Below, piece after piece: positions 1 to 64,000 of a stretch of DNA of 64,000 bases. A program made the translations under genes and the position numbers. The notes beneath the pieces were generated by a model. The model was given only the letters and a program-made list of their open reading frames with translations. It did not search any database and was not told where the DNA came from. How positions within the stretch are numbered: position 1 is the stretch's first letter; each line of letters starts with the position of its first letter. This DNA comes from Nitrospiraceae bacterium (GTDB taxonomy: Bacteria; Nitrospirota; Nitrospiria; Nitrospirales; Nitrospiraceae), in NCBI GenBank assembly GCA_919902665.1, contig CAKKRK010000020.1:62001-126000 (forward strand), in the 5' to 3' direction.

Positions 1-4
1 GTCG

Positions 5-640
5 ATGAATGCCTGTATGATCGCAAACTACCAAGTAACTGCTCTGGAGTCTTCCGAGAAGAGACCTATTTGGACTTCGAGGTATGACGATGCTGTGCAA
101 TTCGTGATCCCAAGGTATCACAGAGTTGAATCTCGTTGTCGCGGTGGGGGATGGCTCGCTCTGATTGATGTATTTGGAGGTTCTTGTAGGGAAGAACACG
201 ATTTTATTGGAACTCAGGTGCATGATGGTCTGTTAATGGCCCTCGACGAGATGCCATTGGGAAAGCCTGCTGAGTTTATAGAGCACATTCGATCACAGGG
301 ACTGGTGTGCGTCGTCACGGTGAATGTGCAAATCAACGACGATATTCCCTACAGTGAGCTTTTCAGTTTAGCGACCTTGTTCACAGTTCCTGCTTACACA
401 ACGCACAAGTATATTCTTGGTTATTCTCTGCTTTTTGATTTTAAAACCGTCAAGGAATACGAGCATCACATTACAGAGAAAGCCATCTCTGGCTGGATCT
501 CCTGGCTGCTGTTTCCAGTAATGTATTCATTTTGGGATGATATCAAGTTAAACCTGACTGAATATGGGCCACGCGCCAGTGTCATTAAGGAAACAACGAA
601 GACATTTCTGCGTGAGGCTCACCGAGAGGGTATTTTGTAG
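5..640 (+). CDS. Hypothetical protein, left edge of window
   Basis: An open frame of 211 codons that I do not recognise. The residues read as a soluble alpha/beta protein with one hydrophobic stretch (about residues 160-175, WISWLLFPVMYSFW), and no signal peptide is visible. Only four bases precede the first ATG, so the start and any ribosome binding site cannot be judged; the true gene may begin outside the window. It lies upstream of an oppositely oriented antitoxin-like gene and shows no link to the flagellar genes that follow. Confidence 0.5.
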   Translation: MNACMIANYQVTALESSEKRPIWTSRYDDAVQFVIPRYHRVESRCRGGGWLALIDVFGGSCREEHDFIGTQVHDGLLMALDEMPLGKPAEFIEHIRSQGLVCVVTVNVQINDDIPYSELFSLATLFTVPAYTTHKYILGYSLLFDFKTVKEYEHHITEKAISGWISWLLFPVMYSFWDDIKLNLTEYGPRASVIKETTKTFLREAHREGIL

Positions 641-722
641 CTCGCCGCCTCGATGTGAGAGTCAATCACATTCCGAGGAAAGACAAAGGGGGTCAGTAAG
701 TTGGGGTCGCAGTAAGTTCTAA

Positions 723-1061
723 TCACGCGACTTCCAACTCCACATGCACACGCCGGCCAAGAGCCGTGGCGATATTCACCAGGGCATCCAGCGAAAACCG
801 CGACACACGCCCGCGTAACAAGTCATTCATGCGAGGCTGGGTGACGCCGCAATGGGTTGCGGCATCGGCCTGCTTCCAGTTCTTGGCCTTGATGATAGCC
901 GCGATCTGCCGCATCAGTTCGGCCTGCGCCTGGAGATTGGCTGCCTGCTCGGGGGTGTCGGCAATCGCATTCCACACGCTGCTGAAAGTTTTGGTTTCCC
1001 CAAGGAATCGTAGTCGCTTCATGAGTTCAATATACTTGATTGGATATAGATCCGAAACCAC
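723..1061 (-). CDS. XRE-family helix-turn-helix protein, orphan antitoxin-like
   Basis: This 112-residue frame has a GTG start; an internal ATG at about codon 14 (MKRLRFLGE) is an alternative. The core reads FSSVWNAIADTPEQAANL, then NWKQADAATHCGVTQPRMND, then a recognition region ending in LVNIATALGRRVHVELE. This is the pattern of the small XRE/HTH_37 proteins that act as antitoxins and autoregulators beside RelE/Gp49-like toxins. No toxin frame is visible upstream of it (1062-1230), so the partner seems lost or elsewhere. Family assignment is confident; antitoxin activity is inferred. Confidence 0.75.
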   Translation of the reverse strand: MVSDLYPIKYIELMKRLRFLGETKTFSSVWNAIADTPEQAANLQAQAELMRQIAAIIKAKNWKQADAATHCGVTQPRMNDLLRGRVSRFSLDALVNIATALGRRVHVELEVA

Positions 1062-1401
1062 TTCCGTGCGCGATACCCATAGTTCTGCTCCGGCGAGGGC
1101 TTTCCAAAAATCGGCTTCATTAGACTTCCTGGCGATTCAGCTCGAATTCGAGTTCAAATCATCTGAAGATTTCCCGAAACACTCTCCCGTGCGGTCTTGA
1201 AACCCCGCTGTCGCTCAAAAAAGTCTATTCATGTCTCTGCTCGGTCAGTTTTGCCGAGCACGCTGTAAAGTTTTCCTCTCTCCGGACAACACCGTCAAGG
1301 CGTTCACAAAAACCAGCCTGATTATCCGCGATGTTGCACGCGGCTCACCTGGCATGGGGCTTGTATTACCCTTTGCTCGAATCACAAGAGGATTGGCATA
1401 C
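1062..1401. other. Intergenic region before fliK
   Basis: No supported gene. It holds the upstream region of the minus-strand antitoxin-like gene, a perfect 12-bp palindrome CTCGAATTCGAG at 1141-1152, and a sigma-54-like element at 1350-1364. The fliK frame is open back to 1231, but the ATG there has no Shine-Dalgarno sequence. Confidence 0.5.
1350..1364 (+). promoter_or_regulatory. Possible sigma-54 promoter for fliK-flgD-flgE
   Basis: TGGCATGGGGCTTGT has the -24 GG and the correct spacing to a -12 TTG, but the consensus GC dinucleotide at -12 is GT. Predicted transcription would start near 1376, just ahead of the GTG chosen for fliK. It matches two stronger sites of the same form before fliL and flgF. 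Moderate to weak. Confidence 0.4.
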
Positions 1402-3255
1402 GTGGATTTCATCTTTGCTGACATAGTTCCCCATCCATCCGGATCCCCTGTAGACAAGGGAGTCAGACCGTCTCGAGCCTCGACGGCTTCCAGTTCCAGT
1501 GGCAGCCGGAGGAGTTTTCCCGCTGTGCTCCAAGGAGTTCGTGCGGACGAGCGGAGGATGGAGGCTCGTGAAGCAGCCGAGGCGCGATCAGCGAGCAAGG
1601 CTGAGCGTGGGACTCGATCGAGGGAGGCGAAAGAGCGGAGTGCTCCCTCAACTCCGGCTGAGCGTGCCGAGGTGCGATCAATGAGCAAGTCTGATCGTGG
1701 GGGCCGATCGAGAGAAACACAAGAGCCGAATCCTTCTGCAACTCCGGCCGAGCGTGCTGAGGCGCGATCAACGAACAAGTCTGAACGTGGAGCCCAATCG
1801 AGGGAAATACAAGCCCAGAATGCTTCTGCCACTCAGGCTGAGCGCCCAAGCGCATCACCGTCAGAGAAAACAATCCAAGATGGAAGCAGATCCGGCAACG
1901 ATGGAAAGAGGGCCGTTGATGATTCCAGGAATGCGCCGGAGGCTACGGCTCAACCAAGCTCGGTAGGGAACGACTCTCAAGCGCAAGCCTCAATGCCGTT
2001 CGCCTCCCTGGTGCTCCCTCATGTACTAGCCCACGTGAATGACCAGACGAATGTTCCCACGGAGGGAGAAGAAGACTCTTCTGATGGAGAGTCCGTCTCT
2101 GAGCAGGAAGCTGAGGCGGACGGCGGTTCTTCAAGGTCTTCGTTGCTGGTACCTAAGGCGATGAATGCTTCCCTGACGGCACCCCATCCGACCGAAGGCC
2201 ACTCTCCTGCTGGCCATGAACGGAATGCAACGTCGGACCTGCCTGCTCATGGATCAGACGTGCCGGTGATTGGCACCGGCGGCGATTCGCATCGGGCTCA
2301 AGTCGTCAAGCCGGGCTCCCATATGAGTGCCGATGATGCCGATCCAGAGATGACGCATCGTCTGGAGTCTCGTCCCGGACCGCTGGAGTCGCCATCCGGT
2401 TCGGTTCTTCTGCAGCCCGAGACCATTGTGCGTCGGGTCTCTTCTGCCTCTCTGGGGGTGGAGCTACCGGATGGCAAACCAGAAACTGCGAAGACGGATC
2501 CCGTGCTTCGCGATGGAGGCGTATCCGATCGTTCCGCTCCAGCTCAAATGAACTGGTATACACAATCCCTTCGCGACGCTCAGGATAGCGGAGTGCGGGC
2601 GCCGTGGGGGGGGCAACAAGGACAGCGCGCGAGTGTTGATGGGGCCGAGGGGTTCAGTGAGCTCTGGGGTGAGCAACTAAGCGCTCAACGCGATCAGGCT
2701 GAAACTAAGTTACCACAGGCAACGGTCATTGACCGCCAAGTTTCTAGCGGACCGGCAACAGAGTCGATGATAGCCGGCGCTCATGGGCGTGTCATCTCCA
2801 GTCCACCACCGCCTCCTCCCACTCCTCCTAGTGTGAGTCCGGCGCCATCGTCCATGCCTGCACAGGATGCAACTGAGTCGTCGGTGCGATTTATGACACG
2901 ATCGGTGGTGTTTGATGTGGCACAGCCAGACCTGGGCCATGTAAATGTTCGTGTGGCAATGACGAATGATATGGTGCACACCTATTTCTCCACCGAGAGA
3001 CTTGAGGTGGGGCAATTCCTCGCCAACGGTCAGGATCGCCTGCAAGCCGCGTTTCAGGCAAACGGATTGGACATGGGACAATTCCGCGTGGACATCGATC
3101 GTCAGAGTGCCGGTCGCTCTTTCCAGCAGGACTCTTCTCAGGAACAAGGACACACTTGGAATCAGGGTTCGCAAGGGATGAAGTGGGGGCAGAGTCCAGA
3201 GGGACAGGATGAACCACGCACATCTCGCCATGGTCTTTTGAATGTCGTGGCGTAG
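1402..3255 (+). CDS. fliK: Flagellar hook-length control protein FliK
   Basis: FliK is the secreted ruler that stops hook growth and switches the export gate to filament substrates. The long, low-complexity, Ser/Glu/Arg-rich N-terminal part carries three 30-residue repeats. The C-terminal 120 residues fit the Flg_hook domain, with PDLGHVNVRVAMTND, then LQAAFQANGLDMGQFRVDID. A polyproline stretch (about residues 468-478) precedes it. I chose the GTG at 1402 because AGAGGA lies nine bases upstream and a sigma-54-like site would place the transcript start near 1376. The frame is open to an ATG at 1231 that has no ribosome site. flgD follows 21 bp downstream. Length about 617 aa. Confidence 0.85.
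   Translation: MDFIFADIVPHPSGSPVDKGVRPSRASTASSSSGSRRSFPAVLQGVRADERRMEAREAAEARSASKAERGTRSREAKERSAPSTPAERAEVRSMSKSDRGGRSRETQEPNPSATPAERAEARSTNKSERGAQSREIQAQNASATQAERPSASPSEKTIQDGSRSGNDGKRAVDDSRNAPEATAQPSSVGNDSQAQASMPFASLVLPHVLAHVNDQTNVPTEGEEDSSDGESVSEQEAEADGGSSRSSLLVPKAMNASLTAPHPTEGHSPAGHERNATSDLPAHGSDVPVIGTGGDSHRAQVVKPGSHMSADDADPEMTHRLESRPGPLESPSGSVLLQPETIVRRVSSASLGVELPDGKPETAKTDPVLRDGGVSDRSAPAQMNWYTQSLRDAQDSGVRAPWGGQQGQRASVDGAEGFSELWGEQLSAQRDQAETKLPQATVIDRQVSSGPATESMIAGAHGRVISSPPPPPPTPPSVSPAPSSMPAQDATESSVRFMTRSVVFDVAQPDLGHVNVRVAMTNDMVHTYFSTERLEVGQFLANGQDRLQAAFQANGLDMGQFRVDIDRQSAGRSFQQDSSQEQGHTWNQGSQGMKWGQSPEGQDEPRTSRHGLLNVVA
1576..1845 (+). repeat. Three tandem 90-bp repeats inside fliK
   Basis: Units at 1576-1665, 1666-1755 and 1756-1845 each encode 30 residues of the form AEARSxxKxERGxxSRE, ending in AER. 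They are in frame and diverged at DNA and protein level. They fall in the FliK spacer region, where length is expected to be variable. Confidence 0.85.
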
Positions 3256-3276
3256 ATCAGAAGGGAGAGACTGGAA

Positions 3277-3930
3277 ATGATCGATGTATCGCCACTCAAC
3301 TCGACGGGAACTCCAGCGACTTCGAACAAAACCGGACCTCAACAATTAGGGCAGGATGATTTTCTTAAATTGCTCGTCACGCAATTAAAGAACCAGGATC
3401 CCTTGAAACCCACCGATAATGCCGAATTTGTTTCGCAACTCACCCAATTCAGTCAGTTGGAACAGACGGCGAAGCAGTCGCAGCTCCTTCAAAGGAGCCT
3501 TGATGCGCAGAGCGCCTCGTTGCAGTTCACGCTGTTGCCCATGGTCGGTCGCCGCATCAGCATTGATCATCCGCTCACGCAGTTGGAGAATGGTCAGGCA
3601 TCGTTGACCTATGGACTCGAAAAGAATGCGGCTCGCGTGCAGATTACGATTTTAGATCAGAATCGGCAGGTCGTCCGAACGTTGGATACCACGAACCTTC
3701 AGGCCGGGCTCAACCAAGCCCGATGGGACGGGAAAGACAGTAAGGGCACCGTTATGCCGCCTGGTGTCTATGAGTATGCCATCTCTGCTGTCGATCAGCA
3801 GGGCGCGTCGATCGTCGCGAAAGGCCGTGCGCAGCTGACGGTCACGGGCGTGCGTATGGAGGAGGGACAAGCAAAGTTGGCTGTCGGAGCGTTATCCGTA
3901 GACCCGTCTGATATTGTGGAAGTGCAATAG
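3277..3930 (+). CDS. flgD: Flagellar hook assembly scaffold protein FlgD
   Basis: FlgD caps the growing hook and directs addition of FlgE subunits, then leaves. The 217-residue length is usual. The conserved N-terminal block GQDDFLKLLVTQLKNQDPLKP, followed by EFVSQLTQFSQLEQ (about residues 25-65), is diagnostic. The C-terminal half has the FLIG-like beta domain (VRTLDTTNLQAGLNQARWDGKD) typical of the family. It lies between fliK and flgE, as in many flagellar hook operons. Confidence 0.97.
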   Translation: MIDVSPLNSTGTPATSNKTGPQQLGQDDFLKLLVTQLKNQDPLKPTDNAEFVSQLTQFSQLEQTAKQSQLLQRSLDAQSASLQFTLLPMVGRRISIDHPLTQLENGQASLTYGLEKNAARVQITILDQNRQVVRTLDTTNLQAGLNQARWDGKDSKGTVMPPGVYEYAISAVDQQGASIVAKGRAQLTVTGVRMEEGQAKLAVGALSVDPSDIVEVQ

Positions 3931-3972
3931 GCGAGACTTATCCGAACCGGTTGAAGAAGGAGGTATGCACCC

Positions 3973-5709
3973 ATGGGAATTCTGTCGTCATTGTTTGCCG
4001 GAGTCAGCGGGCTCAACGCCAATGGCACGGCGCTCTCTGTCATCGGCAACAACATTGCCAACCTCAGTACCGTCGGTTTCAAGGGGAGCAAGGCGACGTT
4101 CGCGGACTTGATCAGTTCGTCGATTTCAGGAGGGTCAGGTTCGGTTCAGACCGGGATCGGCGTGGCGCTTACGTCGGTGCAGGGGAACTTCTCTCAAGGG
4201 TCGCTAGCGACCTCGTCCAATGTGCTGGACCTGGCCATAGACGGCAACGGCTTTTTCATGGTGAGAGATTCCCAGAATGCCACTTTCTATTCTCGTGCCG
4301 GTCTGTTCCGGCTCGATAAGAACAACAATGTGGTCGATCCGACCGGATTCAAATTGCAGGGTTTTCTGGCCGACGCCACCGGCACGATCACCGGTACGAT
4401 CGGTGATGTGGCGCTGCCTTCCACCACCGCGTCGCCGCGGGCCACGACCACGGCCTTTGTTGCTGCCAACTTGAATTCAGCGACAGTGCTGACAGGTGTT
4501 CGCGGCAACATCGTGGCGTCCGCGGCATCGGTGACCACCACCGCAGCCGGGAACACTTCATTCAATATCAATCTGAACGGGGACGGGGTTCGGACGATCA
4601 CCGTGGCAAACGGGTTGACCGGCTCGGCGCTTGCCACGGCGGTTCAAAATGCCGTGCGCGCGTTGGTCCCCAACGATCCGTTCAAATCCGCTGCCTATGC
4701 GGGATTTACTGCGTCGGTCAATGCATCCAATATCTTCACCTTTGCGTCGGGCCTGACAGGCACGACGAACAATTCCACGACCGGGACCGGAACGGTTGTG
4801 GTGACGGCGAACGGAGCTGATACCTTGGCGAGCAATCTCAACATGCTGGCGCCGACGTCGACGACCGGTACGGACTTTCAGCTCTCGGATCCGCCCGCCA
4901 CTTCGAATTTTTCGACATCGATGACGGTGTTTGATTCTCTCGGGAACAGTCATTTGCTGACGACGTACTTCACGAAGGTCGGCGCCAACAGCTGGAACTA
5001 CAACACGGTGGCGCCTGCGAGCGACGTCGTCACGGCAAACTATGATCCGAGCAATGTCGACGCCAGCTTGGGGATCGTTCGGGTTGCGTCCGGCACGTTA
5101 ACGTTCGGGACGGATGGGACGTTGGATCGAGAGAGCACGGTGATTCGGTACGATACCGGGACTGCAGCGGGGACGTCCGGCACGGTGCCGGGAGAGTTAC
5201 AGATCGACTTTAACGGTGCGACGCCAGACCAGCTGCTTGCCATGAATTTCGGTTCCAGCGTGACGACCGACGGTGGGAGCGGACTCGATGGAACGACGCA
5301 GTTCGGGTCGACCTCGGCGCTCGTGCAGCAAACGCAGGATGGGTTTGCCGCCGGCTCGCTCCAGGCCTTCTCCGTGGATGGGAACGGCATCATCAATGGC
5401 CGTTTTTCGAACGGTCAGCTGCGCGCGTTGGCGCAGGTGGTGCTCGCACGCTTCCCGGATCCCATTGGGTTGACGCGGACTGGTAAAAACACCTTTGCTC
5501 AGTCCGGGAATTCCGGCCAGCCGGTCACGGGAACCCCGGACAGTGCGGGGCTTGGACGGGTCTTGTCCAATTCGTTGGAATTGTCGAATGTCGACCTCGG
5601 AGAAAGTTTTATTGATATGATCCAGGCACAGCGCGGGTTCCAGGCGAACTCGCGCGTGATTACCACGTCCGACGAAATCTTACAGGAATTGGTCAATCTG
5701 AAACGGTAG
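3973..5709 (+). CDS. flgE: Flagellar hook protein FlgE
   Basis: The structural subunit of the hook, exported by the flagellar type III system. The N-terminus MGILSSLFAGVSGLNANG plus IGNNIANLSTVGFKGSKATF is the D0 rod/hook signature; the C-terminus ends in SNVDLGESFIDMIQAQRGFQANSRVI, the matching helix. At 578 residues it is longer than enterobacterial FlgE (about 400), the extra length being Thr/Ala/Gly-rich beta domains in the middle (about residues 150-400). AAGGAGG lies just upstream of the ATG. A hairpin follows the stop. Confidence 0.97.
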   Translation: MGILSSLFAGVSGLNANGTALSVIGNNIANLSTVGFKGSKATFADLISSSISGGSGSVQTGIGVALTSVQGNFSQGSLATSSNVLDLAIDGNGFFMVRDSQNATFYSRAGLFRLDKNNNVVDPTGFKLQGFLADATGTITGTIGDVALPSTTASPRATTTAFVAANLNSATVLTGVRGNIVASAASVTTTAAGNTSFNINLNGDGVRTITVANGLTGSALATAVQNAVRALVPNDPFKSAAYAGFTASVNASNIFTFASGLTGTTNNSTTGTGTVVVTANGADTLASNLNMLAPTSTTGTDFQLSDPPATSNFSTSMTVFDSLGNSHLLTTYFTKVGANSWNYNTVAPASDVVTANYDPSNVDASLGIVRVASGTLTFGTDGTLDRESTVIRYDTGTAAGTSGTVPGELQIDFNGATPDQLLAMNFGSSVTTDGGSGLDGTTQFGSTSALVQQTQDGFAAGSLQAFSVDGNGIINGRFSNGQLRALAQVVLARFPDPIGLTRTGKNTFAQSGNSGQPVTGTPDSAGLGRVLSNSLELSNVDLGESFIDMIQAQRGFQANSRVITTSDEILQELVNLKR

Positions 5710-5727
5710 ATCCATTTCTTCGCGGTA

Positions 5728-5756
5728 GGGCTGGGAGCGATCGTCACTCCCAGCCC
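5728..5756 (+). terminator. Hairpin after flgE
   Basis: A perfect 10-bp stem (GGGCTGGGAG with CTCCCAGCCC) and a 9-base loop, beginning 18 bases after the flgE stop. No U-run follows, only a C/T-rich tract, so it may be a weak intrinsic terminator or an mRNA 3' stabiliser. Confidence 0.6.
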
Positions 5757-5830
5757 TCCTCTCCTTCACTCCGCCCTCTCATCCGGTGTCAGTCCCTACT
5801 CTTGGTCATCATCCTGTACCCTGTCAGCTT

Positions 5831-5878
5831 CTTGACGGTGTCAAGAGGTTGCTTGACAGGGCGCTCATGCGCCCTGTC
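5831..5878. repeat. Inverted repeats upstream of the fliL promoter
   Basis: CTTGAC-GGT-GTCAAG at 5831-5845 is a perfect dyad. GACAGGGCGC-TCAT-GCGCCCTGTC at 5855-5878 is a perfect 10-bp hairpin. TTGAC occurs in both. They lie about 80-130 bp upstream of the sigma-54 site, where an enhancer-binding protein would be expected, but the second could equally be a terminator stem. Confidence 0.5.
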
Positions 5879-5959
5879 GTGTGTGGCGCTGGTTGTATGG
5901 GAGTGTGCGCCAGATATGGTGATTCGTGATTCCTCTTATCGGTGAGTCGCAAAGTGTGG

Positions 5960-5975
5960 TGGCATATGCATTGCA
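5960..5975 (+). promoter_or_regulatory. Sigma-54 promoter for the fliL-fliA operon
   Basis: TGGCAT-ATGCA-TTGCA matches the -24/-12 consensus with exact spacing (GG at 5961-5962, GC at 5973-5974). Predicted start near 5986, about 29 bases before the fliL ATG, which has its own GAGGAGG. Confidence 0.75.
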
Positions 5976-6014
5976 GTCTTCGCACCGGGCCAACGAGTTA
6001 ATCGAGGAGGAGTT

Positions 6015-6566
6015 ATGGCAGATGCAGCTGCAGTTGACGAAAAAGCTCCCGCCGCGGCCCCCGCTTCGGCGTTCCCCATCAAAATGCTCATTATTGTATC
6101 GGTTGTTGCCTTGGTAGTTGGGGTTGGAGGAGCGTTCGTGGTAGTCAAATTCCTGGGAGGAGCCAGTAAAGGGGTTGAGAGTTCAGAGGATCATAAAGCC
6201 GATACTGAGGTCAAAGCTGAGTCGAAGAGCGAGGTCGGTGGCAAACATGGTCAGGTTGCTTCGCCCGGCGTCATGTTTGACTTAGATCCCTTCATTGTCA
6301 ATCTCGCAGACACCCCAGACGTTCGGTATTTGAAAATAACTCTCAAGCTCGAGGCGGAGAGCGAAGCGGTCTCGGCTGAACTGTCCGCGCACATTCCTCA
6401 GATACGGGATGCGGTCCTGGTCTTGCTCAGCAGCAAGGACGTCAATGCGGTGAGGACGACGCAGGGGAAATTCCAGTTACGCGATGAAATCACGCAGCGC
6501 ATCAACGGCCTCCTGAAAAAGCCAGGCGTCCGGTCGGCGTACTTCACGGAATTTGTCGTTCAGTAA
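6015..6566 (+). CDS. fliL: Flagellar basal-body associated protein FliL
   Basis: FliL is a single-span inner-membrane protein that surrounds the stators and supports motor torque. The 183-residue product has a short cytoplasmic Ala/Pro-rich N-terminus, one membrane segment at about residues 23-47 (MLIIVSVVALVVGVGGAFVV), a charged linker, and a periplasmic stomatin-like domain with VMFDLDPFIVNLAD and YLKITLKLE. The C-terminus VRSAYFTEFVVQ is typical. SD GAGGAGG precedes the ATG. First gene of the long operon running to fliA. Confidence 0.95.
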   Translation: MADAAAVDEKAPAAAPASAFPIKMLIIVSVVALVVGVGGAFVVVKFLGGASKGVESSEDHKADTEVKAESKSEVGGKHGQVASPGVMFDLDPFIVNLADTPDVRYLKITLKLEAESEAVSAELSAHIPQIRDAVLVLLSSKDVNAVRTTQGKFQLRDEITQRINGLLKKPGVRSAYFTEFVVQ

Positions 6567-6577
6567 CAGCGGGATCT

Positions 6578-7552
6578 ATGGAAAAAATTCTCTCGCAGGA
6601 TGAAATCGACGCGCTGTTAAAGGGCGTCGTCTCCGGTGATGTGGACACGACTCCGAAGGACACTGCCCAGGAAGCCACGGGTGTCAAGGGGTACGATCTG
6701 TTTAATCAGGAGCGAATCATCCGTGGGCGGATGCCGACCATGGAAATGATCAACGACCGATTCATTCGCCGCCAATCGGTTGTCTGGACCGGCATGTTTC
6801 GGGAGGCCGTTGATTTTGCCGTCGTCGGGACCCAGGTGATCAAGTTCGGTGAGCTCTTGAAAAAGGTTCCGATGCCTTCATCGTTGAACGTGTTTCATAT
6901 GGCGCCATTACGGGGTAGCGCACTCTTCGTAATGGACGCGTTCCTTGTGTACTTGATCGTGGACTACTTCTTTGGGGGCAAAGGGCAGACCCACGTGAAG
7001 CCTGAGGGGCGAGACTTCACGCCCGTCCAACTGCGGATCATCAAGAAGCTGTTGCTGCTATCGCTTGTCGACCTGGAAAAGGCGTGGCAAGCCGTCGTGC
7101 CGATCAAGGTGGAGTATGTGCGGTCTGAGAGCAACCCTCAGTTTGCAATGGTGGTGACCGCATCTGAAATTGTCGTCGTTGTCACGTTACAGGTCATTTT
7201 AGGAGAAACGACCAGGGATCTATACATCGTCTATCCCTACAGTATGCTTGAACCGATCAAGGAGAAACTCTATTCAGGCCTCGTCTCCGATCAAGTCGAT
7301 CAAAACGGCGAGTGGAGCCATCGATTCCGAGAGCGACTTCACGAGTGTCCGCTTCCGATTGCGGTACGGATGGGAACCGCCACGGTTACGGTGAAGGATG
7401 TGATGAATTTTGCACCGGGCGATGTGATCTTACTTGACCAGCATCCAGGAGATCCGCTCGACTGCTATATCGAGGGACATCACAAATTTCAGGGTAGTCC
7501 TGGAATTTACAAGGGGAATCACGCGTGCCGCGTGACCAAAGTCGTGAGCTAG
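6578..7552 (+). CDS. fliM: Flagellar motor switch protein FliM
   Basis: FliM is the C-ring subunit that binds CheY-P and reverses rotation. The N-terminal LSQDEIDALL is the CheY-binding motif. The middle domain contains ERIIRGRMPTMEMINDRFIR, and the last 80 residues form the SpoA domain shared with FliN (LPIAVRMGTATVTVKDVMNF). The 324-residue length is normal. Eleven bases separate it from fliL, and fliN follows closely. Confidence 0.97.
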   Translation: MEKILSQDEIDALLKGVVSGDVDTTPKDTAQEATGVKGYDLFNQERIIRGRMPTMEMINDRFIRRQSVVWTGMFREAVDFAVVGTQVIKFGELLKKVPMPSSLNVFHMAPLRGSALFVMDAFLVYLIVDYFFGGKGQTHVKPEGRDFTPVQLRIIKKLLLLSLVDLEKAWQAVVPIKVEYVRSESNPQFAMVVTASEIVVVVTLQVILGETTRDLYIVYPYSMLEPIKEKLYSGLVSDQVDQNGEWSHRFRERLHECPLPIAVRMGTATVTVKDVMNFAPGDVILLDQHPGDPLDCYIEGHHKFQGSPGIYKGNHACRVTKVVS

Positions 7553-7577
7553 TCATGACACCAACGAGAGAGTGACT

Positions 7578-7946
7578 ATGGCTGAGTCAAACTTCGCAAC
7601 CCGTGCCGATTCGCAGGCGAGCGATCACCAATCCCCGCAGCCGGCTTCGTTCCCGTCGGTTCAGAGCGCGGTGACCGACGGTGCTCCGAAGAATATCGAC
7701 TTTCTCCTGGATATTCCGATGAGCGTCACCGTGTATGTCGGATCCACGAAGATGGCCATTCGGGATCTGTTGCAACTAGCTCAAGGCTCCGTCATTGAGT
7801 TGGATAAACTTGCGGGGGAACCGATGGAGGTGATGGTGAACAACAAGCTGGTTGCACGCGGTGAAGTTGTGGTCGTCAACGAGAAATTCGGTATTCGCTT
7901 GACGGATGTCGTGAGCGCGGCGGAACGCGTCCAACACCTGCGCTGA
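7578..7946 (+). CDS. fliN: Flagellar motor switch protein FliN
   Basis: C-ring base subunit. The C-terminal SpoA domain covers about residues 38-118 (NIDFLLDIPMSVTVYVGST; LVARGEVVVVNEKFGIRL). The N-terminal 35 residues are polar and poorly conserved. The frame is also open from a GTG six bases upstream (7572); I prefer the ATG at 7578 because GAGAG lies at normal spacing. About 122 aa. Confidence 0.95.
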   Translation: MAESNFATRADSQASDHQSPQPASFPSVQSAVTDGAPKNIDFLLDIPMSVTVYVGSTKMAIRDLLQLAQGSVIELDKLAGEPMEVMVNNKLVARGEVVVVNEKFGIRLTDVVSAAERVQHLR

Positions 7947-7965
7947 ATGATCCGAAGGAGAGGCC

Positions 7966-8373
7966 GTGATTGATCTGTGGGAAAGCCTGTTTCGCACCGT
8001 CGCAGCCCTGGCCATTGTGCTGGTGCTGATGGGGATTGTCGCGGTGACGGTCCGGCGAGTGATGGGGCAACGACTGGGGATTGCCGGTGGGCGCCCGCTC
8101 GTTCGACTCTTGGCCAGCGGCTATATCGCTCCGCGCAAGACCATTGCCCTCGTGTCGGTTGCGGGTGAGTATTTGATTGTGGGGACGACCGCGACCGATC
8201 TTGTTCCGCTAGGACGCATCAGCGATTCAGTTGAATTGCGGGAATTACTCGCTCTCAACAGCGAGAACGCCTCCACCGAGGCGGCGTCGGCCTCTCAGGA
8301 AAGGTTTGCGTCCTGGCTGCGGCGTCTCCCGTTCGGTGCGTTGCATCATAACAAGGGACTTCATGGCCGATAA
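7966..8373 (+). CDS. fliO: Flagellar biosynthesis protein FliO
   Basis: FliO helps assemble the FliP ring of the export gate. It is a 135-residue protein with one N-terminal membrane helix (about residues 8-28) and the cytoplasmic motif RLLASGYIAPRKTIALVSVAGEYLIVGTT seen across FliO proteins. The start is GTG at 7966 with AAGGAGAGG upstream. Its 3' end overlaps the fliP start by 11 bp, implying translational coupling. Confidence 0.9.
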   Translation: MIDLWESLFRTVAALAIVLVLMGIVAVTVRRVMGQRLGIAGGRPLVRLLASGYIAPRKTIALVSVAGEYLIVGTTATDLVPLGRISDSVELRELLALNSENASTEAASASQERFASWLRRLPFGALHHNKGLHGR

Positions 8374-9130
8374 GCACGAGTCGCGCGCACACATATTCTG
8401 GGGAATTATTGTCGGAGGGATCATGCTGCTTGTGCTGCCGCTGTCAGAAGCGGTGGCGGCTGGTCCATCGGTGAGCATTGACTTTGGCTCAGATGGTCCG
8501 AAGCAAACCGCAGTGGTGATCCAGATCTTAATTCTGCTCACGGTGCTCTCCTTGGCACCGGCCTTGTTCATCATGGTGACGTCTTTTACCAGGATCGTGA
8601 TCGTGTTGGCTTTTCTCCGTCAAGCGCTGGGAACGCAGTCGGTTCCTCCAAATCAAGTGTTGCTGTCCTTGGCGCTGTTCCTGACGATGTTCATCATGGC
8701 TCCCGTGGGGCAGGCCGTCTACAACAACGCGCTCCAACCATTGATGGCTGAGCAGATCTCCTATGAAGAGGCGTGGAAGAAGGGCATCGAGCCGGTGCGG
8801 GGCTTTATGCTGCGTCAGGTAAGGGAAAAGGATCTCGAACTCTTCATCACGCTGAGTCACGTGCCAAAACCAGATCGGGTTGAGGACGTGCCAACTCAGG
8901 CCATCATCCCGGCCTTCATTCTGAGCGAGCTGCGGATTGCTTTTCAAATTGGATTCTTAATCTATATCCCTTTTCTCATTGTCGATATGGTTGTGGCCAG
9001 TATTCTCATGTCGATGGGCATGATGCTGCTTCCGCCTGTCGTGATTTCGCTGCCGTTCAAGTTGATCTTGTTCGTCTTGGCCGATGGTTGGTACTTGGTC
9101 GTGGGCTCAATGGTGAGAAGTTTTCACTAG
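8363..9130 (+). CDS. fliP: Flagellar export gate protein FliP
   Basis: Core of the FliPQR export gate. The 255-residue product has a signal-like first hydrophobic segment (about residues 10-30) and three further membrane segments. The FliP/SctR signatures LAPALFIMVTSFTRIVIVLA, FLRQALGTQSVPPNQVL and FQIGFLIYIPFLIVDMVVAS are present. The frame is open back to 8231, but the ATG at 8363 gives the standard N-terminus and overlaps fliO. Confidence 0.97.
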   Translation: MADKHESRAHIFWGIIVGGIMLLVLPLSEAVAAGPSVSIDFGSDGPKQTAVVIQILILLTVLSLAPALFIMVTSFTRIVIVLAFLRQALGTQSVPPNQVLLSLALFLTMFIMAPVGQAVYNNALQPLMAEQISYEEAWKKGIEPVRGFMLRQVREKDLELFITLSHVPKPDRVEDVPTQAIIPAFILSELRIAFQIGFLIYIPFLIVDMVVASILMSMGMMLLPPVVISLPFKLILFVLADGWYLVVGSMVRSFH

Positions 9131-9192
9131 GGCTGAGCGGTTTGTCGATAGACGACACCGGATGATCAAGTGTCGAGAAGAGGGATGATCAC

Positions 9193-9462
9193 GTGACACC
9201 AGAAATGGTAACGGAACTGGCCAGGCAAGCGTTAGAAACGACGTTGTTGGTGTCGTCACCGATTCTGGGGCTTAGTTTGTTCGTCGGTTTGGTTATTAGT
9301 GCGCTCCAAGCCATGACGCAAATGAACGAGGGCACGCTCACGTTTGTTCCGAAAGTGGTGGTCTTGTTTGTGGCGTTGCTGTTCTTTCTCCCCTGGATGC
9401 TGAACACCATGACCACGTATATGGCCAATCTCCTCATCAGTATTCCCAACTATGTGCAATAG
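9193..9462 (+). CDS. fliQ: Flagellar export gate protein FliQ
   Basis: Small two-helix membrane subunit of the export gate, 89 residues. Two hydrophobic hairpin segments (about 16-38 and 55-75) flank QAMTQMNEGTLTFVPK, the FliQ motif. Start GTG at 9193 with GAGGGA upstream. A 242-bp stretch without a convincing gene separates it from fliR, although these genes are usually adjacent. Confidence 0.95.
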   Translation: MTPEMVTELARQALETTLLVSSPILGLSLFVGLVISALQAMTQMNEGTLTFVPKVVVLFVALLFFLPWMLNTMTTYMANLLISIPNYVQ

Positions 9463-9704
9463 TGGAACGATGACAATGGCTGCCAGCTGTGTTCTCGCAA
9501 CGCATCGGCCTTCAACGTACCCCAGTTGGTATGCTGCGGTCCCTCGTTTGCTGAGGCCGCGTCTGGGGCATGGCATATCTCGGCTCGCCTCGATGAGTCG
9601 GCGAAGCAGGTGCGCCGGGGTTGGGCAGGTGAGAACCGCAGCCATTGTGAGCATCCCGTATGCAGCTCCTCCTGTTGCATGTGAGACGAAGAGTTAAGAG
9701 GGAC

Positions 9705-10493
9705 ATGGCGCTGACGCAGACCATCCAGATTCTCCTTCCCGAATTCCAAGGATTCTTGGTCCTTATTTCCCGTATCGGTGGGCTGTTGGCTGCGTTGCCG
9801 GTGTTGAGCGGGCGATCCGTTCCGGCGAAAGTCAAACTGGCGCTCGTCTTGGGATTAGGTGTGCTGTTGGCTCCCATCATTCCACTCCCAGCCGTGCCCT
9901 ATGACCCTCTTGTCTTGACCGCTGGACTCATCAGTGAAATGGTCATTGGTTTAGCGATCGGGCTGGCGGTACGATTATTTTTCGGTGCGCTGGAACTGGC
10001 CGGAGAGCTGATCGGCGTGCAGATGGGGTTCGGCGTGGTCCAACTGTTCGATCCTGCGACGGCCGAGCAGACCCCTATCATCGGCCAATACTTCACCCTC
10101 CTGGTGACCCTCCTCTTTCTCTCGCTGAACGGCCATCTGTTGCTGGTGGCAACTATTATTTCGAGCTATGAATCCATTCCGGCATTTGGCGCATCTCTCA
10201 CGGGAAGCATGGGGGAGGCGATCCTCCGCCTTGCTCAGAACATGTTTGTTGTGGGGTTGAAGTTAGCAGTGCCGGTACTCGTCATCATCCTCCTGATCAA
10301 TCTTCTTCTCTCGTTGCTGGGACGGGCGGTCAGTCAGATCAACGTATTTGTGTTGAGTTTCCCTATCACGATTGCCGGCGCGTTGGCGGTGATGTCGCTG
10401 TCCGCGCCGTTTGTGACGGAACTGTTAGTCCGAGAAATTGAGCGACTGCAATTCACGATTGATGAGCTTCTGAGGGCGTTGGGACATGGCTGA
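9705..10493 (+). CDS. fliR: Flagellar export gate protein FliR
   Basis: Third gate subunit, a polytopic membrane protein of 262 residues with about six hydrophobic segments. Signatures include FLVLISRIGGLLAALPVLSG near the N-terminus, GELIGVQMGFGVVQLFDP and LLLINLLLSLLGR-like segments. The ATG at 9705 follows AAGAGGGA, whereas the frame is open from 9660. The last eight bases overlap flhB. Confidence 0.95.
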   Translation: MALTQTIQILLPEFQGFLVLISRIGGLLAALPVLSGRSVPAKVKLALVLGLGVLLAPIIPLPAVPYDPLVLTAGLISEMVIGLAIGLAVRLFFGALELAGELIGVQMGFGVVQLFDPATAEQTPIIGQYFTLLVTLLFLSLNGHLLLVATIISSYESIPAFGASLTGSMGEAILRLAQNMFVVGLKLAVPVLVIILLINLLLSLLGRAVSQINVFVLSFPITIAGALAVMSLSAPFVTELLVREIERLQFTIDELLRALGHG

Positions 10494-11562
10494 GGATCGA
10501 AGTAATAAGACAGAACCCGCGACGCCAAAACGGAAAGAGGACGCGCGCAAGAAAGGACAGATCGCGATGAGTCGCGATCTGTCGACGGCCGTGGTCCTCT
10601 TGAGTGGCGTCGGGCTGTTGGCGGCCATGTTGCCGGTTGGTCTTCAGAAAATGACAGAGATGACTCGTCAAGGGCTGACGCTCTCGTTTCCTTTAGCGTT
10701 CTATAAAGACATGTCTATCGAACAGGTGTCCGAGATCGTCATCCACGCTGGCCTCACCGTGGTGATGCTGAGTCTTCCGGTCGTGCTGGGCATTCTGGTA
10801 ATGGGGAGCGGTGCGTCGTTGCTGCAATCAGGGTTGTTATGGCGTGCCGATGCGATTCAACCGGATGCCAAACGCATCAGTCTGATCAAAGGGTTGTCTC
10901 GATTATTCTCATTGCGATCTGTGATCGAGTTGGTAAAGGGGCTCCTCAAGATCGCGATTGTGACGGGTGTCGGTGTGTGGGTTGCGCGGTATGACGTCCT
11001 CCAGATTCCAGGGTTAATCGGGTTCGATATGGGTACCGTCCTGGGTGTTACTGGATGGCTCGCCTTGAAGGTCGGATTGGCCGTCGCTGGGGCGATCGCG
11101 GTCCTGGCCGGGTTTGACTATGTCTACCAACGCTATGAGTGGGAACGCAGTCTGCGGATGTCGAAGGACGAGGTCAAGGAGGAACACAAGTCCTCGGAAG
11201 GCGATCCGCTCATCAAGGGTCGCGTGCGGACCCTCCAACGAGAGCTGACCAAGAAACGTATGATGGCCGCCGTGAAGACGGCGGATGTGGTGATCACCAA
11301 CCCGACACACCTGGCTGTTGCGCTGAAGTATGACACCACCACGATGGGGGCCCCTATGGTGGTTGCTAAAGGAGCTGGCTTTGTCGCTGAACGTATCCGC
11401 GAGCTGGCTCGACATCACGGGGTGCCGGTCGTCGAACATAAGTTCGTGGCTCGCACACTGTTTAAACTGGTCGAAATCGGCAAAGAGGTTCCAAACGAGC
11501 TGTATCGTGCGGTCGCAGAGATCCTCGCGTTTGTGTATCGCGCCAGAGGTGTGACTCCATGA
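10486..11562 (+). CDS. flhB: Flagellar export switch protein FlhB
   Basis: FlhB sets substrate specificity of the export gate and responds to FliK. The N-terminal KTEPATPKRKEDARKKGQI is the standard opening, followed by four membrane segments. The cytoplasmic domain contains the self-cleaving NPTH motif at residues 272-275 within VVITNPTHLAVALKYD. The 358-residue length is normal. Starts within fliR and is followed 23 bp later by flhA. Confidence 0.98.
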   Translation: MAEDRSNKTEPATPKRKEDARKKGQIAMSRDLSTAVVLLSGVGLLAAMLPVGLQKMTEMTRQGLTLSFPLAFYKDMSIEQVSEIVIHAGLTVVMLSLPVVLGILVMGSGASLLQSGLLWRADAIQPDAKRISLIKGLSRLFSLRSVIELVKGLLKIAIVTGVGVWVARYDVLQIPGLIGFDMGTVLGVTGWLALKVGLAVAGAIAVLAGFDYVYQRYEWERSLRMSKDEVKEEHKSSEGDPLIKGRVRTLQRELTKKRMMAAVKTADVVITNPTHLAVALKYDTTTMGAPMVVAKGAGFVAERIRELARHHGVPVVEHKFVARTLFKLVEIGKEVPNELYRAVAEILAFVYRARGVTP

Positions 11563-11585
11563 GAGCTTCACAGGTTTAGGAGATT

Positions 11586-13682
11586 ATGGCAACGGCAATC
11601 GAACCGGTAGAGCAACCCCAGTTTATCAAGCATCCGGACATCGTGATCTCCCTCGGGGTGGTGGCTATTATCATGGTGATGCTGTTGCCATTGCCGCGCT
11701 TTGTACTCGATCTGTTGTTAAGTTTTGATATCACTCTGTCGGTGATTATCTTGCTCGTCGGACTTCAAGTGCGGCGCCCGATTGAGTTTTCGGTATTTCC
11801 ATCGATTCTGTTAGTGATGACATTGTTCCGGCTGTCCCTCAACATTGCGTCCACACGGCTTATTCTGTTGCATGGCAACGAAGGGGCAGGGGCGGCCGGT
11901 GAGGTGATTCGGGCGTTCGGGAACTTCATCGTCGGGGGGAATTACACGGTCGGGTTGGTCGTATTCTCCATTCTGGTCATCATTAATTTCGTCGTGGTGA
12001 CAAAGGGAGCCGGACGTGTCGCCGAGGTTGCCGCCCGCTTCACATTGGATGCCATGCCTGGAAAGCAGATGAGTATTGATGCGGATTTGAATGCCGGTGT
12101 GATCAATGAGGTGGATGCGCGCCGCCGCCGACGGGAGATTGCGCAAGAGGCGGACTTTTACGGCTCGATGGACGGTGCCAGCAAGTTTGTTCGAGGGGAT
12201 GCCATTGCCGCCGTCATTATCGTCTTTGTCAACATCATCGGCGGATTGGCGATCGGGATTCTGCAACAGGGCATGAGTCCGGGACTGGCGGCTCAAACCT
12301 ATACCGTGCTGACGGTTGGTGAGGGATTGGTCGCGCAGATCCCTGCTCTGATCGTGTCGACTGCCGCCGGTATCGTGGTGACTCGCGCCGCCTCGGACAT
12401 GGATTTGGGCGGGGAGATGACTCGGCAACTATTGACCTCCCCCAAGCCGGTGGGTATGGCGGCTGGTATTCTCCTCGCGCTTGGTTTGGTGCCTGGGCTT
12501 CCCCATGTGGCGTTCTTAGCGTTAGGGAGCGCCCTCGCATGGGTCGCCTATCACCTCCATCAGCGCGAGCAGGTTCAAGCAGTTCCCACACCCACTCCCA
12601 GCATGCCCAAGACCGAGGAAGGTCAGACCCGAGTGATCCCGCTTGATCTTATGGAAGTGCAGGTGGGGTACGGCTTGATCGGTCTTGTCGAGGGAACGCA
12701 AGGCACCGCCTTGCTCGATCGGATTAAAGCGCTCCGGCGGCAATTTGCGGAATCGATGGGCTTTCTCGTCCCTCCCATTCATATACGTGACAATCTCCAG
12801 CTGCGTCCGAACGAATACGCCATCATGTTGAAGGGAGTGGAGGTGGCCAAGGCTGACGTCTTGCCTGGGCATCTGTTAGCGATCGATCCAGGAACTGGTC
12901 AACGAGGCTTGGTGCAGGGCATTGCAACCAAGGAGCCTGCATTTGGGTTGCCGGCGCTCTGGGTGCCTGAAGAGGCCAGGGAGCAGGCGCAAATGGCGGG
13001 GTATACCGTGGTGGATGCGGGCTCGGCAATCGCGACACATCTATCCGAGTTGATCAAGCGCCATGGCTCTGAACTGTTGGGACGGCAGGAGGTGCAAACG
13101 CTTTTGGATGAAGTGGGAAAATCGCATCCGAAGTTGGTGGAGGAGCTCATTCCCACGCTGGTGCCACTCGGAACAGTCGTCAGGGTTCTCGGAAACTTGC
13201 TCAAGGAGGGCATTCCGATTCGGGATCTCCGGTCGATCCTCGAGGCAATTTCTGATCATGCCACCACCACCAAGGATGCAGAAGTCCTCACAGAGTATGC
13301 ACGGCAGGCGTTGGCTCGGACAATCACCAAGCAGTATCTAGCATCTGACGGTAGTCTGCAGGTCATTACCCTGGATCCCCGGCTAGACCGGTCGTTGGCC
13401 GAACAAGCCGCGGCATTGCCGCCTGGGGCCATGTTGAACCTTGACCCCACGCTTTCTCATAAGCTGTTAACTGGTCTCAAACAGGCGGCCGAACGGGTTG
13501 CGGCTCGCGGGCAGCAGCCGATCGTACTCTGTTCGCAGGTTGTTCGCCGCCATCTCCGTCGACACAGCGATCGTCAGTTGCATGCCGTTCCCGTCATGGG
13601 ACTCAATGAAGTGGACTCGTTTGTCCGCCTGCAGTCGTTAGATACGGTCCGCATCGACTTCGAATTTGCGCAGCTATCATAA
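11586..13682 (+). CDS. flhA: Flagellar export gate protein FlhA
   Basis: Large export gate component that forms the nonameric cytoplasmic docking ring and uses proton motive force. The 698-residue product has about eight N-terminal membrane segments, the family signature GRVAEVAARFTLDAMPGKQM followed by RRRRREIAQEADFYGSMDGA, and a C-terminal domain of about 350 residues ending in VRIDFEFAQLS. SD AGGAG precedes the ATG. flhF follows after eight bases. Confidence 0.98.
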   Translation: MATAIEPVEQPQFIKHPDIVISLGVVAIIMVMLLPLPRFVLDLLLSFDITLSVIILLVGLQVRRPIEFSVFPSILLVMTLFRLSLNIASTRLILLHGNEGAGAAGEVIRAFGNFIVGGNYTVGLVVFSILVIINFVVVTKGAGRVAEVAARFTLDAMPGKQMSIDADLNAGVINEVDARRRRREIAQEADFYGSMDGASKFVRGDAIAAVIIVFVNIIGGLAIGILQQGMSPGLAAQTYTVLTVGEGLVAQIPALIVSTAAGIVVTRAASDMDLGGEMTRQLLTSPKPVGMAAGILLALGLVPGLPHVAFLALGSALAWVAYHLHQREQVQAVPTPTPSMPKTEEGQTRVIPLDLMEVQVGYGLIGLVEGTQGTALLDRIKALRRQFAESMGFLVPPIHIRDNLQLRPNEYAIMLKGVEVAKADVLPGHLLAIDPGTGQRGLVQGIATKEPAFGLPALWVPEEAREQAQMAGYTVVDAGSAIATHLSELIKRHGSELLGRQEVQTLLDEVGKSHPKLVEELIPTLVPLGTVVRVLGNLLKEGIPIRDLRSILEAISDHATTTKDAEVLTEYARQALARTITKQYLASDGSLQVITLDPRLDRSLAEQAAALPPGAMLNLDPTLSHKLLTGLKQAAERVAARGQQPIVLCSQVVRRHLRRHSDRQLHAVPVMGLNEVDSFVRLQSLDTVRIDFEFAQLS

Positions 13683-13690
13683 GGTAAGCC

Positions 13691-15022
13691 ATGAAGGTCA
13701 AAACATTTCACGCGCTCACCATGCAGGATGCCATGCGTGCCATCAAGGAAGAACTAGGGCCGGATGCCATCATCTTGTCTGCAAAAGAGGTGCGTGAGGG
13801 AGGGCGAATCGTACAGGCATTCAATCGACCGGTTCTTGAAGTGATGGCCGCATCCGATCAAGACGTCCAACGGTCCCCTCAGGTAGCAGACAAAGTGTCA
13901 CATGGTGCCGCGCCTGGGAGACCGTCTCATGAAGAGTCCGAGGCCACGCCGACTTTTCAACAGACTCTGCACGGGATGCTGAAGCCGAATAGTGAGGCGA
14001 CGACACCACCCGTCGGTCGGTCCGCCTCGTCGAAGCCATCTCGAGTGCACGTGAAACCGAATCGTCGTCGACATTTCCGCACCGTCGTGAATGAATTGGG
14101 TCGCCTATTGGAGGACTTGTCGCGGGAAAATGTCCGGTCAATCGGAAGTCAACCGGTGCCGATGCTGGCCTGGCTGCGCTGCTCGCTGATCGAGCAGGGG
14201 ATGAATGCTTCCACCGTGGAGTTGCTGATAAGCGAGGCGTGCAAGACGGAACAAGTGTCCGATCCATACGACGATGAATCGATTCGGCGTGCGCTACAGC
14301 ATGAGATCGCCACTCGTGTGCGTACGAGTGAGCCGCTCCATAACGGAGAGGGATCTCCCTCAATCGGTCTTCTGATCGGACCCAGTGGAGCTGGGAAGAC
14401 CGCAGCTGTGGCCAAGCTGGCTGCCTATTATCGTCTCGAGCAGCGGAGATCGGTCGCCCTCATTACCTTTGATACGAATCGGGAAACTGCGGTGGAGCAG
14501 CTGCGTCGGTATGCCAAGGTCGTGGGGGTGCCGTTTGCTTGCGCCGTGTCGGCTCGACAAGTCCATCAAGGGCTCCGTCGTCATACGCGAGTAGATCTTG
14601 TGCTGATCGACATGCCTGGGATCGGACCAGGTGATCTGGCATTGGCGAAAGAACTGCGACAGCTGCTTCCACAGGGGGCCGTCACAACTCATCTGGTCCT
14701 TCCGGCTTCCAGTAGGGAGCAGGAGCTCTGTCGGATCACGAGACACCTCAGTGATCTACCCCAACTGCGTCTTCTGTTCACGAAGCTCGATGAGACGGAA
14801 TCGTTTGGCACCATCTTTGAAGTTGCGCATCAAACCGGGGTGCCGCTTTCCTATTGGAGCATTGGACGACGAGTTCCCGGCGATATCGAGGTTGCCTCAT
14901 CGGAACGTTTGGCGGCGTTGTTGACTGCGGAACGCTCGACCAATTCTCAGGTGCTTGTCAATCGGGTAGGTCAATCGTCAGGCGCAATTCCTGCATTAGA
15001 AGCGGCAATTCATCACGGATAA
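13691..15022 (+). CDS. flhF: Flagellar placement GTPase FlhF (SRP-type)
   Basis: FlhF recruits early basal-body parts to the cell pole. The N-terminus MKVKTFHALTMQDAMRAIKEELGPDAIILS is the usual B domain, and the NG domain starts near residue 130. The P-loop is GPSGAGKTAAVAKLA. The G3 position, DTAG in most FlhF, reads DMPG here (IDMPGIGPGD), and the usual DTYR motif is DTNR. G4 TKLDE is intact. These changes could alter GTP handling but the fold is complete at 443 residues. flhG is next, as expected. Confidence 0.93.
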   Translation: MKVKTFHALTMQDAMRAIKEELGPDAIILSAKEVREGGRIVQAFNRPVLEVMAASDQDVQRSPQVADKVSHGAAPGRPSHEESEATPTFQQTLHGMLKPNSEATTPPVGRSASSKPSRVHVKPNRRRHFRTVVNELGRLLEDLSRENVRSIGSQPVPMLAWLRCSLIEQGMNASTVELLISEACKTEQVSDPYDDESIRRALQHEIATRVRTSEPLHNGEGSPSIGLLIGPSGAGKTAAVAKLAAYYRLEQRRSVALITFDTNRETAVEQLRRYAKVVGVPFACAVSARQVHQGLRRHTRVDLVLIDMPGIGPGDLALAKELRQLLPQGAVTTHLVLPASSREQELCRITRHLSDLPQLRLLFTKLDETESFGTIFEVAHQTGVPLSYWSIGRRVPGDIEVASSERLAALLTAERSTNSQVLVNRVGQSSGAIPALEAAIHHG

Positions 15023-15041
15023 TCTGGTTGGAGGTCTCGCT

Positions 15042-15911
15042 ATGCCGTTTGGAACAAGAAGGTCTGTCCTTATGTCGGAGGATCTGAGTCGTGGAGATGG
15101 TTCATCCACTCGCGTCATCGCGGTGTCCAGCGGCAAGGGAGGAGTCGGAAAGTCTAATGTAGTTGCGAACCTTGCGGTTGCACTCACGAGGGTTGGGAAG
15201 CGGGTGCTGATTTTGGATGCCGACCTTGGTTTAGGCAATCTTGATGTCCTCCTGGGGCTAGTTCCGCATCATACGATCGAAGACGTATTGAGAGGCACAC
15301 ATACGCTCGATGAGATCGTGCTCAGTGGCCCAGCGGGTGTCCATGTGCTTCCGGCCAGTTCCGGTGTTGCCCGTCTGACGGCGCTGACAGAAGCCCAACA
15401 GGTGATGATTCAGGAACAGTTGGCCCAGCTCACGTCAGAGATGGATGTGCTCTTGATCGATACCGGGGCGGGCATCTCGCCAAATGTCACCTTTTTTGCC
15501 TCTGCGGCAGATGAGACGATCATCGTCGTCTCGCCGGAGCCGACATCGCTCACGGATGCCTATGCGCTGATCAAAGTCTTGACCCGCCAGTATCGAGAAC
15601 GCCGTTTCAAAGTACTGGTGAATCAGGCTAAGAGCCCACGTGAAGCGGCTGAAGTGTTCGGGAAGTTGGATGTGGCGGTGGATCATTTTCTTCATGTGGC
15701 CGTCGAATTAGTCGGGGCGATCCCTTATGACGACTATGTGCATTTGGCCGTCATGCAGCAGAAGGCGCTCTGTGAGTTATTCCCAGATGCACCAGCAGCC
15801 CAAGCATTTAGGAGGTTGGCACATCAGGTCATTCAGTGGCCGAGGCCTGGTCTCCCCAAAAGTTCAGTACAGCTTGTTTGGCAACGGGCGGTGACGCCGG
15901 CCAGTAACTGA
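15042..15911 (+). CDS. flhG: Flagellar number regulator FlhG (MinD/ParA family ATPase)
   Basis: FlhG limits flagellar number and acts with FlhF. The deviant Walker A motif SSGKGGVGKSNVVANLA sits at about residues 29-45, followed by LILDADLGLGNLDVLLGL (Walker A' region) and LLIDTGAG (Walker B). The first 25 residues lack the DQA-type motif that many FlhG use to stimulate FlhF. The 289-residue length is typical. A second MinD/FlhG-like gene lies at 59393-60292 on the other strand. Confidence 0.92.
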   Translation: MPFGTRRSVLMSEDLSRGDGSSTRVIAVSSGKGGVGKSNVVANLAVALTRVGKRVLILDADLGLGNLDVLLGLVPHHTIEDVLRGTHTLDEIVLSGPAGVHVLPASSGVARLTALTEAQQVMIQEQLAQLTSEMDVLLIDTGAGISPNVTFFASAADETIIVVSPEPTSLTDAYALIKVLTRQYRERRFKVLVNQAKSPREAAEVFGKLDVAVDHFLHVAVELVGAIPYDDYVHLAVMQQKALCELFPDAPAAQAFRRLAHQVIQWPRPGLPKSSVQLVWQRAVTPASN

Positions 15912-15935
15912 CCAACGATCGGACATGGGAAGATC

Positions 15936-16685
15936 ATGAGCAAGACTGCTTTACCACACGAGCGAAAATCATTTGCGGCCCAGGGAGCCAGACGCGAAGA
16001 GCTGATCAAGGAGTTTGCCCATGTTATTCGCGCGATGGCCCATCGGCTGGCCTTCCGCCTCCCGGCGTACCTCGACGCGGAGGATCTGATTTCGGTTGGC
16101 ACCATTGGACTCATGGATGCCATGGATAAGTATGATCCCACACGAGAGGCGAAGTTTAAGACTTATGCGGAGTTCAGAATTCGTGGCGCCATGCTCGATG
16201 AGATTCGATCGATGGATTGGATCCCGAGATCGGTTCATGAGCGTATCGGCTTGCTCCAAAAGACGCACACGATGCTGATGAGCCGATTGGGTCGGCCGCC
16301 CCAGGATGACGAGGTGGCAACAGAACTGAAGATGTCCCTGGAAGAGCTGGATGATTTCATTACACGGGCCAGAGGGGCGGTGATGATCAGTGTGGATGAT
16401 TTAGGCCTTCATGAACCAGACGGGCATAAAGTGGTCAAGATGTTGGCCGATACGCATACGCCGGATCCCCTGTCCTCATTGGTCAACGAGCGTGAACGTG
16501 AATTGATCGCCGAGGCCATCCAGAAGTTGCCGGAAAAAGAGCGCCTCGTTCTGAGCTTGTATTACTACGAGGAGCTTACGATGAAGGAAATCGGAGAGTT
16601 GCTAAAGGTCACTGAATCACGGGTTTGCCAAATCCATACCAAGGCTATCATCCAGCTCAAGGCACACTTGCATAAACCGAGTTGA
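15936..16685 (+). CDS. fliA: RNA polymerase sigma factor for flagellar operons (sigma-28)
   Basis: FliA directs late flagellar transcription and is held by FlgM, also encoded here. Region 2 reads YLDAEDLISVGTIGLMDAMD and KFKTYAEFRIRGAMLDEIRS. Region 3 contains SRLGRPPQDDEVATEL, and region 4 LPEKERLVLSLYYYEELTMK then VTESRVCQIHTKAI, the HTH that reads the -35. The 249-residue length is standard. It closes the operon that began at fliL. At least eight sites matching its expected promoter are found in this window. Confidence 0.97.
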   Translation: MSKTALPHERKSFAAQGARREELIKEFAHVIRAMAHRLAFRLPAYLDAEDLISVGTIGLMDAMDKYDPTREAKFKTYAEFRIRGAMLDEIRSMDWIPRSVHERIGLLQKTHTMLMSRLGRPPQDDEVATELKMSLEELDDFITRARGAVMISVDDLGLHEPDGHKVVKMLADTHTPDPLSSLVNERERELIAEAIQKLPEKERLVLSLYYYEELTMKEIGELLKVTESRVCQIHTKAIIQLKAHLHKPS

Positions 16686-17289
16686 TTCTATCTGCCGACC
16701 GACTCGGCTGAGTGCTCGATTGTCAGCGTGGTGAGACTATTCGCGATAGTCTGCGATGACTCGGCTTCAGTTCAGAGTCCTAGAACCCCGTACCACTCTA
16801 GAGGAGATCTCGACTAGTACCTGGTATAGCCAGGTCCTCAATCAGCAATCAAGATGATGCACATGAAGGTCTCACATCATGCGTTGCCACGATTGGAGCA
16901 ACGATCACTTGCATGGTGGTCTGTCTCAGCAACGGTGTGTGGCAGAAACATGGGGTGGATGGGGACGACACCGGCCGATTCTGGAATCCAGGCCGACTTC
17001 CTAGTGAATGGTCGATTAAACGAAGAGGGGAACAGGCTTATCGTGGCTGCTCCATTGCCATGGTTGACACGACCCGCAGTACGTCCCTTCCCTACAGTTT
17101 CGGGTCGGCATGAGGCGTCCCTCACCAGTCACCGCTAGGAATAATTTTCACCTTAGTGGGTAGAATCCACCCTCGCAGTATGGCAGGGGGATCCGATACC
17201 AGCCTGGTATTCCACAGCGGAAGTCAGTTCATGCCTGCATTTGGCTGAGTTCGTGTTCGATTTACAGTAATCTCTGCTCGGAACGAATC
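16686..17289. other. Long intergenic region between fliA and flgF
   Basis: About 600 bp with no gene I can support; frames near 16854-17138 on either strand look like chance. It contains a short hairpin ACCTGG-TATAG-CCAGGT (16819-16835) and a perfect 15-bp dyad at 17196-17210, both carrying CTGGTAT. Possibly a regulatory region for the flgF promoter. Confidence 0.5.
17196..17210. promoter_or_regulatory. Candidate operator: 15-bp perfect dyad
   Basis: ATACCAG-C-CTGGTAT is perfectly symmetric about one base and lies 80 bp upstream of the sigma-54 -24 element of flgF. That is a normal distance for an enhancer-binding protein, but which protein binds it is unknown. Confidence 0.35.
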
Positions 17290-17305
17290 TGGCATAAGGG
17301 TTGCT
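17290..17305 (+). promoter_or_regulatory. Sigma-54 promoter for flgF
   Basis: TGGCAT-AAGGG-TTGCT has GG and GC at exact -24/-12 spacing. Predicted start near 17316, with AAAAGGAG at 17320-17327 and the flgF ATG at 17335. Confidence 0.75.
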
Positions 17306-17334
17306 GTCCCTCGAAGGGAAAAGGAGTCGGCAAT

Positions 17335-18105
17335 ATGAATCGAGGTATCTATTCCGTTTTGTCTGGAGCACTCGCCCATGAACGGCGCATGCAAGTGTTT
17401 GCGAACAATATGGCCAATGTGAATACCGCTGGGTTCAAGCAGGATGAGCAGGCCTTCAAAGCCATATTCCCACGGTACCATTCGGTCGCTCCCACTGGAG
17501 GCCGAACTGTGGGATTGGCCCAACAGATCACGGCCAGACCATTCGGACCATCTGAGCGTGTGTTTGTCGCACCACATCAGATCAAAACCACATTTGAGCC
17601 AGGCCGCATCCGATTGACCGGCAATCCGCTGGACGTTGCCATTCAAGGGCAAGGGTTTTTTGAGGTACAGACGCCACAAGGCTCTCGATACACTCGCAAC
17701 GGCATGCTGTCACTGGATAATCAGCGCCGGCTTGTGACAGGACTTGGCTATCCCGTGATGGGGACGAGGGGTGAGATCAAGATTCCTCCAGGAAAATTGG
17801 AGATTACGTCACAGGGAGACATCAAAGTCGATGACAAGCCTGTCGCCACAATCAAAGTCATGGAATTTGCGGATGAAGACATGCCGCAGAAGTCGTCGGA
17901 CGGGCTGTTCTTCTCGGAGAAAGGCACGGTGGGCAAGAATCCGCAGATTCAGGTTGGGCACATCGAAGAGTCCAACGTCAATTCCATCGGCGAGATGGTG
18001 AAGATGCTTCAGGGTATGCGCAACTATGAGTCAACGCAAAAGCTGATTCAATCGCTTGATCGTATGACTGAGGTCACGATTCAAGATGTAGGACGAGTGC
18101 TCTAA
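17335..18105 (+). CDS. flgF: Flagellar proximal/distal rod protein FlgF
   Basis: Rod subunit exported by the flagellar system. The N-terminus NRGIYSVLSGALAHERRMQV then ANNMANVNTAGFKQDEQAF is the rod/hook D0 signature; PLDVAIQGQGFFEVQTPQG is the FlgF/FlgG central motif. The C-terminus has SNVNSIGEMVKMLQGMRNYE. Length 256 residues, first gene after the sigma-54 promoter, followed by its paralogue flgG. Confidence 0.93.
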   Translation: MNRGIYSVLSGALAHERRMQVFANNMANVNTAGFKQDEQAFKAIFPRYHSVAPTGGRTVGLAQQITARPFGPSERVFVAPHQIKTTFEPGRIRLTGNPLDVAIQGQGFFEVQTPQGSRYTRNGMLSLDNQRRLVTGLGYPVMGTRGEIKIPPGKLEITSQGDIKVDDKPVATIKVMEFADEDMPQKSSDGLFFSEKGTVGKNPQIQVGHIEESNVNSIGEMVKMLQGMRNYESTQKLIQSLDRMTEVTIQDVGRVL

Positions 18106-18189
18106 GACTGTGAAGCGTCGTTGGTCGTTCGTAAACATCAGCTAGTGGAGTTCACGTTTTACGGACGGCAAGATACGTAGGAGGATTCC

Positions 18190-18981
18190 ATGATTCGTGC
18201 CATGTGGACCGCAGCGACCGGAATGACGGCTCAGCAGATCAATGTCGACACGGTCGCCCATAACCTTGCCAACGTCAATACCAACTCCTTTAAACGCAGC
18301 CGAGCTGAGTTTGCGGACCTGCTGTATCAGATTCAACGACTCCCCGGTACCAGCGCCTCCAATGTCGGGGTCTTTCCAGTCGGCATCCAGGTCGGTGCAG
18401 GGGTACGCCCAACGACCGTCTCGAAAGAATGGATTCAGGGGAATATGCGCCAAACGAACAACGAGACGGATTTGGCGATTGATGGAGCAGGGTTTTTTCA
18501 AGTCTCCCGTCCTGATGGGACGATCATGTATACCCGAAATGGATCGTTTAAGCGTGACAATGTGGGCAATCTCGTGACCGGCGACGGCGATCTCCTCAAT
18601 CCCGTCATTACAATCCCTTCCGGCGCGCTCAAGGTGGATATTGGGCAGGACGGTACGGTCTCGGTTTTGCTGCCAGGTGTGACGCAGTCCTCACAAGTCG
18701 GGCAAATACAGCTGACACGGTTCGACAATCCTTCTGGGCTGGTCGCTATGGGGAGCAATCTCTTTATTGATAGCTTTGCTTCTGGCCCTCCCACGCAGGG
18801 GACCGGCGGCTTCACCACCGGATTCGGGACGATCCAGCAAGGATTCTTGGAGAGTTCGAATGTCAATCTCGCCGAAGAAATGGTCAATATGATCATCGCG
18901 CAGCGAAGTTACGAGATTAACTCCAAGACGATTCAGGCTTCCGACGAAATGATGGCCATTGCGAACAATCTCAGACGATAA
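18190..18981 (+). CDS. flgG: Flagellar distal rod protein FlgG
   Basis: The major distal rod subunit. MIRAMWTAATGMTAQQINVD plus AHNLANVNTNSFKRSRAEF is the FlgG signature, with the FlgG-specific segment DLLYQIQRLPGT and ETDLAIDGAGFFQVSRPDG following. The C-terminal SSNVNLAEEMVNMIIAQRSY is intact. Length 263 residues, as usual. SD GGAGG lies before the ATG; flgA follows directly. Confidence 0.97.
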   Translation: MIRAMWTAATGMTAQQINVDTVAHNLANVNTNSFKRSRAEFADLLYQIQRLPGTSASNVGVFPVGIQVGAGVRPTTVSKEWIQGNMRQTNNETDLAIDGAGFFQVSRPDGTIMYTRNGSFKRDNVGNLVTGDGDLLNPVITIPSGALKVDIGQDGTVSVLLPGVTQSSQVGQIQLTRFDNPSGLVAMGSNLFIDSFASGPPTQGTGGFTTGFGTIQQGFLESSNVNLAEEMVNMIIAQRSYEINSKTIQASDEMMAIANNLRR

Positions 18982-18991
18982 GGAGCGGCTC

Positions 18992-19792
18992 ATGTCTAGG
19001 ATTTGGCTGATGATGATCATGCTCCTTTCATCTGTAGTCTTCGACGTGACGACATCACGTGCAGGACCTAGTGGTGGGTCTCGGCCAATCCCGTCGGCGT
19101 CTCGAGGTCCGATTCATCAGGCGACCGACACCGTTGTGGACCGACCGGCTGTCAGTGAGGTCAGTCCTGATCTCATTCGGAAGGCCATTCAGAAACATCT
19201 GGAGAGCGAATGGGGGCACAAGGTTAAGACGGTACATGTGACAGTGTTGGATCCCGCGGATTCTGTGATGATCCCCGGCAGGACGGTGGAGTTGCAAGTT
19301 ACTCCCAACTCTCTGGAAGAAGGTCTAGGACGGCGGATGTTTCATGTGGAGGCGGTGGCAAACGGGAAATCTCGGAAAACGATTCAGGTCGTTGCTGATG
19401 TTGTGGCGATGATCGACGCGGTTGTTGTCACCCGCTTTCTGAAGGCCGATGAACTGATTGATATGGGCGATCTCAAGACGGTCGGACTGCGGGTTCATCA
19501 GGTGAACCATCCCTTCATGACCGATCAAGGAGAGGTCATCGGAAAGAGCGCATCACGGCCTCTTCCGCCCGAGACACCGCTACGCCCAGCCTTTGTGAAG
19601 CCTCCATTGGTGATCAAGAAGGGTGATCGAGTCCTCATCGAGGCGCGGCGTGGAGGTCTGTCGATTCGGGCGAATGGCGTGACGAAAGCGAACGGACAAG
19701 TCGGACAGACCGTCACAGTCACCAATCTGGATTCCGGCAGGGAACTAAGAGCCAAAGTGGTGGCTCCAAATCTTGTTGAGGTGGAATTCTAG
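18992..19792 (+). CDS. flgA: P-ring assembly chaperone FlgA
   Basis: Periplasmic chaperone needed to assemble FlgI into the P-ring. The N-terminus has a hydrophobic signal (IWLMMIMLLSSVVF) ahead of the mature part. The C-terminal SAF-like domain is clear: VVTRFLKADELIDMGDL, then RPLPPETPLRPAFVKPPLVI, KKGDRVLIEARRGGLSIRAN and GRELRAKVVAPNLVEVEF. I chose the ATG at 18992 because AAGGAG precedes it; the frame is open from 18959. About 266 aa. Confidence 0.93.
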   Translation: MSRIWLMMIMLLSSVVFDVTTSRAGPSGGSRPIPSASRGPIHQATDTVVDRPAVSEVSPDLIRKAIQKHLESEWGHKVKTVHVTVLDPADSVMIPGRTVELQVTPNSLEEGLGRRMFHVEAVANGKSRKTIQVVADVVAMIDAVVVTRFLKADELIDMGDLKTVGLRVHQVNHPFMTDQGEVIGKSASRPLPPETPLRPAFVKPPLVIKKGDRVLIEARRGGLSIRANGVTKANGQVGQTVTVTNLDSGRELRAKVVAPNLVEVEF

Positions 19793-19814
19793 CTGAATCG
19801 TGGCAGAGAACACC

Positions 19815-20516
19815 ATGCACTTTCACTGTAATCTGTCTTTTCATATGGCCGTGCGTAGTCTGATCATCACCATCGCCCTGCAAGGATGTTCAAGCCCGCC
19901 GAGCCCGTCGAGCAAGGTGACTGTGCCGCTGCTCCCTCCTCCAAAGACGCTTGGCTCGCTCTGGCAGGAAGAAAATGGACGAGCCTATCTCTATGAGGAC
20001 ATGCGTGCCATGCGGATCGGGGATATTCTGACCGTGAAAATATCCGAAGTTCATAAAGGGTCAAAGTCAGCCGATACGGCGGTTCAACGGGATTCGACGA
20101 TTAAGAACAGCATGGTCGGCAGCGGTATGGGATATATCGGGCTTCCAGGGATCCGCTTCAGCGATGAAACAAAGCGTGGATTCGGAATCAATGCGAGCGC
20201 CAATAACAAGTTCGATGGGAAAGGTTCCACCAATCGTGAAGGCACATTGACAGGGACCATCTCTGCGATCGTGACAGAGGTGCTTCCCAACGGGGATCTT
20301 CGGATCGAGGGACGGCGTGAGGTCAGCGTCAACAGTGAAAAACAGCTGATGACGATTGGTGGGATTGTCCGGCGTGTCGATGTGGATACCAAGAATACAG
20401 TGGCCTCAAGTGCCATTGCGGACGCTAAAATTGAATACTCAGGCCTGGGTGTGCTGGACGATGTACAGCGACCCGGCTGGCTTATCCGTATTCTCAATTG
20501 GGTCTATCCGTTCTGA
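19815..20516 (+). CDS. flgH: Flagellar L-ring lipoprotein FlgH
   Basis: Outer-membrane ring subunit. A lipobox LQGC follows a hydrophobic signal at about residues 10-25. The family motif SLWQEENGRAYLYEDMRAMRIGDILTVKI is present, as are the C-terminal ITGIV-type strands (LMTIGGIVRRVDVDTKNTVA; IEYSGLGVLDDVQRPGW). Length about 233 residues. The ATG at 19815 was chosen; a GTG at 19800 is possible. Neighbour of flgA and flgI as expected. Confidence 0.94.
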   Translation: MHFHCNLSFHMAVRSLIITIALQGCSSPPSPSSKVTVPLLPPPKTLGSLWQEENGRAYLYEDMRAMRIGDILTVKISEVHKGSKSADTAVQRDSTIKNSMVGSGMGYIGLPGIRFSDETKRGFGINASANNKFDGKGSTNREGTLTGTISAIVTEVLPNGDLRIEGRREVSVNSEKQLMTIGGIVRRVDVDTKNTVASSAIADAKIEYSGLGVLDDVQRPGWLIRILNWVYPF

Positions 20517-20530
20517 GGAGAAGAGGGGCT

Positions 20531-20806
20531 ATGACGGTTCCGCCGAGACGCAAATCGACTCCGAGAAGCATGCTCAAGCGGCGTCCTTTAAATTTCCGCA
20601 CGCTCCAGATGATGGTGCAGAGTGGGGTTGTCCGACGGGCTGATTTTGATCCTCCCACGTTTGGGAGCAGAACGCGATTTCATGTGCTTGATGATGCTGA
20701 TCACGCCTCAGGGAAAGAATTGGCTTCTGAACAAGGATGGCTGTCGCGCATCATACTTGGTCCTCGGTTACAGGTCTCTGTTTCCAAACGTTCATGGAGA
20801 GGATAG
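20531..20806 (+). CDS. Small basic protein between flgH and flgI, unrecognised
   Basis: A 91-codon frame that exactly fills the space between flgH (stop at 20516) and the chosen flgI start (20818). A strong ribosome site GAGGAGAAGAGGGG precedes the ATG. The product is rich in Arg/Lys in its first 35 residues and has no membrane segment or signal. I recognise no family. The placement and ribosome site argue that it is translated, perhaps a ring or rod accessory factor, but that role is only a guess. Confidence 0.55.
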   Translation: MTVPPRRKSTPRSMLKRRPLNFRTLQMMVQSGVVRRADFDPPTFGSRTRFHVLDDADHASGKELASEQGWLSRIILGPRLQVSVSKRSWRG

Positions 20807-20817
20807 GTGTCTCACAC

Positions 20818-21957
20818 ATGTTCATACGGTGTATCGCTCTAGTCAGTGTGCTGGTCCTGACCAGTGGTGTGTTGACACCCTCCGGCGCCGATGCGGTGAG
20901 GATCAAGGATATTGGCATGATTGAAGGAGTCCGTGAAAACCAGTTGCTTGGTTACGGTTTGGTGGTTGGTCTGGACGGTACCGGCGACCGAGTCATCGGC
21001 GGACAGTTCACGATTCAGGCAATGATGTCCATGTTGAACAAGATGGGCATCAACCTGGTGATCGATCCCATCCAGTTATTAACGAGAAACATCGCCTCAG
21101 TGATGGTCACCGCCAAGCTTCCTCCCTTCTCGAAACCAGGGATGACACTGGATGCCTTGGTGTCGTCGATGGCGAATGCCAAAAGCCTGCAAGGCGGGAC
21201 GCTCTTGCTTACGCCGTTAAAAGGAGCCAATCAGCAAGTATTTGCCGTTGCGCAGGGACCAGTCTCAATCGGTGGTTTTCTCGGCGGGACGGGAGGGGCT
21301 GGCGGCGCGACAGTGACGAAGAATCATCAGGCGGCCGGTATGGTTCCCGGTGGCGCTATTATCGAGAAGGAGCTCCCTGTCGACATTGACTCGTGGGCAA
21401 CCGTTTCTGTGCTTCTCCGCCAACCCGATTTTACGACTGCCATCAGGACTGCCGAGGCCATCGAGAGTGCCTTTGGGAAAGGCAGTGCATCAGCCACGAA
21501 TGCCGGATCTGTGAAGGCGACAATCCCTCAAGTGTTTCAGGGGCGCGTCGTCGAATATATCGCATCGATTGAGGGACTTGATGTGACCGTCGATTCTATA
21601 GCCAAAGTCGTGGTGAATGAACGGACCGGCACGGTGGTGTTGGGAGAACATGTACGGATTTCCACATGCGCGATTTCTCACGGTAATCTCACGATCTCGG
21701 TCAAGAACACGCTGAACGTGTCACAGCCGACGGCACCGCTCATTGGTTCCTCCGCAGGACAGACGACCGTCACACCGGATGTGCAGACAGAGGTCAAGGA
21801 GCAGGAGTCGAGGCTCCTGGTGGTGGATGAGACGGTAACATTGGGGGAGGTCGTACGGGCTCTTAATGCAGTCGGAGTGACGCCGCGTGACCTTGTCGCA
21901 ATACTCTCGGCTCTGAGGTCGGCAGGAGCGTTGCAAGCGAACCTTGAAATCATTTAG
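20818..21957 (+). CDS. flgI: Flagellar P-ring protein FlgI
   Basis: Periplasmic P-ring subunit. The signal peptide MFIRCIALVSVLVL..GADA leads to RIKDIGMIEGVRENQLLGYG and LVVGLDGTGDR, the FlgI signature. Further motifs are NIASVMVTAKLPPFSKPG and QGGTLLLTPLKGANQQVFAV. The end, ALNAVGVTPRDLVAILSALR, is standard. The frame is open from 20737; the ATG at 20818 gives a clean signal peptide and 379 residues. Confidence 0.96.
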   Translation: MFIRCIALVSVLVLTSGVLTPSGADAVRIKDIGMIEGVRENQLLGYGLVVGLDGTGDRVIGGQFTIQAMMSMLNKMGINLVIDPIQLLTRNIASVMVTAKLPPFSKPGMTLDALVSSMANAKSLQGGTLLLTPLKGANQQVFAVAQGPVSIGGFLGGTGGAGGATVTKNHQAAGMVPGGAIIEKELPVDIDSWATVSVLLRQPDFTTAIRTAEAIESAFGKGSASATNAGSVKATIPQVFQGRVVEYIASIEGLDVTVDSIAKVVVNERTGTVVLGEHVRISTCAISHGNLTISVKNTLNVSQPTAPLIGSSAGQTTVTPDVQTEVKEQESRLLVVDETVTLGEVVRALNAVGVTPRDLVAILSALRSAGALQANLEII

Positions 21958-21974
21958 ATGGACGAGTGCTACAT

Positions 21975-22364
21975 ATGAACACTCTAGAACAATACGGAAT
22001 CCATTCAGGGCTCTCTTCACCAGCATACGTGGATCCTGGATTGACCGGACGCACGAGTCATCTTGTGTCTCAGATGAATGCTTCGACATCGCAGGACCCT
22101 GCTGCGGCACGTCAACAAATGGTCCAAGCTGGCCGGCAGTTCGAGGCCTATTTTGTCTCCTATTTACTGAAGGTTATGAGAGAAACCGTTCCTGAGGGAA
22201 GCATTACTAATAAGCAAGGGGCTTATTTTTACTCATTTTATGACGAGGAAATTGGGAAACGGGCAGCCGAGTCTGGGGGGATAGGCATTGCCAAGATGGT
22301 ACAGGAGTATGCGCAACAATATTTTTCATCATCCCCCCCGGAACGCTCAAGTTCTTCCGGGTAG
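21975..22364 (+). CDS. flgJ: Rod-binding protein, FlgJ N-terminal type
   Basis: A 129-residue protein with the FlgJ rod-binding domain (AARQQMVQAGRQFEAYFVSYLLKVMRE; GIGIAKMVQEYAQQYF). It has no peptidoglycan hydrolase domain, so wall lysis for rod growth must come from another enzyme, as in many non-enterobacterial systems. Start ATG at 21975, 17 bp after flgI; a GTG three codons earlier is open. The sigma-28 promoter of flgM overlaps its 3' end. Confidence 0.9.
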   Translation: MNTLEQYGIHSGLSSPAYVDPGLTGRTSHLVSQMNASTSQDPAAARQQMVQAGRQFEAYFVSYLLKVMRETVPEGSITNKQGAYFYSFYDEEIGKRAAESGGIGIAKMVQEYAQQYFSSSPPERSSSSG

Positions 22365-22374
22365 CAACCGATAA
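22347..22374 (+). promoter_or_regulatory. Sigma-28 promoter for flgM
   Basis: TCAAGTTC, 12 bases, then ACCGATAA. This fits the FliA consensus in the -35/-10 order and spacing. It overlaps the end of flgJ and would start transcription near 22381, giving a leader of about 70 bases before flgM. Confidence 0.7.
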
Positions 22375-22451
22375 GAAGCTCGACCGGGGTAAAGTCAATA
22401 ATTCTCTTGGACTGAGAGCTGAGAGGCGAGAGCAGGGGAAGGAGCGGTAAC

Positions 22452-22757
22452 ATGCAGATTTCAGGTCATGGGAAGGTAGATCATCTTGCCAAACTGTTAC
22501 TTGGGGTTCAGGACACTGAGGGGACAGGTAATCGGCAAGCGGCTGCCCGCACCCAGGTGGGTAAAGATGAGGTTCAGATCTCGGCCCAAGCGAAGGAGCT
22601 TCAACGGATTCGGGAGCTGGCGAATCAGCCTGACCCTGAACGGGCTGAACAGGTGGAGCGCATCAGGCGCGCGCTTGACAGCGGCACATACGATATCAGT
22701 GGCCGCGCGGTTGGCGATGCCATCGTGAAGCAGGTCCTAACCGACGCCGTACTGTAA
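22452..22757 (+). CDS. flgM: Anti-sigma-28 factor FlgM
   Basis: FlgM binds FliA until the hook is finished and is then exported. The 101-residue product has a disordered, polar N-terminal half. The conserved C-terminal FliA-binding helices read DEVQISAQAKELQRIRELAN and RAEQVERIRRALDSGTYDIS. It has its own sigma-28 promoter, so it is autoregulated through FliA. Head of the run flgM-flgN-flgK-flgL-csrA-fliW. Confidence 0.93.
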   Translation: MQISGHGKVDHLAKLLLGVQDTEGTGNRQAAARTQVGKDEVQISAQAKELQRIRELANQPDPERAEQVERIRRALDSGTYDISGRAVGDAIVKQVLTDAVL

Positions 22758-22888
22758 GATCCGCCTTCCCAGGCTCCTGAATATTCACTCGCCGTGGTCC
22801 CTTTCGTCCTTGTCTCTTCGGGAAGGAGGGCAGGAAGAGGGGATGGATGGCGGAATGCAGCGCATGTGTAAGGTCAGAAGGAGTCTGT

Positions 22889-23398
22889 ATGTCCACGTTC
22901 CCGCCAGCGATCACCCAACTGTGCCACTTGTTGCGCCAAGAGGAGGCAACATGCCATCAGCTACTTGAAACGGTCCATACAGAACGAGCTGCTATTCGAA
23001 CGCTTGCGATTACGGATTTTCATGCCATCAATTGCCGTCGACTGTTGATTCTAGAATCGTTGCAATCTCTTGCCAATGAACGACAGCAGCTTATTCAAGA
23101 CCTGGCGAGGCACTGCGGTCTGCGGCCGGGAACTGGCTCGATCCAGGAACTGATTGATCATCTCCAAGACTCCTCGTCAGACGACTTACGAGCCGTCTAC
23201 CGAAGTTACATGACGGTGGCCAAGACCGTCCGCGACGAGATCGGGCAGAACGTGGTGCTTATCGAGGGGATTCGCAGCGTGGTGGATCAAGCGCTGTCGA
23301 CTGGTACTCCTCTGTCCCCAGTCAAGGATCTGTATGCGTCCGATGGACAAGCGATCGGCACAGGCCGTGTCAATGTGCTCATTCATCAGCAAGGTTAA
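22889..23398 (+). CDS. flgN: FlgK/FlgL export chaperone FlgN
   Basis: Helical 169-residue chaperone that delivers hook-junction proteins to the export gate. Long helices with LCHLLRQEEATCHQLLETVH at the N-terminus and a C-terminal amphipathic helix match the FlgN family; the loop near residues 140-165 is polar. SD AGAAGGAG precedes the ATG at 22889, whereas the frame is open from 22847. Position between flgM and flgK supports the call. Confidence 0.85.
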   Translation: MSTFPPAITQLCHLLRQEEATCHQLLETVHTERAAIRTLAITDFHAINCRRLLILESLQSLANERQQLIQDLARHCGLRPGTGSIQELIDHLQDSSSDDLRAVYRSYMTVAKTVRDEIGQNVVLIEGIRSVVDQALSTGTPLSPVKDLYASDGQAIGTGRVNVLIHQQG

Positions 23399-23400
23399 GC

Positions 23401-25428
23401 ATGATTGGTCTTTCGTCTCTCTTTGACATTGCCAGAAGCGCACTGGTCACCTCGCAACAAGCCCTCACCGTTACCGGACATAATGTTGCCAACGTGAATA
23501 CGCCTGGCTATTCCCGGCAGGAAGCCGTGCTGACCGAACGTCCGCCGCTGAACGGCCAACCTGGAATGGCGGGGACCGGCGTGCAGGCCACGTCCATCAG
23601 GCGCTATACAGACCAATTCATTAACCGGCAGCTGACGACGGTACAGCAGAATCTCGGACGACTATCGGTGTCGCGAGAAGAGCTGTTCCGGCTCCAAAAC
23701 TTGTTTGGAGACAGTAATAATCAAGGCATCGCCGCGAGAATGAACGATTTGTTTCGTGGGTTGCAAGATGTGTCGACCGATCCGGGTGGGCTGGCGCCTC
23801 GTTCTGTGCTATTGGCCAACGCGAGACAGTTGGCCTCGAGTGTGAATCAGGTGTCTTCCGATCTGGTCGCCGCGCGACAATCATTGAACTTTCAAGTCCA
23901 GCAGACGGTAACGGAAATCAACAGCCTGTCGAAACAAATCGCTGAACTGAATAGCCAGATTATTGCGGCTGAAGTGACGGGTCAGAACGCCAATGATCTC
24001 CGTGATCAACGCGAGCTCGCACTGAATGAATTGGCAACACGGATCGACATCACAACGGTGGAGTCCGGCACGGGCGGGCTGACGGTCTTCGCGGCACGGG
24101 GGCAGGTTCTAGTGGAGGGACCCACGATCCGGCAGTTGAACGCCATTGAGGATCCGGACAACGGCGGGCTGTTTTCGGTCGGATATTCGACCGGAGGCAC
24201 GCGTCCCTTAAGCATCGACGCCCTGATCTCGAACGGCCGCTTACGCAGCCTCTTGGATGTTCGTGATACCACCGTTCGCCATTTAGAGGTTTCATTCGAC
24301 CGGCTCTCGTCGACGCTGGCGAACGCCGTGAATATGATTCATCGACAAGGGTATGGACTCGATGGATCGACCGGGCTCGACTTGTTTAGTCCCATAGCGG
24401 TGTCCACGCGGGCCGTGACTGCCAACCAGGGGGTTGCTGCGATCAATGGCGGTGCGGTTGCCGCGAATAGTCTGCTGACCTTTCACGACTACGAGATTCG
24501 CTTTTCCTCCGCAACGGCCTATTCCATCGTGGATGCTACGACGGGCGCGACAATCCGTGGGAACTATACCGGCACGGCGATCACGGCACCGTCTGTCGAC
24601 GCACCCTTGTCCATTGTAACGGGTGTGAATGACACGCTCACGGTGACCGTCGATGGTGTGGCCTCCGGTACCATCACACTCGCGGGCGCTGCAAGTCCAG
24701 GTTTGTCGTATGCCTCTGGCGCGGCCATTGCGCAGGATGTGCAAGCAAAAATCAATGCTGATGGAGCGCTGCAAGCGGCGGGCAAAACCGTGGCGGTCAC
24801 CTATGACGTCACAACCAACCGGTTCGTCATGACATCGAATGACACGACTGCGGTATCAGCAGTCGACATTACCGGAGGGACCGCTCGGGCATCACTTGGC
24901 CTGAGCGCCGGTCTCAGTACGACCGCCTCAGGCACGTACGCAAGTCCGACGACGCTGACATTTGACGGTCTCAGTGTGACGTTGAGCGGCGCGGCGGCGG
25001 CTGGAGACGTTTTTGAAGTCGATTCGTATCACCATGCTGCGCGCGATCTAGCGGTTGTGCTCACGGATCCGAGGTCTGTTGCGGCCTCATCCACACGAAC
25101 CGGGATTCCCGGCAACAATACCAACATGCTCTCGTTGGTTGCACTCCAGCACCGGCGATTCGCGAGTCTGGAAAACGGAACCTTGCAGGATGCCTATCGC
25201 TCTGTCGCGGCAGAGTTTGGAGTCGCGGCGCAGACGGCTGACCGTGAAAAAAATGCGACGGAGATTTTGAAAGATCAGATCGAGACGTTGCGCGCTCAAG
25301 TGTCCGGCGTCTCGATGGACGAGGAACTGGTGAATCTGATTAAGTTCCAACGGGGATTCGAAGCCGCTTCGCGGCTGGTGCGTCTCACCGACGAAATGTT
25401 CCAAACGCTGTTGTCGATCAAACCGTAG
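23401..25428 (+). CDS. flgK: Hook-filament junction protein FlgK (HAP1)
   Basis: First junction zone subunit. The N-terminus GLSSLFDIARSALVTSQQAL and GHNVANVNTPGYSRQEAVL is diagnostic; the C-terminus has VSMDEELVNLIKFQRGFEAA. The 675-residue product is longer than the 550-residue enterobacterial form. The extra part (about residues 365-540) holds a Flagellin-IN-like segment (NDTLTVTVDG; QAKINADGALQAAGK) that resembles one in FlgL next door. Starts two bases after flgN. Confidence 0.96.
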   Translation: MIGLSSLFDIARSALVTSQQALTVTGHNVANVNTPGYSRQEAVLTERPPLNGQPGMAGTGVQATSIRRYTDQFINRQLTTVQQNLGRLSVSREELFRLQNLFGDSNNQGIAARMNDLFRGLQDVSTDPGGLAPRSVLLANARQLASSVNQVSSDLVAARQSLNFQVQQTVTEINSLSKQIAELNSQIIAAEVTGQNANDLRDQRELALNELATRIDITTVESGTGGLTVFAARGQVLVEGPTIRQLNAIEDPDNGGLFSVGYSTGGTRPLSIDALISNGRLRSLLDVRDTTVRHLEVSFDRLSSTLANAVNMIHRQGYGLDGSTGLDLFSPIAVSTRAVTANQGVAAINGGAVAANSLLTFHDYEIRFSSATAYSIVDATTGATIRGNYTGTAITAPSVDAPLSIVTGVNDTLTVTVDGVASGTITLAGAASPGLSYASGAAIAQDVQAKINADGALQAAGKTVAVTYDVTTNRFVMTSNDTTAVSAVDITGGTARASLGLSAGLSTTASGTYASPTTLTFDGLSVTLSGAAAAGDVFEVDSYHHAARDLAVVLTDPRSVAASSTRTGIPGNNTNMLSLVALQHRRFASLENGTLQDAYRSVAAEFGVAAQTADREKNATEILKDQIETLRAQVSGVSMDEELVNLIKFQRGFEAASRLVRLTDEMFQTLLSIKP

Positions 25429-25441
25429 CGTCGAGGCTGCC

Positions 25442-27205
25442 ATGCGTGTGACAGAGTTACAGACTTTCGGTGTGCTGTCGAATAACCTGACCCGCGCGCG
25501 CGCACGGGGTTTGGAACTCCAGCAACAGCTGTCGACCGGCAAGTTAGTGCGTCAGCCGTCCGACGATCCCAGCGCGTTCAACCATATTGCATTGGACAAA
25601 GCCTCGCTTGCCGAGATTGAGCAACGGAAGCGCAATATTGTGTTCGGGCAGGCCAGACTGGATCTTTCGGATACGCTATTGAGCCACGCGATCACGTCGT
25701 TATCCCGCGTGCAACAGCTCGCCATACAGTTTCGTAACGACACGAACAGCGCGGCGGATCGGGCGATCGGGGCGAAGGAAGTACGACAACTGTTCGCGCA
25801 GCTCCAACAAACGGCCAATACGGAGCTGAGCAATCAGCCCATTTTCACCGGCACCAGCACGCATGGACGGGCCACAGGACTTGCGATCACGACTCCCCTG
25901 ACACTGACAAACGGCAGCAATGATACCCTCCTTGTAACTGTGGATGGAACCACATCAGGCACGATCGATTTAACCGCCGGGACAGAGTCCTTGACCGGCG
26001 CTCAGCTGGCGGCACGCGTCCAAAGCCGTATCAACGCCGATACGGCGCTGAGCAATGCCGGAAAGAGTGTGACGGTCACATTTAAAGAGGATCGTTTATC
26101 CATCACGTCTGATTTGAACGGCTCGCAGTCCAGCGTGCGCGTCACTGGAGGTCTAGCCCGTACGGGAGTCGGATTCGCGGGCGGTAGTGAGACAACGGGT
26201 GGCGTGCCATTTGCGCTTACCGCGACAGTGGCTTCAGCGGTCGGCAACACCGGAGGCGCGCTGGCCGGACAGGGTCGAGTCGTCGACGACAACGCAGCGA
26301 CATTGGACGACTATGTGATCCGTTTTACTTCCCCCACCTCCTACGATGTGCTCAACGTGACGGCTCCCGTCACGACGTCCCGTGGAGGATCTAATACCGG
26401 GGGCGTAGCTGTGATAGATGCCGGCATGGTGAACGCGGCGCAGCTCACGCTACACAACTATCAAATCCAGTTTACCTCTCCGACACAGTATTCGGTGGTG
26501 GACCAGACGACCAGCACCACGCTGTCGTCGGGCAACACCTACCTGACGGGCGAGGCGATTACGTTCGCAGGCTTGCGTGTGGTGTTGGCGAACGGTCAAG
26601 AGGGAGGGCCCCAAACTGGAGACACCTTTTCCGTCGGCCTGGCGCCCAGAAATGTTCTCACCAACCAGACCTATGTGTCGGGGAGTGAGATCAGCTTCGA
26701 GGGGCTTCGAATGACGTTGGCCAACGGGAGCAGCGCGCCGGCGACCGGCGATCTTTTTTCCATCGTTACAGGTCTGCAGTACCAGGGAGACGCGGGCGTT
26801 CATGCCATCGAAGTGGGGACAGACCAGACTGTGCCGACCAACGTTGCTGGGAGCCGGGTTTTCATCGAAGGCGGAATCGATATTTTTGCTGAGGTCAAAC
26901 AGCTAATCTCTGCACTGCGTGGAAATGATCGACTCGGCATCAGCAACGCGCTGAGACAATTGAATCAGGGGGGGGGGCAGATTGCCGCCATTCAGGGCGA
27001 GGTAGGCGCGACATCGAATCGTCTGACGACGAGCTTGGCACAGCTCGAAGAAGCGAAAAGCTTTTTCAGTAAGACGCTCTCGGAAACGGAGGACGTCGAT
27101 TTAGTTAAAGCGATCTCCGATCTGACCTTGCAGCAATATGCGATCGAAGCGGCAACCAGAACGCTGGCCAAGGTGTTGGAAAACTCGCTGCTAAAGTACA
27201 TATGA
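25442..27205 (+). CDS. flgL: Hook-filament junction protein FlgL (HAP3)
   Basis: Second junction subunit, flagellin-like at both ends: MRVTELQTFGVLSNNLTRAR with QQQLSTGKLVRQPSDDPSAF at the N-terminus, and SETEDVDLVKAISDLTLQQY at the C-terminus. At 587 residues it is about twice the classic size. The insertion (about residues 150-470) contains NDTLLVTVDG..INADTALSNAGK, similar to FlgK, plus two copies of a module ending in TGDTFSV/TGDLFSI. Follows flgK by 13 bp. Confidence 0.95.
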   Translation: MRVTELQTFGVLSNNLTRARARGLELQQQLSTGKLVRQPSDDPSAFNHIALDKASLAEIEQRKRNIVFGQARLDLSDTLLSHAITSLSRVQQLAIQFRNDTNSAADRAIGAKEVRQLFAQLQQTANTELSNQPIFTGTSTHGRATGLAITTPLTLTNGSNDTLLVTVDGTTSGTIDLTAGTESLTGAQLAARVQSRINADTALSNAGKSVTVTFKEDRLSITSDLNGSQSSVRVTGGLARTGVGFAGGSETTGGVPFALTATVASAVGNTGGALAGQGRVVDDNAATLDDYVIRFTSPTSYDVLNVTAPVTTSRGGSNTGGVAVIDAGMVNAAQLTLHNYQIQFTSPTQYSVVDQTTSTTLSSGNTYLTGEAITFAGLRVVLANGQEGGPQTGDTFSVGLAPRNVLTNQTYVSGSEISFEGLRMTLANGSSAPATGDLFSIVTGLQYQGDAGVHAIEVGTDQTVPTNVAGSRVFIEGGIDIFAEVKQLISALRGNDRLGISNALRQLNQGGGQIAAIQGEVGATSNRLTTSLAQLEEAKSFFSKTLSETEDVDLVKAISDLTLQQYAIEAATRTLAKVLENSLLKYI

Positions 27206-27344
27206 GAACGGGCGGGGAATTGGTTGTGTGTAATGCTCTTCTAGTTCTTCCGGTTGATGAGGTCGATCCGGTCGCGACGTAAAGATTCTGCCCGAGTAAG
27301 CCGAAAAGAGGTGAGACTCATGCCTCTTGCCAAGGAAGACCGGT

Positions 27345-27590
27345 ATGTTAGTACTCAGCCGTCGATGTGGAGAAAGTGTCACGATCGGTCCGGATATCCG
27401 GGTGGTCGTGCTTGGGATAAAAAGTGGTCAAGTCCGGCTGGGAATCGAAGCACCACCGGTGGTTGCGGTTCATCGGGAAGAAGTCTATGTGAGGATTCAA
27501 GAGGAGAACCGGTTGGCTGCGAAGACGCACGTGGTCCCTATAGACGCATTGCGTCGCTTGATCGCCGAAAAACCTCGGATTGCTTCGTGA
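27345..27590 (+). CDS. csrA: Translational regulator CsrA
   Basis: CsrA is a dimeric RNA-binding protein that blocks translation at GGA sites; with FliW it sets flagellin level. The 81-residue product begins [15 protein letters not shown] and contains [20 protein letters not shown] and [16 protein letters not shown], all canonical, with the C-terminal extension usual in FliW-containing species. The ATG at 27345 follows AGGA; the frame is open from 27327. The fliC leader contains candidate binding sites. Confidence 0.95.
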
Positions 27591-27600
27591 GGGCACAATT

Positions 27601-28083
27601 GTGAAGAGTCTATCGACCCGATTTGGATCATTCGAAGTCCGCGACGAAAGCATCCTGACGTTCCCTTCGGGTTTACTCGGTTTCCCTGAGCAGCAGCGGT
27701 ATGTCATCCTGGATCATGACACCGAGGCTCCTTTCAAGTGGCTGCAATCCGTCGAAGAACCGTCCCTAGCATTTGTCATTTTGGATCCAGCCATGATTCA
27801 TCCAGGCTATCAGATCGATGTTCCTGCCGATGCCTTGGCGGAAATTCGAGCAGAGGAGAGAGAAGAGCTAGCACTGGCTGTGATCTTGACCATTCCATCG
27901 GATGATCCTGGTCGAATCACCGCTAATTTGCGAGGACCGCTGGTGATCAGCCACCAGACCAAACTGGGCAAGCAGATGGTCCTTTCCGAAGATTTTCCTA
28001 CCAGGTACCCGTTGTTTCCCGTCTCCGAGTCCCCATCGCCAACACCCGCGCAGGTTTCTCATTCTGTAGAATGTCAAATCTAG
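27601..28083 (+). CDS. fliW: Flagellar assembly factor FliW
   Basis: FliW binds flagellin and antagonises CsrA, coupling flagellin export to its synthesis. The 160-residue product shows the family signature: STRFGSFEVRDESILTFPSG, LLGFPEQQRYVILDHD, FKWLQSVEEPSLAFVILDP and LRGPLVISHQTKLGKQMVL. I use the GTG at 27601 (GAGGG eight bases before); an earlier TTG at 27580 overlaps csrA. A convergent kinase gene follows. Confidence 0.93.
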   Translation: MKSLSTRFGSFEVRDESILTFPSGLLGFPEQQRYVILDHDTEAPFKWLQSVEEPSLAFVILDPAMIHPGYQIDVPADALAEIRAEEREELALAVILTIPSDDPGRITANLRGPLVISHQTKLGKQMVLSEDFPTRYPLFPVSESPSPTPAQVSHSVECQI

Positions 28084-28155
28084 CCGATACATGTTGCGAC
28101 TGGTCTGGTGCTCTGATGGTTCACTGACCTCGTGACACTACGCCGCCGGCCTCGG

Positions 28156-31047
28156 TCAGGCTGCTGCCTGGGTGATCGGCTGATAGCCCTGCCGGTAGGA
28201 TTCAAGTACACGGACGAGTCGTGTGACTTCGAGTTCGAGCTGCGCGTAGACGGGAGGGGCGTCGCGGAGCGTGTTAAGGCGACCGACTGCTTCGAGGCGA
28301 CCGGCAGTCAGTGCGGCCCCCGAGGCGCAAAGATTTCCAGCGGTACCTTTGAATGTGTGTGCCAATCGTTCAACGGTGACTGCATCTCCATCGGCCAGGG
28401 CGGTTCTAATGTCAGTGAGCATAGTGTGGTAACGATCAAGAAATAGGCAGACGAGTTGAGCGAACAACTCACTGTCGCCGCCGATGTTCTGATACATTTT
28501 TGCAGGATCAAAGATCCCTCTGGTTGGGTCGGCTACGATGGGAATTGGTTTCTGCTTGCCGATAATCACTGCATTCGGTGGCGTGGATATCCACCGAGCG
28601 AGGGCGTTCCGTAGTTCGTCTAGCTTGATTGGTTTGGCGAGATAATCATCCATCCCGATTGCCAAACAGCGCTCGCGATCACCCTGCATTGCATTGGCGG
28701 TGACCGCAATGATCGGAATATGTGGGGTCGATTGTGGTGACGTGTCTGAACGGTTTGGGCTTCCATCGGGCGAGTCATGCGATGCCATCGCCGCTTCACT
28801 TTGGCGAATGTTTCGGGTTGTCTCAAATCCATCCATAATGGGCATCTGACAATCCATCAGGATGGCGGCATAGTCTCCCTTGGCGAGCGCCGTCAGCGCT
28901 TCTTGGCCGTTTTCAACGACGTCTGGTTGGTAGCCAAGTTTTTCCATCATCCGTACGGCGAGCTTTTGATTGACGATGTTGTCTTCCACGATCAAAATGC
29001 GCCAATGCTGCACATTCTCCGCGACCATATGCCTGGTGACGAGTTGCGGCACGACTGAGAGCGTGTGAGTCGTTTGTGGTTCTTGGTTCTCGGACAGACC
29101 TAGAACCGTCCGAAGGCAGTCGCGTAATTCATCATGGCGGACGGGTTTCGGCAGGTAGCCCATCGCGCCCGCCTGGCGGGCCTGTTCTGCATGGCCACGC
29201 TGCAGCATCGAGGTCATGACGACGAGGCGAATGCCGGATCCTGCCTCGTGACTTTGCAGCTCTCGTGCGAGTTGCAACCCGTCTTTCCCAGGCATGATGA
29301 CGTCCAAGATCGCGAGATCGTACGGCACTCCCCGCTGCTTCGCCTCCGCGATGCGGCGTAAAGCTGATTCGGCATCCTCTGCAAGGTCGTCCACCATCCC
29401 CCAACCTGATACGAGATGGTGGAGGATCAAGCGATTCGACTCATTATCATCGACGATCAAAACACGCTTTCCGGTAAGATCTCCGGTCGGAAGAATCGCG
29501 CGTGGAGAGCCGACCTGTTTCTGTAGTCGCGCGGTGCACCAGAAGGTGCTGCCCTGTCCTTCGGCGCTGCGCACTCCGATCTGCCCGCCCATCAATTCCA
29601 CGAGTTGCTTGGAAATGGAGAGGCCAAGGCCGGTGCCGCCGTATTTTCTGGTCGTGGAGCTATCGGCTTGTACGAACGGACGGAACAGCTTTTCTTGAGT
29701 ATGTGGACTGATTCCGATGCCGCTGTCCGTGACTTCGAAACGGATGACGGTCGTGTCGGGGAGGTCTTCTTCGAGATAGGCCTGTAGGGTCACTTCGCCC
29801 TTGTCCGTAAACTTCACCGCGTTGGCCACCAGATTGGTGAGGACCTGACGCAGGCGGCCTGGGTCGCCTTTGAGTCCCGTCGGAACCGCGGCATGTACGA
29901 GTCCAGTCAGTTCCAGCCCTTTCGTCTCCGCCCGTTCGGCGAATTGTGCCAATACCTGCTCCACCGTGGTTCTCAGATTGAAGTCGAGGCATTCCAGCTC
30001 AAGCTTCCCTGCCTCGATCTTACTGCATTCGAGTACGTCGTTGATCAGCTGCAACAGCGCTTCGCCGCATTGCCGAATGGTCTCCGCGTAGGATTGTTGC
30101 TCAGGCGTCAAGGGCGTCTCCATCAACAGGCTTGTCATCCCGATCACCCCGTTCATGGGCGTGCGCAGTTCATGGCTGATGGTTGCGAGAAAATCCGTCT
30201 TGACGCGTGCTGATTCCTTCGCCTCATCCAAAGCTTGGTCTAAGCGGTGGTTGCTCTGGCGAAGTTGGTCGGCGGAGAGTTGGAGCGCCTGCTGTGTTTT
30301 GTGTATGTTCGTCATGTCGATGGCATAGCCTCGCACGACGCCATGCGTGAGAACTGGACAGAAGGTCCATGAAAAACTGGCTTCAGGGAGCACAACGGCT
30401 TCATCATGAACGACATGGCCTGTAGCGAGGCAGCGTTGCACGATATGTGGCAGGCTGTCTGGGGCAACCTTGGGAAATCCTCTGAGATTGTATCCGAATC
30501 GAGAAAGCAGAGAGCTCATTGCTGGATTGGCATACAACAGATTCATATCCCGGTCCAGTTCGATCATCGGTAGCGGACTTTCCTCTGCGATCGCGGCCAA
30601 CCGATTGCAATCCTGCTCCAACTCCAGCTCATGAGACAAGTCTTGGATGCTGAGAATCAGTACAGTCTTGCCATCGATCGTGCCGGGTGCGCAGGTCCAT
30701 TCTACGGGAACAGGAGGGGTTGCTTTCCGCAAGAGGAGCTGTTGCGTGACAGAAGTTGGTCGGCGGCTTTTAAGGACTCCGTTCAGTTGTGCTGTTATAG
30801 TGGTTGCGTCGGATCGAGTGAGTCTCGACCACAGGGATGGAAAGAAGCGGACCGTAGAGGAAGGAAACCGTGGCCCAAGCAACCGATGGCTCTCCCGATT
30901 AACGGACAATACGGTGAGATCAGCATCAAGAATGACGGTGGCCAGCGGAAGTCCTTCGAACAGATCGAAGCTTGTCGACGTTGGCGGAAGTGACGCGGCA
31001 AGGCGACGTCCGACGCGTCTTCGTTTCCGTCTAGATGGCTTCATCAT
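28156..31047 (-). CDS. Hybrid sensor histidine kinase (PAS-PAS-HisKA-HATPase-REC-REC-Hpt)
   Basis: A 963-residue phosphorelay protein with no obvious membrane segment. In order: two PAS-like domains (about 25-130 and 145-260), HisKA with FLATISHELRTPMNGVIGM, HATPase (NLVANAVKFTDKGEVTL; GTGLGLSISKQLVELMGG), REC1 (RVLIVDDNESNRL; LAILDVIMPGKDG), REC2 (RILIVEDNIVNQKLA; ILMDCQMPIMDGFE) and a C-terminal Hpt with LAHTFKGTAGNL. It overlaps the upstream HD-GYP gene by four bases (ATGA), so the two are co-translated. Output partner unknown; c-di-GMP or motility control is likely from context. Confidence 0.92.
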   Translation of the reverse strand: MMKPSRRKRRRVGRRLAASLPPTSTSFDLFEGLPLATVILDADLTVLSVNRESHRLLGPRFPSSTVRFFPSLWSRLTRSDATTITAQLNGVLKSRRPTSVTQQLLLRKATPPVPVEWTCAPGTIDGKTVLILSIQDLSHELELEQDCNRLAAIAEESPLPMIELDRDMNLLYANPAMSSLLSRFGYNLRGFPKVAPDSLPHIVQRCLATGHVVHDEAVVLPEASFSWTFCPVLTHGVVRGYAIDMTNIHKTQQALQLSADQLRQSNHRLDQALDEAKESARVKTDFLATISHELRTPMNGVIGMTSLLMETPLTPEQQSYAETIRQCGEALLQLINDVLECSKIEAGKLELECLDFNLRTTVEQVLAQFAERAETKGLELTGLVHAAVPTGLKGDPGRLRQVLTNLVANAVKFTDKGEVTLQAYLEEDLPDTTVIRFEVTDSGIGISPHTQEKLFRPFVQADSSTTRKYGGTGLGLSISKQLVELMGGQIGVRSAEGQGSTFWCTARLQKQVGSPRAILPTGDLTGKRVLIVDDNESNRLILHHLVSGWGMVDDLAEDAESALRRIAEAKQRGVPYDLAILDVIMPGKDGLQLARELQSHEAGSGIRLVVMTSMLQRGHAEQARQAGAMGYLPKPVRHDELRDCLRTVLGLSENQEPQTTHTLSVVPQLVTRHMVAENVQHWRILIVEDNIVNQKLAVRMMEKLGYQPDVVENGQEALTALAKGDYAAILMDCQMPIMDGFETTRNIRQSEAAMASHDSPDGSPNRSDTSPQSTPHIPIIAVTANAMQGDRERCLAIGMDDYLAKPIKLDELRNALARWISTPPNAVIIGKQKPIPIVADPTRGIFDPAKMYQNIGGDSELFAQLVCLFLDRYHTMLTDIRTALADGDAVTVERLAHTFKGTAGNLCASGAALTAGRLEAVGRLNTLRDAPPVYAQLELEVTRLVRVLESYRQGYQPITQAAA

Positions 31048-32303
31048 GCAGCTCGTGAAAGGCCTTGGTTTAGGTGTATGCTGATGTTGACACGTTCTCG
31101 GGCCGGGTCTAGGACGCGCAGCACGGTTCGGACTGTGTGGTCGGGGGATCGCGTAGCCAGGTCTATCTCAATCGGCGTCGCGTAAGAGCCTCCTTGCGGG
31201 TTGGTCGTGACTCTGATTAGGGGTTTGAGTCGTTGTTGCGGGTTGACTCCGACGACGACCGCCTGTTCGCCGGTGTTGAGTCTGAGGAGGCTTCCAACCG
31301 GGTAGACTCCGATGCTCCGAATCATGAGCTCCACGAGAGATTTTTCAAACAGCCCTTGTTCCCCAGCCAAGAAGAGTTGTCGAACGGCATCGTGTGGAAT
31401 CATGGCCGGGCGCGAGCCGCGCTGGCTAACCATGCCGTCATAATAATCGACGATGCCGACAATCTGTGCGAGCCGCGAAATATGATCATTGCCTAGCCTG
31501 GCTGGAAATCCGCTTCCATTGGTGCGCTCATGATGTTCTCTGACGATACGTAAGACATCCTCGTGCATGCCGGGTTGCTCGGAGAGGAGCGCGACGCCAA
31601 GCTTGCAATGCTGTTCAAGCAAGGTCTTATCTTGTCCGCTGCATTCCTCCCGCTTGCGAACGAGATTGCGCGGGAGGCGGACATACCCCGCATCATGGAG
31701 CAATGCGCCCATGCCGATCTGTTCTTGTGCTGTGTGATCCAATCCGCTTTCCACAGCCACCACGAGCGACAAGATGCAGGTGTCGAGTACATGAGTTGTC
31801 AGTGAGCGGTCGAACTGTTTAATTTTCTGAATGGCGAGCTGAGTCGCCATTGCGGCAGGATCGTTGAGAACTTGGCCTAACACGTTTGACACGATGGCTT
31901 TGGTGGCTTCGGGAGACGGAGGAATGCCACGCTCAAGATCCTCGAAAATGCGCTCAACCGCCTCTTGAGCCTGGGCGTAAATCGCCGTGACGGAATGATC
32001 GTCAGGTTTGGCCTCAGATATACGTTCCGTTGCATGATTCGAAGAACCGGGCACATTTGCGTGGGGAAGTTGTTGGTTCACAGTCTGCTGCGTAGTCGTT
32101 GAAGATCCAGACGGGAGATCAGACCCTTTACTGGTATCGATGCTCACCATCCTGATTCCATGTTGTTGCATGAGTTGGATGGTCTGTTGATCTTTGATCA
32201 GGCGTTTATGGGAGAGGAAGGGGCTTCGGTACCACGGGACATCCATCTCTGTGATGAACATGCCGAGAATCAGTTGCTCGATCGCGATACGTTTTATTGT
32301 CAT
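31044..32303 (-). CDS. HD-GYP domain protein, probable c-di-GMP phosphodiesterase
   Basis: A 419-residue protein with an N-terminal DUF3391-like segment (IAIEQLILGMFITEMDVPWY), a linker, and a C-terminal HD-GYP domain from about residue 150. Visible motifs are LLHDAGYVRLPRNLVRK (HD) and REHHERTNGSGFPARL (GYP form, here GFP), consistent with metal-dependent c-di-GMP hydrolysis. A near-perfect sigma-28 promoter lies 70 bp upstream, making it and the co-translated kinase late flagellar genes. Divergent from a PilZ-type gene. Confidence 0.92.
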   Translation of the reverse strand: MTIKRIAIEQLILGMFITEMDVPWYRSPFLSHKRLIKDQQTIQLMQQHGIRMVSIDTSKGSDLPSGSSTTTQQTVNQQLPHANVPGSSNHATERISEAKPDDHSVTAIYAQAQEAVERIFEDLERGIPPSPEATKAIVSNVLGQVLNDPAAMATQLAIQKIKQFDRSLTTHVLDTCILSLVVAVESGLDHTAQEQIGMGALLHDAGYVRLPRNLVRKREECSGQDKTLLEQHCKLGVALLSEQPGMHEDVLRIVREHHERTNGSGFPARLGNDHISRLAQIVGIVDYYDGMVSQRGSRPAMIPHDAVRQLFLAGEQGLFEKSLVELMIRSIGVYPVGSLLRLNTGEQAVVVGVNPQQRLKPLIRVTTNPQGGSYATPIEIDLATRSPDHTVRTVLRVLDPARERVNISIHLNQGLSRAA

Positions 32304-32372
32304 AAGTCGTCAGACTCCTCGTCAGAAAGGTCTCTGGTCGGACGTGGCGACAGAGGAAAGATCCCACGGGCG

Positions 32373-32400
32373 TTATCGGCGGGGCAGGTCTCGAACTTGA
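32373..32400 (-). promoter_or_regulatory. Sigma-28 promoter for the HD-GYP/kinase operon
   Basis: Reading the minus strand: TCAAGTTC (32400-32393), 12 bases, GCCGATAA (32380-32373). This is the best match to the sigma-28 pattern in the window. Predicted start near 32366, about 63 bases before the HD-GYP ATG. Confidence 0.8.
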
Positions 32401-32470
32401 TCGTGGTTCCTGCATACTGCCGTATGGTGATTAGTTTGAAGTCACTGCTCGTGGCCAAACGTGCTGACAC

Positions 32471-32497
32471 TCAAGATTGACTGATGATGTCCGATAG
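32471..32497 (+). promoter_or_regulatory. Sigma-28 promoter for the PilZ-type gene
   Basis: TCAAGATT, 11 bases, TCCGATAG. Predicted start near 32504, about 43 bases before the ATG at 32547. It is back to back with the HD-GYP promoter, with 70 bp between their -35 elements. Confidence 0.6.
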
Positions 32498-32546
32498 AGG
32501 TCATCAGAGTTGGCTGGTGTCGGGTAATTGTGTTGGAGTGAGGGCT

Positions 32547-33275
32547 ATGAACGACATCGTCGTATCCATCCCCCCTGCGGCATCGTTTTTATCGGTCGGA
32601 CTGCCACTGAAACTGTCCTTCGCGCGTGATCAGCAGAAGGTCATGTACGGTACGACGCTTCTTGGATGGAAGGATCACGAGTGGCTTGTCTGCGAATGGC
32701 CACTTCAGCTCGGCCATGACCAGCAGATCGCCGGTGGCACACCGTGCACGGTCAGTTATCTTCATGACGGGAAATTGGTCGGGTATCGTAGTGAAATACG
32801 TGAACTGATGACGGTGCCGGTTCCGTTGCTCTTTGTCGCATATCCCAAATCGGTGGAAGAGATGCATCTGCGGAAACATCTCCGTGTATCTGCCAACGAA
32901 CCGACCTTGATGATGCGAGCGACTCATGACAATCCATCAGGATCCGCGCTGCCTACCACCGACTATTTCGGTGGTCTGTTACAGGATCTCAGCGCGGGAG
33001 GGTGCAGCGTGCTCGTGGTTCGAACACCGACCTGGCTTCGACCAGGCACGACTGTGCACATGGAATTCGAATTGCCAGGCTTGGGGCATATCACCAACCT
33101 GACCGGTATCGTGAAGAATAGCGACCCGCGGCAGGGTGGGGACATGATCGGTATCGAGTTTCACTTCAGTCACCTCGAGTACATTGAATATCGTGGGTGG
33201 GGCGGATCAGTCCGAAACGCCATCGAACAATGGACGACGCAGAAATTGGCTGATCCATTTCCTCCAATGCGGTAA
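32547..33275 (+). CDS. PilZ-domain protein, YcgR-like c-di-GMP receptor
   Basis: A 242-residue protein with an N-terminal YcgR-N-like beta domain (about residues 15-105: GLPLKLSFARDQ, GTTLLGWKDHEWLVCEWP) and a C-terminal PilZ domain beginning at LRKHLRVSANEPTLM, which supplies the RxxxR-like switch. LLQDLSAGGCSVLV is the D/N-x-S-x-x-G motif. Such proteins brake the motor when c-di-GMP is high. ATG chosen at 32547 after GAGGG. Divergent from the HD-GYP gene, with a facing sigma-28 promoter. Confidence 0.88.
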   Translation: MNDIVVSIPPAASFLSVGLPLKLSFARDQQKVMYGTTLLGWKDHEWLVCEWPLQLGHDQQIAGGTPCTVSYLHDGKLVGYRSEIRELMTVPVPLLFVAYPKSVEEMHLRKHLRVSANEPTLMMRATHDNPSGSALPTTDYFGGLLQDLSAGGCSVLVVRTPTWLRPGTTVHMEFELPGLGHITNLTGIVKNSDPRQGGDMIGIEFHFSHLEYIEYRGWGGSVRNAIEQWTTQKLADPFPPMR

Positions 33276-33595
33276 TCATCCGTCGTTTCATAAACTCTGC
33301 CATACACTGTGCCCTCTCCGTGTTTCTCGAGTCGTTCATCGGGATCTTTCTTCCCTCCGTCTAGGCATATCTTGCCTGAACGGGCCCCCGGCTGCTTGGA
33401 ATTCTGCCAATCCATTTGTAACAGGCTGCAAATCACGCGGTAATTGTCCAGGCGTGTAACTTGCTTGGCGGAGTGATCGGAAACATTCTGAGGCGCTCAA
33501 AAACGGAATATTTTCGGAAGAGACAGGTACAGAGGACGGTTCTGCCATGTACTCAAGTTTCTCCGGATTCTGTCGAGAGAGTAACCATTCACTGT
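33276..33595. other. Intergenic region before the glycosylation island
   Basis: No supported gene in 320 bp. The frame of the next gene is open back to 33461, but its plausible start is 33596. A sigma-54-like element sits at 33450-33464. Confidence 0.5.
33450..33464 (+). promoter_or_regulatory. Possible sigma-54 promoter for the glycosylation island
   Basis: AGGCGTGTAACTTGC keeps GG and TTGC at exact -24/-12 spacing but deviates at the first base and in the CAC part. A start near 33476 would give a leader of about 120 bases. Suggestive only. Confidence 0.35.
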
Positions 33596-34219
33596 ATGAA
33601 CGGTAGCATGGGTAAAGAAGGACGATCGTTTTTCAGGCCGACCAAAGCAATGCGGGAATTGCTGGCACTCTGGGCATTGGCAGAAACCGGGCGGATGAGC
33701 CAGCATCGCCTCGGGAGAACAATCGGCGTAAGCAGCGCCATGGCGCACAATTACATGCAGACATTGTTGCGGGAAGAATTTGTTGTGGTAAGCGGTGAGA
33801 CGAATCGGACGAGGCGATACGTCGTCACGGCTAAAGGTTGTGCGTATTTGACGACGCTCGCACGGGAATATACGCGGGATATTGCACGCATGTATTCCGT
33901 CGTGAAAACTGAGATTGAAAAGCGGCTCCTCCGGATCTATGCGGACGGTGTGCAGAAGGTAGTCGTATTCGGTGCGGCGGAAACCGGGGAATTGATCTTC
34001 AGTGCTGCGAAATCAACGCCCCTAACAATCGTCGGCTGGGTCGATAACGATATCGCAAAACACAAGTATCGCTTCGGTGATCTTCACGTGTGTCCGCCGA
34101 ACACGATCGAATCATACAGCCCTGACGCGGTGCTGATTGCATCATCCGGCAAGACGGATGAGATCCATCGACAGCTTCGACATCTCTCGAAGAAAGGGAT
34201 CAACGTTGTCACCCTCTGA
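33596..34219 (+). CDS. Winged-helix regulator fused to a nucleotide-sugar-type Rossmann domain
   Basis: About 207 residues. The N-terminal 90 residues form a MarR-like winged helix (MRELLALWALAETGRMSQHR; GVSSAMAHNYMQTLLREEF). A helical linker leads to a Rossmann segment, VVVFGAAETGELIFSAA..IVGWVDNDIAKH, like the N-terminal domain of PglD/FlaA1-type sugar enzymes. This suggests a regulator that may sense an NDP-sugar; that role is inferred from domain order and position at the head of the island. Start ATG 33596 is uncertain. The next gene overlaps its end by 14 bp. Confidence 0.7.
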   Translation: MNGSMGKEGRSFFRPTKAMRELLALWALAETGRMSQHRLGRTIGVSSAMAHNYMQTLLREEFVVVSGETNRTRRYVVTAKGCAYLTTLAREYTRDIARMYSVVKTEIEKRLLRIYADGVQKVVVFGAAETGELIFSAAKSTPLTIVGWVDNDIAKHKYRFGDLHVCPPNTIESYSPDAVLIASSGKTDEIHRQLRHLSKKGINVVTL

Positions 34220-35273
34220 ACTCACACAGCCGCGGTATAGAGCGGGAATCATCGGCCTGGGGCAGATCGGCAATCTGTTCGATGGCGACCCTAAGAGAAA
34301 GGAAATCTGGACCCATGCGGGCGCCTACTTGGCGTTGTCCAACGTGATTCTGGCAGCCGGCGCCGATTCAGATGAACATCGCCGCCGCCAGTTTCTCCTT
34401 CGCAGCGTTGGGGCGAAGACATACGATGACTACCGCTCCATGCTGCAATTCGAAAACCTCGATGTATTGAGTGTGTGTACCCCGACCGCAATGCACCATG
34501 ACATGGTGCTGGCGGGTGTGCGGGCAGGGGTCAGGGCCATCCTTTGCGAAAAGCCGTTGGCGGCGACGCCGGGAGAGGCAGCCGAGATGGTCGAGGCGTG
34601 TCAGGCAGCTGGCATCATTTTGGCGGTGAACCATACTCGTCGATGGGAGCCAATTTATGTTCACGCTAAACTCCTTCTGGCTGAAGGAGTGATTGGCCGA
34701 ATAGAAGCGATCGTCGGCTATTATCCGGGCAAGGTTTTCACAATGGGGACCCATCTGTTCGACCTCATGCGATTCTTTGGTGGCGACATTCAGTGGGTGT
34801 GCGGGCAGTCGCCCGATCATTGGGCGGCGTCGGATGAAGAGGGAAACCTGTCCGGACAAGTCCGCTTCTGTTCTGGGGCCACTGGAAGCATCATCGCCGG
34901 ATGGGACCGGACCAACCATATTTTCGAGCTGGATATTTTCGGCAGTGCCGGTCGATTGCGTTTGTCGGGAGATGGAGCGGTGGCGGAGCTGCATCGTTTT
35001 GATGAGAGCCCTCGATACTCTGGCTATCGAGAGCTTGTGCCGATCGATGCAAATAGACCGTTCTACAGTGACGGGCAGTTGCAGACTTCCCGTCTGGTAG
35101 CCGCCGTCCGAGACCTGGTCGAATGCATCAGTACCAGGAAGACTCCGTCCTGCAGCGGGCGAGATGGACTAGCTGCGGTAGAGGTTGCCTGCGCGCTCTG
35201 CGAATCGGTCAAACGCGGCAGTATGCGAGTGGATTTTCCCTTTGTGCCGTCGGTATCAACCTGCCAAGTTTAG
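34206..35273 (+). CDS. Gfo/Idh/MocA family oxidoreductase
   Basis: NAD(P)-dependent sugar dehydrogenase fold, 355 residues. The N-terminal Rossmann motif is AGIIGLGQIGNLFDGD; VLSVCTPTAMHHDMVLAGVR and AILCEKPLAATPGEA give the conserved EKP motif, and AVNHTRRWEP follows. Such enzymes are often paired with DegT aminotransferases to oxidise C3 of a UDP-sugar before amination; the next gene is one. I use a TTG start at 34206 (AAAGGGA upstream), which overlaps the regulator. Substrate unknown. Confidence 0.85.
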   Translation: MSPSELTQPRYRAGIIGLGQIGNLFDGDPKRKEIWTHAGAYLALSNVILAAGADSDEHRRRQFLLRSVGAKTYDDYRSMLQFENLDVLSVCTPTAMHHDMVLAGVRAGVRAILCEKPLAATPGEAAEMVEACQAAGIILAVNHTRRWEPIYVHAKLLLAEGVIGRIEAIVGYYPGKVFTMGTHLFDLMRFFGGDIQWVCGQSPDHWAASDEEGNLSGQVRFCSGATGSIIAGWDRTNHIFELDIFGSAGRLRLSGDGAVAELHRFDESPRYSGYRELVPIDANRPFYSDGQLQTSRLVAAVRDLVECISTRKTPSCSGRDGLAAVEVACALCESVKRGSMRVDFPFVPSVSTCQV

Positions 35274-35294
35274 GCAGAATAAGAAGGAGGATGA

Positions 35295-36611
35295 GTGAAA
35301 ACTCTGGCGACAGCAAACAAGTTAGCGCTTCTAGGCGGCAAACCCATCCGCAGTATGCCGTTCCCTCCCTATCCGATCATCGGCAATGAAGAAAAACAGG
35401 CGGTCATGGAAGTGCTGGATTCCGGACATATATCGAGTTTCTCGGCTAGTCGGCAGGGATTTCTCGGTGGGCAAAAGGTCCAAGCCTTCGAGTCTGCCTT
35501 CGCCGGATATCATGCGGTTCGGTACGGCGTTGCATTCAACTCTGCGACTTCAGGTCTTCACGCAGCCGTCGCTGCCTGCGGGATCGGTCCTGGCGATGAA
35601 GTAATCGTTCCACCCTATAGCTTCACCGCAACTGCGACGGCGGTGCTCCATCACAACGCCATTCCCGTCTTTGCCGACATAGACCCGGTAACGTTTTGCT
35701 TGGATCCCCGCTCGTTCGAAGCCGCGATCACACCGCGAACGAAAGCTGTCATCTCCGTGCATCTACTCGGTCATCCAGCGGATATGGATCAGATCCTCGC
35801 CATCGCCAGGCGGCACAAACTGAAAGTGATAGAGGATTGTGCACAGGCACCGGGAGCAAAGTACAAGGGGCATCTGGCTGGCACCATGGGAGACTGCGCA
35901 ATCTATAGCTTCCAGGAAAGCAAAAACATGATGACAGGCGAAGGCGGCATGCTGATCACCAACGATTCGGACTTGGCCGAACAGGCGCGGATGGTGCGGA
36001 ACCACGGCGAGACAGTTATCGCGGGAGAGCCCCGCAAGTATTTGTCCCACACGATTGGGTGGAATTATCGGATGACTGAAATCGAGGCCGCGATCGGCAT
36101 AGTCCAGCTCAAGAAACTCGATCGGCAGAATGACGGCCGTAGGGAATTGGCCAAGCACCTGCTGGATCGGCTCCCGGCCATGCCTGGCCTGCGTTATCCG
36201 TCTGAGCCGAACGGCATTCACCATGTGTATCACGTATTCGGAATGACCTACGATGAGGGCCTCGTCGGTGTTCCGCGAAAACGGTTCATTGAAGCCCTGG
36301 TGGCAGAGGGTATTCCCGTCGGGTCAGGATATCCGAGGCCCCTGTATCACAATCCGATCTTCCAAGACCGAATGGCCTACGGCAAGCAAGGGTGCCCCTT
36401 CACCTGCCATCTCTATCAAGGCACTGTATCGTATGCCAAAGGTCTTTGCCCCGTGGCCGAAGACCTCTGTACCCGATCGGCTCTCTGGACCTTCGTCGCA
36501 CGCCCACCTGCCACGACTGATGATATGGACGACATCATCCGTGCGTTTGAAAAAGTAGTCGAAGCTATTCCGGAACTCAAGGAGAATAACCATGAAACTG
36601 CAATCCGATGA
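35295..36611 (+). CDS. DegT/DnrJ/EryC1 family PLP-dependent sugar aminotransferase
   Basis: A 438-residue fold-type I aminotransferase for NDP-keto-sugars. The motif YSFQESKNMMTGEGGMLITN carries the PLP lysine; IEDCAQAPGAKYKG and NSATSGLHAAVAACGIGPGD are standard. It could serve as the LegC/PseC step of nonulosonate synthesis or act with the preceding oxidoreductase on another amino sugar; the sequence alone does not decide. GTG start at 35295 after AAGGAGG. Overlaps the next gene by 20 bp. Confidence 0.9.
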   Translation: MKTLATANKLALLGGKPIRSMPFPPYPIIGNEEKQAVMEVLDSGHISSFSASRQGFLGGQKVQAFESAFAGYHAVRYGVAFNSATSGLHAAVAACGIGPGDEVIVPPYSFTATATAVLHHNAIPVFADIDPVTFCLDPRSFEAAITPRTKAVISVHLLGHPADMDQILAIARRHKLKVIEDCAQAPGAKYKGHLAGTMGDCAIYSFQESKNMMTGEGGMLITNDSDLAEQARMVRNHGETVIAGEPRKYLSHTIGWNYRMTEIEAAIGIVQLKKLDRQNDGRRELAKHLLDRLPAMPGLRYPSEPNGIHHVYHVFGMTYDEGLVGVPRKRFIEALVAEGIPVGSGYPRPLYHNPIFQDRMAYGKQGCPFTCHLYQGTVSYAKGLCPVAEDLCTRSALWTFVARPPATTDDMDDIIRAFEKVVEAIPELKENNHETAIR

Positions 36612-37317
36612 GTCTTGCGGTGTTATTGGAGTCATTCACGCTCGCGGTGGGTCGAAACGCATCCCGCTCAAAAATATCAAACTGCTCGCTGGCCGGCCGC
36701 TAATTGCCTATATGGTGGACGCGGCGATGGAAAGCCGGCTTCTGGATCGCGTCATCGTGTCGACTGACCACCCGGAAATAGCGAAGATCGCTCGGGAGCA
36801 TGGTGCGGAAGTTCCATTCATGCGGCCGGCGGATCTGTCCGAGGATGTTGCGTCAGAATTGGTGACGCAGCATGCCGTCCAGTTTGTCGAGGAAAGAGGT
36901 TATCCGGTGCGCATCGCTTTGACCATGCAGCCTACCACACCCTTCTGCACGAGCGAGGATATCGATGCCTGCATCGCCAAGATGCTCGAGACTGATTTGG
37001 ACACCGTGTTCACTGCCTGCGAAGTACATGAACGCCCGGAATGGATGTACTGGCTCAATGGTTCATGCGTGCTTCCTTTTACCGGCACTCTTGTGAAGGG
37101 CGATGCCGGGATCAGTCAGAAGCTGCAGAAGCTCTATATTCCCAATGGAGCAGTGTGGGCCACGAGACGGTCGGTGTTGATGGATCAGGGACTTATTACC
37201 GGGCCCAACAGCGGAATCGTCGTCATGTCGCGCGAGCGATCGGTCGATATCGATGAACCTGTTGATTTTGTCACAGCCGAAGCAATGGCGAACGAATTGA
37301 TGAAAGTGAGGGTGTAA
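36592..37317 (+). CDS. CMP-nonulosonate cytidylyltransferase (NeuA/LegF/PseF-like)
   Basis: Activates a nine-carbon acidic sugar as its CMP form. The 241-residue length is usual. The N-terminal signature GVIHARGGSKRIPLKNIKLL binds CTP; LTMQPTTPFCTSEDIDACI and the C-terminal SVDIDEPVDFVTAEAM are typical of the family. ATG at 36592 follows AAGGAG and lies within the end of the aminotransferase gene. The specific sugar (neuraminate, legionaminate or pseudaminate type) cannot be told here. Confidence 0.9.
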   Translation: MKLQSDESCGVIGVIHARGGSKRIPLKNIKLLAGRPLIAYMVDAAMESRLLDRVIVSTDHPEIAKIAREHGAEVPFMRPADLSEDVASELVTQHAVQFVEERGYPVRIALTMQPTTPFCTSEDIDACIAKMLETDLDTVFTACEVHERPEWMYWLNGSCVLPFTGTLVKGDAGISQKLQKLYIPNGAVWATRRSVLMDQGLITGPNSGIVVMSRERSVDIDEPVDFVTAEAMANELMKVRV

Positions 37318-37319
37318 TT

Positions 37320-37523
37320 ATGGCGAAACTCATCGGCAATTATAAGATATCCGGACAGCCGGACGAGAGAGAAACGGAGTCTACCGTGAAGAAAGAAGAT
37401 ACGGTGGGCGATTTCGAGCGGAAGGCCATGGCACGACTTGGCGGCAGCATCGCGTTCGTCATGAAAGGCAAGAACGTGGTCTGGAACGGCGCGCCACCGA
37501 AAGACGGAGCCGATAAATCATGA
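37320..37523 (+). CDS. Small hypothetical protein of the glycosylation island
   Basis: A 67-residue charged protein (MAKLIGNYKISGQPDERE; ERKAMARLGGSIAFVMKGKN) lying two bases after the cytidylyltransferase stop and overlapping the next gene by four bases, which indicates real translation within the operon. No family recognised, no membrane segment. Confidence 0.65.
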   Translation: MAKLIGNYKISGQPDERETESTVKKEDTVGDFERKAMARLGGSIAFVMKGKNVVWNGAPPKDGADKS

Positions 37524-38554
37524 AGAGCGCGCTCAACCAGGCGGAATTGTCTCTGGTCGCACAGGCCACCTTCAATAAAACGGCCAATATCGGATTCAAG
37601 CACGCGCAGGAAAATCTGGGGTACATGGACAAGACGATCTTGGATGTACCCAAGCCTGATGCATCCAAGGGGCCAGCCGCAATTGCCATGTCCGCGGGAC
37701 CCAGCTTACACAGGCGCCGGACCATCGAGCGAATCCGGGACAGCGCATTCAAGGGGGTCATCGTCGCGGCGGACGGTGCTCTGGGGCATTGCCTCCGAAA
37801 CGGCGTCGTGCCGGATTACGTGGTGACGGTCGATCCTCATCCCTATTGGATCATACGCTGGTTTGGCGATCCCGATCTAAGGAGCCGTCCGGAAGATGAT
37901 TATTTTCGCCGCCAAGACTTGGATCCGGCGCTGAATAGCCGTGAGCAGGAGCGGAACGACGAATTGATTGAGCTAGTGAATGCGCATGGCCCGAAGATCA
38001 AGGTCATTATCGCCACCTGCGTCGCGCCCAACGTGACGCGGCGGTGCCTGCAGGCGGGGATGTCGCTTTATTGGTGGAATCCGATCTGTGACGATTACGA
38101 TGATCCGGCGGGCCACACACGCCGCCTGTACGACATGACCAAAATGCCTTGTATGGTCACCGGAGGAAATTGCGGCGCCTCCGCCTGGATCTTTGCGAAA
38201 GCGATTCTTGAACGAGATCCCGTGGCGATGGTGGGCATGGACCTCGGCTATGCTCCGGGAACGCCTCTGCAGAAGACCCAATATTATCACGAACTCATCA
38301 AGTTTTATCCCGTAGACCGGCTGGAACAGGCCTACATTGCGATGTATAACCCGCATCTGAACGAGACCTGGTTCACCGATCCGACCTACTACTGGTACCG
38401 GCAGTGCTTTCTCGATGTCGTGAGGCAGTCGGGCTGGACAGCCCAGAATTGTACGGAAGGCGGCACGTTGTTCGGCGACGGAATCGAGTGCGTGCCCCTT
38501 GATCGATTCATAACGGAACACGGAGGCGTTCAGCCGACGGCGACTCAGTGCTGA
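37520..38554 (+). CDS. DUF115 (MptE/Maf-like) protein, short form
   Basis: A 344-residue protein with AIAMSAGPSLHRRR, GVIVAADGALGHCLRNGVVP and DYVVTVDPHP, the core motifs of the DUF115 family that includes Maf flagellin glycosyltransferases. It lacks the long N- and C-terminal regions of the second DUF115 gene (44452-47097). TGGNCGASAWIFAKAILERDPVAMVGMDL-type residues complete the domain. Probably a nonulosonate transferase or a partner of one; not proven by sequence. Confidence 0.82.
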   Translation: MKSALNQAELSLVAQATFNKTANIGFKHAQENLGYMDKTILDVPKPDASKGPAAIAMSAGPSLHRRRTIERIRDSAFKGVIVAADGALGHCLRNGVVPDYVVTVDPHPYWIIRWFGDPDLRSRPEDDYFRRQDLDPALNSREQERNDELIELVNAHGPKIKVIIATCVAPNVTRRCLQAGMSLYWWNPICDDYDDPAGHTRRLYDMTKMPCMVTGGNCGASAWIFAKAILERDPVAMVGMDLGYAPGTPLQKTQYYHELIKFYPVDRLEQAYIAMYNPHLNETWFTDPTYYWYRQCFLDVVRQSGWTAQNCTEGGTLFGDGIECVPLDRFITEHGGVQPTATQC

Positions 38555-38585
38555 CCGCTAAGTGCGGATTGCGAAGGAGAGAACG

Positions 38586-40187
38586 ATGGCCAAGGTCCTC
38601 ATCATCAATCCAGTGATACGCGCCGAAGACGATCCGAGACATGTGCCGTATGGGCTGGCTTTGCTCGCGGCAGTCGCGAATCGTGAAGGTCATGAAATCC
38701 AAGTGTTCGATGCGAACGGCTGGCGTCCGACCGACGAGGAACTGATTGAGGCCATTCAAGCCGATGCTTGGGATGTTATTGCCACTGGCGGCATCACAAC
38801 CGCCTATGGATATATGAAAAAGACCGTGCGCCTTGCCAGGAAGAATGCACCCGATGCGCTCATCATGATGGGCGGCGGCGCGTTGACTGCCATGCCTCGG
38901 GACATCATGGGCTTCTGTCCTGAAATCGACATCGGGGGGATTGGGGAGGGCGTCATTACGTTTCCCGATGTCCTCAAGAAAATCGATGAAGGCCGGAACC
39001 GGAAGAGCGATTGGTCTGACGTCCAGGGCATCATTTGGCGAACGACGCGGGGAGATGTCGTCCTCAATGCAGAGCGTCCGCTTCTTGATAACATCGACAG
39101 TTTGCCGTTTCCGATGTACGAATTGTTCCCTCTCGATATCTACTTCAAGAATTCCTGCATTTTGCTTTCTGAAGAAGCCATGCTGGCGAAACGGAGACTG
39201 GATATCAACATGTCCTACGGTTGTTCGCTCATTTGCCGGTTCTGTTTTCATCTCGGGCTGACGGGCGACATGAAGTATGAGCAGACCGATCGTAGTGACG
39301 GAGGCGATGTGGTGTTCAACAACGACCGCAACATCCGCTGGCACAGCCCCGAGTTTGTAGTCAGACAGGTGAAGTATATGAAGGAACGGTTCAACGTCGA
39401 TTTCGTCTCCTTCCTCGATGAGAATCTCATGACGATGCATGTATCGACGAAAAAGAAGTGGCTGTTCGAAATTTGCGATCTCTGGATCAAAGAGGGGCTG
39501 CAGCCGACGTGTGTGAGGGACGGAGTGCCGCACGATCCCAATACCTGCGACGGCGTGCATTGGGGTGGGACGAGCCATGCCACGCTTGCCTATCCCGAAG
39601 TGTTGCAGGCCATGCACAAAGCCGGGTGCACATATCTTGATTATGGCTTGGAGTCATTTTCCGACCGTGTGCTCAAAACGATCGGCAAGGGTGCAACGGT
39701 CAAGACGAATGAACGGTGCCTGAAGATTACGATGGAAGCCGGTATCCGGCCGATTCCGAATCAGATCATCGGATTTCCTGACGAGTTTTTCGACAGCCTC
39801 TACGACAACGTGGCGTTCTGGGACCGGATTGGGATCATGGTCAAGCCGTTCTTTGCCACACCCTATCCGGGCTCTGAATGGTATTACACCTATAAAGACT
39901 GGATTATCGAGCAGTATGGCGGCGATCTGGAGGCCTTCATCCTCGACGTCGGCGATGCCACAAAGATCACCGCCGTGATTTCCCACAATTTCAACGCCGT
40001 TGAGCTGCTCGGCCTCCGCGAGCTGATGCTTCAGCACGATGTCAAGCGCATCAAAGAGTATGAGACTTACTGGCGGTCCATTCATGGCGAACCCCGTTTT
40101 GCCAAAGATGTGCTGGCAGAGAAAGTGACAGCGGGGAAAACCGCGCCGCTTGTGCAACTGACAAAGCGGCTTGTTGCAGTGGCGTAG
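38586..40187 (+). CDS. Radical SAM protein with B12-binding-like N-terminal domain
   Basis: A 533-residue protein. Residues 1-130 form a cobalamin-binding-like fold (KVLIINPVIRAEDDP; VIATGGITTAYGYM; ALIMMGGGALTAMP), but the DxHxxG cobalamin-ligand motif is not seen. The radical SAM cluster motif is C-x3-C-x2-C in NMSYGCSLICRFCFHLG (near residue 210). A third part (FIGFPDEF-like, here IIGFPDEFFDSLYDN) is usual for class B enzymes. It may methylate or rearrange a sugar in this pathway. ATG at 38586 after AAGGAGAG. Confidence 0.88.
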   Translation: MAKVLIINPVIRAEDDPRHVPYGLALLAAVANREGHEIQVFDANGWRPTDEELIEAIQADAWDVIATGGITTAYGYMKKTVRLARKNAPDALIMMGGGALTAMPRDIMGFCPEIDIGGIGEGVITFPDVLKKIDEGRNRKSDWSDVQGIIWRTTRGDVVLNAERPLLDNIDSLPFPMYELFPLDIYFKNSCILLSEEAMLAKRRLDINMSYGCSLICRFCFHLGLTGDMKYEQTDRSDGGDVVFNNDRNIRWHSPEFVVRQVKYMKERFNVDFVSFLDENLMTMHVSTKKKWLFEICDLWIKEGLQPTCVRDGVPHDPNTCDGVHWGGTSHATLAYPEVLQAMHKAGCTYLDYGLESFSDRVLKTIGKGATVKTNERCLKITMEAGIRPIPNQIIGFPDEFFDSLYDNVAFWDRIGIMVKPFFATPYPGSEWYYTYKDWIIEQYGGDLEAFILDVGDATKITAVISHNFNAVELLGLRELMLQHDVKRIKEYETYWRSIHGEPRFAKDVLAEKVTAGKTAPLVQLTKRLVAVA

Positions 40188-40196
40188 GAGGCATTT

Positions 40197-41252
40197 ATGG
40201 CATCTTCATGTGAGCGCAACTTACAGAGGATCAGAGTCGGATCGCGCGAAATCGGCGACGGTCAGCCGCCCTTCGTCATTGCCGAAGTCGGCATCAATCA
40301 TAACGGGGACGTGAACCTGGCCAAGCAGATGGTCCTCGCGGCGAAAGAAGCCGGAGCCCATTGCATCAAGTTCCAGACCCATCTCACCGGCAAGGAGATG
40401 ATCCACACGCAGATGACGCCGGGCGCCATCAGCAAGGAACCGCTCTGGGATATCATTACACGGTGTGAGTTGACGGCTACGGAAGAACGGGCCGTGAAGC
40501 GACTCTGCGACGAGGTGGGAATCCTGTTTCTCTCGACTCCCTTTTCACGGGAAGCGGCCGATCAACTGGAAGAATTGGGGATTCCGGCCTACAAAATCGG
40601 CTCTGGTGAGATCACAAATCTTCCGCTTATCGAACATGTCGCCAAGAAAGGGCTGCCGATGATCGTCTCGACCGGCATGACCGAGCTGGATGAGATTGCA
40701 GAGACAGTGAATCTCATCGAGCGCTACGACGTGCCGTTGATCCTGCTGCAATGCACCTCCACCTATCCGACGGCCTATGCGGATGTAAAGTTGGGGGCTA
40801 TCCAGGTCTTGCGAGAACGATTCGGCGTGCCGGTCGGCCTCTCCGATCATTCGGTCGGTATCTACACCGCACTGGGCGCGGTGGCCAAGGGTGCCTGCGT
40901 CTTGGAAAAGCATTTCACAACCAGCCGTCAGTTGCCGGGGCCGGATCAAGGCCTCTCTCTCGAACCGCACGAACTGAAAGAACTCGTGAAGGGCGCGGAC
41001 GCCATCTATCAGGCTCTCGGCTCAGAGAAAGCCATCTTGGGCAAGGAGCGTCCGGTGTTGGGATTCGCTCGTGCTTCTGTCGTCGTCATCAAACCAGTCG
41101 CAGCAGGAGACCGGTTCACCGATGAGAATCTCTGGGTGAAACGTCCGGCCGACGGCGAGATTCCGGCCCGGGAATACAAGAAGCTGCTTGGACGGGTCGC
41201 CAAGGTGCCGATGCAGCCGGATCATCAAATCAAGTGGAGCGAAGTGGCGTGA
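40197..41252 (+). CDS. N-acetylneuraminate/legionaminate synthase family protein (NeuB-like)
   Basis: Condenses phosphoenolpyruvate with a six-carbon amino sugar to give a nonulosonic acid. The 351 residues contain PFVIAEVGINHNGDVNLAKQ, AHCIKFQTH, IPAYKIGSGEITNLPLI and VGLSDHSVGIYTALGAVAKG, with EKHFTTSRQLPGPDQGLSLEP near the active site. A C-terminal SAF/antifreeze-like domain (about 290-351) follows. SD is AGGAGG; its stop overlaps the next ATG (TGATG). Confidence 0.95.
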   Translation: MASSCERNLQRIRVGSREIGDGQPPFVIAEVGINHNGDVNLAKQMVLAAKEAGAHCIKFQTHLTGKEMIHTQMTPGAISKEPLWDIITRCELTATEERAVKRLCDEVGILFLSTPFSREAADQLEELGIPAYKIGSGEITNLPLIEHVAKKGLPMIVSTGMTELDEIAETVNLIERYDVPLILLQCTSTYPTAYADVKLGAIQVLRERFGVPVGLSDHSVGIYTALGAVAKGACVLEKHFTTSRQLPGPDQGLSLEPHELKELVKGADAIYQALGSEKAILGKERPVLGFARASVVVIKPVAAGDRFTDENLWVKRPADGEIPAREYKKLLGRVAKVPMQPDHQIKWSEVA

Positions 41253-42445
41253 TGCGTACCATTGTCATTGTTACCGAACGACGAGCGGATTATAGCCGGT
41301 TCAAGCCGATTCTTGAGTTGATCCGGGAGGACCCAGATCTCGACTACAAGCTTATTGTCACCGGCATTTCCCTGATGGCGGAGCATGGACGAGATATTGA
41401 CGTGATCAAGCGGGACGGCTTTACCATTGAAGCGACGATTCCGATGTTTCTGGATCAGGCGCCGGACACCGGGGCAGAGATGACCAGGGCCATCGGTCGG
41501 GTGCTTCCCGGGTTGGTCGATCTGTTCGAGCGTCTTCGCCCGGACATCATTCTGTCGGGATTCGATATCGGAGCCAATTTTGCCACGACCGTGGTCGGCG
41601 CCCACATGAACATCCCGGTGGCTCATATTCAAGGTGGAGAAGTCACCGGCAGCATTGACGAATCGCTTCGCCATGCGATGTCGAAATTCGCCCATCTGCA
41701 TTTTCCCGCCACGGAAGACGCGGCTCAACGCTTGATCCGTATGGGGGAACATCCGAAATCTGTCTTCGTGGTCGGCTGTCCTTCATTGGATGTGGTGCTG
41801 CACACGCCCGTCGACTCCAAGTCCGAGGTGCTGGCGGCGCATGGGCTCGATCCGGAACAGCCCTATGTCGTCATCCTGCAGCATCCGGTCACGACGGAAG
41901 TCATGCAGGCGGGAGAGCAAATTCAGGAGACCTTGGCTGCCGTGCAAGAGATGCGGATCCAAGGCGTGCTCATCTATCCGAATAACGATGCCGGCGCACA
42001 ACAGATCATCCAGCACATCAAACAGAGCCGTATTGCCGTCGTGCGCAGTCTCCCCCCTGAAGGGTTCGTCAATCTGGTGCGGTATGCCGCGGCGCTCGTC
42101 GGGAACTCCAGCAGTGGGATCCACGAAACCGCGAGCCTGGGTGTGCCGACCGTGAATATCGGCAGCAGGCAACAGGGGCGTGAACGGCCCTGTAACGTCC
42201 TGGATGCGGGCAATGACCGTGAGGCGATTAAACAGGCCCTGGAAGTGGCCCTCTACGATCAAGCCTTCAAGGCGAAAGTCGCAGAACGGGTGAATCCCTA
42301 TGGGGACGGCCATTCTGCAGAACGCATCGTTCGTATTTTGAAGACCGTGTCACTAGATAATCTCATTCAGAAAAGGTTTTACGATGGCGAACCAGACTAT
42401 CGCGGTGATCGGCGGGACCGGATTTATCGGAAGGCATGTGCTTGA
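41252..42445 (+). CDS. UDP-N-acetylglucosamine 2-epimerase, hydrolysing type (NeuC/LegG-like)
   Basis: Releases the free six-carbon sugar used by the synthase. The 397-residue protein opens TIVIVTERRADYSRFKPILE, a typical NeuC start, and has VAHIQGGEVTGSIDESLRHAMSK, the family core. AALVGNSSSGIHETASLGVPTVNIGSRQQGRE closes the active site. The ATG at 41252 overlaps the neuB-like stop. Its 3' end overlaps the next gene by 62 bp. Confidence 0.93.
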   Translation: MRTIVIVTERRADYSRFKPILELIREDPDLDYKLIVTGISLMAEHGRDIDVIKRDGFTIEATIPMFLDQAPDTGAEMTRAIGRVLPGLVDLFERLRPDIILSGFDIGANFATTVVGAHMNIPVAHIQGGEVTGSIDESLRHAMSKFAHLHFPATEDAAQRLIRMGEHPKSVFVVGCPSLDVVLHTPVDSKSEVLAAHGLDPEQPYVVILQHPVTTEVMQAGEQIQETLAAVQEMRIQGVLIYPNNDAGAQQIIQHIKQSRIAVVRSLPPEGFVNLVRYAAALVGNSSSGIHETASLGVPTVNIGSRQQGRERPCNVLDAGNDREAIKQALEVALYDQAFKAKVAERVNPYGDGHSAERIVRILKTVSLDNLIQKRFYDGEPDYRGDRRDRIYRKACA

Positions 42446-43286
42446 AGCGCTCACCGCGCAGCCGGTCAGGGTGCTTGTGCATCGCAACCAGCCCTCATGG
42501 CTGAAGGACCTTGAGCATGTCGAGCCGATTCAAGGGGACATCTTCGACCCCGCAGCACTCGATCATCTCTTGCAGGGCTGTGAAGTGATGATCAATCTGA
42601 CCGGGCAAGTCGAAGGTCCGGTGGATCGGTATCTGGACGTCAACGTGAGAGGCACCCTCAATCTGGCACAGGCCTGTCTTCGTCAGCGTCTGCCGCGCGT
42701 GATCCATGCCTCCTCCGCGCTCGTCTACGGGGATGTGCTCAATGCCACGGAAGAGAGTCCTTGTCACCCCTTCTCACCCTACGCCACCATGAAATGCGCG
42801 GCGGAAGATATCATCTGCTCGCTGCTCAGCCCGACGACAGAGGTGATGTGTTTTAGGCTGTCGAATGTGTATGGCCCAGCTCAGACCAAGGGATTGATTC
42901 CCTATCTGTTGAACTGTATCCGCAGCCGGCAACGCATCTCTATCGATGCCGATGGGGCGCAAACCAGAGACTTCGTCTATGTGAAGGACGTGGCCGCGGC
43001 GTTTGCGAAGGCCCTGACGACGTCTGACTGGGTTGATCGCGTCAACATCGGATCAGGCGTTCCCACCAGCGTGATCACGCTCTTGCGCCATATTGAAGAA
43101 GTGTTGGAGCTTCCCGCGATCGGGCAATATTGCCCAGAACATACCGGCGGTGAACGGCGCAATACCGTGGCGATCGATCGAGCCCTATCTGCTCTATCCT
43201 GGCGTGCCACGACAACATTGGATGAGGGATTGCGCGCGATCCTGCGTGCGCAGACGCACACGGTTCATCATGAGGTGGCGGCATGA
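42384..43286 (+). CDS. NAD-dependent epimerase/dehydratase (extended SDR)
   Basis: A 300-residue nucleotide-sugar enzyme. The Rossmann motif is IAVIGGTGFIGRHVLEAL and the catalytic pair is YATMK in FSPYATMKCAAED; ASSALVYGDV gives the upstream Ser. RLSNVYGPAQTKGLIPYLL fits the family. Exact reaction unknown. The start at 42384 overlaps the preceding gene by 62 bp, unusual but in frame with a good N-terminus. Overlaps the next gene by four bases. Confidence 0.88.
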   Translation: MANQTIAVIGGTGFIGRHVLEALTAQPVRVLVHRNQPSWLKDLEHVEPIQGDIFDPAALDHLLQGCEVMINLTGQVEGPVDRYLDVNVRGTLNLAQACLRQRLPRVIHASSALVYGDVLNATEESPCHPFSPYATMKCAAEDIICSLLSPTTEVMCFRLSNVYGPAQTKGLIPYLLNCIRSRQRISIDADGAQTRDFVYVKDVAAAFAKALTTSDWVDRVNIGSGVPTSVITLLRHIEEVLELPAIGQYCPEHTGGERRNTVAIDRALSALSWRATTTLDEGLRAILRAQTHTVHHEVAA

Positions 43287-44353
43287 GGCAGTTCATCGAA
43301 GGCAAGACGATCCTCGTGACCGGGGGGACCGGTTCCATCGGATCCGAGATCGTGCGACAACTCCTCACCTACGATCCCAAGATGGTTCGGGTGTTGTCTC
43401 GCAGCGAGCACATGCAATATCAGCTGATTCAGGAACTGGGGCGTTTGCCGAACCTCGTCTGTTTCATTGGAGATGTGCGGGACCCTGAACGATTGAATCG
43501 CGCCTCGGTCGAGGCCGACGTGATTTTTCACGTGGCCGCGATGAAACATGTGCCTCTCTGTGAGTTCAACGCGTTCGAAGCTATCGAGTCGAATGTCATC
43601 GGCGCGCAGAATGTCATCAACGCCGCCATCACGAACAAAGTGAAACAGGTTATTGCGATCAGCACGGACAAGGCCGTGAATCCGATGAACGTGATGGGCG
43701 CAACCAAATTACTGGCGGAAAAACTGTTCACGAGCGCGCACCATTATGCCGGTGTCAGCGGGACCAAGTTCGCCTGCGTCCGGTTCGGCAACGTATTGGG
43801 GTCCCGGGGATCCGTCGTGCCGGCCTGGATCGATCAGATCGTCAAGGGTCAGCCGGTGACGATCACGGATCCGGATATGACCCGCTTCTTCTTATCGATT
43901 CCGCAAGCCGTGAGTTTGGTGTTCAAGGCGATGAACCGCATGGTCGGAGGGGAGATCTTCATCTTGAAGATGCCGGTGTTGCGCATGGGGGACCTGGCGG
44001 AGGCGGTCATTCAGCATTTTTCGCCGGATCAGGGCATCGATCCCTCGGCCGTCGAACGAAAGATTGTGGGGATCAGGCCGGGCGAGAAGATGTACGAACT
44101 CCTCATGACGGAAGACGAATCGTCTATCGCCTTGGAGGTCGACGAGATGTTCATCATCCCGCCGCATATCGAAATTCCCCATCGAGGACTGAAGCGCCGC
44201 ACCTATGAAGGCGCCCAACCGGCGCCGACGGCAGGATACGATTCCAGGCGCGATCTGCCACTCGGACGTCGGTCGATTCTTCAAATGTTGCAAGAAGTGT
44301 TTCCCGAAAGAGTTCGGCGTCCGAGCCCCCATCGTGCGGCGTTGACAGCCTAA
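43283..44353 (+). CDS. UDP-GlcNAc 4,6-dehydratase-like protein (PseB/LegB/CapD short form)
   Basis: First committed step of many bacterial nonulosonate pathways. The 356-residue product has KTILVTGGTGSIGSEIVRQLL, VIFHVAAMKHVPLCEFN, and the catalytic STDKAVNPMNVMGATKLLAE; GVSGTKFACVRFGNVLGSRG follows. It lacks the membrane domain of FlaA1/CapD. Whether it inverts C5 (PseB) or retains it (LegB) is not decided. Starts in the stop of the preceding gene (ATGA). Confidence 0.92.
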   Translation: MRQFIEGKTILVTGGTGSIGSEIVRQLLTYDPKMVRVLSRSEHMQYQLIQELGRLPNLVCFIGDVRDPERLNRASVEADVIFHVAAMKHVPLCEFNAFEAIESNVIGAQNVINAAITNKVKQVIAISTDKAVNPMNVMGATKLLAEKLFTSAHHYAGVSGTKFACVRFGNVLGSRGSVVPAWIDQIVKGQPVTITDPDMTRFFLSIPQAVSLVFKAMNRMVGGEIFILKMPVLRMGDLAEAVIQHFSPDQGIDPSAVERKIVGIRPGEKMYELLMTEDESSIALEVDEMFIIPPHIEIPHRGLKRRTYEGAQPAPTAGYDSRRDLPLGRRSILQMLQEVFPERVRRPSPHRAALTA

Positions 44354-44451
44354 CCCGTTGGGTCAAGGTAGATAGGCCGAAAGCTTGTAGTCTTCAGCCT
44401 ATAGCCTGAATACCTGAGTCGTTCCCACAGTCTTATCGAAAGGACTCTCCC

Positions 44452-47097
44452 ATGAGCTTCCTCGAACAGAACCTCGCCATCATGGAAACACGCGATCCGG
44501 AGTTGGCGGCGCTCATGCGCAGCGACATCGATTGCAGCCATATCGAAGTCCTTCCGTCGCATCAGCCCGATGTGATGACGGCAAGGGTCACGCTGCCATC
44601 CGGCGAACAGGTCCTGCTCCATAATATCGAAGACCCGATCGGCAGCGCCGTCCGCTCGGCTGAGAAACAGGAAATGAAAGCCGCGAATGGGTCGATCCTG
44701 CTCGGGTTCGGGCTCGGATACTTAGCGATCGAGCTGGCGAAGAAGGTGGAAAAGAAACATCCGATCATCATCTGCGAAGCGGACTCGGCCATGTTGAAAA
44801 CCGCGCTCACGCAGATGGATCTAGCGACGGTGTTGGAGTCGGACTATATTCGAATCCTGGTCGACGCTGAAATCGATCTGCCAAGCTGGATTCACAGACT
44901 GTCGGTCAAGTTCATGACCGCCAAGGTCGACGTGATTTCCTATGGCCCTTCCATTCGACTCTATCCGGACATCTACGAGAGGCTGACGCAGATTGCGCAC
45001 AAGGAGTCGATGGCGATCGTATTGAACCGGAACACGACCCTGAAAGCCGGCGCAAGGATGATGGAGAATGTGCTCCTGAACTTTCCGGATGTGTTGCGGT
45101 CGTCGGGCGTGAAACGCCTCGAAAATTTGTTTCAGGGAAGACCGGCAGTGTTGGTGGCAGCGGGGCCTTCGCTGGAAAAGAACGTACATTTGCTTCTAGA
45201 GTTGCAGGGGCGCGCGGTGATTATTGCAGTCGATACGGCATTGCGTTTACTGCTCCCCCTCGGCATCAAGCCGGATATTGTGACCACGATCGATTTCAAT
45301 CAGGTCAATTTTCAGAAGTTTGCCAACGTGCCGATCGACCAGGATATCTCGCTCGTCTATCACCCGGGAGGGTATTACGAAAGCATTCGTGCCTTTCAGG
45401 GGCCACGGTTCACCTCTTCATGGGTGCCGAACCGGATCCCTGCATGGCTCATGCAGTATCTGGAGCGTAAGGGGGCCCTTTCGTCAGGCACGACGGTCGC
45501 GCACATGTCGTTTTTCCTCGCCCGGCATATGGGATGCGACCCGATCGTGTTCATCGGGCAGGACCTGGCCTTTCCTAAGAACCAAGTGCATGCCAGCGAC
45601 CTGTCGCTCTGGAACATCGATACCGATGAAATGGACACCATTGAGGACATTTTCGGTGAACCGGTCGGTAGCATGAGCTCCTTCAAACATGCCATCTACT
45701 ACTTTGAGAAGGCCTTCAAGGAGACGCAGGCGACCATCATCGACGCGACCGAAGCGGGGGCGAAAAAGCAGGGTGCCCGTCCCCTGCGCCTACGCGAAGT
45801 GATCGACGAATACTGCAATCTCCCCCCGTTGGATATCAAGGGGATGCTGCGAGACGCAGCCAGGACTGTGGAGAGTGCGCGAACGGCGGAGTTGCTGAGG
45901 GATATGGACTTCATTAGTTCTGAGCTCGGTTGCATCACGAAGGAATGCCGGGAAGTCGTGTCGGTGTCGAGGAAGTTAAAGGCCAAGATCGACAAAAGCG
46001 AGATGGACGATGAGCAGTTCTGCAGGCTTTCGGAGAGGGCCGAACGGCTCACTCAACAGATGGACAGCCATGGGCGGGCTCTCTATCTCATGGGGGAGCA
46101 GAACTATGCGCTGGAACTGTACATGATGCAGCATGATGTGGAGGCGATCGACGAGATTGAGGACACCAATCAGAAGATTACGAAGCAGGTGGAGCGAGCC
46201 GCGGTGTACTACCCGAGTGTCGCCCGCGCTGCAGCGAACTTTAAAAATCCACTCGATCGATTGATTGATCGCCTGAAGCGTGCCCAGGAATTGGACCTGC
46301 AGCCGCCTGGCTCCGATGCGACAGCCGAAGATTGGTATCAGCGCGGGGTTGCGTACGGCAAGATCGATTATGGAAGAGAGGCGCTCCAGTCCGTTCAGGA
46401 GGCCTTGGCACGCGACTCCGATCATGTGCCGGCGTTAAAGTTTGCTGCTTCGTTGTTCCTGGCCGCCAATCGGACCAGTGAAGCCCTGGACGTATTGGCG
46501 CAGTTGAGAGGCCTCACGCGATCCGATCGGAAACTTGAAGGATTAGTGCAAGAGGCACAGGCCAAGCACCAGGCCTGGGAGACCCGCACGGCCCGTTTGA
46601 AAGAAGAGTTCGCAGGAAAGGTCCCGACAGAATCCCTCGAAGAAGCCGGGTGGTTTTATTACCGGACGAAGGATTACACCAGGGCGATTTCCATCTTGGC
46701 GCGTGCGGCCCTGCAGCATCCCACTGCGGAAACCTATGCGAAGCTCGGCCATGCCAAGCTGAAACTGGAGCAGCGAGACGGCGCGGTTGAAGCCTGGGAG
46801 CAGGCGCTAGCCCTCGATCCCTCACGAGCCGATCTGTACAAGGCGATGGGGGACTTGGCCTTAGAACAAGGGTCTGAGAAACAAGCCGAGGCTTTTCTCC
46901 AAGAGGCCTGCCGTTTGGAAGAGGACGATCTCGACGCTTTTGAGAAACTGGCGCGTCTCTATCTCAAGCGTGGAGCCAACATGGAAGCGGGGCTCTGTTA
47001 TGAGAATATGCTTCGCTTGGTGCCCAACCGGACGGATTTGATGTTGCAGATCGCGGCCCTCTATCAACGCCAAGTGTCGTTGGCGACGACGCAATGA
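44452..47097 (+). CDS. Maf-type motility accessory glycosyltransferase (DUF115) with TPR tail
   Basis: An 881-residue protein, the likely transferase that places the nonulosonate on flagellin. The N-terminal part has a Rossmann-like domain (ILLGFGLGYLAIELAKKVEK). The DUF115 core covers about residues 225-420 (AVLVAAGPSLEKNVHLLLEL; IIAVDTALRLLLPLGIKPDI; VFIGQDLAF). A helical region leads to tetratricopeptide repeats at about 620-880 (DWYQRGVAYGKIDYGREALQ; AVEAWEQALALDPSRADLYK). TPRs may bind flagellin or chaperones. Ends overlapping the next ATG. Confidence 0.9.
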   Translation: MSFLEQNLAIMETRDPELAALMRSDIDCSHIEVLPSHQPDVMTARVTLPSGEQVLLHNIEDPIGSAVRSAEKQEMKAANGSILLGFGLGYLAIELAKKVEKKHPIIICEADSAMLKTALTQMDLATVLESDYIRILVDAEIDLPSWIHRLSVKFMTAKVDVISYGPSIRLYPDIYERLTQIAHKESMAIVLNRNTTLKAGARMMENVLLNFPDVLRSSGVKRLENLFQGRPAVLVAAGPSLEKNVHLLLELQGRAVIIAVDTALRLLLPLGIKPDIVTTIDFNQVNFQKFANVPIDQDISLVYHPGGYYESIRAFQGPRFTSSWVPNRIPAWLMQYLERKGALSSGTTVAHMSFFLARHMGCDPIVFIGQDLAFPKNQVHASDLSLWNIDTDEMDTIEDIFGEPVGSMSSFKHAIYYFEKAFKETQATIIDATEAGAKKQGARPLRLREVIDEYCNLPPLDIKGMLRDAARTVESARTAELLRDMDFISSELGCITKECREVVSVSRKLKAKIDKSEMDDEQFCRLSERAERLTQQMDSHGRALYLMGEQNYALELYMMQHDVEAIDEIEDTNQKITKQVERAAVYYPSVARAAANFKNPLDRLIDRLKRAQELDLQPPGSDATAEDWYQRGVAYGKIDYGREALQSVQEALARDSDHVPALKFAASLFLAANRTSEALDVLAQLRGLTRSDRKLEGLVQEAQAKHQAWETRTARLKEEFAGKVPTESLEEAGWFYYRTKDYTRAISILARAALQHPTAETYAKLGHAKLKLEQRDGAVEAWEQALALDPSRADLYKAMGDLALEQGSEKQAEAFLQEACRLEEDDLDAFEKLARLYLKRGANMEAGLCYENMLRLVPNRTDLMLQIAALYQRQVSLATTQ

Positions 47098-48260
47098 AGA
47101 GGGGGCAGAGGCCTGAGGCGAGAGGCGAGGGTGGGAGGCTGGATCCTCTTGCCTCTCGCCCTTCGCCTTTGGCCATTGTAGAGAAATTCGTCGTGTACAA
47201 GGGCTCTCAGAATGAGGCCTTGTTCCCTGGCCTCACGAGGGCTGCGAACGGAGACCTTCTGGTCAGTTTCTGCACCCAGTTCGATTGTCAGACGGGGGGA
47301 GAGGCGTTTCTGATTCGTTCCATGGACGAAGGCCGGACCTGGGACAGGCCAATTTCAATCGTGCGCTCCCAGAGACCGGACGGCTGTATCAACCTCTCCG
47401 TCGGTCTGACCACGCTTAGGAATGGCACGGTACTGTATCCCTGCTGCGACACCAAGATTACGCGCAAGTGGGATCAACATGAAGCGGATCTATTGATTCT
47501 GCGTTCCCATAACCATGGGGTTACATGGTCCGAGCCAATCCCGATCCCTACCGACGTGATCGAACCCTTCGCCTATGGCAAGATTCTTGAGCTCAGGAAC
47601 GGCGATCTCCTCTGTCCGGTTTGGGGGAAGCGGCAATCCGATGAACCTTGGCGGACAGGCCTGGTCCGTTCCCGAGACGGCGGCCAGACATGGGGTGAAC
47701 ATGTCACCATCGGGTACGACCCTCACACGAGAATTCCATCACCTCAGGATGAGGTGGTGCATTGTGCCGGATTCAACGAAGCGACGTTGGTGGAGCTGCC
47801 TGACGGGCATGTTATGGCCGTTCTGCGCCAGCAAGGCGTGGGACCGGATGTCAGGCAAATGTTCCAGAGTTTTTCCCCGGACGGTGGCCTCACCTGGTCT
47901 GAGCCCCAGCCGATGTCTCTCTGGGGCACCTCTCCGTCCCTCCATTTGACTGCTTCCGGGCTCCTCCTCCTCGGATACCGAAACCATAGGGGAAATCCTC
48001 AAGGGCTTGCGACACCTGGCGTCGGCCTGAGCCTGAGCGAAGATTTCGGCGCGACATGGGTCAAGCATCGGTTGCTCGAAGATCCCCAAGGCTACCAATA
48101 TCAACATGAGTTCGAAGCAGGCTACCCGGCGTTTCTCGACCTCGACCGTCATCGGACCCTAGTGGTGTTCTACAGTTTCGACCCCACTCTCACCTCTCAA
48201 CGCTACCTGGCAGCCAACCTGCTTCACGTCGATCTGCTAATGAGCACAAGCCGCCACTAA
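47094..48260 (+). CDS. Sialidase-like BNR/Asp-box protein, no signal peptide
   Basis: A 388-residue six-bladed-propeller type protein. Five Asp-boxes are visible: SMDEGRTWDRP, SHNHGVTWSEP, SRDGGQTWGEH, SPDGGLTWSEP and SEDFGATWVKH. There is no export signal, so it would act in the cytoplasm, perhaps on a glycoconjugate or free nonulosonate. The ATG overlaps the Maf gene stop (ATGA), but codons 2-27 lie on a repeat hairpin and look unlike protein. The conserved part starts near IVEKFVVYKGSQNEALFPGL, so a later TTG or GTG is possible. Confidence 0.85.
   Translation: MKRGQRPEARGEGGRLDPLASRPSPLAIVEKFVVYKGSQNEALFPGLTRAANGDLLVSFCTQFDCQTGGEAFLIRSMDEGRTWDRPISIVRSQRPDGCINLSVGLTTLRNGTVLYPCCDTKITRKWDQHEADLLILRSHNHGVTWSEPIPIPTDVIEPFAYGKILELRNGDLLCPVWGKRQSDEPWRTGLVRSRDGGQTWGEHVTIGYDPHTRIPSPQDEVVHCAGFNEATLVELPDGHVMAVLRQQGVGPDVRQMFQSFSPDGGLTWSEPQPMSLWGTSPSLHLTASGLLLLGYRNHRGNPQGLATPGVGLSLSEDFGATWVKHRLLEDPQGYQYQHEFEAGYPAFLDLDRHRTLVVFYSFDPTLTSQRYLAANLLHVDLLMSTSRH
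47117..47160. repeat. REP-like hairpin inside the 5' end of the sialidase-like gene
   Basis: GGCGAGAGGCGAG (47117-47129) pairs with CTTGCCTCTCGCC (47148-47160) at 12 of 13 positions, with an 18-base loop. A related GAGAGGCGAGAG string occurs in the flgM leader (about 22420-22432). It looks like an intergenic repeat that has been read into a coding frame. Confidence 0.6.
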
Positions 48261-48293
48261 CCGGCACAATCGCGATTTCTAGCGGTATGCCTC

Positions 48294-48321
48294 TCAAGTC
48301 CGTCGGGCCATCATCCGATAC
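48294..48321 (+). promoter_or_regulatory. Sigma-28 promoter for fliC
   Basis: TCAAGTCC, 12 bases, TCCGATAC. Predicted start near 48328, which leaves a long leader of about 143 bases before the fliC ATG. Confidence 0.7.
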
Positions 48322-48411
48322 ACAAGCCAATGTCAACCTCATGATCACAGCGAAAGGAGGCATTGCGCACAAGGTGCCCGCGGTATTGAAGCGAACTCAT
48401 TCAGGCCAGCG

Positions 48412-48465
48412 ACACGGATGTTGCGGTGGCGTAGTGTTCCAGTAGTGAATCTCTCACGGAGGAAT
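48412..48465 (+). promoter_or_regulatory. Candidate CsrA binding sites in the fliC leader
   Basis: ACACGGATGT at 48412-48421 matches the ACANGGANGU consensus. A second GGA motif, CACGGAGGAA at 48456-48465, covers the ribosome binding site. A further AAAGGAGG lies at about 48354-48361. One site on the Shine-Dalgarno and one upstream is how CsrA represses flagellin (hag) in Bacillus. Confidence 0.5.
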
Positions 48466-48470
48466 TTCCA

Positions 48471-50393
48471 ATGGCGTTAACAGTCAATACCAACATCCCT
48501 AGTTTAACGGCGCAACGGAATTTGGGTAACAGCAACGACATGCTGGCCAAATCGTTGGAGCGTTTGTCATCCGGTCTCCGGGTCAACCGGTCTGCGGACG
48601 ACGCAGCCGGACTGTCGATTGCAACCAAGTTGAACATGCAGTCGCGCGGTCTTCGCGTGGCCGTACGGAATGCCGGCGATGCAGGATCCCTGGTCAACAC
48701 GGCGGAAGGCGCGTTTAACGTTGCCACCAACATCATCGGCCGGTTGCGTGAATTAGCTGTGCAAGCAGCCAGCGACACGAATACGGCCTCGGATCGGGCG
48801 ACCTTAGGGGGTGAATCCAGTTTGCTCGTGGCGGAGCTGAACCGGTTGGCCAGCACGACGGAGTTCAACGGTTCTTCCTTGCTGGACGGTTCCTTCTCGT
48901 CCGGGAAAATCCAGGTGGGCGCCAACGCCGATCAGACGATCTCCTTCTCGTTGGGTGACGTGCGCGCCGCCCAGCTTGGAAAATTTGCTGCCTTCTCTGT
49001 GGATATCGATAACGGGATCGGCTCGGCCGGGACGAGCCAACAAAGCGGGTACGGGAACATCACGGCCGGGGAATTCAATATCAATGGCCAGTTGGTTGGC
49101 GCGACCACGGCCACCGACGATCAAGTCTCAGTGCTGGAGCTGTTTTATAACAGTACCGGTGGCACGTTGCGGTTAGGGGATGGGACGGCTGGAGCCTCCG
49201 GCGCAACGGCATCGATGGGTACCTCTGCGACGACCGGAAACATCGCGAACCAGTTAGCCTCGGGCGTCGGAGCCTTATACATCAATGGCACGGCGATCAC
49301 CAGCCTCGCCACTGTGGATGGTCTCTCTGCCGCCTCTGGCACCAGTTCGCCTTATTCGACGAATAGCCAGTTCGTTTCGGCCTTTGTGGCGAAGATCAAT
49401 GCGGCGGGAATCACCAATGTGACCGCGCGGCAGAACGCCGACGGCTCCACCTATGCGTTGGTGGCAAGCAAGGGCACCGATATCAAACTGGCCTACAGCA
49501 ATACCGCCAACGTCTCGATGGGGTCCCAATTCAGCAGCATCGGATTGGCAAGCCAAGTGGTCGGATCCGGTAACGCTATCAGCGAGGTTAGCACCTACAA
49601 CGGCCAGTCCGGCGCCATCTCAAAGGCCGCGGCCATCAACAACGTCAGGGGCAAGACCGGGGTGGCCGCGGTGGCCGTTCCGAACGTGTTTTCCCAAGCA
49701 ACCGGTGTGGTTGCCGGCACACTTTCGGCCAATGGGCTATTCATCAACGGCTTCGCGATCGATGCGACGACGAACATCCTCGCCGGTGACAGCACGGGCG
49801 TCTTGCGGGCGGCGATCAACGCCAAGACCTCTTCCACAGGGGTCACCGCAAGCGTGAGTACTGCAGGGGCATTAATTTTGTCGGCCGCGGACGGCCGGAA
49901 TATTTCCGCCTTTGTGGGGACGGCTGAGGCGGCTACGGTCACCGCAGCCAGCACGGGAGTCAACATGTACAGGGGCGCCGTCAGGTTGACGTCGCAGGCC
50001 GATGTCACTTTCTCCGGGAGGACCACGGACATCGGGTCTGCCTCCACGGGCGTGCCCTACACGACGGACCTCCAAAATTCACTGGCCGTCATAGATATCA
50101 GCACCCAAGCCGGCGCCAATACGGCGATCATGTCTCTCGATGCGGCCCTTGCGCAGATCAGCAAGGTGCGGTCCGATGTCGGAGCCTTGACGAGCCGGCT
50201 GGAGTTGACGACACAGGCCCTGACGGTGTCCGCTGAGAATCAGGAAGCAGCGGCGGCCCGGATCAAGGACGCGGACTTCGCCTATGAAACGGCGCAATTC
50301 ACGCGAAACCAGATCCTGGTGCAGGCCGGCACGGCGATCCTGTCGCAGGCGAACAGTACTTCGCAGATCGCGCTACAGCTCCTGCAGGGCTAA
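48471..50393 (+). CDS. fliC: Flagellin FliC
   Basis: Filament subunit. The D0/D1 N-terminus has ALTVNTNIPSLTAQRNLGNS, LERLSSGLRVNRSADDAAGL and AEGAFNVATNIIGRLRELAV. The C-terminus has YETAQFTRNQILVQAGTAIL then SQIALQLLQG. The 640-residue length exceeds the 500-residue enterobacterial form because of a Thr/Ser/Ala-rich variable region (about 170-500), the likely glycosylation target given the island directly upstream. SD GGAGGAA. It is the only flagellin gene in the window. Confidence 0.97.
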   Translation: MALTVNTNIPSLTAQRNLGNSNDMLAKSLERLSSGLRVNRSADDAAGLSIATKLNMQSRGLRVAVRNAGDAGSLVNTAEGAFNVATNIIGRLRELAVQAASDTNTASDRATLGGESSLLVAELNRLASTTEFNGSSLLDGSFSSGKIQVGANADQTISFSLGDVRAAQLGKFAAFSVDIDNGIGSAGTSQQSGYGNITAGEFNINGQLVGATTATDDQVSVLELFYNSTGGTLRLGDGTAGASGATASMGTSATTGNIANQLASGVGALYINGTAITSLATVDGLSAASGTSSPYSTNSQFVSAFVAKINAAGITNVTARQNADGSTYALVASKGTDIKLAYSNTANVSMGSQFSSIGLASQVVGSGNAISEVSTYNGQSGAISKAAAINNVRGKTGVAAVAVPNVFSQATGVVAGTLSANGLFINGFAIDATTNILAGDSTGVLRAAINAKTSSTGVTASVSTAGALILSAADGRNISAFVGTAEAATVTAASTGVNMYRGAVRLTSQADVTFSGRTTDIGSASTGVPYTTDLQNSLAVIDISTQAGANTAIMSLDAALAQISKVRSDVGALTSRLELTTQALTVSAENQEAAAARIKDADFAYETAQFTRNQILVQAGTAILSQANSTSQIALQLLQG

Positions 50394-50405
50394 GTCACAG
50401 CAGGG

Positions 50406-50435
50406 TGAGGCGCGGACCGTGGGGTCTGCGCCTCA
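50406..50435 (+). terminator. Strong hairpin after fliC
   Basis: A 13-bp stem (TGAGGCGCGGACC with GGTCTGCGCCTCA, one G-U) and a 4-base loop, 12 bases after the fliC stop. No U-run follows, so it may protect or partly terminate the flagellin mRNA ahead of flaG. Confidence 0.65.
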
Positions 50436-50461
50436 TCCTCGTAGGACGATGAGGTATCGCT

Positions 50462-50773
50462 ATGGTGAGCAAAATTGACGGAGATGTTTCTTTGTCCAAT
50501 GCTCCGCCGTCTCATGCTTCGCAGGCAGGGGGACGGACGGATGTGTTGACGCCTGAAACCAAGCCGGAGACTACGCAGGCGACACCAGTGGTGCCTGCGC
50601 AGCCGGCCTATGGGTTCCGGTTGCGCGTGGATCAGGAGACCAAGGAGGTCACGGTCGTCATCGTCGACCCGACGACCAAGTCGGTCATTCGCGAGATCCC
50701 CTCTGAAGAAATGCGCATCGCATCGGATGTCATCCGGAACCTCCTCGGCCCGCTGATCGATAAGATTGTCTAA
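50462..50773 (+). CDS. flaG: FlaG family protein
   Basis: A 103-residue FlaG. The N-terminal half is polar and disordered. The C-terminal half holds the conserved domain GFRLRVDQETKEVTVVIVDP, SVIREIPSEEMRIASDVIRN, typical of FlaG. It affects filament length in other polar flagellates. Lies between fliC and fliD as usual. Confidence 0.92.
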   Translation: MVSKIDGDVSLSNAPPSHASQAGGRTDVLTPETKPETTQATPVVPAQPAYGFRLRVDQETKEVTVVIVDPTTKSVIREIPSEEMRIASDVIRNLLGPLIDKIV

Positions 50774-50777
50774 TTCC

Positions 50778-50804
50778 TCAAGTTTCTTCGCTCCCTGCCG
50801 ATAA
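50778..50804 (+). promoter_or_regulatory. Sigma-28 promoter for fliD
   Basis: TCAAGTTT, 11 bases, GCCGATAA. Close to the classical FliA consensus. Predicted start near 50811 and a leader of about 18 bases with GAGAGGGGAG before the ATG. Confidence 0.78.
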
Positions 50805-50828
50805 AGACTGTGAGAGGGGAGCAGACAT

Positions 50829-53156
50829 ATGGGAATTACCTCAACCGGCCTATCGTCCGGGATCAATTTCGAGCAACTCATCCAGCAAGTGCAAGACGCC
50901 CAGCGGCGTCCCGTTGAGCTCTTGAAGGCCAGGCAGGCTGGCTTCCAGAAAGAAGTCGGCGCGGTGGCGAGCGTGAGCACAAAGCTCTCCACGCTATTGG
51001 CCGTGGCCAGTTCCGTCAATAATCCAGCAAATTTCAATGTGAAGACCGTGGCAGTCGGGAAGACGACGGCGGGCGCCTCGCTCCTGACGGCGACCGCCAA
51101 CAGCGCGGCAACCAAGGGAACGTATGCTGTATCGGTGAAGCAGTTGGCTCAAGCGGGCAAGCTAGCGGCCAATGGATTTGTCGACCAGAATACGTCGTCC
51201 GTGGCGACAATCGACGGGACCTTCAAGTTCAAGGTCGGTACGGCGGGAACAGAATATAGCGTGGCGGTGTCCGCCAGTACGACGCTACAGTCTCTGCGCG
51301 ATGCGATCAATGCAAAGGGCGGCAGTGTCACGGCCTCTATCATCAACGACGGAACGGGCTCCAACCCCTATCGGCTCATTCTCGCCACCAATGAGAATGG
51401 CGCCTCGAACAGCGTCACCATCACGAATAACGATACGACGTTGGATTTCACGAACAAGAAGGTCGAGGCTGCCTATGCCTTTACCGGGAATAGTTTTGGC
51501 GGCACGATTACCTCGAATGCCGGCAATAATTATACGGGCTCGACGAATAAGACCTTTCTCATTCAGGCCGTGACCGGCGGAGCGCCAGGCGTTGCCACGT
51601 ATAAGTATTCCATCGATGGGGGTCTGACCTACTTGGGCTACGGGGGCGCGGCCTATAGCGCGACAGCCGGCACCGGCACCACCGGAGGCGGGATTACGGC
51701 AGCGACGGTTGCCACAGCGATCGACGGTTCCGGGACCACCAATGAAGGTGTTCAGATCAACTTCGGGGCGACCGGCACCCTGGCCGCTGGCGATCGTTTT
51801 TCGGTGGATGTATTCGCGCCGACATTGCAAGCCGGGCAAGATGCCATCGTGGTCGTAGACGGCACCACCTATACCAAAGCGAGCAATCTCGTCACGGATA
51901 TCATCCAAGGCGTGACGTTGGATCTGCTGCAAGCAGATGCCACGAACGGTGTGATTCTGACGGTCTCGTCGAACGCGGCCGGCGCCACGGAGAAGATCAA
52001 GAACTTCGTGTCGGCCTATAACGAGTTCAATACGTTTCTAAACGAGCAACTCAATTTCACGGCCAACAGCAAGCAAGCCAGCCCCTTGCTCGGAGATCCG
52101 ACCCTGCGCGCGATTCAAAAGAAATTGAAGGATATCATCAGTGGCCAGATTCCAGGCCTCACCACGGGGAAGGCTAATCTGTCTCAGATCGGCATTACGT
52201 CGAATAGCAAGACCGGTGCACTCTCGGTGGATGAAGGCGCATTGTCCACGGCGATCAGCTCAGATCCGGAGGGTGTACGAAGGCTGTTCCTCGGCATTGG
52301 CACGCCGAGCGATAGTGCCGTGACCTTCGTCGGTCTGAGTGCCACGACGTCACCTGGGCGGTATGGGCTGAACATTACGACGGCGCCACAGAAAGCCATT
52401 CTTGGTGGCTCCACGGATGTGACGATTCAGGACCTGTCATTGACCGGATTGACGAGCGCCGAAGTCTTGAGTTTTAGTTACAGCGGCGACTACAGCTCAG
52501 CAACTCCCACGACGACATCGTTCACCGTCTCACTGAGCGCAGGCCAGAGAATTAACGATATCGTTAACACGGTCAATAGCGCATTTGCGACGAATCGTGT
52601 GGGCCTGTCGGCGTCCAACGACGGCGGACGGCTCAAAATCACGTCGAAAGACTATGGGGCGGACGTTCGTTTTACGGTCGTGTCCGATCAAGCCGGCGTC
52701 ACACAAACGGGCATCGGCTCGGTCGGACGGACGGCACAGGGAGCCGATATTGCAGGCACGATTAATGACCATGCGGCAACAGGCCGTGGGAATGTGCTGA
52801 AAAGCAACTCGGGATTTGGAGAAGATGGTCTGTCGATCAGTACGGAAAGCACGTCGACCGGGCTGTTCGGCACGATTGACGTCACGCGGGGCGTCGGGGA
52901 CCAGCTCGTGTCATCCCTGGCTCTCTATACCGATCCGACCGTCGGCATCCTGAGGTCGAAATCGAAGGGGCTGGAAGGCACCGTGGATCGGCTGCAGAAG
53001 GACATTGAAAAGTTTAATGCCCGTATCGATCAAGAGGGGGAGCGGTTTCGAGACCAACTCATCAGGCTGGAATCTCTCCTCGGCAAGTTGCAAGCGACGA
53101 GCAACTATCTGAGTAATCAACTCGCGAATCTTCCCACGATTGGAAAGCGTCGTTAA
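50829..53156 (+). CDS. fliD: Flagellar filament cap protein FliD
   Basis: Distal cap that folds flagellin into the filament. The N-terminus GITSTGLSSGINFEQLIQQV with RPVELLKARQAGFQKEVGAV is diagnostic. Two Flagellin-IN-like motifs (TTLQSLRDAINAKGGSVTAS; INDIVNTVNSAFATNRVGLS) lie in the middle. The C-terminus has DRLQKDIEKFNARIDQEGER, the cap coiled coil. At 775 residues it is larger than most (450-680). Own sigma-28 promoter. Confidence 0.96.
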   Translation: MGITSTGLSSGINFEQLIQQVQDAQRRPVELLKARQAGFQKEVGAVASVSTKLSTLLAVASSVNNPANFNVKTVAVGKTTAGASLLTATANSAATKGTYAVSVKQLAQAGKLAANGFVDQNTSSVATIDGTFKFKVGTAGTEYSVAVSASTTLQSLRDAINAKGGSVTASIINDGTGSNPYRLILATNENGASNSVTITNNDTTLDFTNKKVEAAYAFTGNSFGGTITSNAGNNYTGSTNKTFLIQAVTGGAPGVATYKYSIDGGLTYLGYGGAAYSATAGTGTTGGGITAATVATAIDGSGTTNEGVQINFGATGTLAAGDRFSVDVFAPTLQAGQDAIVVVDGTTYTKASNLVTDIIQGVTLDLLQADATNGVILTVSSNAAGATEKIKNFVSAYNEFNTFLNEQLNFTANSKQASPLLGDPTLRAIQKKLKDIISGQIPGLTTGKANLSQIGITSNSKTGALSVDEGALSTAISSDPEGVRRLFLGIGTPSDSAVTFVGLSATTSPGRYGLNITTAPQKAILGGSTDVTIQDLSLTGLTSAEVLSFSYSGDYSSATPTTTSFTVSLSAGQRINDIVNTVNSAFATNRVGLSASNDGGRLKITSKDYGADVRFTVVSDQAGVTQTGIGSVGRTAQGADIAGTINDHAATGRGNVLKSNSGFGEDGLSISTESTSTGLFGTIDVTRGVGDQLVSSLALYTDPTVGILRSKSKGLEGTVDRLQKDIEKFNARIDQEGERFRDQLIRLESLLGKLQATSNYLSNQLANLPTIGKRR

Positions 53157-53182
53157 CCGTTGTATCCGAAGGAGGAATAGCT

Positions 53183-53674
53183 GTGAGCGCATCGAGTAGT
53201 CCTAATGCTGTGGCCGCCTATCAGGTCAGCAATGTAGCCCTGGCCGATCCGGCGCAGGTCATTGTGTTGTTGTATGACGGCGCGATTTACCGGATCGGGC
53301 AGGCCTTACAGGAGATCGAGAAGCAGAATACCCTGGCCTCGGGTATTGCCATCTATCGCGCCTTGGCGATCATTGGCGAGCTGCGCAATTCGCTCAATCT
53401 CGAAGTGGGCGGCGAGATTGCGATGAATCTGGATCGATTGTATCTTTACATGCATGAGGAACTTGTGAAGGGGCATCTTGCTAGACGAACCGAACCGCTT
53501 GAGCGGGTGCGCAAACTGCTGATGGATCTGAATGAGGCCTGGAAACAGGTGACTCAGCCGGCAAAACAGGTACCAGCCTCCGAGAACAATGTTGCGTCTT
53601 CGGTTGCTATGGGGGCGGGGATACGATCCTATTCACAACCTGAATCGGCCCCGCGGCTTGCTCTCAGAGCATAA
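53183..53674 (+). CDS. fliS: Flagellin export chaperone FliS
   Basis: A 163-residue helical chaperone for flagellin. AVAAYQVSNVALADPAQVIV, LLYDGAIYRIGQALQEIEKQ and LRNSLNLEVGGEIAMNLDRL are the FliS signature; RKLLMDLNEAWKQV ends the fold. The last 40 residues are an extra tail. GTG start at 53183 after AAGGAGG. A decayed second copy of its C-terminal half lies at about 55880-56111. Confidence 0.94.
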   Translation: MSASSSPNAVAAYQVSNVALADPAQVIVLLYDGAIYRIGQALQEIEKQNTLASGIAIYRALAIIGELRNSLNLEVGGEIAMNLDRLYLYMHEELVKGHLARRTEPLERVRKLLMDLNEAWKQVTQPAKQVPASENNVASSVAMGAGIRSYSQPESAPRLALRA

Positions 53675-53682
53675 GGAATACC

Positions 53683-54069
53683 ATGGTCTCTCAATACCTC
53701 CTGGAGGAACGATATCGCGCCCTCAGCCCCTTGCTCGATCAATGTTCAGCCGGAATCGCCTCTCAGAACTTGGATGTTGTGGAAAGCAGCCTGACGGATA
53801 TGGACGACATTCTTGCTGAAATCGAGAAGCTGTCAGTGATGTTGAATGACCCGCCAGTCTCGCCGAATCATTCGGCTGCGGCAGAAGGAGTGGCAACGGT
53901 GATTCAAACCGTACTCAATGAGATAGACGCCAATCGGTCTCGTCTCGAAGAATGGAAAAACTTGATCCAGGTTTTGCTCAGACAACTGAAGGTGGGCGGG
54001 CAGGCAATGGATGGCTACGCGGCTGCGGCTGGTCGATCGTCCGGCCAGCTGATTCGCGTGAGCGCGTAG
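53683..54069 (+). CDS. fliT: FliT-like flagellar chaperone
   Basis: A 128-residue helical protein eight bases after fliS, the place of FliT (FliD chaperone) in many genomes. Helix 1 (VSQYLLEERYRALSPLLDQC) and the later amphipathic helices (VIQTVLNEIDANRSRLEEWK) fit the FliT/FlgN type fold, but sequence identity in this family is low, so the name rests mainly on position and helical pattern. Confidence 0.7.
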   Translation: MVSQYLLEERYRALSPLLDQCSAGIASQNLDVVESSLTDMDDILAEIEKLSVMLNDPPVSPNHSAAAEGVATVIQTVLNEIDANRSRLEEWKNLIQVLLRQLKVGGQAMDGYAAAAGRSSGQLIRVSA

Positions 54070-54369
54070 AGTATTGTGATCCTTCGTTTCTGGAAGGATA
54101 ATAACAATGGGCATCGAATTCGGCACAATCCATAATCTTGTCCGAATCTATCAATAAGTGCTCAAACTGGCATATGCCGACGCTGGTTCTACAGCGGGAA
54201 CCGGCGCGGCACACGATCGTCTGTAGATTTCTTCAGAAACCCGCGTATAAAGAGAAGCCACCAGAATAGCAGGAATTCATGAGGAGCCTCTTAGCCGCAA
54301 CGTTGCAAAAGCGGATTCAGCACAATGAAAACGTTCACGGATCCATCGGCACGGTAGCCAGCGAAGGCG
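54070..54369. other. Intergenic region after fliT
   Basis: No gene seen. Contains a 7-bp hairpin ATCCTTC-N7-GAAGGAT at 54079-54099 and a stronger one at 54181-54206. Marks the end of the fliD-fliS-fliT transcript and the start of a decayed block. Confidence 0.5.
54181..54206 (+). terminator. Hairpin downstream of fliT
   Basis: CGCTGGTTC pairs with GAACCGGCG (9 bp including one G-U) with an 8-base loop. No U-run follows. Confidence 0.4.
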
Positions 54370-55435
54370 CATGAAGCGCCGGCGAGCAATCGCGCAGGGG
54401 CGCGTTTGCTTCTGGTTTCGCTCCCCCCGCGTGGTTTTGCAGAGCTGCTCCATCAGCATCCCGCTACATCCGACTGCCTCATTGCCCAGGTCGAACGCCC
54501 TTGAATGCGATCGACAAAGTCAAAGAGGGTGTCGTCGATGCACTGATCTGCCGGTTTGCAAGCCGCATGCAGGCGCGTGCGCTATTGGAGCAGCTGGCAG
54601 AGCTGCAGAGCGATGTCTGCGTGATCTTTCTAGGGCGCGATCTGGGAGCCAGTGAAGTGGCGTATATTCTACAGCGAGGAGCATTCGATTATCTCACGCT
54701 TCCGCTGGACATTGACCGTGCAATGGAAGCGGTTGGGCAAGGGCTCCGCAATCGAGACGCGTTTATTGATGTCCGAAACTTCTCGTCCAGCTTGGCCAAA
54801 GCCAACGAGATTCTTGCCGGGGAGCGGCATCTCCCGAAACAGTGGAATCGAAGCCTTGCGGCGCTGAATCGACTCACCCAGGCTCTCTCCGGGTCCTTGG
54901 AGTCTGAAGCGGTCATTCGCACCTTGTTCAACAAGCTGCCCTCCGTGATTCCAGCGGAATTTGCGGGAGTGATGCGAACGCGCCCCGACCATGTCTGGAC
55001 GTGGTCGAAAACGCCAGACCATTATGGCCTGGCGAAGCGTCTGCGGGCAGCGCTTTCTAGAAAACTCGACGATCGGGATAAGACGCCGCCAGGTATCGTA
55101 TCCCCAGCCGGTTGCGGCTTGTCCCCTGATCCGGCTCCAACTCGACGCCGCTGCAATCGCCCCCTTTTCGACCCACTCTCCTGGAAGGCAGCATTGGCAT
55201 CGATATCCCGCTCTCGATCGGGTCGCAGGCATTCGGAGCCATTCTTGTCGCCCGACAGGAACCGCAAATGTTCACCGAGCAGAAACCGCAGCTTCTGGCC
55301 ACCGTCGGCCACTGGATTGCTGCGGCCGATTCGGCGCTGTATGCGGCCAAATCCCAAGGGCGCAATCGTGTAACCATTCATGCCGGGTGCCGTCTTTCGC
55401 CTCAGCAGGGCGCGGCCGTCCTTGCCGTCGCGTAG
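54370..55435 (+). pseudogene. Decayed response-regulator/GAF/GGDEF gene
   Basis: Three reading frames must be joined to rebuild the protein. Frame one gives RLLLVSLPPRGFAELLHQHP, a receiver-like start, ending in a stop near 54506. Frame two (from about 54501) continues NAIDKVKEGVVDALICRF to the GAF-like part LAALNRLTQALSGSLESEAV. Frame three (about 55180-55435) gives AFGAILVARQEPQMFTEQKP then, after a deletion of nearly the whole GGDEF domain, SALYAAKSQGRNRVTIHA, the GGDEF C-terminus. It is paralogous to the GAF-GGDEF gene at 56456-57610, which lacks the receiver-like part. Confidence 0.85.
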
Positions 55436-55454
55436 TTGACCGGAAGAATCTGCC

Positions 55455-55691
55455 ATGCATCGAGAGGCCATGCCCAATCAGCCCGTGCCCGTAAGCGTCG
55501 CTTCGGACGAACGCCGGGAGTGGCTCCGCATCGACGACAATCTGCTGCTCGAATATCGGTTGTTGGACGAGTCTTCTGATGCCCCCTCTCCCATGAGCGC
55601 GGTTCGAGCGGCGTTTCGTCCTGCGCATAAACGAAGGACGAGAGGCGCTCCACGGCGCTTAAGTGTTCTTGCGGCGAAGCCGATAACGTAG
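55455..55691 (+). pseudogene. Truncated paralogue of the PilZ-type gene at 57630
   Basis: The first 45 residues (SDERREWLRIDDNLLLEYRL) match ADERREWIRIDDRVLMEYRV of the intact gene, then the similarity stops and the frame ends at 78 residues instead of about 200. The missing part would be the PilZ domain proper. Its end overlaps the sigma-28 promoter of the next decayed gene. Confidence 0.8.
55659..55686 (+). promoter_or_regulatory. Sigma-28 promoter of the decayed excisionase-like gene
   Basis: TTAAGTGT, 12 bases, GCCGATAA. The -10 ends 11 bases before the ATG at 55697, exactly as in the intact copy (60434-60461). Confidence 0.6.
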
Positions 55692-55696
55692 TTGTC

Positions 55697-56111
55697 ATGA
55701 ATAATGCCGCGTCCGCAACCACAGTCCTCAATCCTGACGATGTGTTCACGGCGGACAGCGAGATGTTGACCATTGCGGACGTGGCGCAGATTCCTGCGCG
55801 TTCCGAAATCCACGGTCTACAAACTCGCCCGGGCCGGGATCGAGTCGAACAGTCCAAAGGACAAAGGCCGATTCCTCGGACGAGCCATTTCCATCATCGG
55901 GGAGCTCAATAGTGTGCTCGATTTCCAACAAGGCGGCGAGATTGCACGTTCGTTGCACCGTCTCTACGAGTATATGCTCAGCGAACTGGTCACGGCCAAT
56001 GTTCAGAATGATGCGCGCCGGCTCGGTGGTCCGCATCGTTGCCTGACCACGCTTCGCGAGGGGTGGCGGGAGATCGCGGCGCAGCAGACTCGTCTGGTTG
56101 GTGTACGATGA
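55697..56111 (+). pseudogene. Decayed excisionase-like gene fused to a fliS C-terminal fragment
   Basis: MNNAASATTVLNPDDVFTAD and SEMLTIADVAQ match the intact regulator at 60472. A frameshift near 55785 is followed by RRFLRVPKSTVYKLARAG, again the same protein in another frame. That frame then runs directly into ISIIGELNSVLDFQQGGEIA and LHRLYEYMLSELVTANVQND, the second half of FliS. So the HTH gene has lost its end and FliS has lost its start, at one deletion junction near 55860. The frame 55773-56111 is open and has a TTG start, so a chimeric product is conceivable but unlikely. Confidence 0.85.
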
Positions 56112-56413
56112 ACTCCACAGGCGGGAATAGTCAGGCGGACATCGTGCGGCTCACGAAGACTGCGGCGAAAGCGAATGTACTTGGACAATGGGATGTTATT
56201 GCTCAATATTATGGTGAGCGTGGTGCACTCTTAGCAGCTATGCAGACGCCGCTTCGAGGGGCGAGCGATTTGCTGAAGCTTGATGAACAGATCCGCGATC
56301 GTGTGCGTACCGTGCAAGCTGTGTTGGTATCGTTACTGGGAGAGGCGCGGCGACTAAACAGCGTCTTTACGGTCTTCAGCAACGACTCGGAGGGCAGCCT
56401 TCGACCTCGGTGA
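56108..56413 (+). CDS. FliT-like small helical protein (second copy)
   Basis: A 101-residue frame whose ATG overlaps the stop of the fliS fragment (ATGA). VRLTKTAAKANVLGQWDVIA and LLKLDEQIRDRVRTVQAVLV suggest a FliT/FlgN-like helical chaperone, and its place after a fliS remnant mirrors fliS-fliT at 53183-54069. Sequence similarity to the first FliT is weak. It seems intact but may be functionless in this decayed block. Confidence 0.55.
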   Translation: MNSTGGNSQADIVRLTKTAAKANVLGQWDVIAQYYGERGALLAAMQTPLRGASDLLKLDEQIRDRVRTVQAVLVSLLGEARRLNSVFTVFSNDSEGSLRPR

Positions 56414-56455
56414 CCGTATCCATGAAGGCGTAGCAGAGGGGAGCAGGAACGGGCG

Positions 56456-57610
56456 ATGGCCAAGCAGACACCTTCCGATACGAGCATGTTATCCGATGCA
56501 TTGGCCAGGGTCACGCAGGAGTTGGCGCAGGCTCAGGACGAACTGCAACAGTACCACCAAAGGCTGACCGCGTTGCATCGTCTTACCGATGCCCTTGCGT
56601 CCTCACCGGACGAAGAAGCGATCATCAAAGTTCTGACGAAAGGATTGCCGTCCCTGGTCGATCCAGTCATGGTTGGGGTTGCGAGATCACATCGCAACCA
56701 CGCGTGGGTCTGGTCGGATTCCCAGAATCGGGAACGGGAAGCACAGGTGCGCCGGTACCTGCTTCGTAGACTCGGCCAATCTCCTTCTCACGACGCTGAA
56801 GCGAACAGTTTTCTGCGGGGCGGCCGTTCGCGGCATCTTCGACTCGTTCCACCGTCGGCGTCGCATGCGTCCATGCAAGAACAGGATTCCACACTGGGAC
56901 AAGAGGTGTCTCTTACTCTCGGATCGGAGGAGAGTGGCCTTCTCCTTGTTCAACTGAAAGATCCAGATCATTTTACTCCACGCGAACGAGAAGTGCTTGA
57001 GACAGTCGGTGCTGCTCTGTCGCTTGCCCTGCGTCATGCCAAGACACATCAGCAAGCAAGGACGAACGCTCTTCATGACCCACTCACGGACTTGCTTAAC
57101 CCTCAAGCATTTGAGAGTGCGCTGATGCGGGAGTTGAGTGTTGGACTTCGTTACGGTGTGTCGGCTTGTCTATTGCTGCTAGACTTGGATTTCTTCAGGA
57201 TCGTCAATGATCGCCTCGGTCATACCGTTGGGGATCAGGTGCTCAAGATGGTAGCTGATCTTATGCGGGAGACGGTGCGCGACAGCGATATTGTGGGTCG
57301 ATATAGAGGTAACACCTTTGCGGTCGTATTGCCGCATACCAATAGGCAACAGGCTCATTCTCTTGCGGAGAGGTTGCGCGAGCGTGTTGAGCGATACCCC
57401 TTTACGATCGAGGCCGGACAGGTTCGTACCACGGCAAGTATCGGCTTGGCCGCGGTTCAAAATAATGCCGTAGCATCCATTGCTGAGTGGATGATGGTCG
57501 GCGATGCCGCGCTGAAAGATGCAAAGGCCCAAGGCCGGAATCGCGTGGTCCTTCATGCTCCGAAACCGCCGGGAGTTGCGTGCGCTATGGCGCTGAGTTG
57601 TGCCGCATAG
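56456..57610 (+). CDS. GAF-GGDEF protein with degenerate active site
   Basis: A 384-residue cytosolic protein. A coiled coil (LARVTQELAQAQDELQQYHQ) leads to a GAF-like domain (about 45-200) and a GGDEF domain (about 205-365: DPLTDLLNPQAFESALMREL, LLDLDFFRIVNDRLGHTVGD). The catalytic GGDEF loop reads RYRGNTFAVVLP, so GG[D/E]EF is replaced by RGNTF and diguanylate cyclase activity is unlikely; it may act as a receptor or scaffold. A decayed paralogue precedes it. A PilZ-type gene follows after 19 bp. Confidence 0.88.
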   Translation: MAKQTPSDTSMLSDALARVTQELAQAQDELQQYHQRLTALHRLTDALASSPDEEAIIKVLTKGLPSLVDPVMVGVARSHRNHAWVWSDSQNREREAQVRRYLLRRLGQSPSHDAEANSFLRGGRSRHLRLVPPSASHASMQEQDSTLGQEVSLTLGSEESGLLLVQLKDPDHFTPREREVLETVGAALSLALRHAKTHQQARTNALHDPLTDLLNPQAFESALMRELSVGLRYGVSACLLLLDLDFFRIVNDRLGHTVGDQVLKMVADLMRETVRDSDIVGRYRGNTFAVVLPHTNRQQAHSLAERLRERVERYPFTIEAGQVRTTASIGLAAVQNNAVASIAEWMMVGDAALKDAKAQGRNRVVLHAPKPPGVACAMALSCAA

Positions 57611-57629
57611 CCTTGAAAGTGACCTGACT

Positions 57630-58235
57630 ATGGCGTCTCCTGTCACGACACCGTCCGCCCCATCCTCGAGCGCCGCCGATGAACGGCGAGAATGGATCAG
57701 AATCGATGATCGGGTGCTGATGGAATATCGTGTGTTGACCGAGACAGGAACCGCTGTTCCTGTCGAAGCGATCAGCGCCACCCCGGAGATGATCTCTGCC
57801 GTCGTCACGCAACCGACTGCGGATCTGCTCGCGCGTACGGGAGAGTCATTGATCGGCTCACCGGTGCTCCCCTGGATCATGAAAGTCGACTACGTACTTG
57901 AAGTCATCCTCAATTCTTTGGCAATGACTCATCCGGCAAGTGTCACGATGGCGCGACCGACGGATGTCAATCTGAGCGGGGGAGGCATGGGGTTCGTCTC
58001 CCTTCGAGAGTTCACCGCCGGTGACCAGCTCGCGATCAAGATGATTCTTCCGCCGTTCAGGCTCATCCAGGCGTTGGTCAAAGTCATTCGTTCCGTCCCT
58101 CAGGCCGATGGACTGGAGTTTGCTGTTGCCACCGAATTCGTAGATCTGAAGCCCGACGACCAGGAATATCTGATCCGCCACATTCTCCATACACAAGCAG
58201 AACGGCTGCGGGCGCGCCGTAGTCAGTCGGGTTAG
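57630..58235 (+). CDS. PilZ-type protein
   Basis: About 201 residues. The segment DERREWIRIDDRVLMEYRVL fits the RxxxR-containing start of a PilZ domain; a variable insertion follows, and DVNLSGGGMGFVSLREFTAG is the N-x-S-x-x-G motif. ALVKVIRSVPQADGLEFAVA and FVDLKPDDQEYLIRHILHTQ complete the fold. It probably binds c-di-GMP. ATG at 57630 chosen; the frame is open from 57600. A truncated copy lies at 55455. Confidence 0.85.
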   Translation: MASPVTTPSAPSSSAADERREWIRIDDRVLMEYRVLTETGTAVPVEAISATPEMISAVVTQPTADLLARTGESLIGSPVLPWIMKVDYVLEVILNSLAMTHPASVTMARPTDVNLSGGGMGFVSLREFTAGDQLAIKMILPPFRLIQALVKVIRSVPQADGLEFAVATEFVDLKPDDQEYLIRHILHTQAERLRARRSQSG

Positions 58236-58282
58236 CCCGCTAACGTTCATTTACCACATCACCCAGGTCGAGGGGGAATACT

Positions 58283-59293
58283 ATGAGTCGGTCCAGCATT
58301 AAAGAAGTCATCAAGAACGTCCAACAACGGATTGATGACTATCGAGATAGGAATGCGAGGATCACCAATGAGATCACCATGCTGTCGCTGAACGCCACGA
58401 TTGAAGCTGCGCGAGCCGGTGAAGCCGGTCGAGGATTTGCCGTGGTCGCTACGGAAGTCAAACACTTGGCTGGGCAAGCCACCGAGGCCTCCAGAGAGCT
58501 GGGGGCAATCGGTGAAGAGACAAGCGAGCTGGAACGGCAGTTTACTGAAAAAGAGTGCGATCGTCTTTCAGAGATGGCGCAGACTCTCGTGCAGCTGATC
58601 GTGCGAAATTTGTTTGAGCGTACCGCGGATGTTCGTTGGTGGGCGACGGATGAAGCGTTGGTGCATGGACTGAAATCACTGGCCCGGCCCGCCCTTCATC
58701 ATGCCTCTGAACGACTTGGGCTGATCAATCGATTTTATTCAATCTACCTCAATCTCGTCTTAGTCGGTGTCGACGGAACGATCCTGGCCTGCTCACAGCC
58801 GAGTAAATTTCCCAGGATAGTCGGTGCCGATGGGTCGAAGTTGCCATGGTTTCAGAAGGCCATGGCAACAATGCGAGGAGATGAGTACGTCGTCGACGAT
58901 ATTTATTACGACCCGCTTCATGAGGGTAAACTAGTCGCCGTGTATGCAGCCGCTGTCCGGAAGGAAGGGCGGATAGACGGAGAAGTGATCGGTGTGTTGG
59001 GGGTCGTCTTCGATTGGGAACATCAATCACAAACCATTGTTCAGAAAGAGGCATTGATTTCAGAGGAAGCCTGGAAGCGCACGCGCGTGATGCTACTTGA
59101 CAAAGGTCTTCGCATTATCGCTGCGTCAGACAATCAAGAGATCTTGCAGCCGTTCATGCTGAATCATCAAGGACGTCAACGGGGCTTTTATGTTAACAGC
59201 GGGCACGAAGTGGTTGCCTATGCCAAGACCATTGGGTACCAGGAGTATGATGGCCTCGGATGGTACGGAGTCATTGTGCGAAAAAATCGGTAA
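58283..59293 (+). CDS. Soluble chemoreceptor-like protein with C-terminal Cache-like sensor
   Basis: A 336-residue protein with an unusual order. The receptor signalling tip comes first: [20 protein letters not shown] and [20 protein letters not shown] (about residues 30-75). After a linker, a Cache/PAS-like domain fills residues 100-330 ([60 protein letters not shown]). There is no membrane segment. Typical receptors have the sensor first. It is flanked by PilZ and chemotaxis genes, so it probably feeds CheA. SD GAGGGGG precedes the ATG. Confidence 0.83.
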
Positions 59294-59392
59294 CCGATCA
59301 GATCTGATGTGAGGAGAGAGTGATCTTGTTGATCTCTTGAAAGATAGCTGTAAGGATAAACACCACAGGCTGTCCGTATCTTGCATACTCAG

Positions 59393-60292
59393 TCATGCCG
59401 CACGCGATAATGGGTTTGAGAATAGTTGCAATAGCGCATCTGCTGACTTGTTGATTGCAATCGAAGCGGGTGAGGAAGGAGCGTGCTGAACCACCGGGAC
59501 GTACGCACGTACCGCTTGTTCCATCGCAGGGTCGTCCGGAATCTCACCCAGCAGGGTCAAATCGCCACCAACATACTCTTTGAGCAGTTTCCTCAGCTGA
59601 AGTACGTTGACGCGAGCGCGTCCCGATACGCGATTGAGGATGAGGGTCGGCTGAAATGCTCGCAGGGTAGTTTCTGCGATCGCACGACCGGACTCATCCG
59701 TCTTGCCCGCGACGTCTAACACCTCTTCCACACTGCTGTAATCCCGGTTCGCTAGGCCTTCCGCCATCACATTCCGCATCACGAACAGCGATAAAACACG
59801 ACGAATCGCCGCGAGCTTAAGAAACCGGTAGAGATCCAAGACGGAGGTGGGGTCTGGCGTTGCGACGGCGACGTGATGGTCGGCCATAAGAAAAAAATCG
59901 AGAGTATGATAACTCGCTCCTGCTCCGATATCGACGACGATCACGTCCGCGCGGATATCTTGAAAATTCCGGATCAGGCGTTTCTTCTGTGAATAGGACA
60001 TGTTGGCTGTCGCTAAGGTATCGCCGGTGCCGGGAATAATCCGCAAGTTCGGATGAATGGGGAGCGGGTGAGCCAGATCATCCAGCTGCTCAATGCGATG
60101 GTTGAGGAAGTCGGTCAGGGTAAATGGCGGATTGAGGAGGCCGACCAGCACATGTGCGTCGGCGCCGCCGACGTCGAGATCCACAAGCACCACCTGCTGC
60201 CCCCTCTGTGCCAAGAGGAGAGCCAGGTTAGCCGCCACCACACTTTTGCCGACCCCGCCTTTGCCCGACGCGACCGAAATCACACGCGCCAT
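59393..60292 (-). CDS. MinD/ParA family ATPase, second FlhG-like protein
   Basis: A 299-residue deviant-Walker ATPase. RVISVASGKGGVGKSVVAAN starts at residue 3 with no N-terminal extension; VVLVDLDVGGADAHVLVGLL and DVIVVDIGAGASYHTLDFFL follow. It resembles FlhG/FleN more than cell-division MinD. Transcribed against its neighbours, with the excisionase-like gene divergent. May set the position or number of flagella, or of the chemotaxis array; the paralogue beside flhF is the standard FlhG. Confidence 0.85.
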   Translation of the reverse strand: MARVISVASGKGGVGKSVVAANLALLLAQRGQQVVLVDLDVGGADAHVLVGLLNPPFTLTDFLNHRIEQLDDLAHPLPIHPNLRIIPGTGDTLATANMSYSQKKRLIRNFQDIRADVIVVDIGAGASYHTLDFFLMADHHVAVATPDPTSVLDLYRFLKLAAIRRVLSLFVMRNVMAEGLANRDYSSVEEVLDVAGKTDESGRAIAETTLRAFQPTLILNRVSGRARVNVLQLRKLLKEYVGGDLTLLGEIPDDPAMEQAVRAYVPVVQHAPSSPASIAINKSADALLQLFSNPLSRAA

Positions 60293-60433
60293 TGTGTACA
60301 GTTCCTATTGGTTTAGGCCCAGTCGCAGATCCTTTGTCGGTCGGTCGTGGAGAAACATGAATGGGCATCAGGCATCCGAGTGGAAAGGGTGTGAAGCGAA
60401 GGGTGGAGCCCGAGATTCGCTCCCATTGGGTGC

Positions 60434-60461
60434 TCAAGTTTTCAAACCGCCACGCCGATAC
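60434..60461 (+). promoter_or_regulatory. Sigma-28 promoter of the excisionase-like regulator
   Basis: TCAAGTTT, 12 bases, GCCGATAC. The -10 ends 11 bases before the ATG at 60472, so the predicted transcript starts about 4 bases before the start codon and there is no room for a Shine-Dalgarno sequence. Confidence 0.7.
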
Positions 60462-60471
60462 CTCAGTTGTC

Positions 60472-60705
60472 ATGAATAATGAAGTATCTACAGCAACGGC
60501 GATTCAGACCGAGGAAGTCACCGTACGAGAGGGAGAAATTCTCACGGTGATGGAGGTGGCTCGGTTCCTTCGGGTACCGAAGTCCACCGTCTATAAGCTT
60601 GCCCGAGTCGGTGACTTGCCGGCATCAAAAATCGGAAAGCACTGGCGGTTCCTTCGCCGTGACATCCATGAGTGGATGCATGGTCGGTCTCGACAAGCCT
60701 CGTAA
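60472..60705 (+). CDS. Excisionase/MerR-like helix-turn-helix protein
   Basis: A 77-residue DNA-binding protein. EILTVMEVARFLRVPKSTVY and KLARVGDLPASKIGKHWRFL, then RRDIHEWM, form the HTH_17/excisionase-family winged fold. No integrase or phage gene is nearby, so it is more likely a small regulator than a recombination factor. I start it at 60472 because the decayed paralogue begins with the same MNN at the same distance from its promoter; the frame is open from 60361. Confidence 0.85.
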   Translation: MNNEVSTATAIQTEEVTVREGEILTVMEVARFLRVPKSTVYKLARVGDLPASKIGKHWRFLRRDIHEWMHGRSRQAS

Positions 60706-61025
60706 CCGACGAGTGGCTGCCTTATTGATTGGCAGAAGGACTCGACGTTCCCACTCCTAGACGGCAAGGCGCCATGGTCATGAGTGGTGGGCATGATCCG
60801 ACCGGAGCCTGCCGCTTGGGAACACATCTTTCTCCACGCACGGCGACCCTGTCCCACCCATAGGAGAAAGTTTGCGCTGAGGCAAGCCATTCCGGCTCAG
60901 GTCGCTGGGCCAATGTGCCGATATTGGATGAAGCGCCGAGCGGTCGTGGAAAGATCCGACCATCCCATTCTGGATAGACCGTCGGACCTCGTCGCTGTGA
61001 CTGTAGAGTAAAAAAAGGAGACGTT
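60706..61025. other. Intergenic region before cheY
   Basis: No gene supported in 320 bp. It holds the sigma-28 promoter at 60897-60924 and a ribosome site AAAAAAGGAG just before cheY. Confidence 0.6.
60897..60924 (+). promoter_or_regulatory. Sigma-28 promoter for cheY-cheZ-motA-motB
   Basis: TCAGGTCG, 12 bases, GCCGATAT. The -10 is good, the -35 weaker. Predicted start near 60931, leader about 95 bases. Confidence 0.6.
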
Positions 61026-61406
61026 ATGCCAGCCGATCCAAGTATGAAGATCCTGGTGGTCGATGACATGGTGACGATGAGGAGAATCGTCAAAAATATC
61101 CTGAAACAGTTGGGATTCGCCAATATTGAAGAAGCCGAAAACGGACAGGAAGGGCTGCAAAAACTGCGGGCCGATACGTTCGGATTTGTGGTATCCGACT
61201 GGAACATGCCGGTCATGACGGGTATCGACATGCTCCGAGCCATTCGGGCGGATGAAAAGCTCAAAGCCATTCCTGTGCTGATGGTGACGGCCGAGGCTCA
61301 ACAAAGCAACCTTATTGAAGCGGTGCAGGCGGGCGTCAGCAATTACATCGTGAAACCCTTTACGGCTGAGACGATGCAGGAAAAGCTCGGCAAGATATTC
61401 AAATAG
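61026..61406 (+). CDS. cheY: Chemotaxis response regulator CheY
   Basis: Single receiver domain of 126 residues that, when phosphorylated, binds FliM. The acidic pair is in [18 protein letters not shown], the phospho-acceptor is Asp58 in [18 protein letters not shown] supplies the switch Thr, and [10 protein letters not shown] the Lys. The sequence is close to enterobacterial CheY. Followed by cheZ, its phosphatase. Confidence 0.97.
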
Positions 61407-61440
61407 TCCGTGGGCATGAGGGTGGCCGTCAGAACTTGTA

Positions 61441-62046
61441 ATGAATGATGGAGGTAGCGTGGAAAACGGCGGGCATAAATTATACGAAGAGCTCGGCGAA
61501 TTAGCTCGTTTCGTCAAAGACACGATGAGGACCCTCTCGGAGGCCAGTCCTCAGCTCTCGTCCAGCAGTGTGCAGCTTCCGGCGGCTGCGGCTCACTTGA
61601 GCGATCTCAAACAAATGACGGAGGACGGGACACTGGAAGTGATGCGCCTGACGGAGATGATTCAGGATGGTCACGGGCAGATCGCCAAAGATCTCTCCGC
61701 CGTCATCGAGATCCTGCGGGCGATGGATTGCAAGTCACTTGTGGAACGACTTGAGAAGGTGTCGTCCGTTCTGCTGCAGGACGACAAGCATCTGACGGAG
61801 ATCATGACCGCCCTGTCCTTTCAAGACTTAGTCGCGCAGCGAGTGAAGAAACTTGTGGCGATTCTCGATGAAGTCCAAGGCAAGCTGGTGGAACTCGTCG
61901 TCATCTTCGGACTCCAGCAGAGTGGCAATGGGTCGACCGCCTCCGGAACCGCAGGCGACCTGCTCAAACAACTCGAGGCATCGAACACGACCGCCATGAA
62001 ACAACAGGTCGCTGACGATATCCTGGCTCAGTTCGGATTCAAATGA
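61441..62046 (+). CDS. cheZ: CheY-P phosphatase CheZ
   Basis: A 201-residue helical protein. The active-site helix reads IMTALSFQDLVAQRVKKLVA, with the catalytic Gln; the C-terminal KQQVADDILAQFGFK is the CheY-binding tail. A GTG at 61459 preceded by GGAGG is an alternative start with very short spacing. CheZ is found mainly in Proteobacteria-like systems, so this pair suggests a classical two-state motor. Confidence 0.92.
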   Translation: MNDGGSVENGGHKLYEELGELARFVKDTMRTLSEASPQLSSSSVQLPAAAAHLSDLKQMTEDGTLEVMRLTEMIQDGHGQIAKDLSAVIEILRAMDCKSLVERLEKVSSVLLQDDKHLTEIMTALSFQDLVAQRVKKLVAILDEVQGKLVELVVIFGLQQSGNGSTASGTAGDLLKQLEASNTTAMKQQVADDILAQFGFK

Positions 62047-62058
62047 GGCGCTTGCATC

Positions 62059-62829
62059 ATGGATATTGCAACCATACTCGGGCTGGTGTTGGCGTTGGGC
62101 TCCATTATCGGAGGCCAAATACTGGAGGGTGGGCACATCGGCTCGATTATGCAGCTCACGGCCTTCATCATCGTGATCGGCGGGACGTTCGGAGCGATTT
62201 GTGTGCAGAATCCGCTGTCGGTGGTCATGAAGGCGTTCAGTTCCCTGTCTCTGGCGATCGCAGGCCCCCATATCGACAATAAGGGAACCATCAAGTTGAT
62301 CCTGGATCTTGCAAACGTCTCACGGAAACAAGGGTTGCTAGCACTTGAGGGCAAACTCAAAGACATCAAAGATCCCTTCATGAAGAAGGGAATCCAGCTC
62401 ATCGTCGATGGAACCGATCCGAAAGCCGTGCACGAGATCCTTGAGATTGAGGTGGAACACCATGAGGAGCAAGGCGTCCATGCGGCCAAGGTATGGGAAG
62501 CCGCGGGTGGGTACGCACCGACCGTCGGCATTATCGGCGCGGTGCTCGGGCTGATTCACGTGATGGAGAATCTGGCCGATCCCTCAAAACTGGGTGGCGG
62601 TATTGCGGTGGCGTTCGTCGCTACGGTCTACGGCGTGGGAGCAGCCAACCTCTTTTTCTTGCCGCTGGCCAATAAGATCAAGTTCAAGTTGAAGGAGGAA
62701 GCCGGGTCACGCAACGTCATCATCATGGGACTGGTAGGACTGGCCCAGGGTGAAAACCCCCGATTGCTGCAGGAGAAGCTGGAAAGCTTTCTTCCCCACA
62801 GCGAACGCACGAAGGAAGCGAAAAAATGA
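62059..62829 (+). CDS. motA: Flagellar stator protein MotA
   Basis: Ion-channel stator subunit, 256 residues with four membrane segments (about 1-22, 30-50, 148-170, 180-200). VSRKQGLLALEGKLKDIKDP carries the charged residues (Arg89, Glu97) that touch FliG; GGYAPTVGIIGAVLGLIHVM and the following Pro-containing helix line the channel. Twelve bases after cheZ. Confidence 0.95.
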   Translation: MDIATILGLVLALGSIIGGQILEGGHIGSIMQLTAFIIVIGGTFGAICVQNPLSVVMKAFSSLSLAIAGPHIDNKGTIKLILDLANVSRKQGLLALEGKLKDIKDPFMKKGIQLIVDGTDPKAVHEILEIEVEHHEEQGVHAAKVWEAAGGYAPTVGIIGAVLGLIHVMENLADPSKLGGGIAVAFVATVYGVGAANLFFLPLANKIKFKLKEEAGSRNVIIMGLVGLAQGENPRLLQEKLESFLPHSERTKEAKK

Positions 62830-62934
62830 TGTCGTTCGTGAAGCCGGCTTCGACTCAGCGAGGCGAGCGACTCTCGTGTCTCGTGGACGCCATGAAGAGG
62901 GCTGACTCACACCCTTCACCTTTCACGGTCGTCA

Positions 62935-63783
62935 ATGGCGAAGCATAAACACGAAGAGCATGAAAATCACGAGCGGTGGTTGGTTTCCTATGCCGACTTT
63001 ATTACGTTGCTGTTTGCGTTCTTTGTTGTGATGTACTCGATCTCGTCCGTCAATGTGGGGCGGTATCGGACCGTCAGCGAATCGATCAAGGCGGCGCTGA
63101 ATCCACTCTCTAATCATTCTGGAGAAAACCGGATCATCAACATCGGCGAGGCCAAATCGGTTCAGCAGGGGCGAAACCCATCCGATGCCAAGCAGACGGT
63201 TCTTCGACACCTCAATAAGCAGATCCAGGCTATCAGCGACAAGCAAGTGAAGGACCTGGTGGCGTTCGTCACTGTCGTCCAGAAAATCAATGGAGATATT
63301 GTGATTAGGATTCCAGACAGACTGCTGTTCAATAGCGGTGAAGGGACGGTTCGAGCTGAAGCGTTGCCATTTCTCGAAGGATTGGGCGGTGTCATCCTGG
63401 AATTGAACCGCCATACGCGTGTCGAAGGCCATACCGATAACGTCCCGATCAGGACGGCGCTGTTTCCGTCCAATTGGGAATTGTCCTCGACACGGGCGGT
63501 GATGGTGGTGCGGGTGCTGTCGGAGCTCTACGGAGTACCGGCGGATCACCTGGCGGCCGTCGGGCATGCCGACACCAGGCCCATCACGGCCAATTCAGAT
63601 GCGGAACAGAGGGCCAAGAATCGCCGAGTGGAGGTCGTCATTCTTGAACAGGCTCCGCCCGCTCCTGTCCTCGAGACGGGAAACAGCGCGGACGCGTTCG
63701 GACGATCGACGGAGGATGTGCCGCAGAGCGCGTCGCAGTTTGTTCCGGAACTATCCGGCGAGGGGCAATCGCCAACGCCATAG
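62935..63783 (+). CDS. motB: Flagellar stator protein MotB
   Basis: Peptidoglycan-anchored stator subunit, 282 residues. The single membrane helix WLVSYADFITLLFAFFVVMY holds the ion-binding Asp21. The C-terminal OmpA-like domain has VEGHTDNVPIRTALFPSNWE, LSSTRAVMVVRVLSELYGVP and NRRVEVVI. No clear ribosome site lies before the ATG at 62935; it follows motA after 105 bp that contain no other gene. Confidence 0.95.
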   Translation: MAKHKHEEHENHERWLVSYADFITLLFAFFVVMYSISSVNVGRYRTVSESIKAALNPLSNHSGENRIINIGEAKSVQQGRNPSDAKQTVLRHLNKQIQAISDKQVKDLVAFVTVVQKINGDIVIRIPDRLLFNSGEGTVRAEALPFLEGLGGVILELNRHTRVEGHTDNVPIRTALFPSNWELSSTRAVMVVRVLSELYGVPADHLAAVGHADTRPITANSDAEQRAKNRRVEVVILEQAPPAPVLETGNSADAFGRSTEDVPQSASQFVPELSGEGQSPTP

Positions 63784-63877
63784 GTGGGGTTCGCATTTCA
63801 TGCAGTCGGCACTCAAGTCTTGATCCTCAGCAGCCGACAATAGGATTCAGTACTTTCAGTCAGGAGGGGCTTGCGCT

Positions 63878-64000
63878 ATGGCCACGGAATCATCATCCCC
63901 GCAACCATCCCAGGCGGATGATCAGAACCCCAGACATCTCGCTCCGAAAGGGGATATCACTATTTTCGAAGCGAGTGAATTCAAAGACGCGCTGACGAAG
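63878..64000 (+). CDS. STAS-domain protein, cut by window edge
   Basis: An open frame of 41 codons running off the right edge, with CAGGAGGGG ahead of its ATG. After a polar start it reads GDITIFEASEFKDALTK, the opening of a STAS domain as in anti-sigma antagonists and small scaffold proteins of chemotaxis clusters. A cheA-type gene would be expected next, but that is outside the window. Confidence 0.65.
   Translation, partial: MATESSSPQPSQADDQNPRHLAPKGDITIFEASEFKDALTK

Follow-up and report, generated by a model that had tools for sequence, protein, structure and literature searches.

A mosaic nonulosonate island beside a Nitrospira flagellin gene pairs a short DUF115 protein with a B12-type radical SAM protein

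Gene content and mosaic history of the island

The window (the whole stretch of 64,000 nucleotides that was analysed) carries an island of 12 genes in a single run on the + strand, which terminates at a flagellin gene. The run opens with a winged-helix regulator-like (HTH/NAD) protein (33596..34219), which has a PglD/NeuD-N-like Rossmann half without the acetyltransferase half; a MarR_EPS-type homologue stands at the equivalent border in the planctomycete G410. It closes with a Maf glycosyltransferase with a TPR tail (DUF115+TPR, hereafter Maf-TPR; 44452..47097) and a BNR/Asp-box (sialidase-like) protein with five Asp boxes (47094..48260), followed on the same strand by flagellin (FliC; 48471..50393), whose 640 aa are unusually long for the genus. 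All the genes named in an earlier, sequence-only reading of this DNA were found in place on the + strand, and its view of a nonulosonate island linked to flagellin and built from an odd set of enzymes was borne out. Other Nitrospira MAGs (L033, L036, L038, and L043) show the same gene order, so the island is not a chance arrangement.

The structure of the island is mosaic: a break near 40.2 kb separates 1) module A, with the Gfo/Idh, DegT, CMP-transferase, DUF115, and radical SAM genes; and 2) module B, with NeuB, NeuC, SDR, dehydratase, Maf, BNR, and FliC. The histories of the two modules differ. Within module B, the NeuB, NeuC, SDR, and dehydratase genes overlap, stand in reverse pathway order, and have a lower divergence in common. 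From the computed gene content, clades, pairing, folds, and mosaic history, we infer the chemical steps, their order, and the acceptor of the reading that we tentatively favour and hold at slightly below an even chance: a two-module flagellin glycosylation island, in which module B would make and attach a mono-acetamido nonulosonate that module A would aminate, activate, and radically tailor.

Module B and the core sugar

In the tree, the nonulosonate synthase NeuB (40197..41252) groups with neuraminic-type synthases, including that of N. meningitidis (support 100/98), and outside LegI and PseI. It scores below cut-off against the NCBIfam models of both NeuB (360.2 bits, cut-off 399.65) and PseI (266.4 bits, cut-off 340.25). 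The N. meningitidis enzyme is a Neu5Ac synthase whose substrate is ManNAc, not a 6-deoxy sugar. The NeuC-type hydrolysing 2-epimerase (41234..42445) is above its NCBIfam cut-off (382 bits against 235.9) and forms a lineage of its own, apart from the NeuC of neuraminic loci. Next to it lies an extended SDR (42384..43286) with the motifs SSALVYG and YATMK, which is reductase- or epimerase-like. LegB was ruled out for this protein, which reaches 118 bits against a cut-off of 475, lacks a TDE/TSE dehydratase motif, and has SSALVYG in place of TSEVYG. Pal, from the Pen-Pal pair, is a weak candidate for it, since the chain of that name (6bwl) reaches 65.6 bits and many epimerases score higher. The UDP-GlcNAc 4,6-dehydratase (43283..44353) is PseB/Pen-like, being closer by score to Pen and PseB than to CapE and PglF, and stays below the cut-offs of both PseB (336.8 bits against 407.75) and LegB (64 against 475). 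It has Met at the position of the catalytic Tyr, a feature also found in CapE and reported for SpsM (PMC7439481).

In the tests for a legionaminic pathway, neither LegB nor LegC was above its NCBIfam cut-off and the synthase was not in the LegI clade. In those for a pseudaminic pathway, PseB, PseC, PseI, and PseF were all below cut-off, and no PseG hydrolase is present among the annotated genes of the island. The lack of an N-acetyltransferase, noted earlier for the window, extends to the whole genome (99.86% complete) for the two families covered by our search: neither PseH nor a NeuD/LegH-type enzyme has a match above the curated cut-off. In the two-module reading, the dehydratase would form a UDP-4-keto-6-deoxy-HexNAc, the SDR would reduce its ketone, NeuC would remove UDP and invert C2, and NeuB would condense the product with phosphoenolpyruvate into a 9-deoxy nonulosonate. 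This sugar would have one acetamido group, so that an acetyltransferase would not be needed, and Maf-TPR is predicted to transfer it to flagellin. We counted against this reading the company of N. meningitidis NeuB, the separate lineage of NeuC, and the possibility that the SDR is an epimerase.

A serious rival, if an unlikely one, is that the core sugar is ordinary Neu5Ac, made from UDP-GlcNAc by NeuC, NeuB, and the CMP-transferase; the dehydratase and the SDR would then make a separate 6-deoxy-HexNAc, and the Gfo/Idh-DegT pair would act on that sugar or on Neu5Ac. The synthase clade, which at the same support (100/98) includes the CMP-NeuB-NeuC-polysialyltransferase locus of S. meliloti, speaks for plain Neu5Ac, but the NeuB score under the NCBIfam NeuB cut-off and the distance of NeuC from its neuraminic counterparts count against it. 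The BNR gene adjoining Maf and the lack of an above-cut-off match in either acetyltransferase family would also suit Neu5Ac. Against it, the dehydratase and SDR genes form one coding run with NeuC, with overlapping ends, and are as little diverged as NeuB and NeuC. The calculated residue masses are 291.095 for Neu5Ac, 275.101 for the 9-deoxy sugar, 290.111 for amino-Neu5Ac, and 274.117 for the amino-9-deoxy sugar, the last being equal to that of mono-acetyl Leg or Pse; a radical methylation would add 14.016 and a dehydration would take away 18.011.

Known systems resemble module B in part. The legionaminic flagellin islands of Campylobacter jejuni and Plesiomonas (LegB, C, H, G, I, and F; PtmA, E, and F; and Maf) also have NeuB-, NeuC-, and CMP-type genes and an oxidoreductase gene by flagellar genes, the latter being a Gfo/Idh in their E. 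coli O108 equivalent. The Nitrospira island differs from them by lacking LegB, LegC, LegH, and PtmE, by having a PseB-like dehydratase and an SDR instead, and by the addition of DegT2, the short DUF115 protein, and the radical SAM protein described below. The neuraminic clusters of N. meningitidis, S. meliloti, and Alistipes share the synthase clade, but the S. meliloti and Alistipes loci are without the PseB-like/SDR/DegT2/radical SAM set, and the island NeuC is of another lineage. In the sps legionaminic pathway of Bacillus subtilis (PMC7439481), a Met/Lys-site UDP-GlcNAc 4,6-dehydratase (SpsM) likewise feeds a nonulosonate, but the pathway has its own acetyltransferase and serves the spore crust.

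An oxidoreductase-aminotransferase pair in module A

The Gfo/Idh/MocA oxidoreductase (34215..35273) is followed by a DegT-family PLP aminotransferase, DegT2 (35295..36611), in which the catalytic Lys is present (SKNMMTGEGG), and by a PseF-like CMP-nonulosonate cytidylyltransferase (36592..37317), which is below the PseF cut-off (152.3 bits against 205.7) and whose clade mostly tracks loci carrying Gfo/Idh-DegT2. The DegT2 clade (100/100) is separate from the LegC clade (100/98), and DegT2 is below the cut-offs of both LegC (231 bits against 420) and PseC (248.9 against 423.5). In the distant clusters L063, L064, and G410, DegT2 and Gfo/Idh coexist with LegB and LegC that are above cut-off. As far as sequence comparison can tell, DegT2 is not the LegC/PseC step. 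Since it accompanies the Gfo/Idh gene and the CMP-transferase across clusters, the tailoring of a finished sugar is its more likely role.

A pathway along the lines of the sequence-only reading would have the aminotransferase act after the dehydratase to give a 4-amino sugar of the Leg/Pse type, followed by an acetyltransferase that had gone unrecognised. We find this pathway improbable. The dehydratase and the DegT protein are indeed similar to PseB and PseC, but the DegT protein lies outside the LegC clade, occurs beside true LegC in three clusters, and remains coupled to Gfo/Idh. The genome may encode a GNAT of some other family, but PseH and NeuD are both without an above-cut-off match, and the synthase is neither LegI nor PseI. 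A further point in favour of this pathway is an Aliivibrio Leg cluster mentioned as having two aminotransferases (PMC7371886). Of the earlier interpretation, the flagellin-tied nonulosonate island without a PseH/NeuD-type acetyltransferase is supported, whereas the aminotransferase as a post-dehydratase step is not.

Under the two-module reading, Gfo/Idh would oxidise one free hydroxyl (C4 or C8), DegT2 would convert the oxidised position to an amine, and the CMP-transferase would activate the sugar. The position of the Gfo/Idh gene next to the CMP-transferase is normal for nonulosonate clusters (E. coli O108). Gfo/Idh stands at 35-38% to its homologues in L041 and L063, and its frame is broken in two in L064. 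Close orthology to plain PtmF was ruled out, since BLAST at 1e-5 did not match it to the E. coli O108 PtmF; the two proteins agree in position and family. A 3-amination of UDP-GlcNAc as a precursor step, by the logic of GnnA/GnnB or NtdC/NtdA, was thought unlikely, given that the hexose C3 ends up in the nonulosonate ring as C6. The proposed logic resembles that of the Kdo8N pathway of Shewanella, in which a finished ulosonic acid is oxidised and then PLP-aminated by KdnA/KdnB. KdnA is homologous to DegT2 (204 bits) but only its seventh-best solved match, and the island oxidase is a Gfo/Idh, whereas KdnB belongs to another family. EpaA/EpaB and AciE are also oxidoreductases that alter C8 of nonulosonates, but by epimerisation and without an aminotransferase or a radical enzyme (PMC12053666). 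In favour of the two-module reading, an 8-amino nonulosonic acid occurs naturally (PMC3210612). If right, this reading would suggest which two genes introduce the amino group of amino-nonulosonates, an example being the 8-amino nonulosonic acid in the O-antigen of Flexibacter (Tenacibaculum) maritimus. It also corrects a trap in naming: a DegT gene within a nonulosonate island need not be LegC or PseC.

A short DUF115 protein and its radical SAM partner

The short DUF115 protein (DUF115s, PF01973; 37520..38554) has the predicted fold of the Maf catalytic domain, of which it would be a stand-alone version: its AlphaFold model matches Maf 5mu5 with Z 20.0 and rmsd 3.2 over 236 aligned residues. 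An MptE-like domain is above the 34.6-bit cut-off in both DUF115s (54.7 bits) and Maf-TPR (150.5 bits). The following gene encodes a B12-binding/radical SAM protein (rSAM; 38562..40187, the conserved start being probably 38586) with a B12-binding domain and a CxxxCxxC motif, whose three Cys are invariant in 11/11 aligned rows. It matches 15 NCBIfam families, all below cut-off, and has no relative by sequence among solved structures at E 0.001. The best structural match of its model (pLDDT 73.8, a middling confidence) is AprD4 with a bound amino sugar. Fold and domains are shared with the B12-type enzymes AprD4, OxsB, HpnJ, and BchE; rSAM differs in falling into no named subfamily above cut-off and in having a Maf-type transferase as partner. 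No relatives were found in phages, and those on plasmids are only distant (at most 26% identity among the best 10 of 33 records).

The two genes are strictly paired. Both have matches in one identical set of genomes, 7 of 395 in Nitrospirota and 16 of 297 in one alphaproteobacterial order, and they are adjacent in all 27 genomes seen, across three phyla. Fifteen of 17 distant loci have at least one nonulosonate-pathway match and ABC exporters are recurrent, but none of the 17 has flagellar genes near the pair, which is thus not flagellum-specific. Given that DegT2 occurs in only one of these loci (L108) and a Gfo/Idh of the island kind in four (at E 1e-10), rSAM is independent of amination. 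Wherever a Nitrospira locus extends far enough, the pair lies between the CMP-transferase and NeuB, beside flagellar genes, L044 being rearranged. The sequence-only reading was to fall if the genes proved to be of lipopolysaccharide type; this is not so for the whole locus, but the pair taken alone has no flagellar neighbours at the distant loci. The strict pairing lends support to the putative "radical-modified" product proposed there.

It is rather unlikely, if conceivable, that the target of DUF115s-rSAM is an acceptor protein or lipid, or another surface glycan, instead of the flagellin sugar, and that the pair is located in the island by coincidence. The distant loci without flagellar genes, their exporters, and the different history of module A all point that way; the place of the Nitrospira pair and the nonulosonate matches at the distant loci point back to the sugar. 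In the two-module reading, the DUF115s protein would use the CMP-sugar as its substrate, and rSAM, its obligate partner, would modify the sugar or the glycosylated acceptor. Further points that we counted against this reading are the scarcity of DegT2 and Gfo/Idh at distant pair loci, the split Gfo/Idh of L064, the lack of flagellar genes near the 17 distant pairs, and the middling rSAM model.

We found no description of the DUF115s-rSAM partnership in the literature, no paper describing radical SAM chemistry in flagellin glycosylation or with nonulosonates, nothing useful on Spiro-SPASM, and, judged by title, none on such an island in searches for Nitrospira flagellin and sialic acid. A wider proposal, possible but more doubtful than the two-module reading, is that DUF115s and its dedicated B12-type rSAM form an obligate two-gene machine, present in at least three phyla, that radically modifies nonulosonate glycans (by C-methylation, deoxygenation, or ring change). 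Its target in Nitrospira would be a flagellin amino-nonulosonate produced by the oxidase-aminotransferase pair acting on the finished nine-carbon sugar. If this is right, radical SAM chemistry would enter nonulosonate and flagellin glycosylation. The DUF115s-rSAM pair is a clear marker for genome mining.

Layout and distribution of the island

The sequence-only reading had proposed a flagellin-linked nonulosonate island with an unusual enzyme set. The island is real and linked to flagellin: a 12-gene run on the + strand (33596-48260) leads into the flagellin gene (48471-50393, + strand, 640 aa), then into FliD and FliS. The best reading of its unusual enzymes is one module that makes the core sugar and a second that tailors it. 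The genome (3.56 Mb, 99.86% complete) holds one NeuB match. Among this genome and 58 relatives, the B12-binding/radical SAM protein (rSAM; 38562-40187) was matched at E 1e-60 in 2 of 59, namely the genome itself and G053, and flagellin in 36. Named loci from Nitrospira and Nitrospirota MAGs have rSAM genes 86-92% identical and largely the same gene order. In the MAG RSF8 (L044:10016-11822), only the first 184 residues of the rSAM gene match and Gfo/Idh comes after, a layout reflecting either rearrangement or misassembly.

A predicted transferase and a radical enzyme occur as a strict gene pair

The most novel part of the island is the strict pairing of rSAM with a predicted transferase, the short stand-alone DUF115 protein (DUF115s; 37520-38554); the chemistry of the pair is putative. 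DUF115s lies directly upstream of rSAM in all 27 genomes whose rSAM surroundings were read (that of the window plus sets of two, five, two and seventeen), and further Nitrospira loci, partly from the same genomes, show the same adjacency. In Nitrospirota, the rSAM and DUF115s profiles (searches at E 1e-90 and 1e-20) match an identical set of 7 among 395 genomes, and in the order of Paramagnetospirillum their matches coincide again, in 16 of 297; the rSAM profile, used alone in the planctomycete phylum, matches 3 of 392. Among 17 distant pair loci, read over stretches of at most 20 kb and labelled by best BLAST matches to a limited set of references, best matches to NeuB-, NeuC-, PtmE- or CMP-type references occur in 15 and are lacking in L114 and L117, and none of the 17 has a flagellar protein as best match.

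The DUF115s model (pLDDT 83.0, pTM 0.85, 12 rows) best matches residues 238-516 of Maf 5mu5 (Z 20.0, rmsd 3.2, 236 aligned), followed by archaeal HPPK of the MptE type (Z 13.5) and human ST8SiaIII with a CMP-sugar analogue (7.9, a range that may reflect only a common arrangement). The rSAM model (pLDDT 73.8, pTM 0.72, 11 rows) matches AprD4 with paromamine (Z 21.9, rmsd 3.5, 398 aligned), OxsB (20.0), MgmA (19.7) and TsrM (19.3), and its predicted fold is therefore a full-length B12-type radical SAM fold.

A radical enzyme acting in nonulosonate glycosylation was the subject of no paper listed by searches that joined radical SAM to flagellin, glycosylation, Maf or nonulosonate terms, mostly in literature outside subscription. 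Nine papers had all three terms sought in one search, and none of them treats such an enzyme, judged by their titles and the opening of their abstracts. Of 221 matches in another, the 20 listed never had "radical SAM" and "flagellin glycosylation" together, and in the search with nonulosonate terms "radical SAM" occurred in none of the 40 papers listed out of 169.

Other genes recur near the pair: proteins of 570-720 aa (L102-L116; no Pfam match in five of five scanned) and, in 10 loci including the planctomycete L041, an ABC exporter family. Nonulosonate loci contain a further type of radical enzyme as well: radical SAM/SPASM proteins adjoin the same modules (L041:5163-6257; L064:13336-14370 and 16276-17304). 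The L064 protein scanned reached 78 bits with the spiro-SPASM model, whose cut-off is 250.

Core enzymes and a second aminotransferase

The NeuB of the window groups with those of N. meningitidis, Alistipes, the S. meliloti polysialyltransferase locus and a planctomycete (100/98), set apart from LegI (98/97); NeuC passes its cut-off and forms a lineage of its own. NeuC, NeuB and the CMP-transferase alone would give Neu5Ac, which may be the actual product. The island also encodes a dehydratase, nearest among solved structures to Pen (6bwc; 290.8 bits) and PseB (277.0), then CapE and PglF, with Met at the Tyr position, and an SDR with YATMK and SSALVYG, in whose sequence the TDE/TSE motif was not found. 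A route from dehydratase through reductase, NeuC and NeuB would yield a 9-deoxy sugar carrying one acetamido group. A comparable sugar is fusaminic acid in its trideoxy form, which PMC7371886 mentions. The closest plasmid dehydratase (48%) lies in a haloarchaeal plasmid locus (L119:13846-27258) that also has NeuB, NeuC, a CMP-transferase, Gfo/Idh, a formyltransferase, a PIG-L deacetylase and a DegT.

The DegT-family aminotransferase (DegT2; 35295-36611) keeps the catalytic lysine and falls below the cut-offs of both curated models, PseC and LegC. It forms a clade with other Nitrospira, L041, L063, L064 and L108 (100/100); LegC is another clade (100/98). The clusters of L063, L064 and the planctomycete G410 (L041 and L080, unjoined stretches of one contig) have LegB and LegC over cut-off, plus DegT2 as a second aminotransferase. 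The order in L063 is LegB, LegC, LegH, LegI, LegG, PtmE-like, then Gfo/Idh, DegT2, CMP-transferase, DUF115s, rSAM and Maf; a hexapeptide acetyltransferase is present in both L063 and L064, and the L063 copy, the one scanned, passes the NeuD cut-off. The CMP-transferase groups with genes of DegT2 loci (98/95, n=10), a set that includes L113b and L115, two loci whose stretches as read contained no DegT2.

Separate histories within the locus

Measured at fourfold-degenerate sites, divergence between the window and L033, L036, L043 and L038 is 61, 60, 57 and 55% in the HTH-to-DUF115s genes, 46-54% in the rSAM gene, and 21, 41, 35 and 38% in the NeuB-to-dehydratase genes (Fisher tests on these differences take sites as independent). 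Divergence falls at the rSAM/NeuB junction (~40.2 kb) in L033 and L045, and more mildly in L036, L038 and L043. L037 shows just 66% identity to the window at the NeuB start, against 88% in rSAM. The block-wise divergence and this contrast therefore indicate at least two blocks with separate histories.

The flagellin end is itself mosaic, since the divergence of FliC, FliD and FliS in L081 and L082 is sharply unequal (FliC of G137, 639 aa, 95.8% identical and its FliD 77%; FliD of G199 92%; FliS 67%). The window flagellin has roughly double the length seen elsewhere in the genus, and the island carriers G053 and G137 also have long ones. Flagellin frames have 652 codons in the genome of the window and 626 in G053; the best in other same-genus genomes have ~240-313, except for two that are shorter and seem truncated. 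Because G046 has a 612-codon frame and no rSAM match, flagellin length by itself is not a sign of the island. The BNR protein (47094-48260) has five Asp boxes and, near its N-terminus, FPGL rather than the RIP motif of sialidases; judged from these residues, it may be something other than a standard sialidase. In G137, Maf-TPR and the BNR protein are separated by an additional 263-aa gene (L081:3487-4278).

Follow-up and report, generated by a model that had tools for sequence, protein, structure and literature searches.

Genes and protein at the locus

The DNA analysed (the window, 64 kb in length) stems from a 3.56-Mb Nitrospira genome in 240 contigs and includes a motility cluster with a small gene, here called the HTH_17 gene (60472-60705, plus strand), which encodes a 77-residue winged-helix DNA-binding protein. 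A divergent gene for a ParA/FlhG-like ATPase (59393-60292, minus strand) belongs to the same cluster, and cheY (61026-61406) and cheZ (61441-62046), both on the plus strand, are the conserved downstream neighbours. About 100 orthologous regions were collected for a comparison of promoters and synteny, with 102 copies of the HTH_17 gene from Nitrospiraceae genomes. The order fliC, fliD, fliS, often DGC and PilZ genes, usually the divergent ParA-like gene, and then the HTH_17 gene recurred in about 100 genomes, with cheY, cheZ, motA and motB usually located 3' of it.

The HTH_17 gene product matched the Pfam profile PF12728 (63.2 bits; cut-off 27) and the excisionase domain model TIGR01764 (56.3 bits; cut-off 28.8); excisionase phrogs matched as well. 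It stayed under the cut-offs of the BldC family (NF033787; 22.8 bits against 77), the MADS defence protein MAD1 (NF047737; 60.9 against 80; PADLOC gave a weak match as well) and MamR (NF040990; 25.8 against 100). Exactly one winged helix-turn-helix (wHTH; residues ~22-75) is accommodated in the 77 residues. In the AlphaFold model, pLDDT was ~90-95 across residues 21-70, with the winged helix confident from residue ~21; residues 1-15 are disordered. Neither a phage nor an integrase gene was found beside the HTH_17 gene at the ~100 loci, whose neighbours were the ParA-like gene, cheY, cheZ, fliC and the like. The preliminary description of this DNA as encoding a 77-residue winged-helix protein free of phage or integrase neighbours was thus borne out by the Pfam match and the neighbouring genes.

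Promoter and predicted transcript start

A σ28-type promoter immediately precedes the HTH_17 gene. Its -35 element TCAAGTTT (60434-60441, plus strand) and -10 element GCCGATAC (60454-60461, plus strand) are separated by 12 nt, and a further 10 nt (CTCAGTTGTC) lead to the ATG at 60472. Direct reading of the sequence confirmed the earlier claim that, in both the intact gene and a decayed copy, the end of the site is 11 bases from the ATG. The consensus for σ28 of E. coli is TAAAGTTT-N11-GCCGATAA; the HTH_17 promoter matches this consensus of class 3 (FliA-dependent) flagellar genes with one extra base in the spacer, a spacing found in 96 of the 102 copies. A search by pattern with 12 N, as in E. 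coli, did not match the HTH_17 promoter, the spacing of which is 13 in that pattern. The score of this promoter was attained by 11 sites of the 64-kb window and by 0-5 sites of resampled windows.

The likeliest transcript start, as judged from the sequence, is the purine at 60469, which is position 8 after the site; all of the 91 copies have G or A there. Since this conserved purine fits the usual distance from -10 to +1, a 5' leader of 3 nt (GTC; 60469-60471, plus strand) is predicted. The proposal of a near-leaderless start therefore stood, and the 4-base leader claimed with it gave way to 3 nt. No Shine-Dalgarno sequence was detected upstream of the HTH_17 ATG, where the bases are those of the promoter itself; this agrees with the missing ribosome site reported earlier. 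Most neighbouring genes of the motility cluster do have Shine-Dalgarno sequences. We infer leaderless-type initiation on the HTH_17 message.

Other σ28-like sites at the same loci are placed at larger distances from their start codons: ~98-149 nt for fliC, ~22-34 nt for fliD, ~41 nt for the ParA-like gene and ~75-135 nt for cheY. In the window, the site of the ParA-like gene (60335-60360, minus strand) leaves a normal leader, with 41 nt from site to start, and an alignment of 23 relatives placed a site of the form TCAGGTCG-N13-CCGATAT ~100 nt upstream of cheY (60897-60924, plus strand). In contrast to the HTH_17 gene, the other FliA-dependent genes of these genomes are preceded by leaders of normal length that contain a ribosome site. 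A near-leaderless start is unusual within the σ28 regulon of these loci.

Two further elements were noticed in the cluster. Between the HTH_17 gene and cheY, a palindrome-like block (60779-60796; CATGAGTGGTGGGCATGA) is kept in near relatives and occurs a single time in the genome; it may be regarded as a candidate operator only. A small open reading frame (MSGGHDP...) at 60780 was rejected, as the ATGA..GG block is kept in near relatives and the length of the reading frame is not. The fliC leader contains ACACGGATGT (48411-48422), which matches what we take to be the CsrA binding consensus, and near relatives carry a similar CACGGATG block in a predicted hairpin. When read by eye, csrA followed by fliW appear at ~27346-27700. 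A CsrA-FliW-flagellin circuit as in Bacillus or Campylobacter is likely.

Conservation of promoter, spacing and reading frame

The motif TNAAG(TTT)-N12/13-CCGATA was present upstream of all 102 HTH_17 copies. The distance from site to ATG was exactly 10 nt in 91 copies and 9-11 nt in most others. In these 91 copies A-A-G-T-T-T of the -35 element was (nearly) invariant and CCGATA of the -10 element invariant, as was (nearly) the purine at position 8, and the spacer was free to vary. A start at that purine would give a leader of the form RYY-AUG. The ATG was kept, in frame and with no stop, in 98 of 98 copies analysed (98 of 101 overall); of the three deviating copies, one has an ACG start and two have longer leaders. 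Codons 2-21 were weakly constrained (dN/dS 0.51) but changed in the manner of coding sequence, with third positions most variable and length changes in whole codons, and the core was strongly constrained (dN/dS 0.03).

These data bear on the possibility that the message has a normal leader, being either transcribed from well upstream (e.g. near 60361) or translated from an internal codon at about residue 26-27. The HTH_17 frame is indeed open upstream to 60361 in the window, and 52 of 98 copies have an ATG at codon 27. Against this, a conserved internal ATG or GTG was not found among the 98 copies, the N-terminus being in frame in nearly all; an in-frame stop occurs within 16 codons upstream in 20 of 98 copies, any upstream in-frame ATG in only 32; and the alignment of 23 relatives contained no further conserved promoter in the interval that separates the HTH_17 gene from the ParA-like one. 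With internal codons unconserved and stops frequently closing the upstream extension, the data support neither a start further upstream nor an internal one, and we consider a normal-leader message very unlikely. The upstream start with a normal leader, which the preliminary description had named as evidence against its proposal, thus found no backing as far as the sequence goes.

Additional copies were observed in some genomes. One locus (L123 in genome G138) carries two intact HTH_17 flagellar-cluster genes in tandem, ~1.1 kb apart, each with a σ28 site; in one of them, the site is followed at 7-10 nt by an ATGATG start. Almost all genomes of the genus, among them some devoid of the flagellar HTH_17 gene, contain another small HTH_17 gene, ~37% identical to the flagellar one (L002, G000 C28:32585-32758, and its counterparts).

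Leader evolution in the order

In the sister family of the same order, an ortholog occupies the equivalent place before cheY-cheZ and has the same σ28 promoter. Its ATG lies 37-39 nt from the site, which leaves a leader of ~30 nt with a GAGG-type ribosome site, and it has no N-terminal extension. The near-leaderless start and the ~20 extra residues are therefore a feature of Nitrospiraceae. In most sister-family copies C-A-T is present at or next to positions 7-9 after the site, and this fits a start point shared with Nitrospiraceae. Within the latter, genera G069 and G078 have longer HTH_17 leaders; a 48-column tree was too weak to place them, that is, to tell kept from regained longer leaders. 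With gene, promoter and place being equal, the leadered and the near-leaderless forms provide a natural comparison for the effect of a leaderless start.

The short leader may be devoid of regulatory meaning. The start codon would then have moved beside the promoter once, and later insertions and deletions would have been purged, as they damage either the promoter or the frame. The normal leader of the sister-family gene, which has the same promoter, indicates that the gene can fulfil its role without a short leader, and the leader of the ParA-like gene is also fairly constant in length among near relatives. On the other hand, the exact spacing is kept over most of the 13 genera although the N-terminal codons that follow are free to vary. 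We regard this explanation as a serious one, if somewhat short of an even chance; it is compatible with the best explanation of the HTH_17 protein, given below.

The decayed copy and a foreign flagellin module

A second, decayed HTH_17 copy (55697-55829, plus strand) is foreign, frameshifted and fused to a native fliS remnant at ~55830. It is preceded by a σ28-type promoter of the form TTAAGTGT-N12-GCCGATAA (55659-55686, plus strand), in which TTAAGTGT (55659-55666) and, after 12 nt, GCCGATAA (55679-55686) are followed by 10 nt (CGTAGTTGTC) and the ATG at 55697. In both the intact and the decayed copy, the reading frame opens with ATGAATAAT.

The preliminary description took conservation in these two copies as a sign of a real late-class regulator, an argument that fails: what the decayed copy represents is the distal end of a flagellin module of foreign origin, joined to native fliS, and for this reason it does not count as another native copy maintained by selection. 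The FliC, FliD and FliS proteins encoded at 48.5-53.7 kb have their closest counterparts in another genus (82%, 92% and 68%, respectively), and fliS from 55830 onward and the later genes are native (roughly 83-99% to relatives of the same genus). For the DNA of the decayed copy, the best match comes from a further species (L139, 75%). Tandem duplication as its origin was rejected, given that FliC, FliD and the first FliS resemble another genus and native sequence begins only at 55830. The stretch 48471-55830 appears to be a foreign module (fliC, flaG, fliD, fliS, fliT, a broken DGC gene, PilZ and the HTH_17 copy) placed before native fliS, and the native fliC-fliD seem to have been replaced by it. 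This suggests that flagellin modules travel with their own HTH_17 gene.

Co-occurrence with flagella

Among 147 genomes of the family, 100 had both FliA and the HTH_17 gene, six had FliA only, six the gene only and 35 neither (Fisher p ~2e-21, not corrected for kinship). The loss of the gene from flagellated relatives that had been proposed as a counter-argument was not seen, 100 of the 106 FliA-positive genomes having kept it. In three of the six FliA-only genomes the contig ends right after fliC, where the HTH_17 gene is expected; two are nearly complete assemblies lacking a FliC-type flagellin; and one is 71% complete, with only an FlgL-like match in the flagellin search. Contig ends or a missing flagellin account for five of these six, G147 being the remaining one, and a search for CheZ in the six gave no match. 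Four of the six gene-only genomes have flagellin and incomplete assemblies.

In a sample of the phylum, a homolog was present in all ten FliA-positive genomes of the sister family. One of these is doubtful (G269), in that its homolog has neither a σ28 promoter nor motility neighbours and may be unrelated. As FliA-positive genomes outside the order Nitrospirales generally lack a homolog, the HTH_17 gene is an addition to the flagellar regulon that is specific to this order. Its promoter, conserved in orthologs, and its occurrence with fliA argue that it belongs to the σ28 (FliA) regulon.

The excisionases RdfS, Pukovnik Xis and TorI (PDB 8DGL, 4J2N and 1Z4H) share the wHTH fold of the HTH_17 protein and, together with BldC, were the best solved folds in a structure comparison with its model. 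Along with the matches to the excisionase domain model and phrogs, this likeness recalls a recombination directionality factor left over from a mobile element. Such an origin is extremely improbable: the gene is vertically inherited with fixed flagellar neighbours inside a motility cluster, no integrase gene adjoins it, its core is constrained as described, and its presence is tied to that of FliA.

Comparison with known systems

In both fold and sequence, the closest solved structure is BldC of Streptomyces (PDB 6AMA, 6AMK; sequence E 0.009, fold probability 1.00, rmsd ~2 Å over 51 residues). BldC, a developmental regulator, shares with the HTH_17 protein the architecture of a single small MerR-like wHTH without an effector domain. 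It differs in belonging to another phylum and in having no flagellar context, and the HTH_17 protein scores far under the BldC family cut-off. We know of no σ28 promoter for bldC.

The closest functional analogue, and the closest described circuit, would be that of Euo of Chlamydia. In Chlamydia and Waddlia, this excisionase-like wHTH regulator represses late genes and the σ28 gene fliA (PMC4989314, PMC12282069, PMC10653925). The HTH_17 gene likewise encodes an excisionase-like wHTH protein tied to a σ28 circuit, but Euo contains two wHTH domains in tandem (PMC4989314), acts before rather than after σ28, and is found in organisms without flagella.

With respect to its start, the gene resembles those of leaderless mRNAs, in which AUG coincides with the transcript start or follows it by a few bases; here that start is predicted and the ATG is strict. 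In Leptospira, ~440 messages have leaders of <10 nt, and at 37°C motility genes were under-represented among the leaderless ones (PMC5243855). Kasugamycin inhibits canonical initiation but spares leaderless initiation (PMC4929434). Unlike these, the HTH_17 gene has a predicted start tied to a σ28 promoter and conserved throughout the family.

Proposed role of the HTH_17 protein

Sequence comparison establishes the promoter, spacing, start codon, frame, synteny and co-occurrence with flagella of the HTH_17 gene. Of the late-class regulator proposed earlier, it upholds a conserved, apparently translated, σ28-linked gene that belongs to the late motility cluster and has a predicted near-leaderless start. 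The reading that we favour, with some reserve, is that of a σ28-dependent late-class gene of Nitrospirales whose near-leaderless message encodes a BldC/excisionase-like wHTH protein adjusting late flagellar and chemotaxis promoters. FliA RNA polymerase would transcribe the gene from 60434-60461, and the transcript would begin ~3 nt before AUG, so that ribosomes would have to initiate on an almost leaderless message. By binding DNA close to promoters of late flagellar or chemotaxis genes, the protein would probably adjust their output, a feedback within the σ28 regulon. BldC binds DNA cooperatively, and by analogy DNA binding by the HTH_17 protein would probably be cooperative too. An action on motility genes is suggested by place and promoter only; the targets, and repression as opposed to activation, are guesses.

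The targets may also lie outside the flagellar regulon, with the σ28-driven, near-leaderless gene passing on a 'flagellum finished' state to attachment, c-di-GMP or metabolism. DGC and PilZ genes are nearby, so such outputs exist, and the alignment of 23 relatives revealed no conserved operator block next to the HTH_17 promoter, the conserved parts being the two divergent σ28 sites and the beginning of the ParA-like gene. The strict linkage to cheY-cheZ/motAB and flagellin genes over many genomes is more usual for a local regulator, and we hold outside targets to be possible but doubtful.

A more speculative and rather improbable extension of the favoured reading is that the near-leaderless message couples synthesis of the regulator to FliA release and to the state of the ribosome pool (e.g. 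70S initiation in slow or stressed cells). If true, this would constitute a translational check on flagellar feedback in very slow-growing nitrite oxidizers.

The main nitrite oxidizers belong to Nitrospirota, as do the complete ammonia oxidizers. Flagellar gene control in this phylum appears undescribed, and searches of a literature collection retrieved nothing on it. The HTH_17 gene probably encodes a lineage-specific, hitherto undescribed regulator of the late flagellar class, and its start is unusual and conserved. Nearly universal in flagellated members of the order and apparently under the flagellar σ factor, it offers a concrete candidate for a missing control step.
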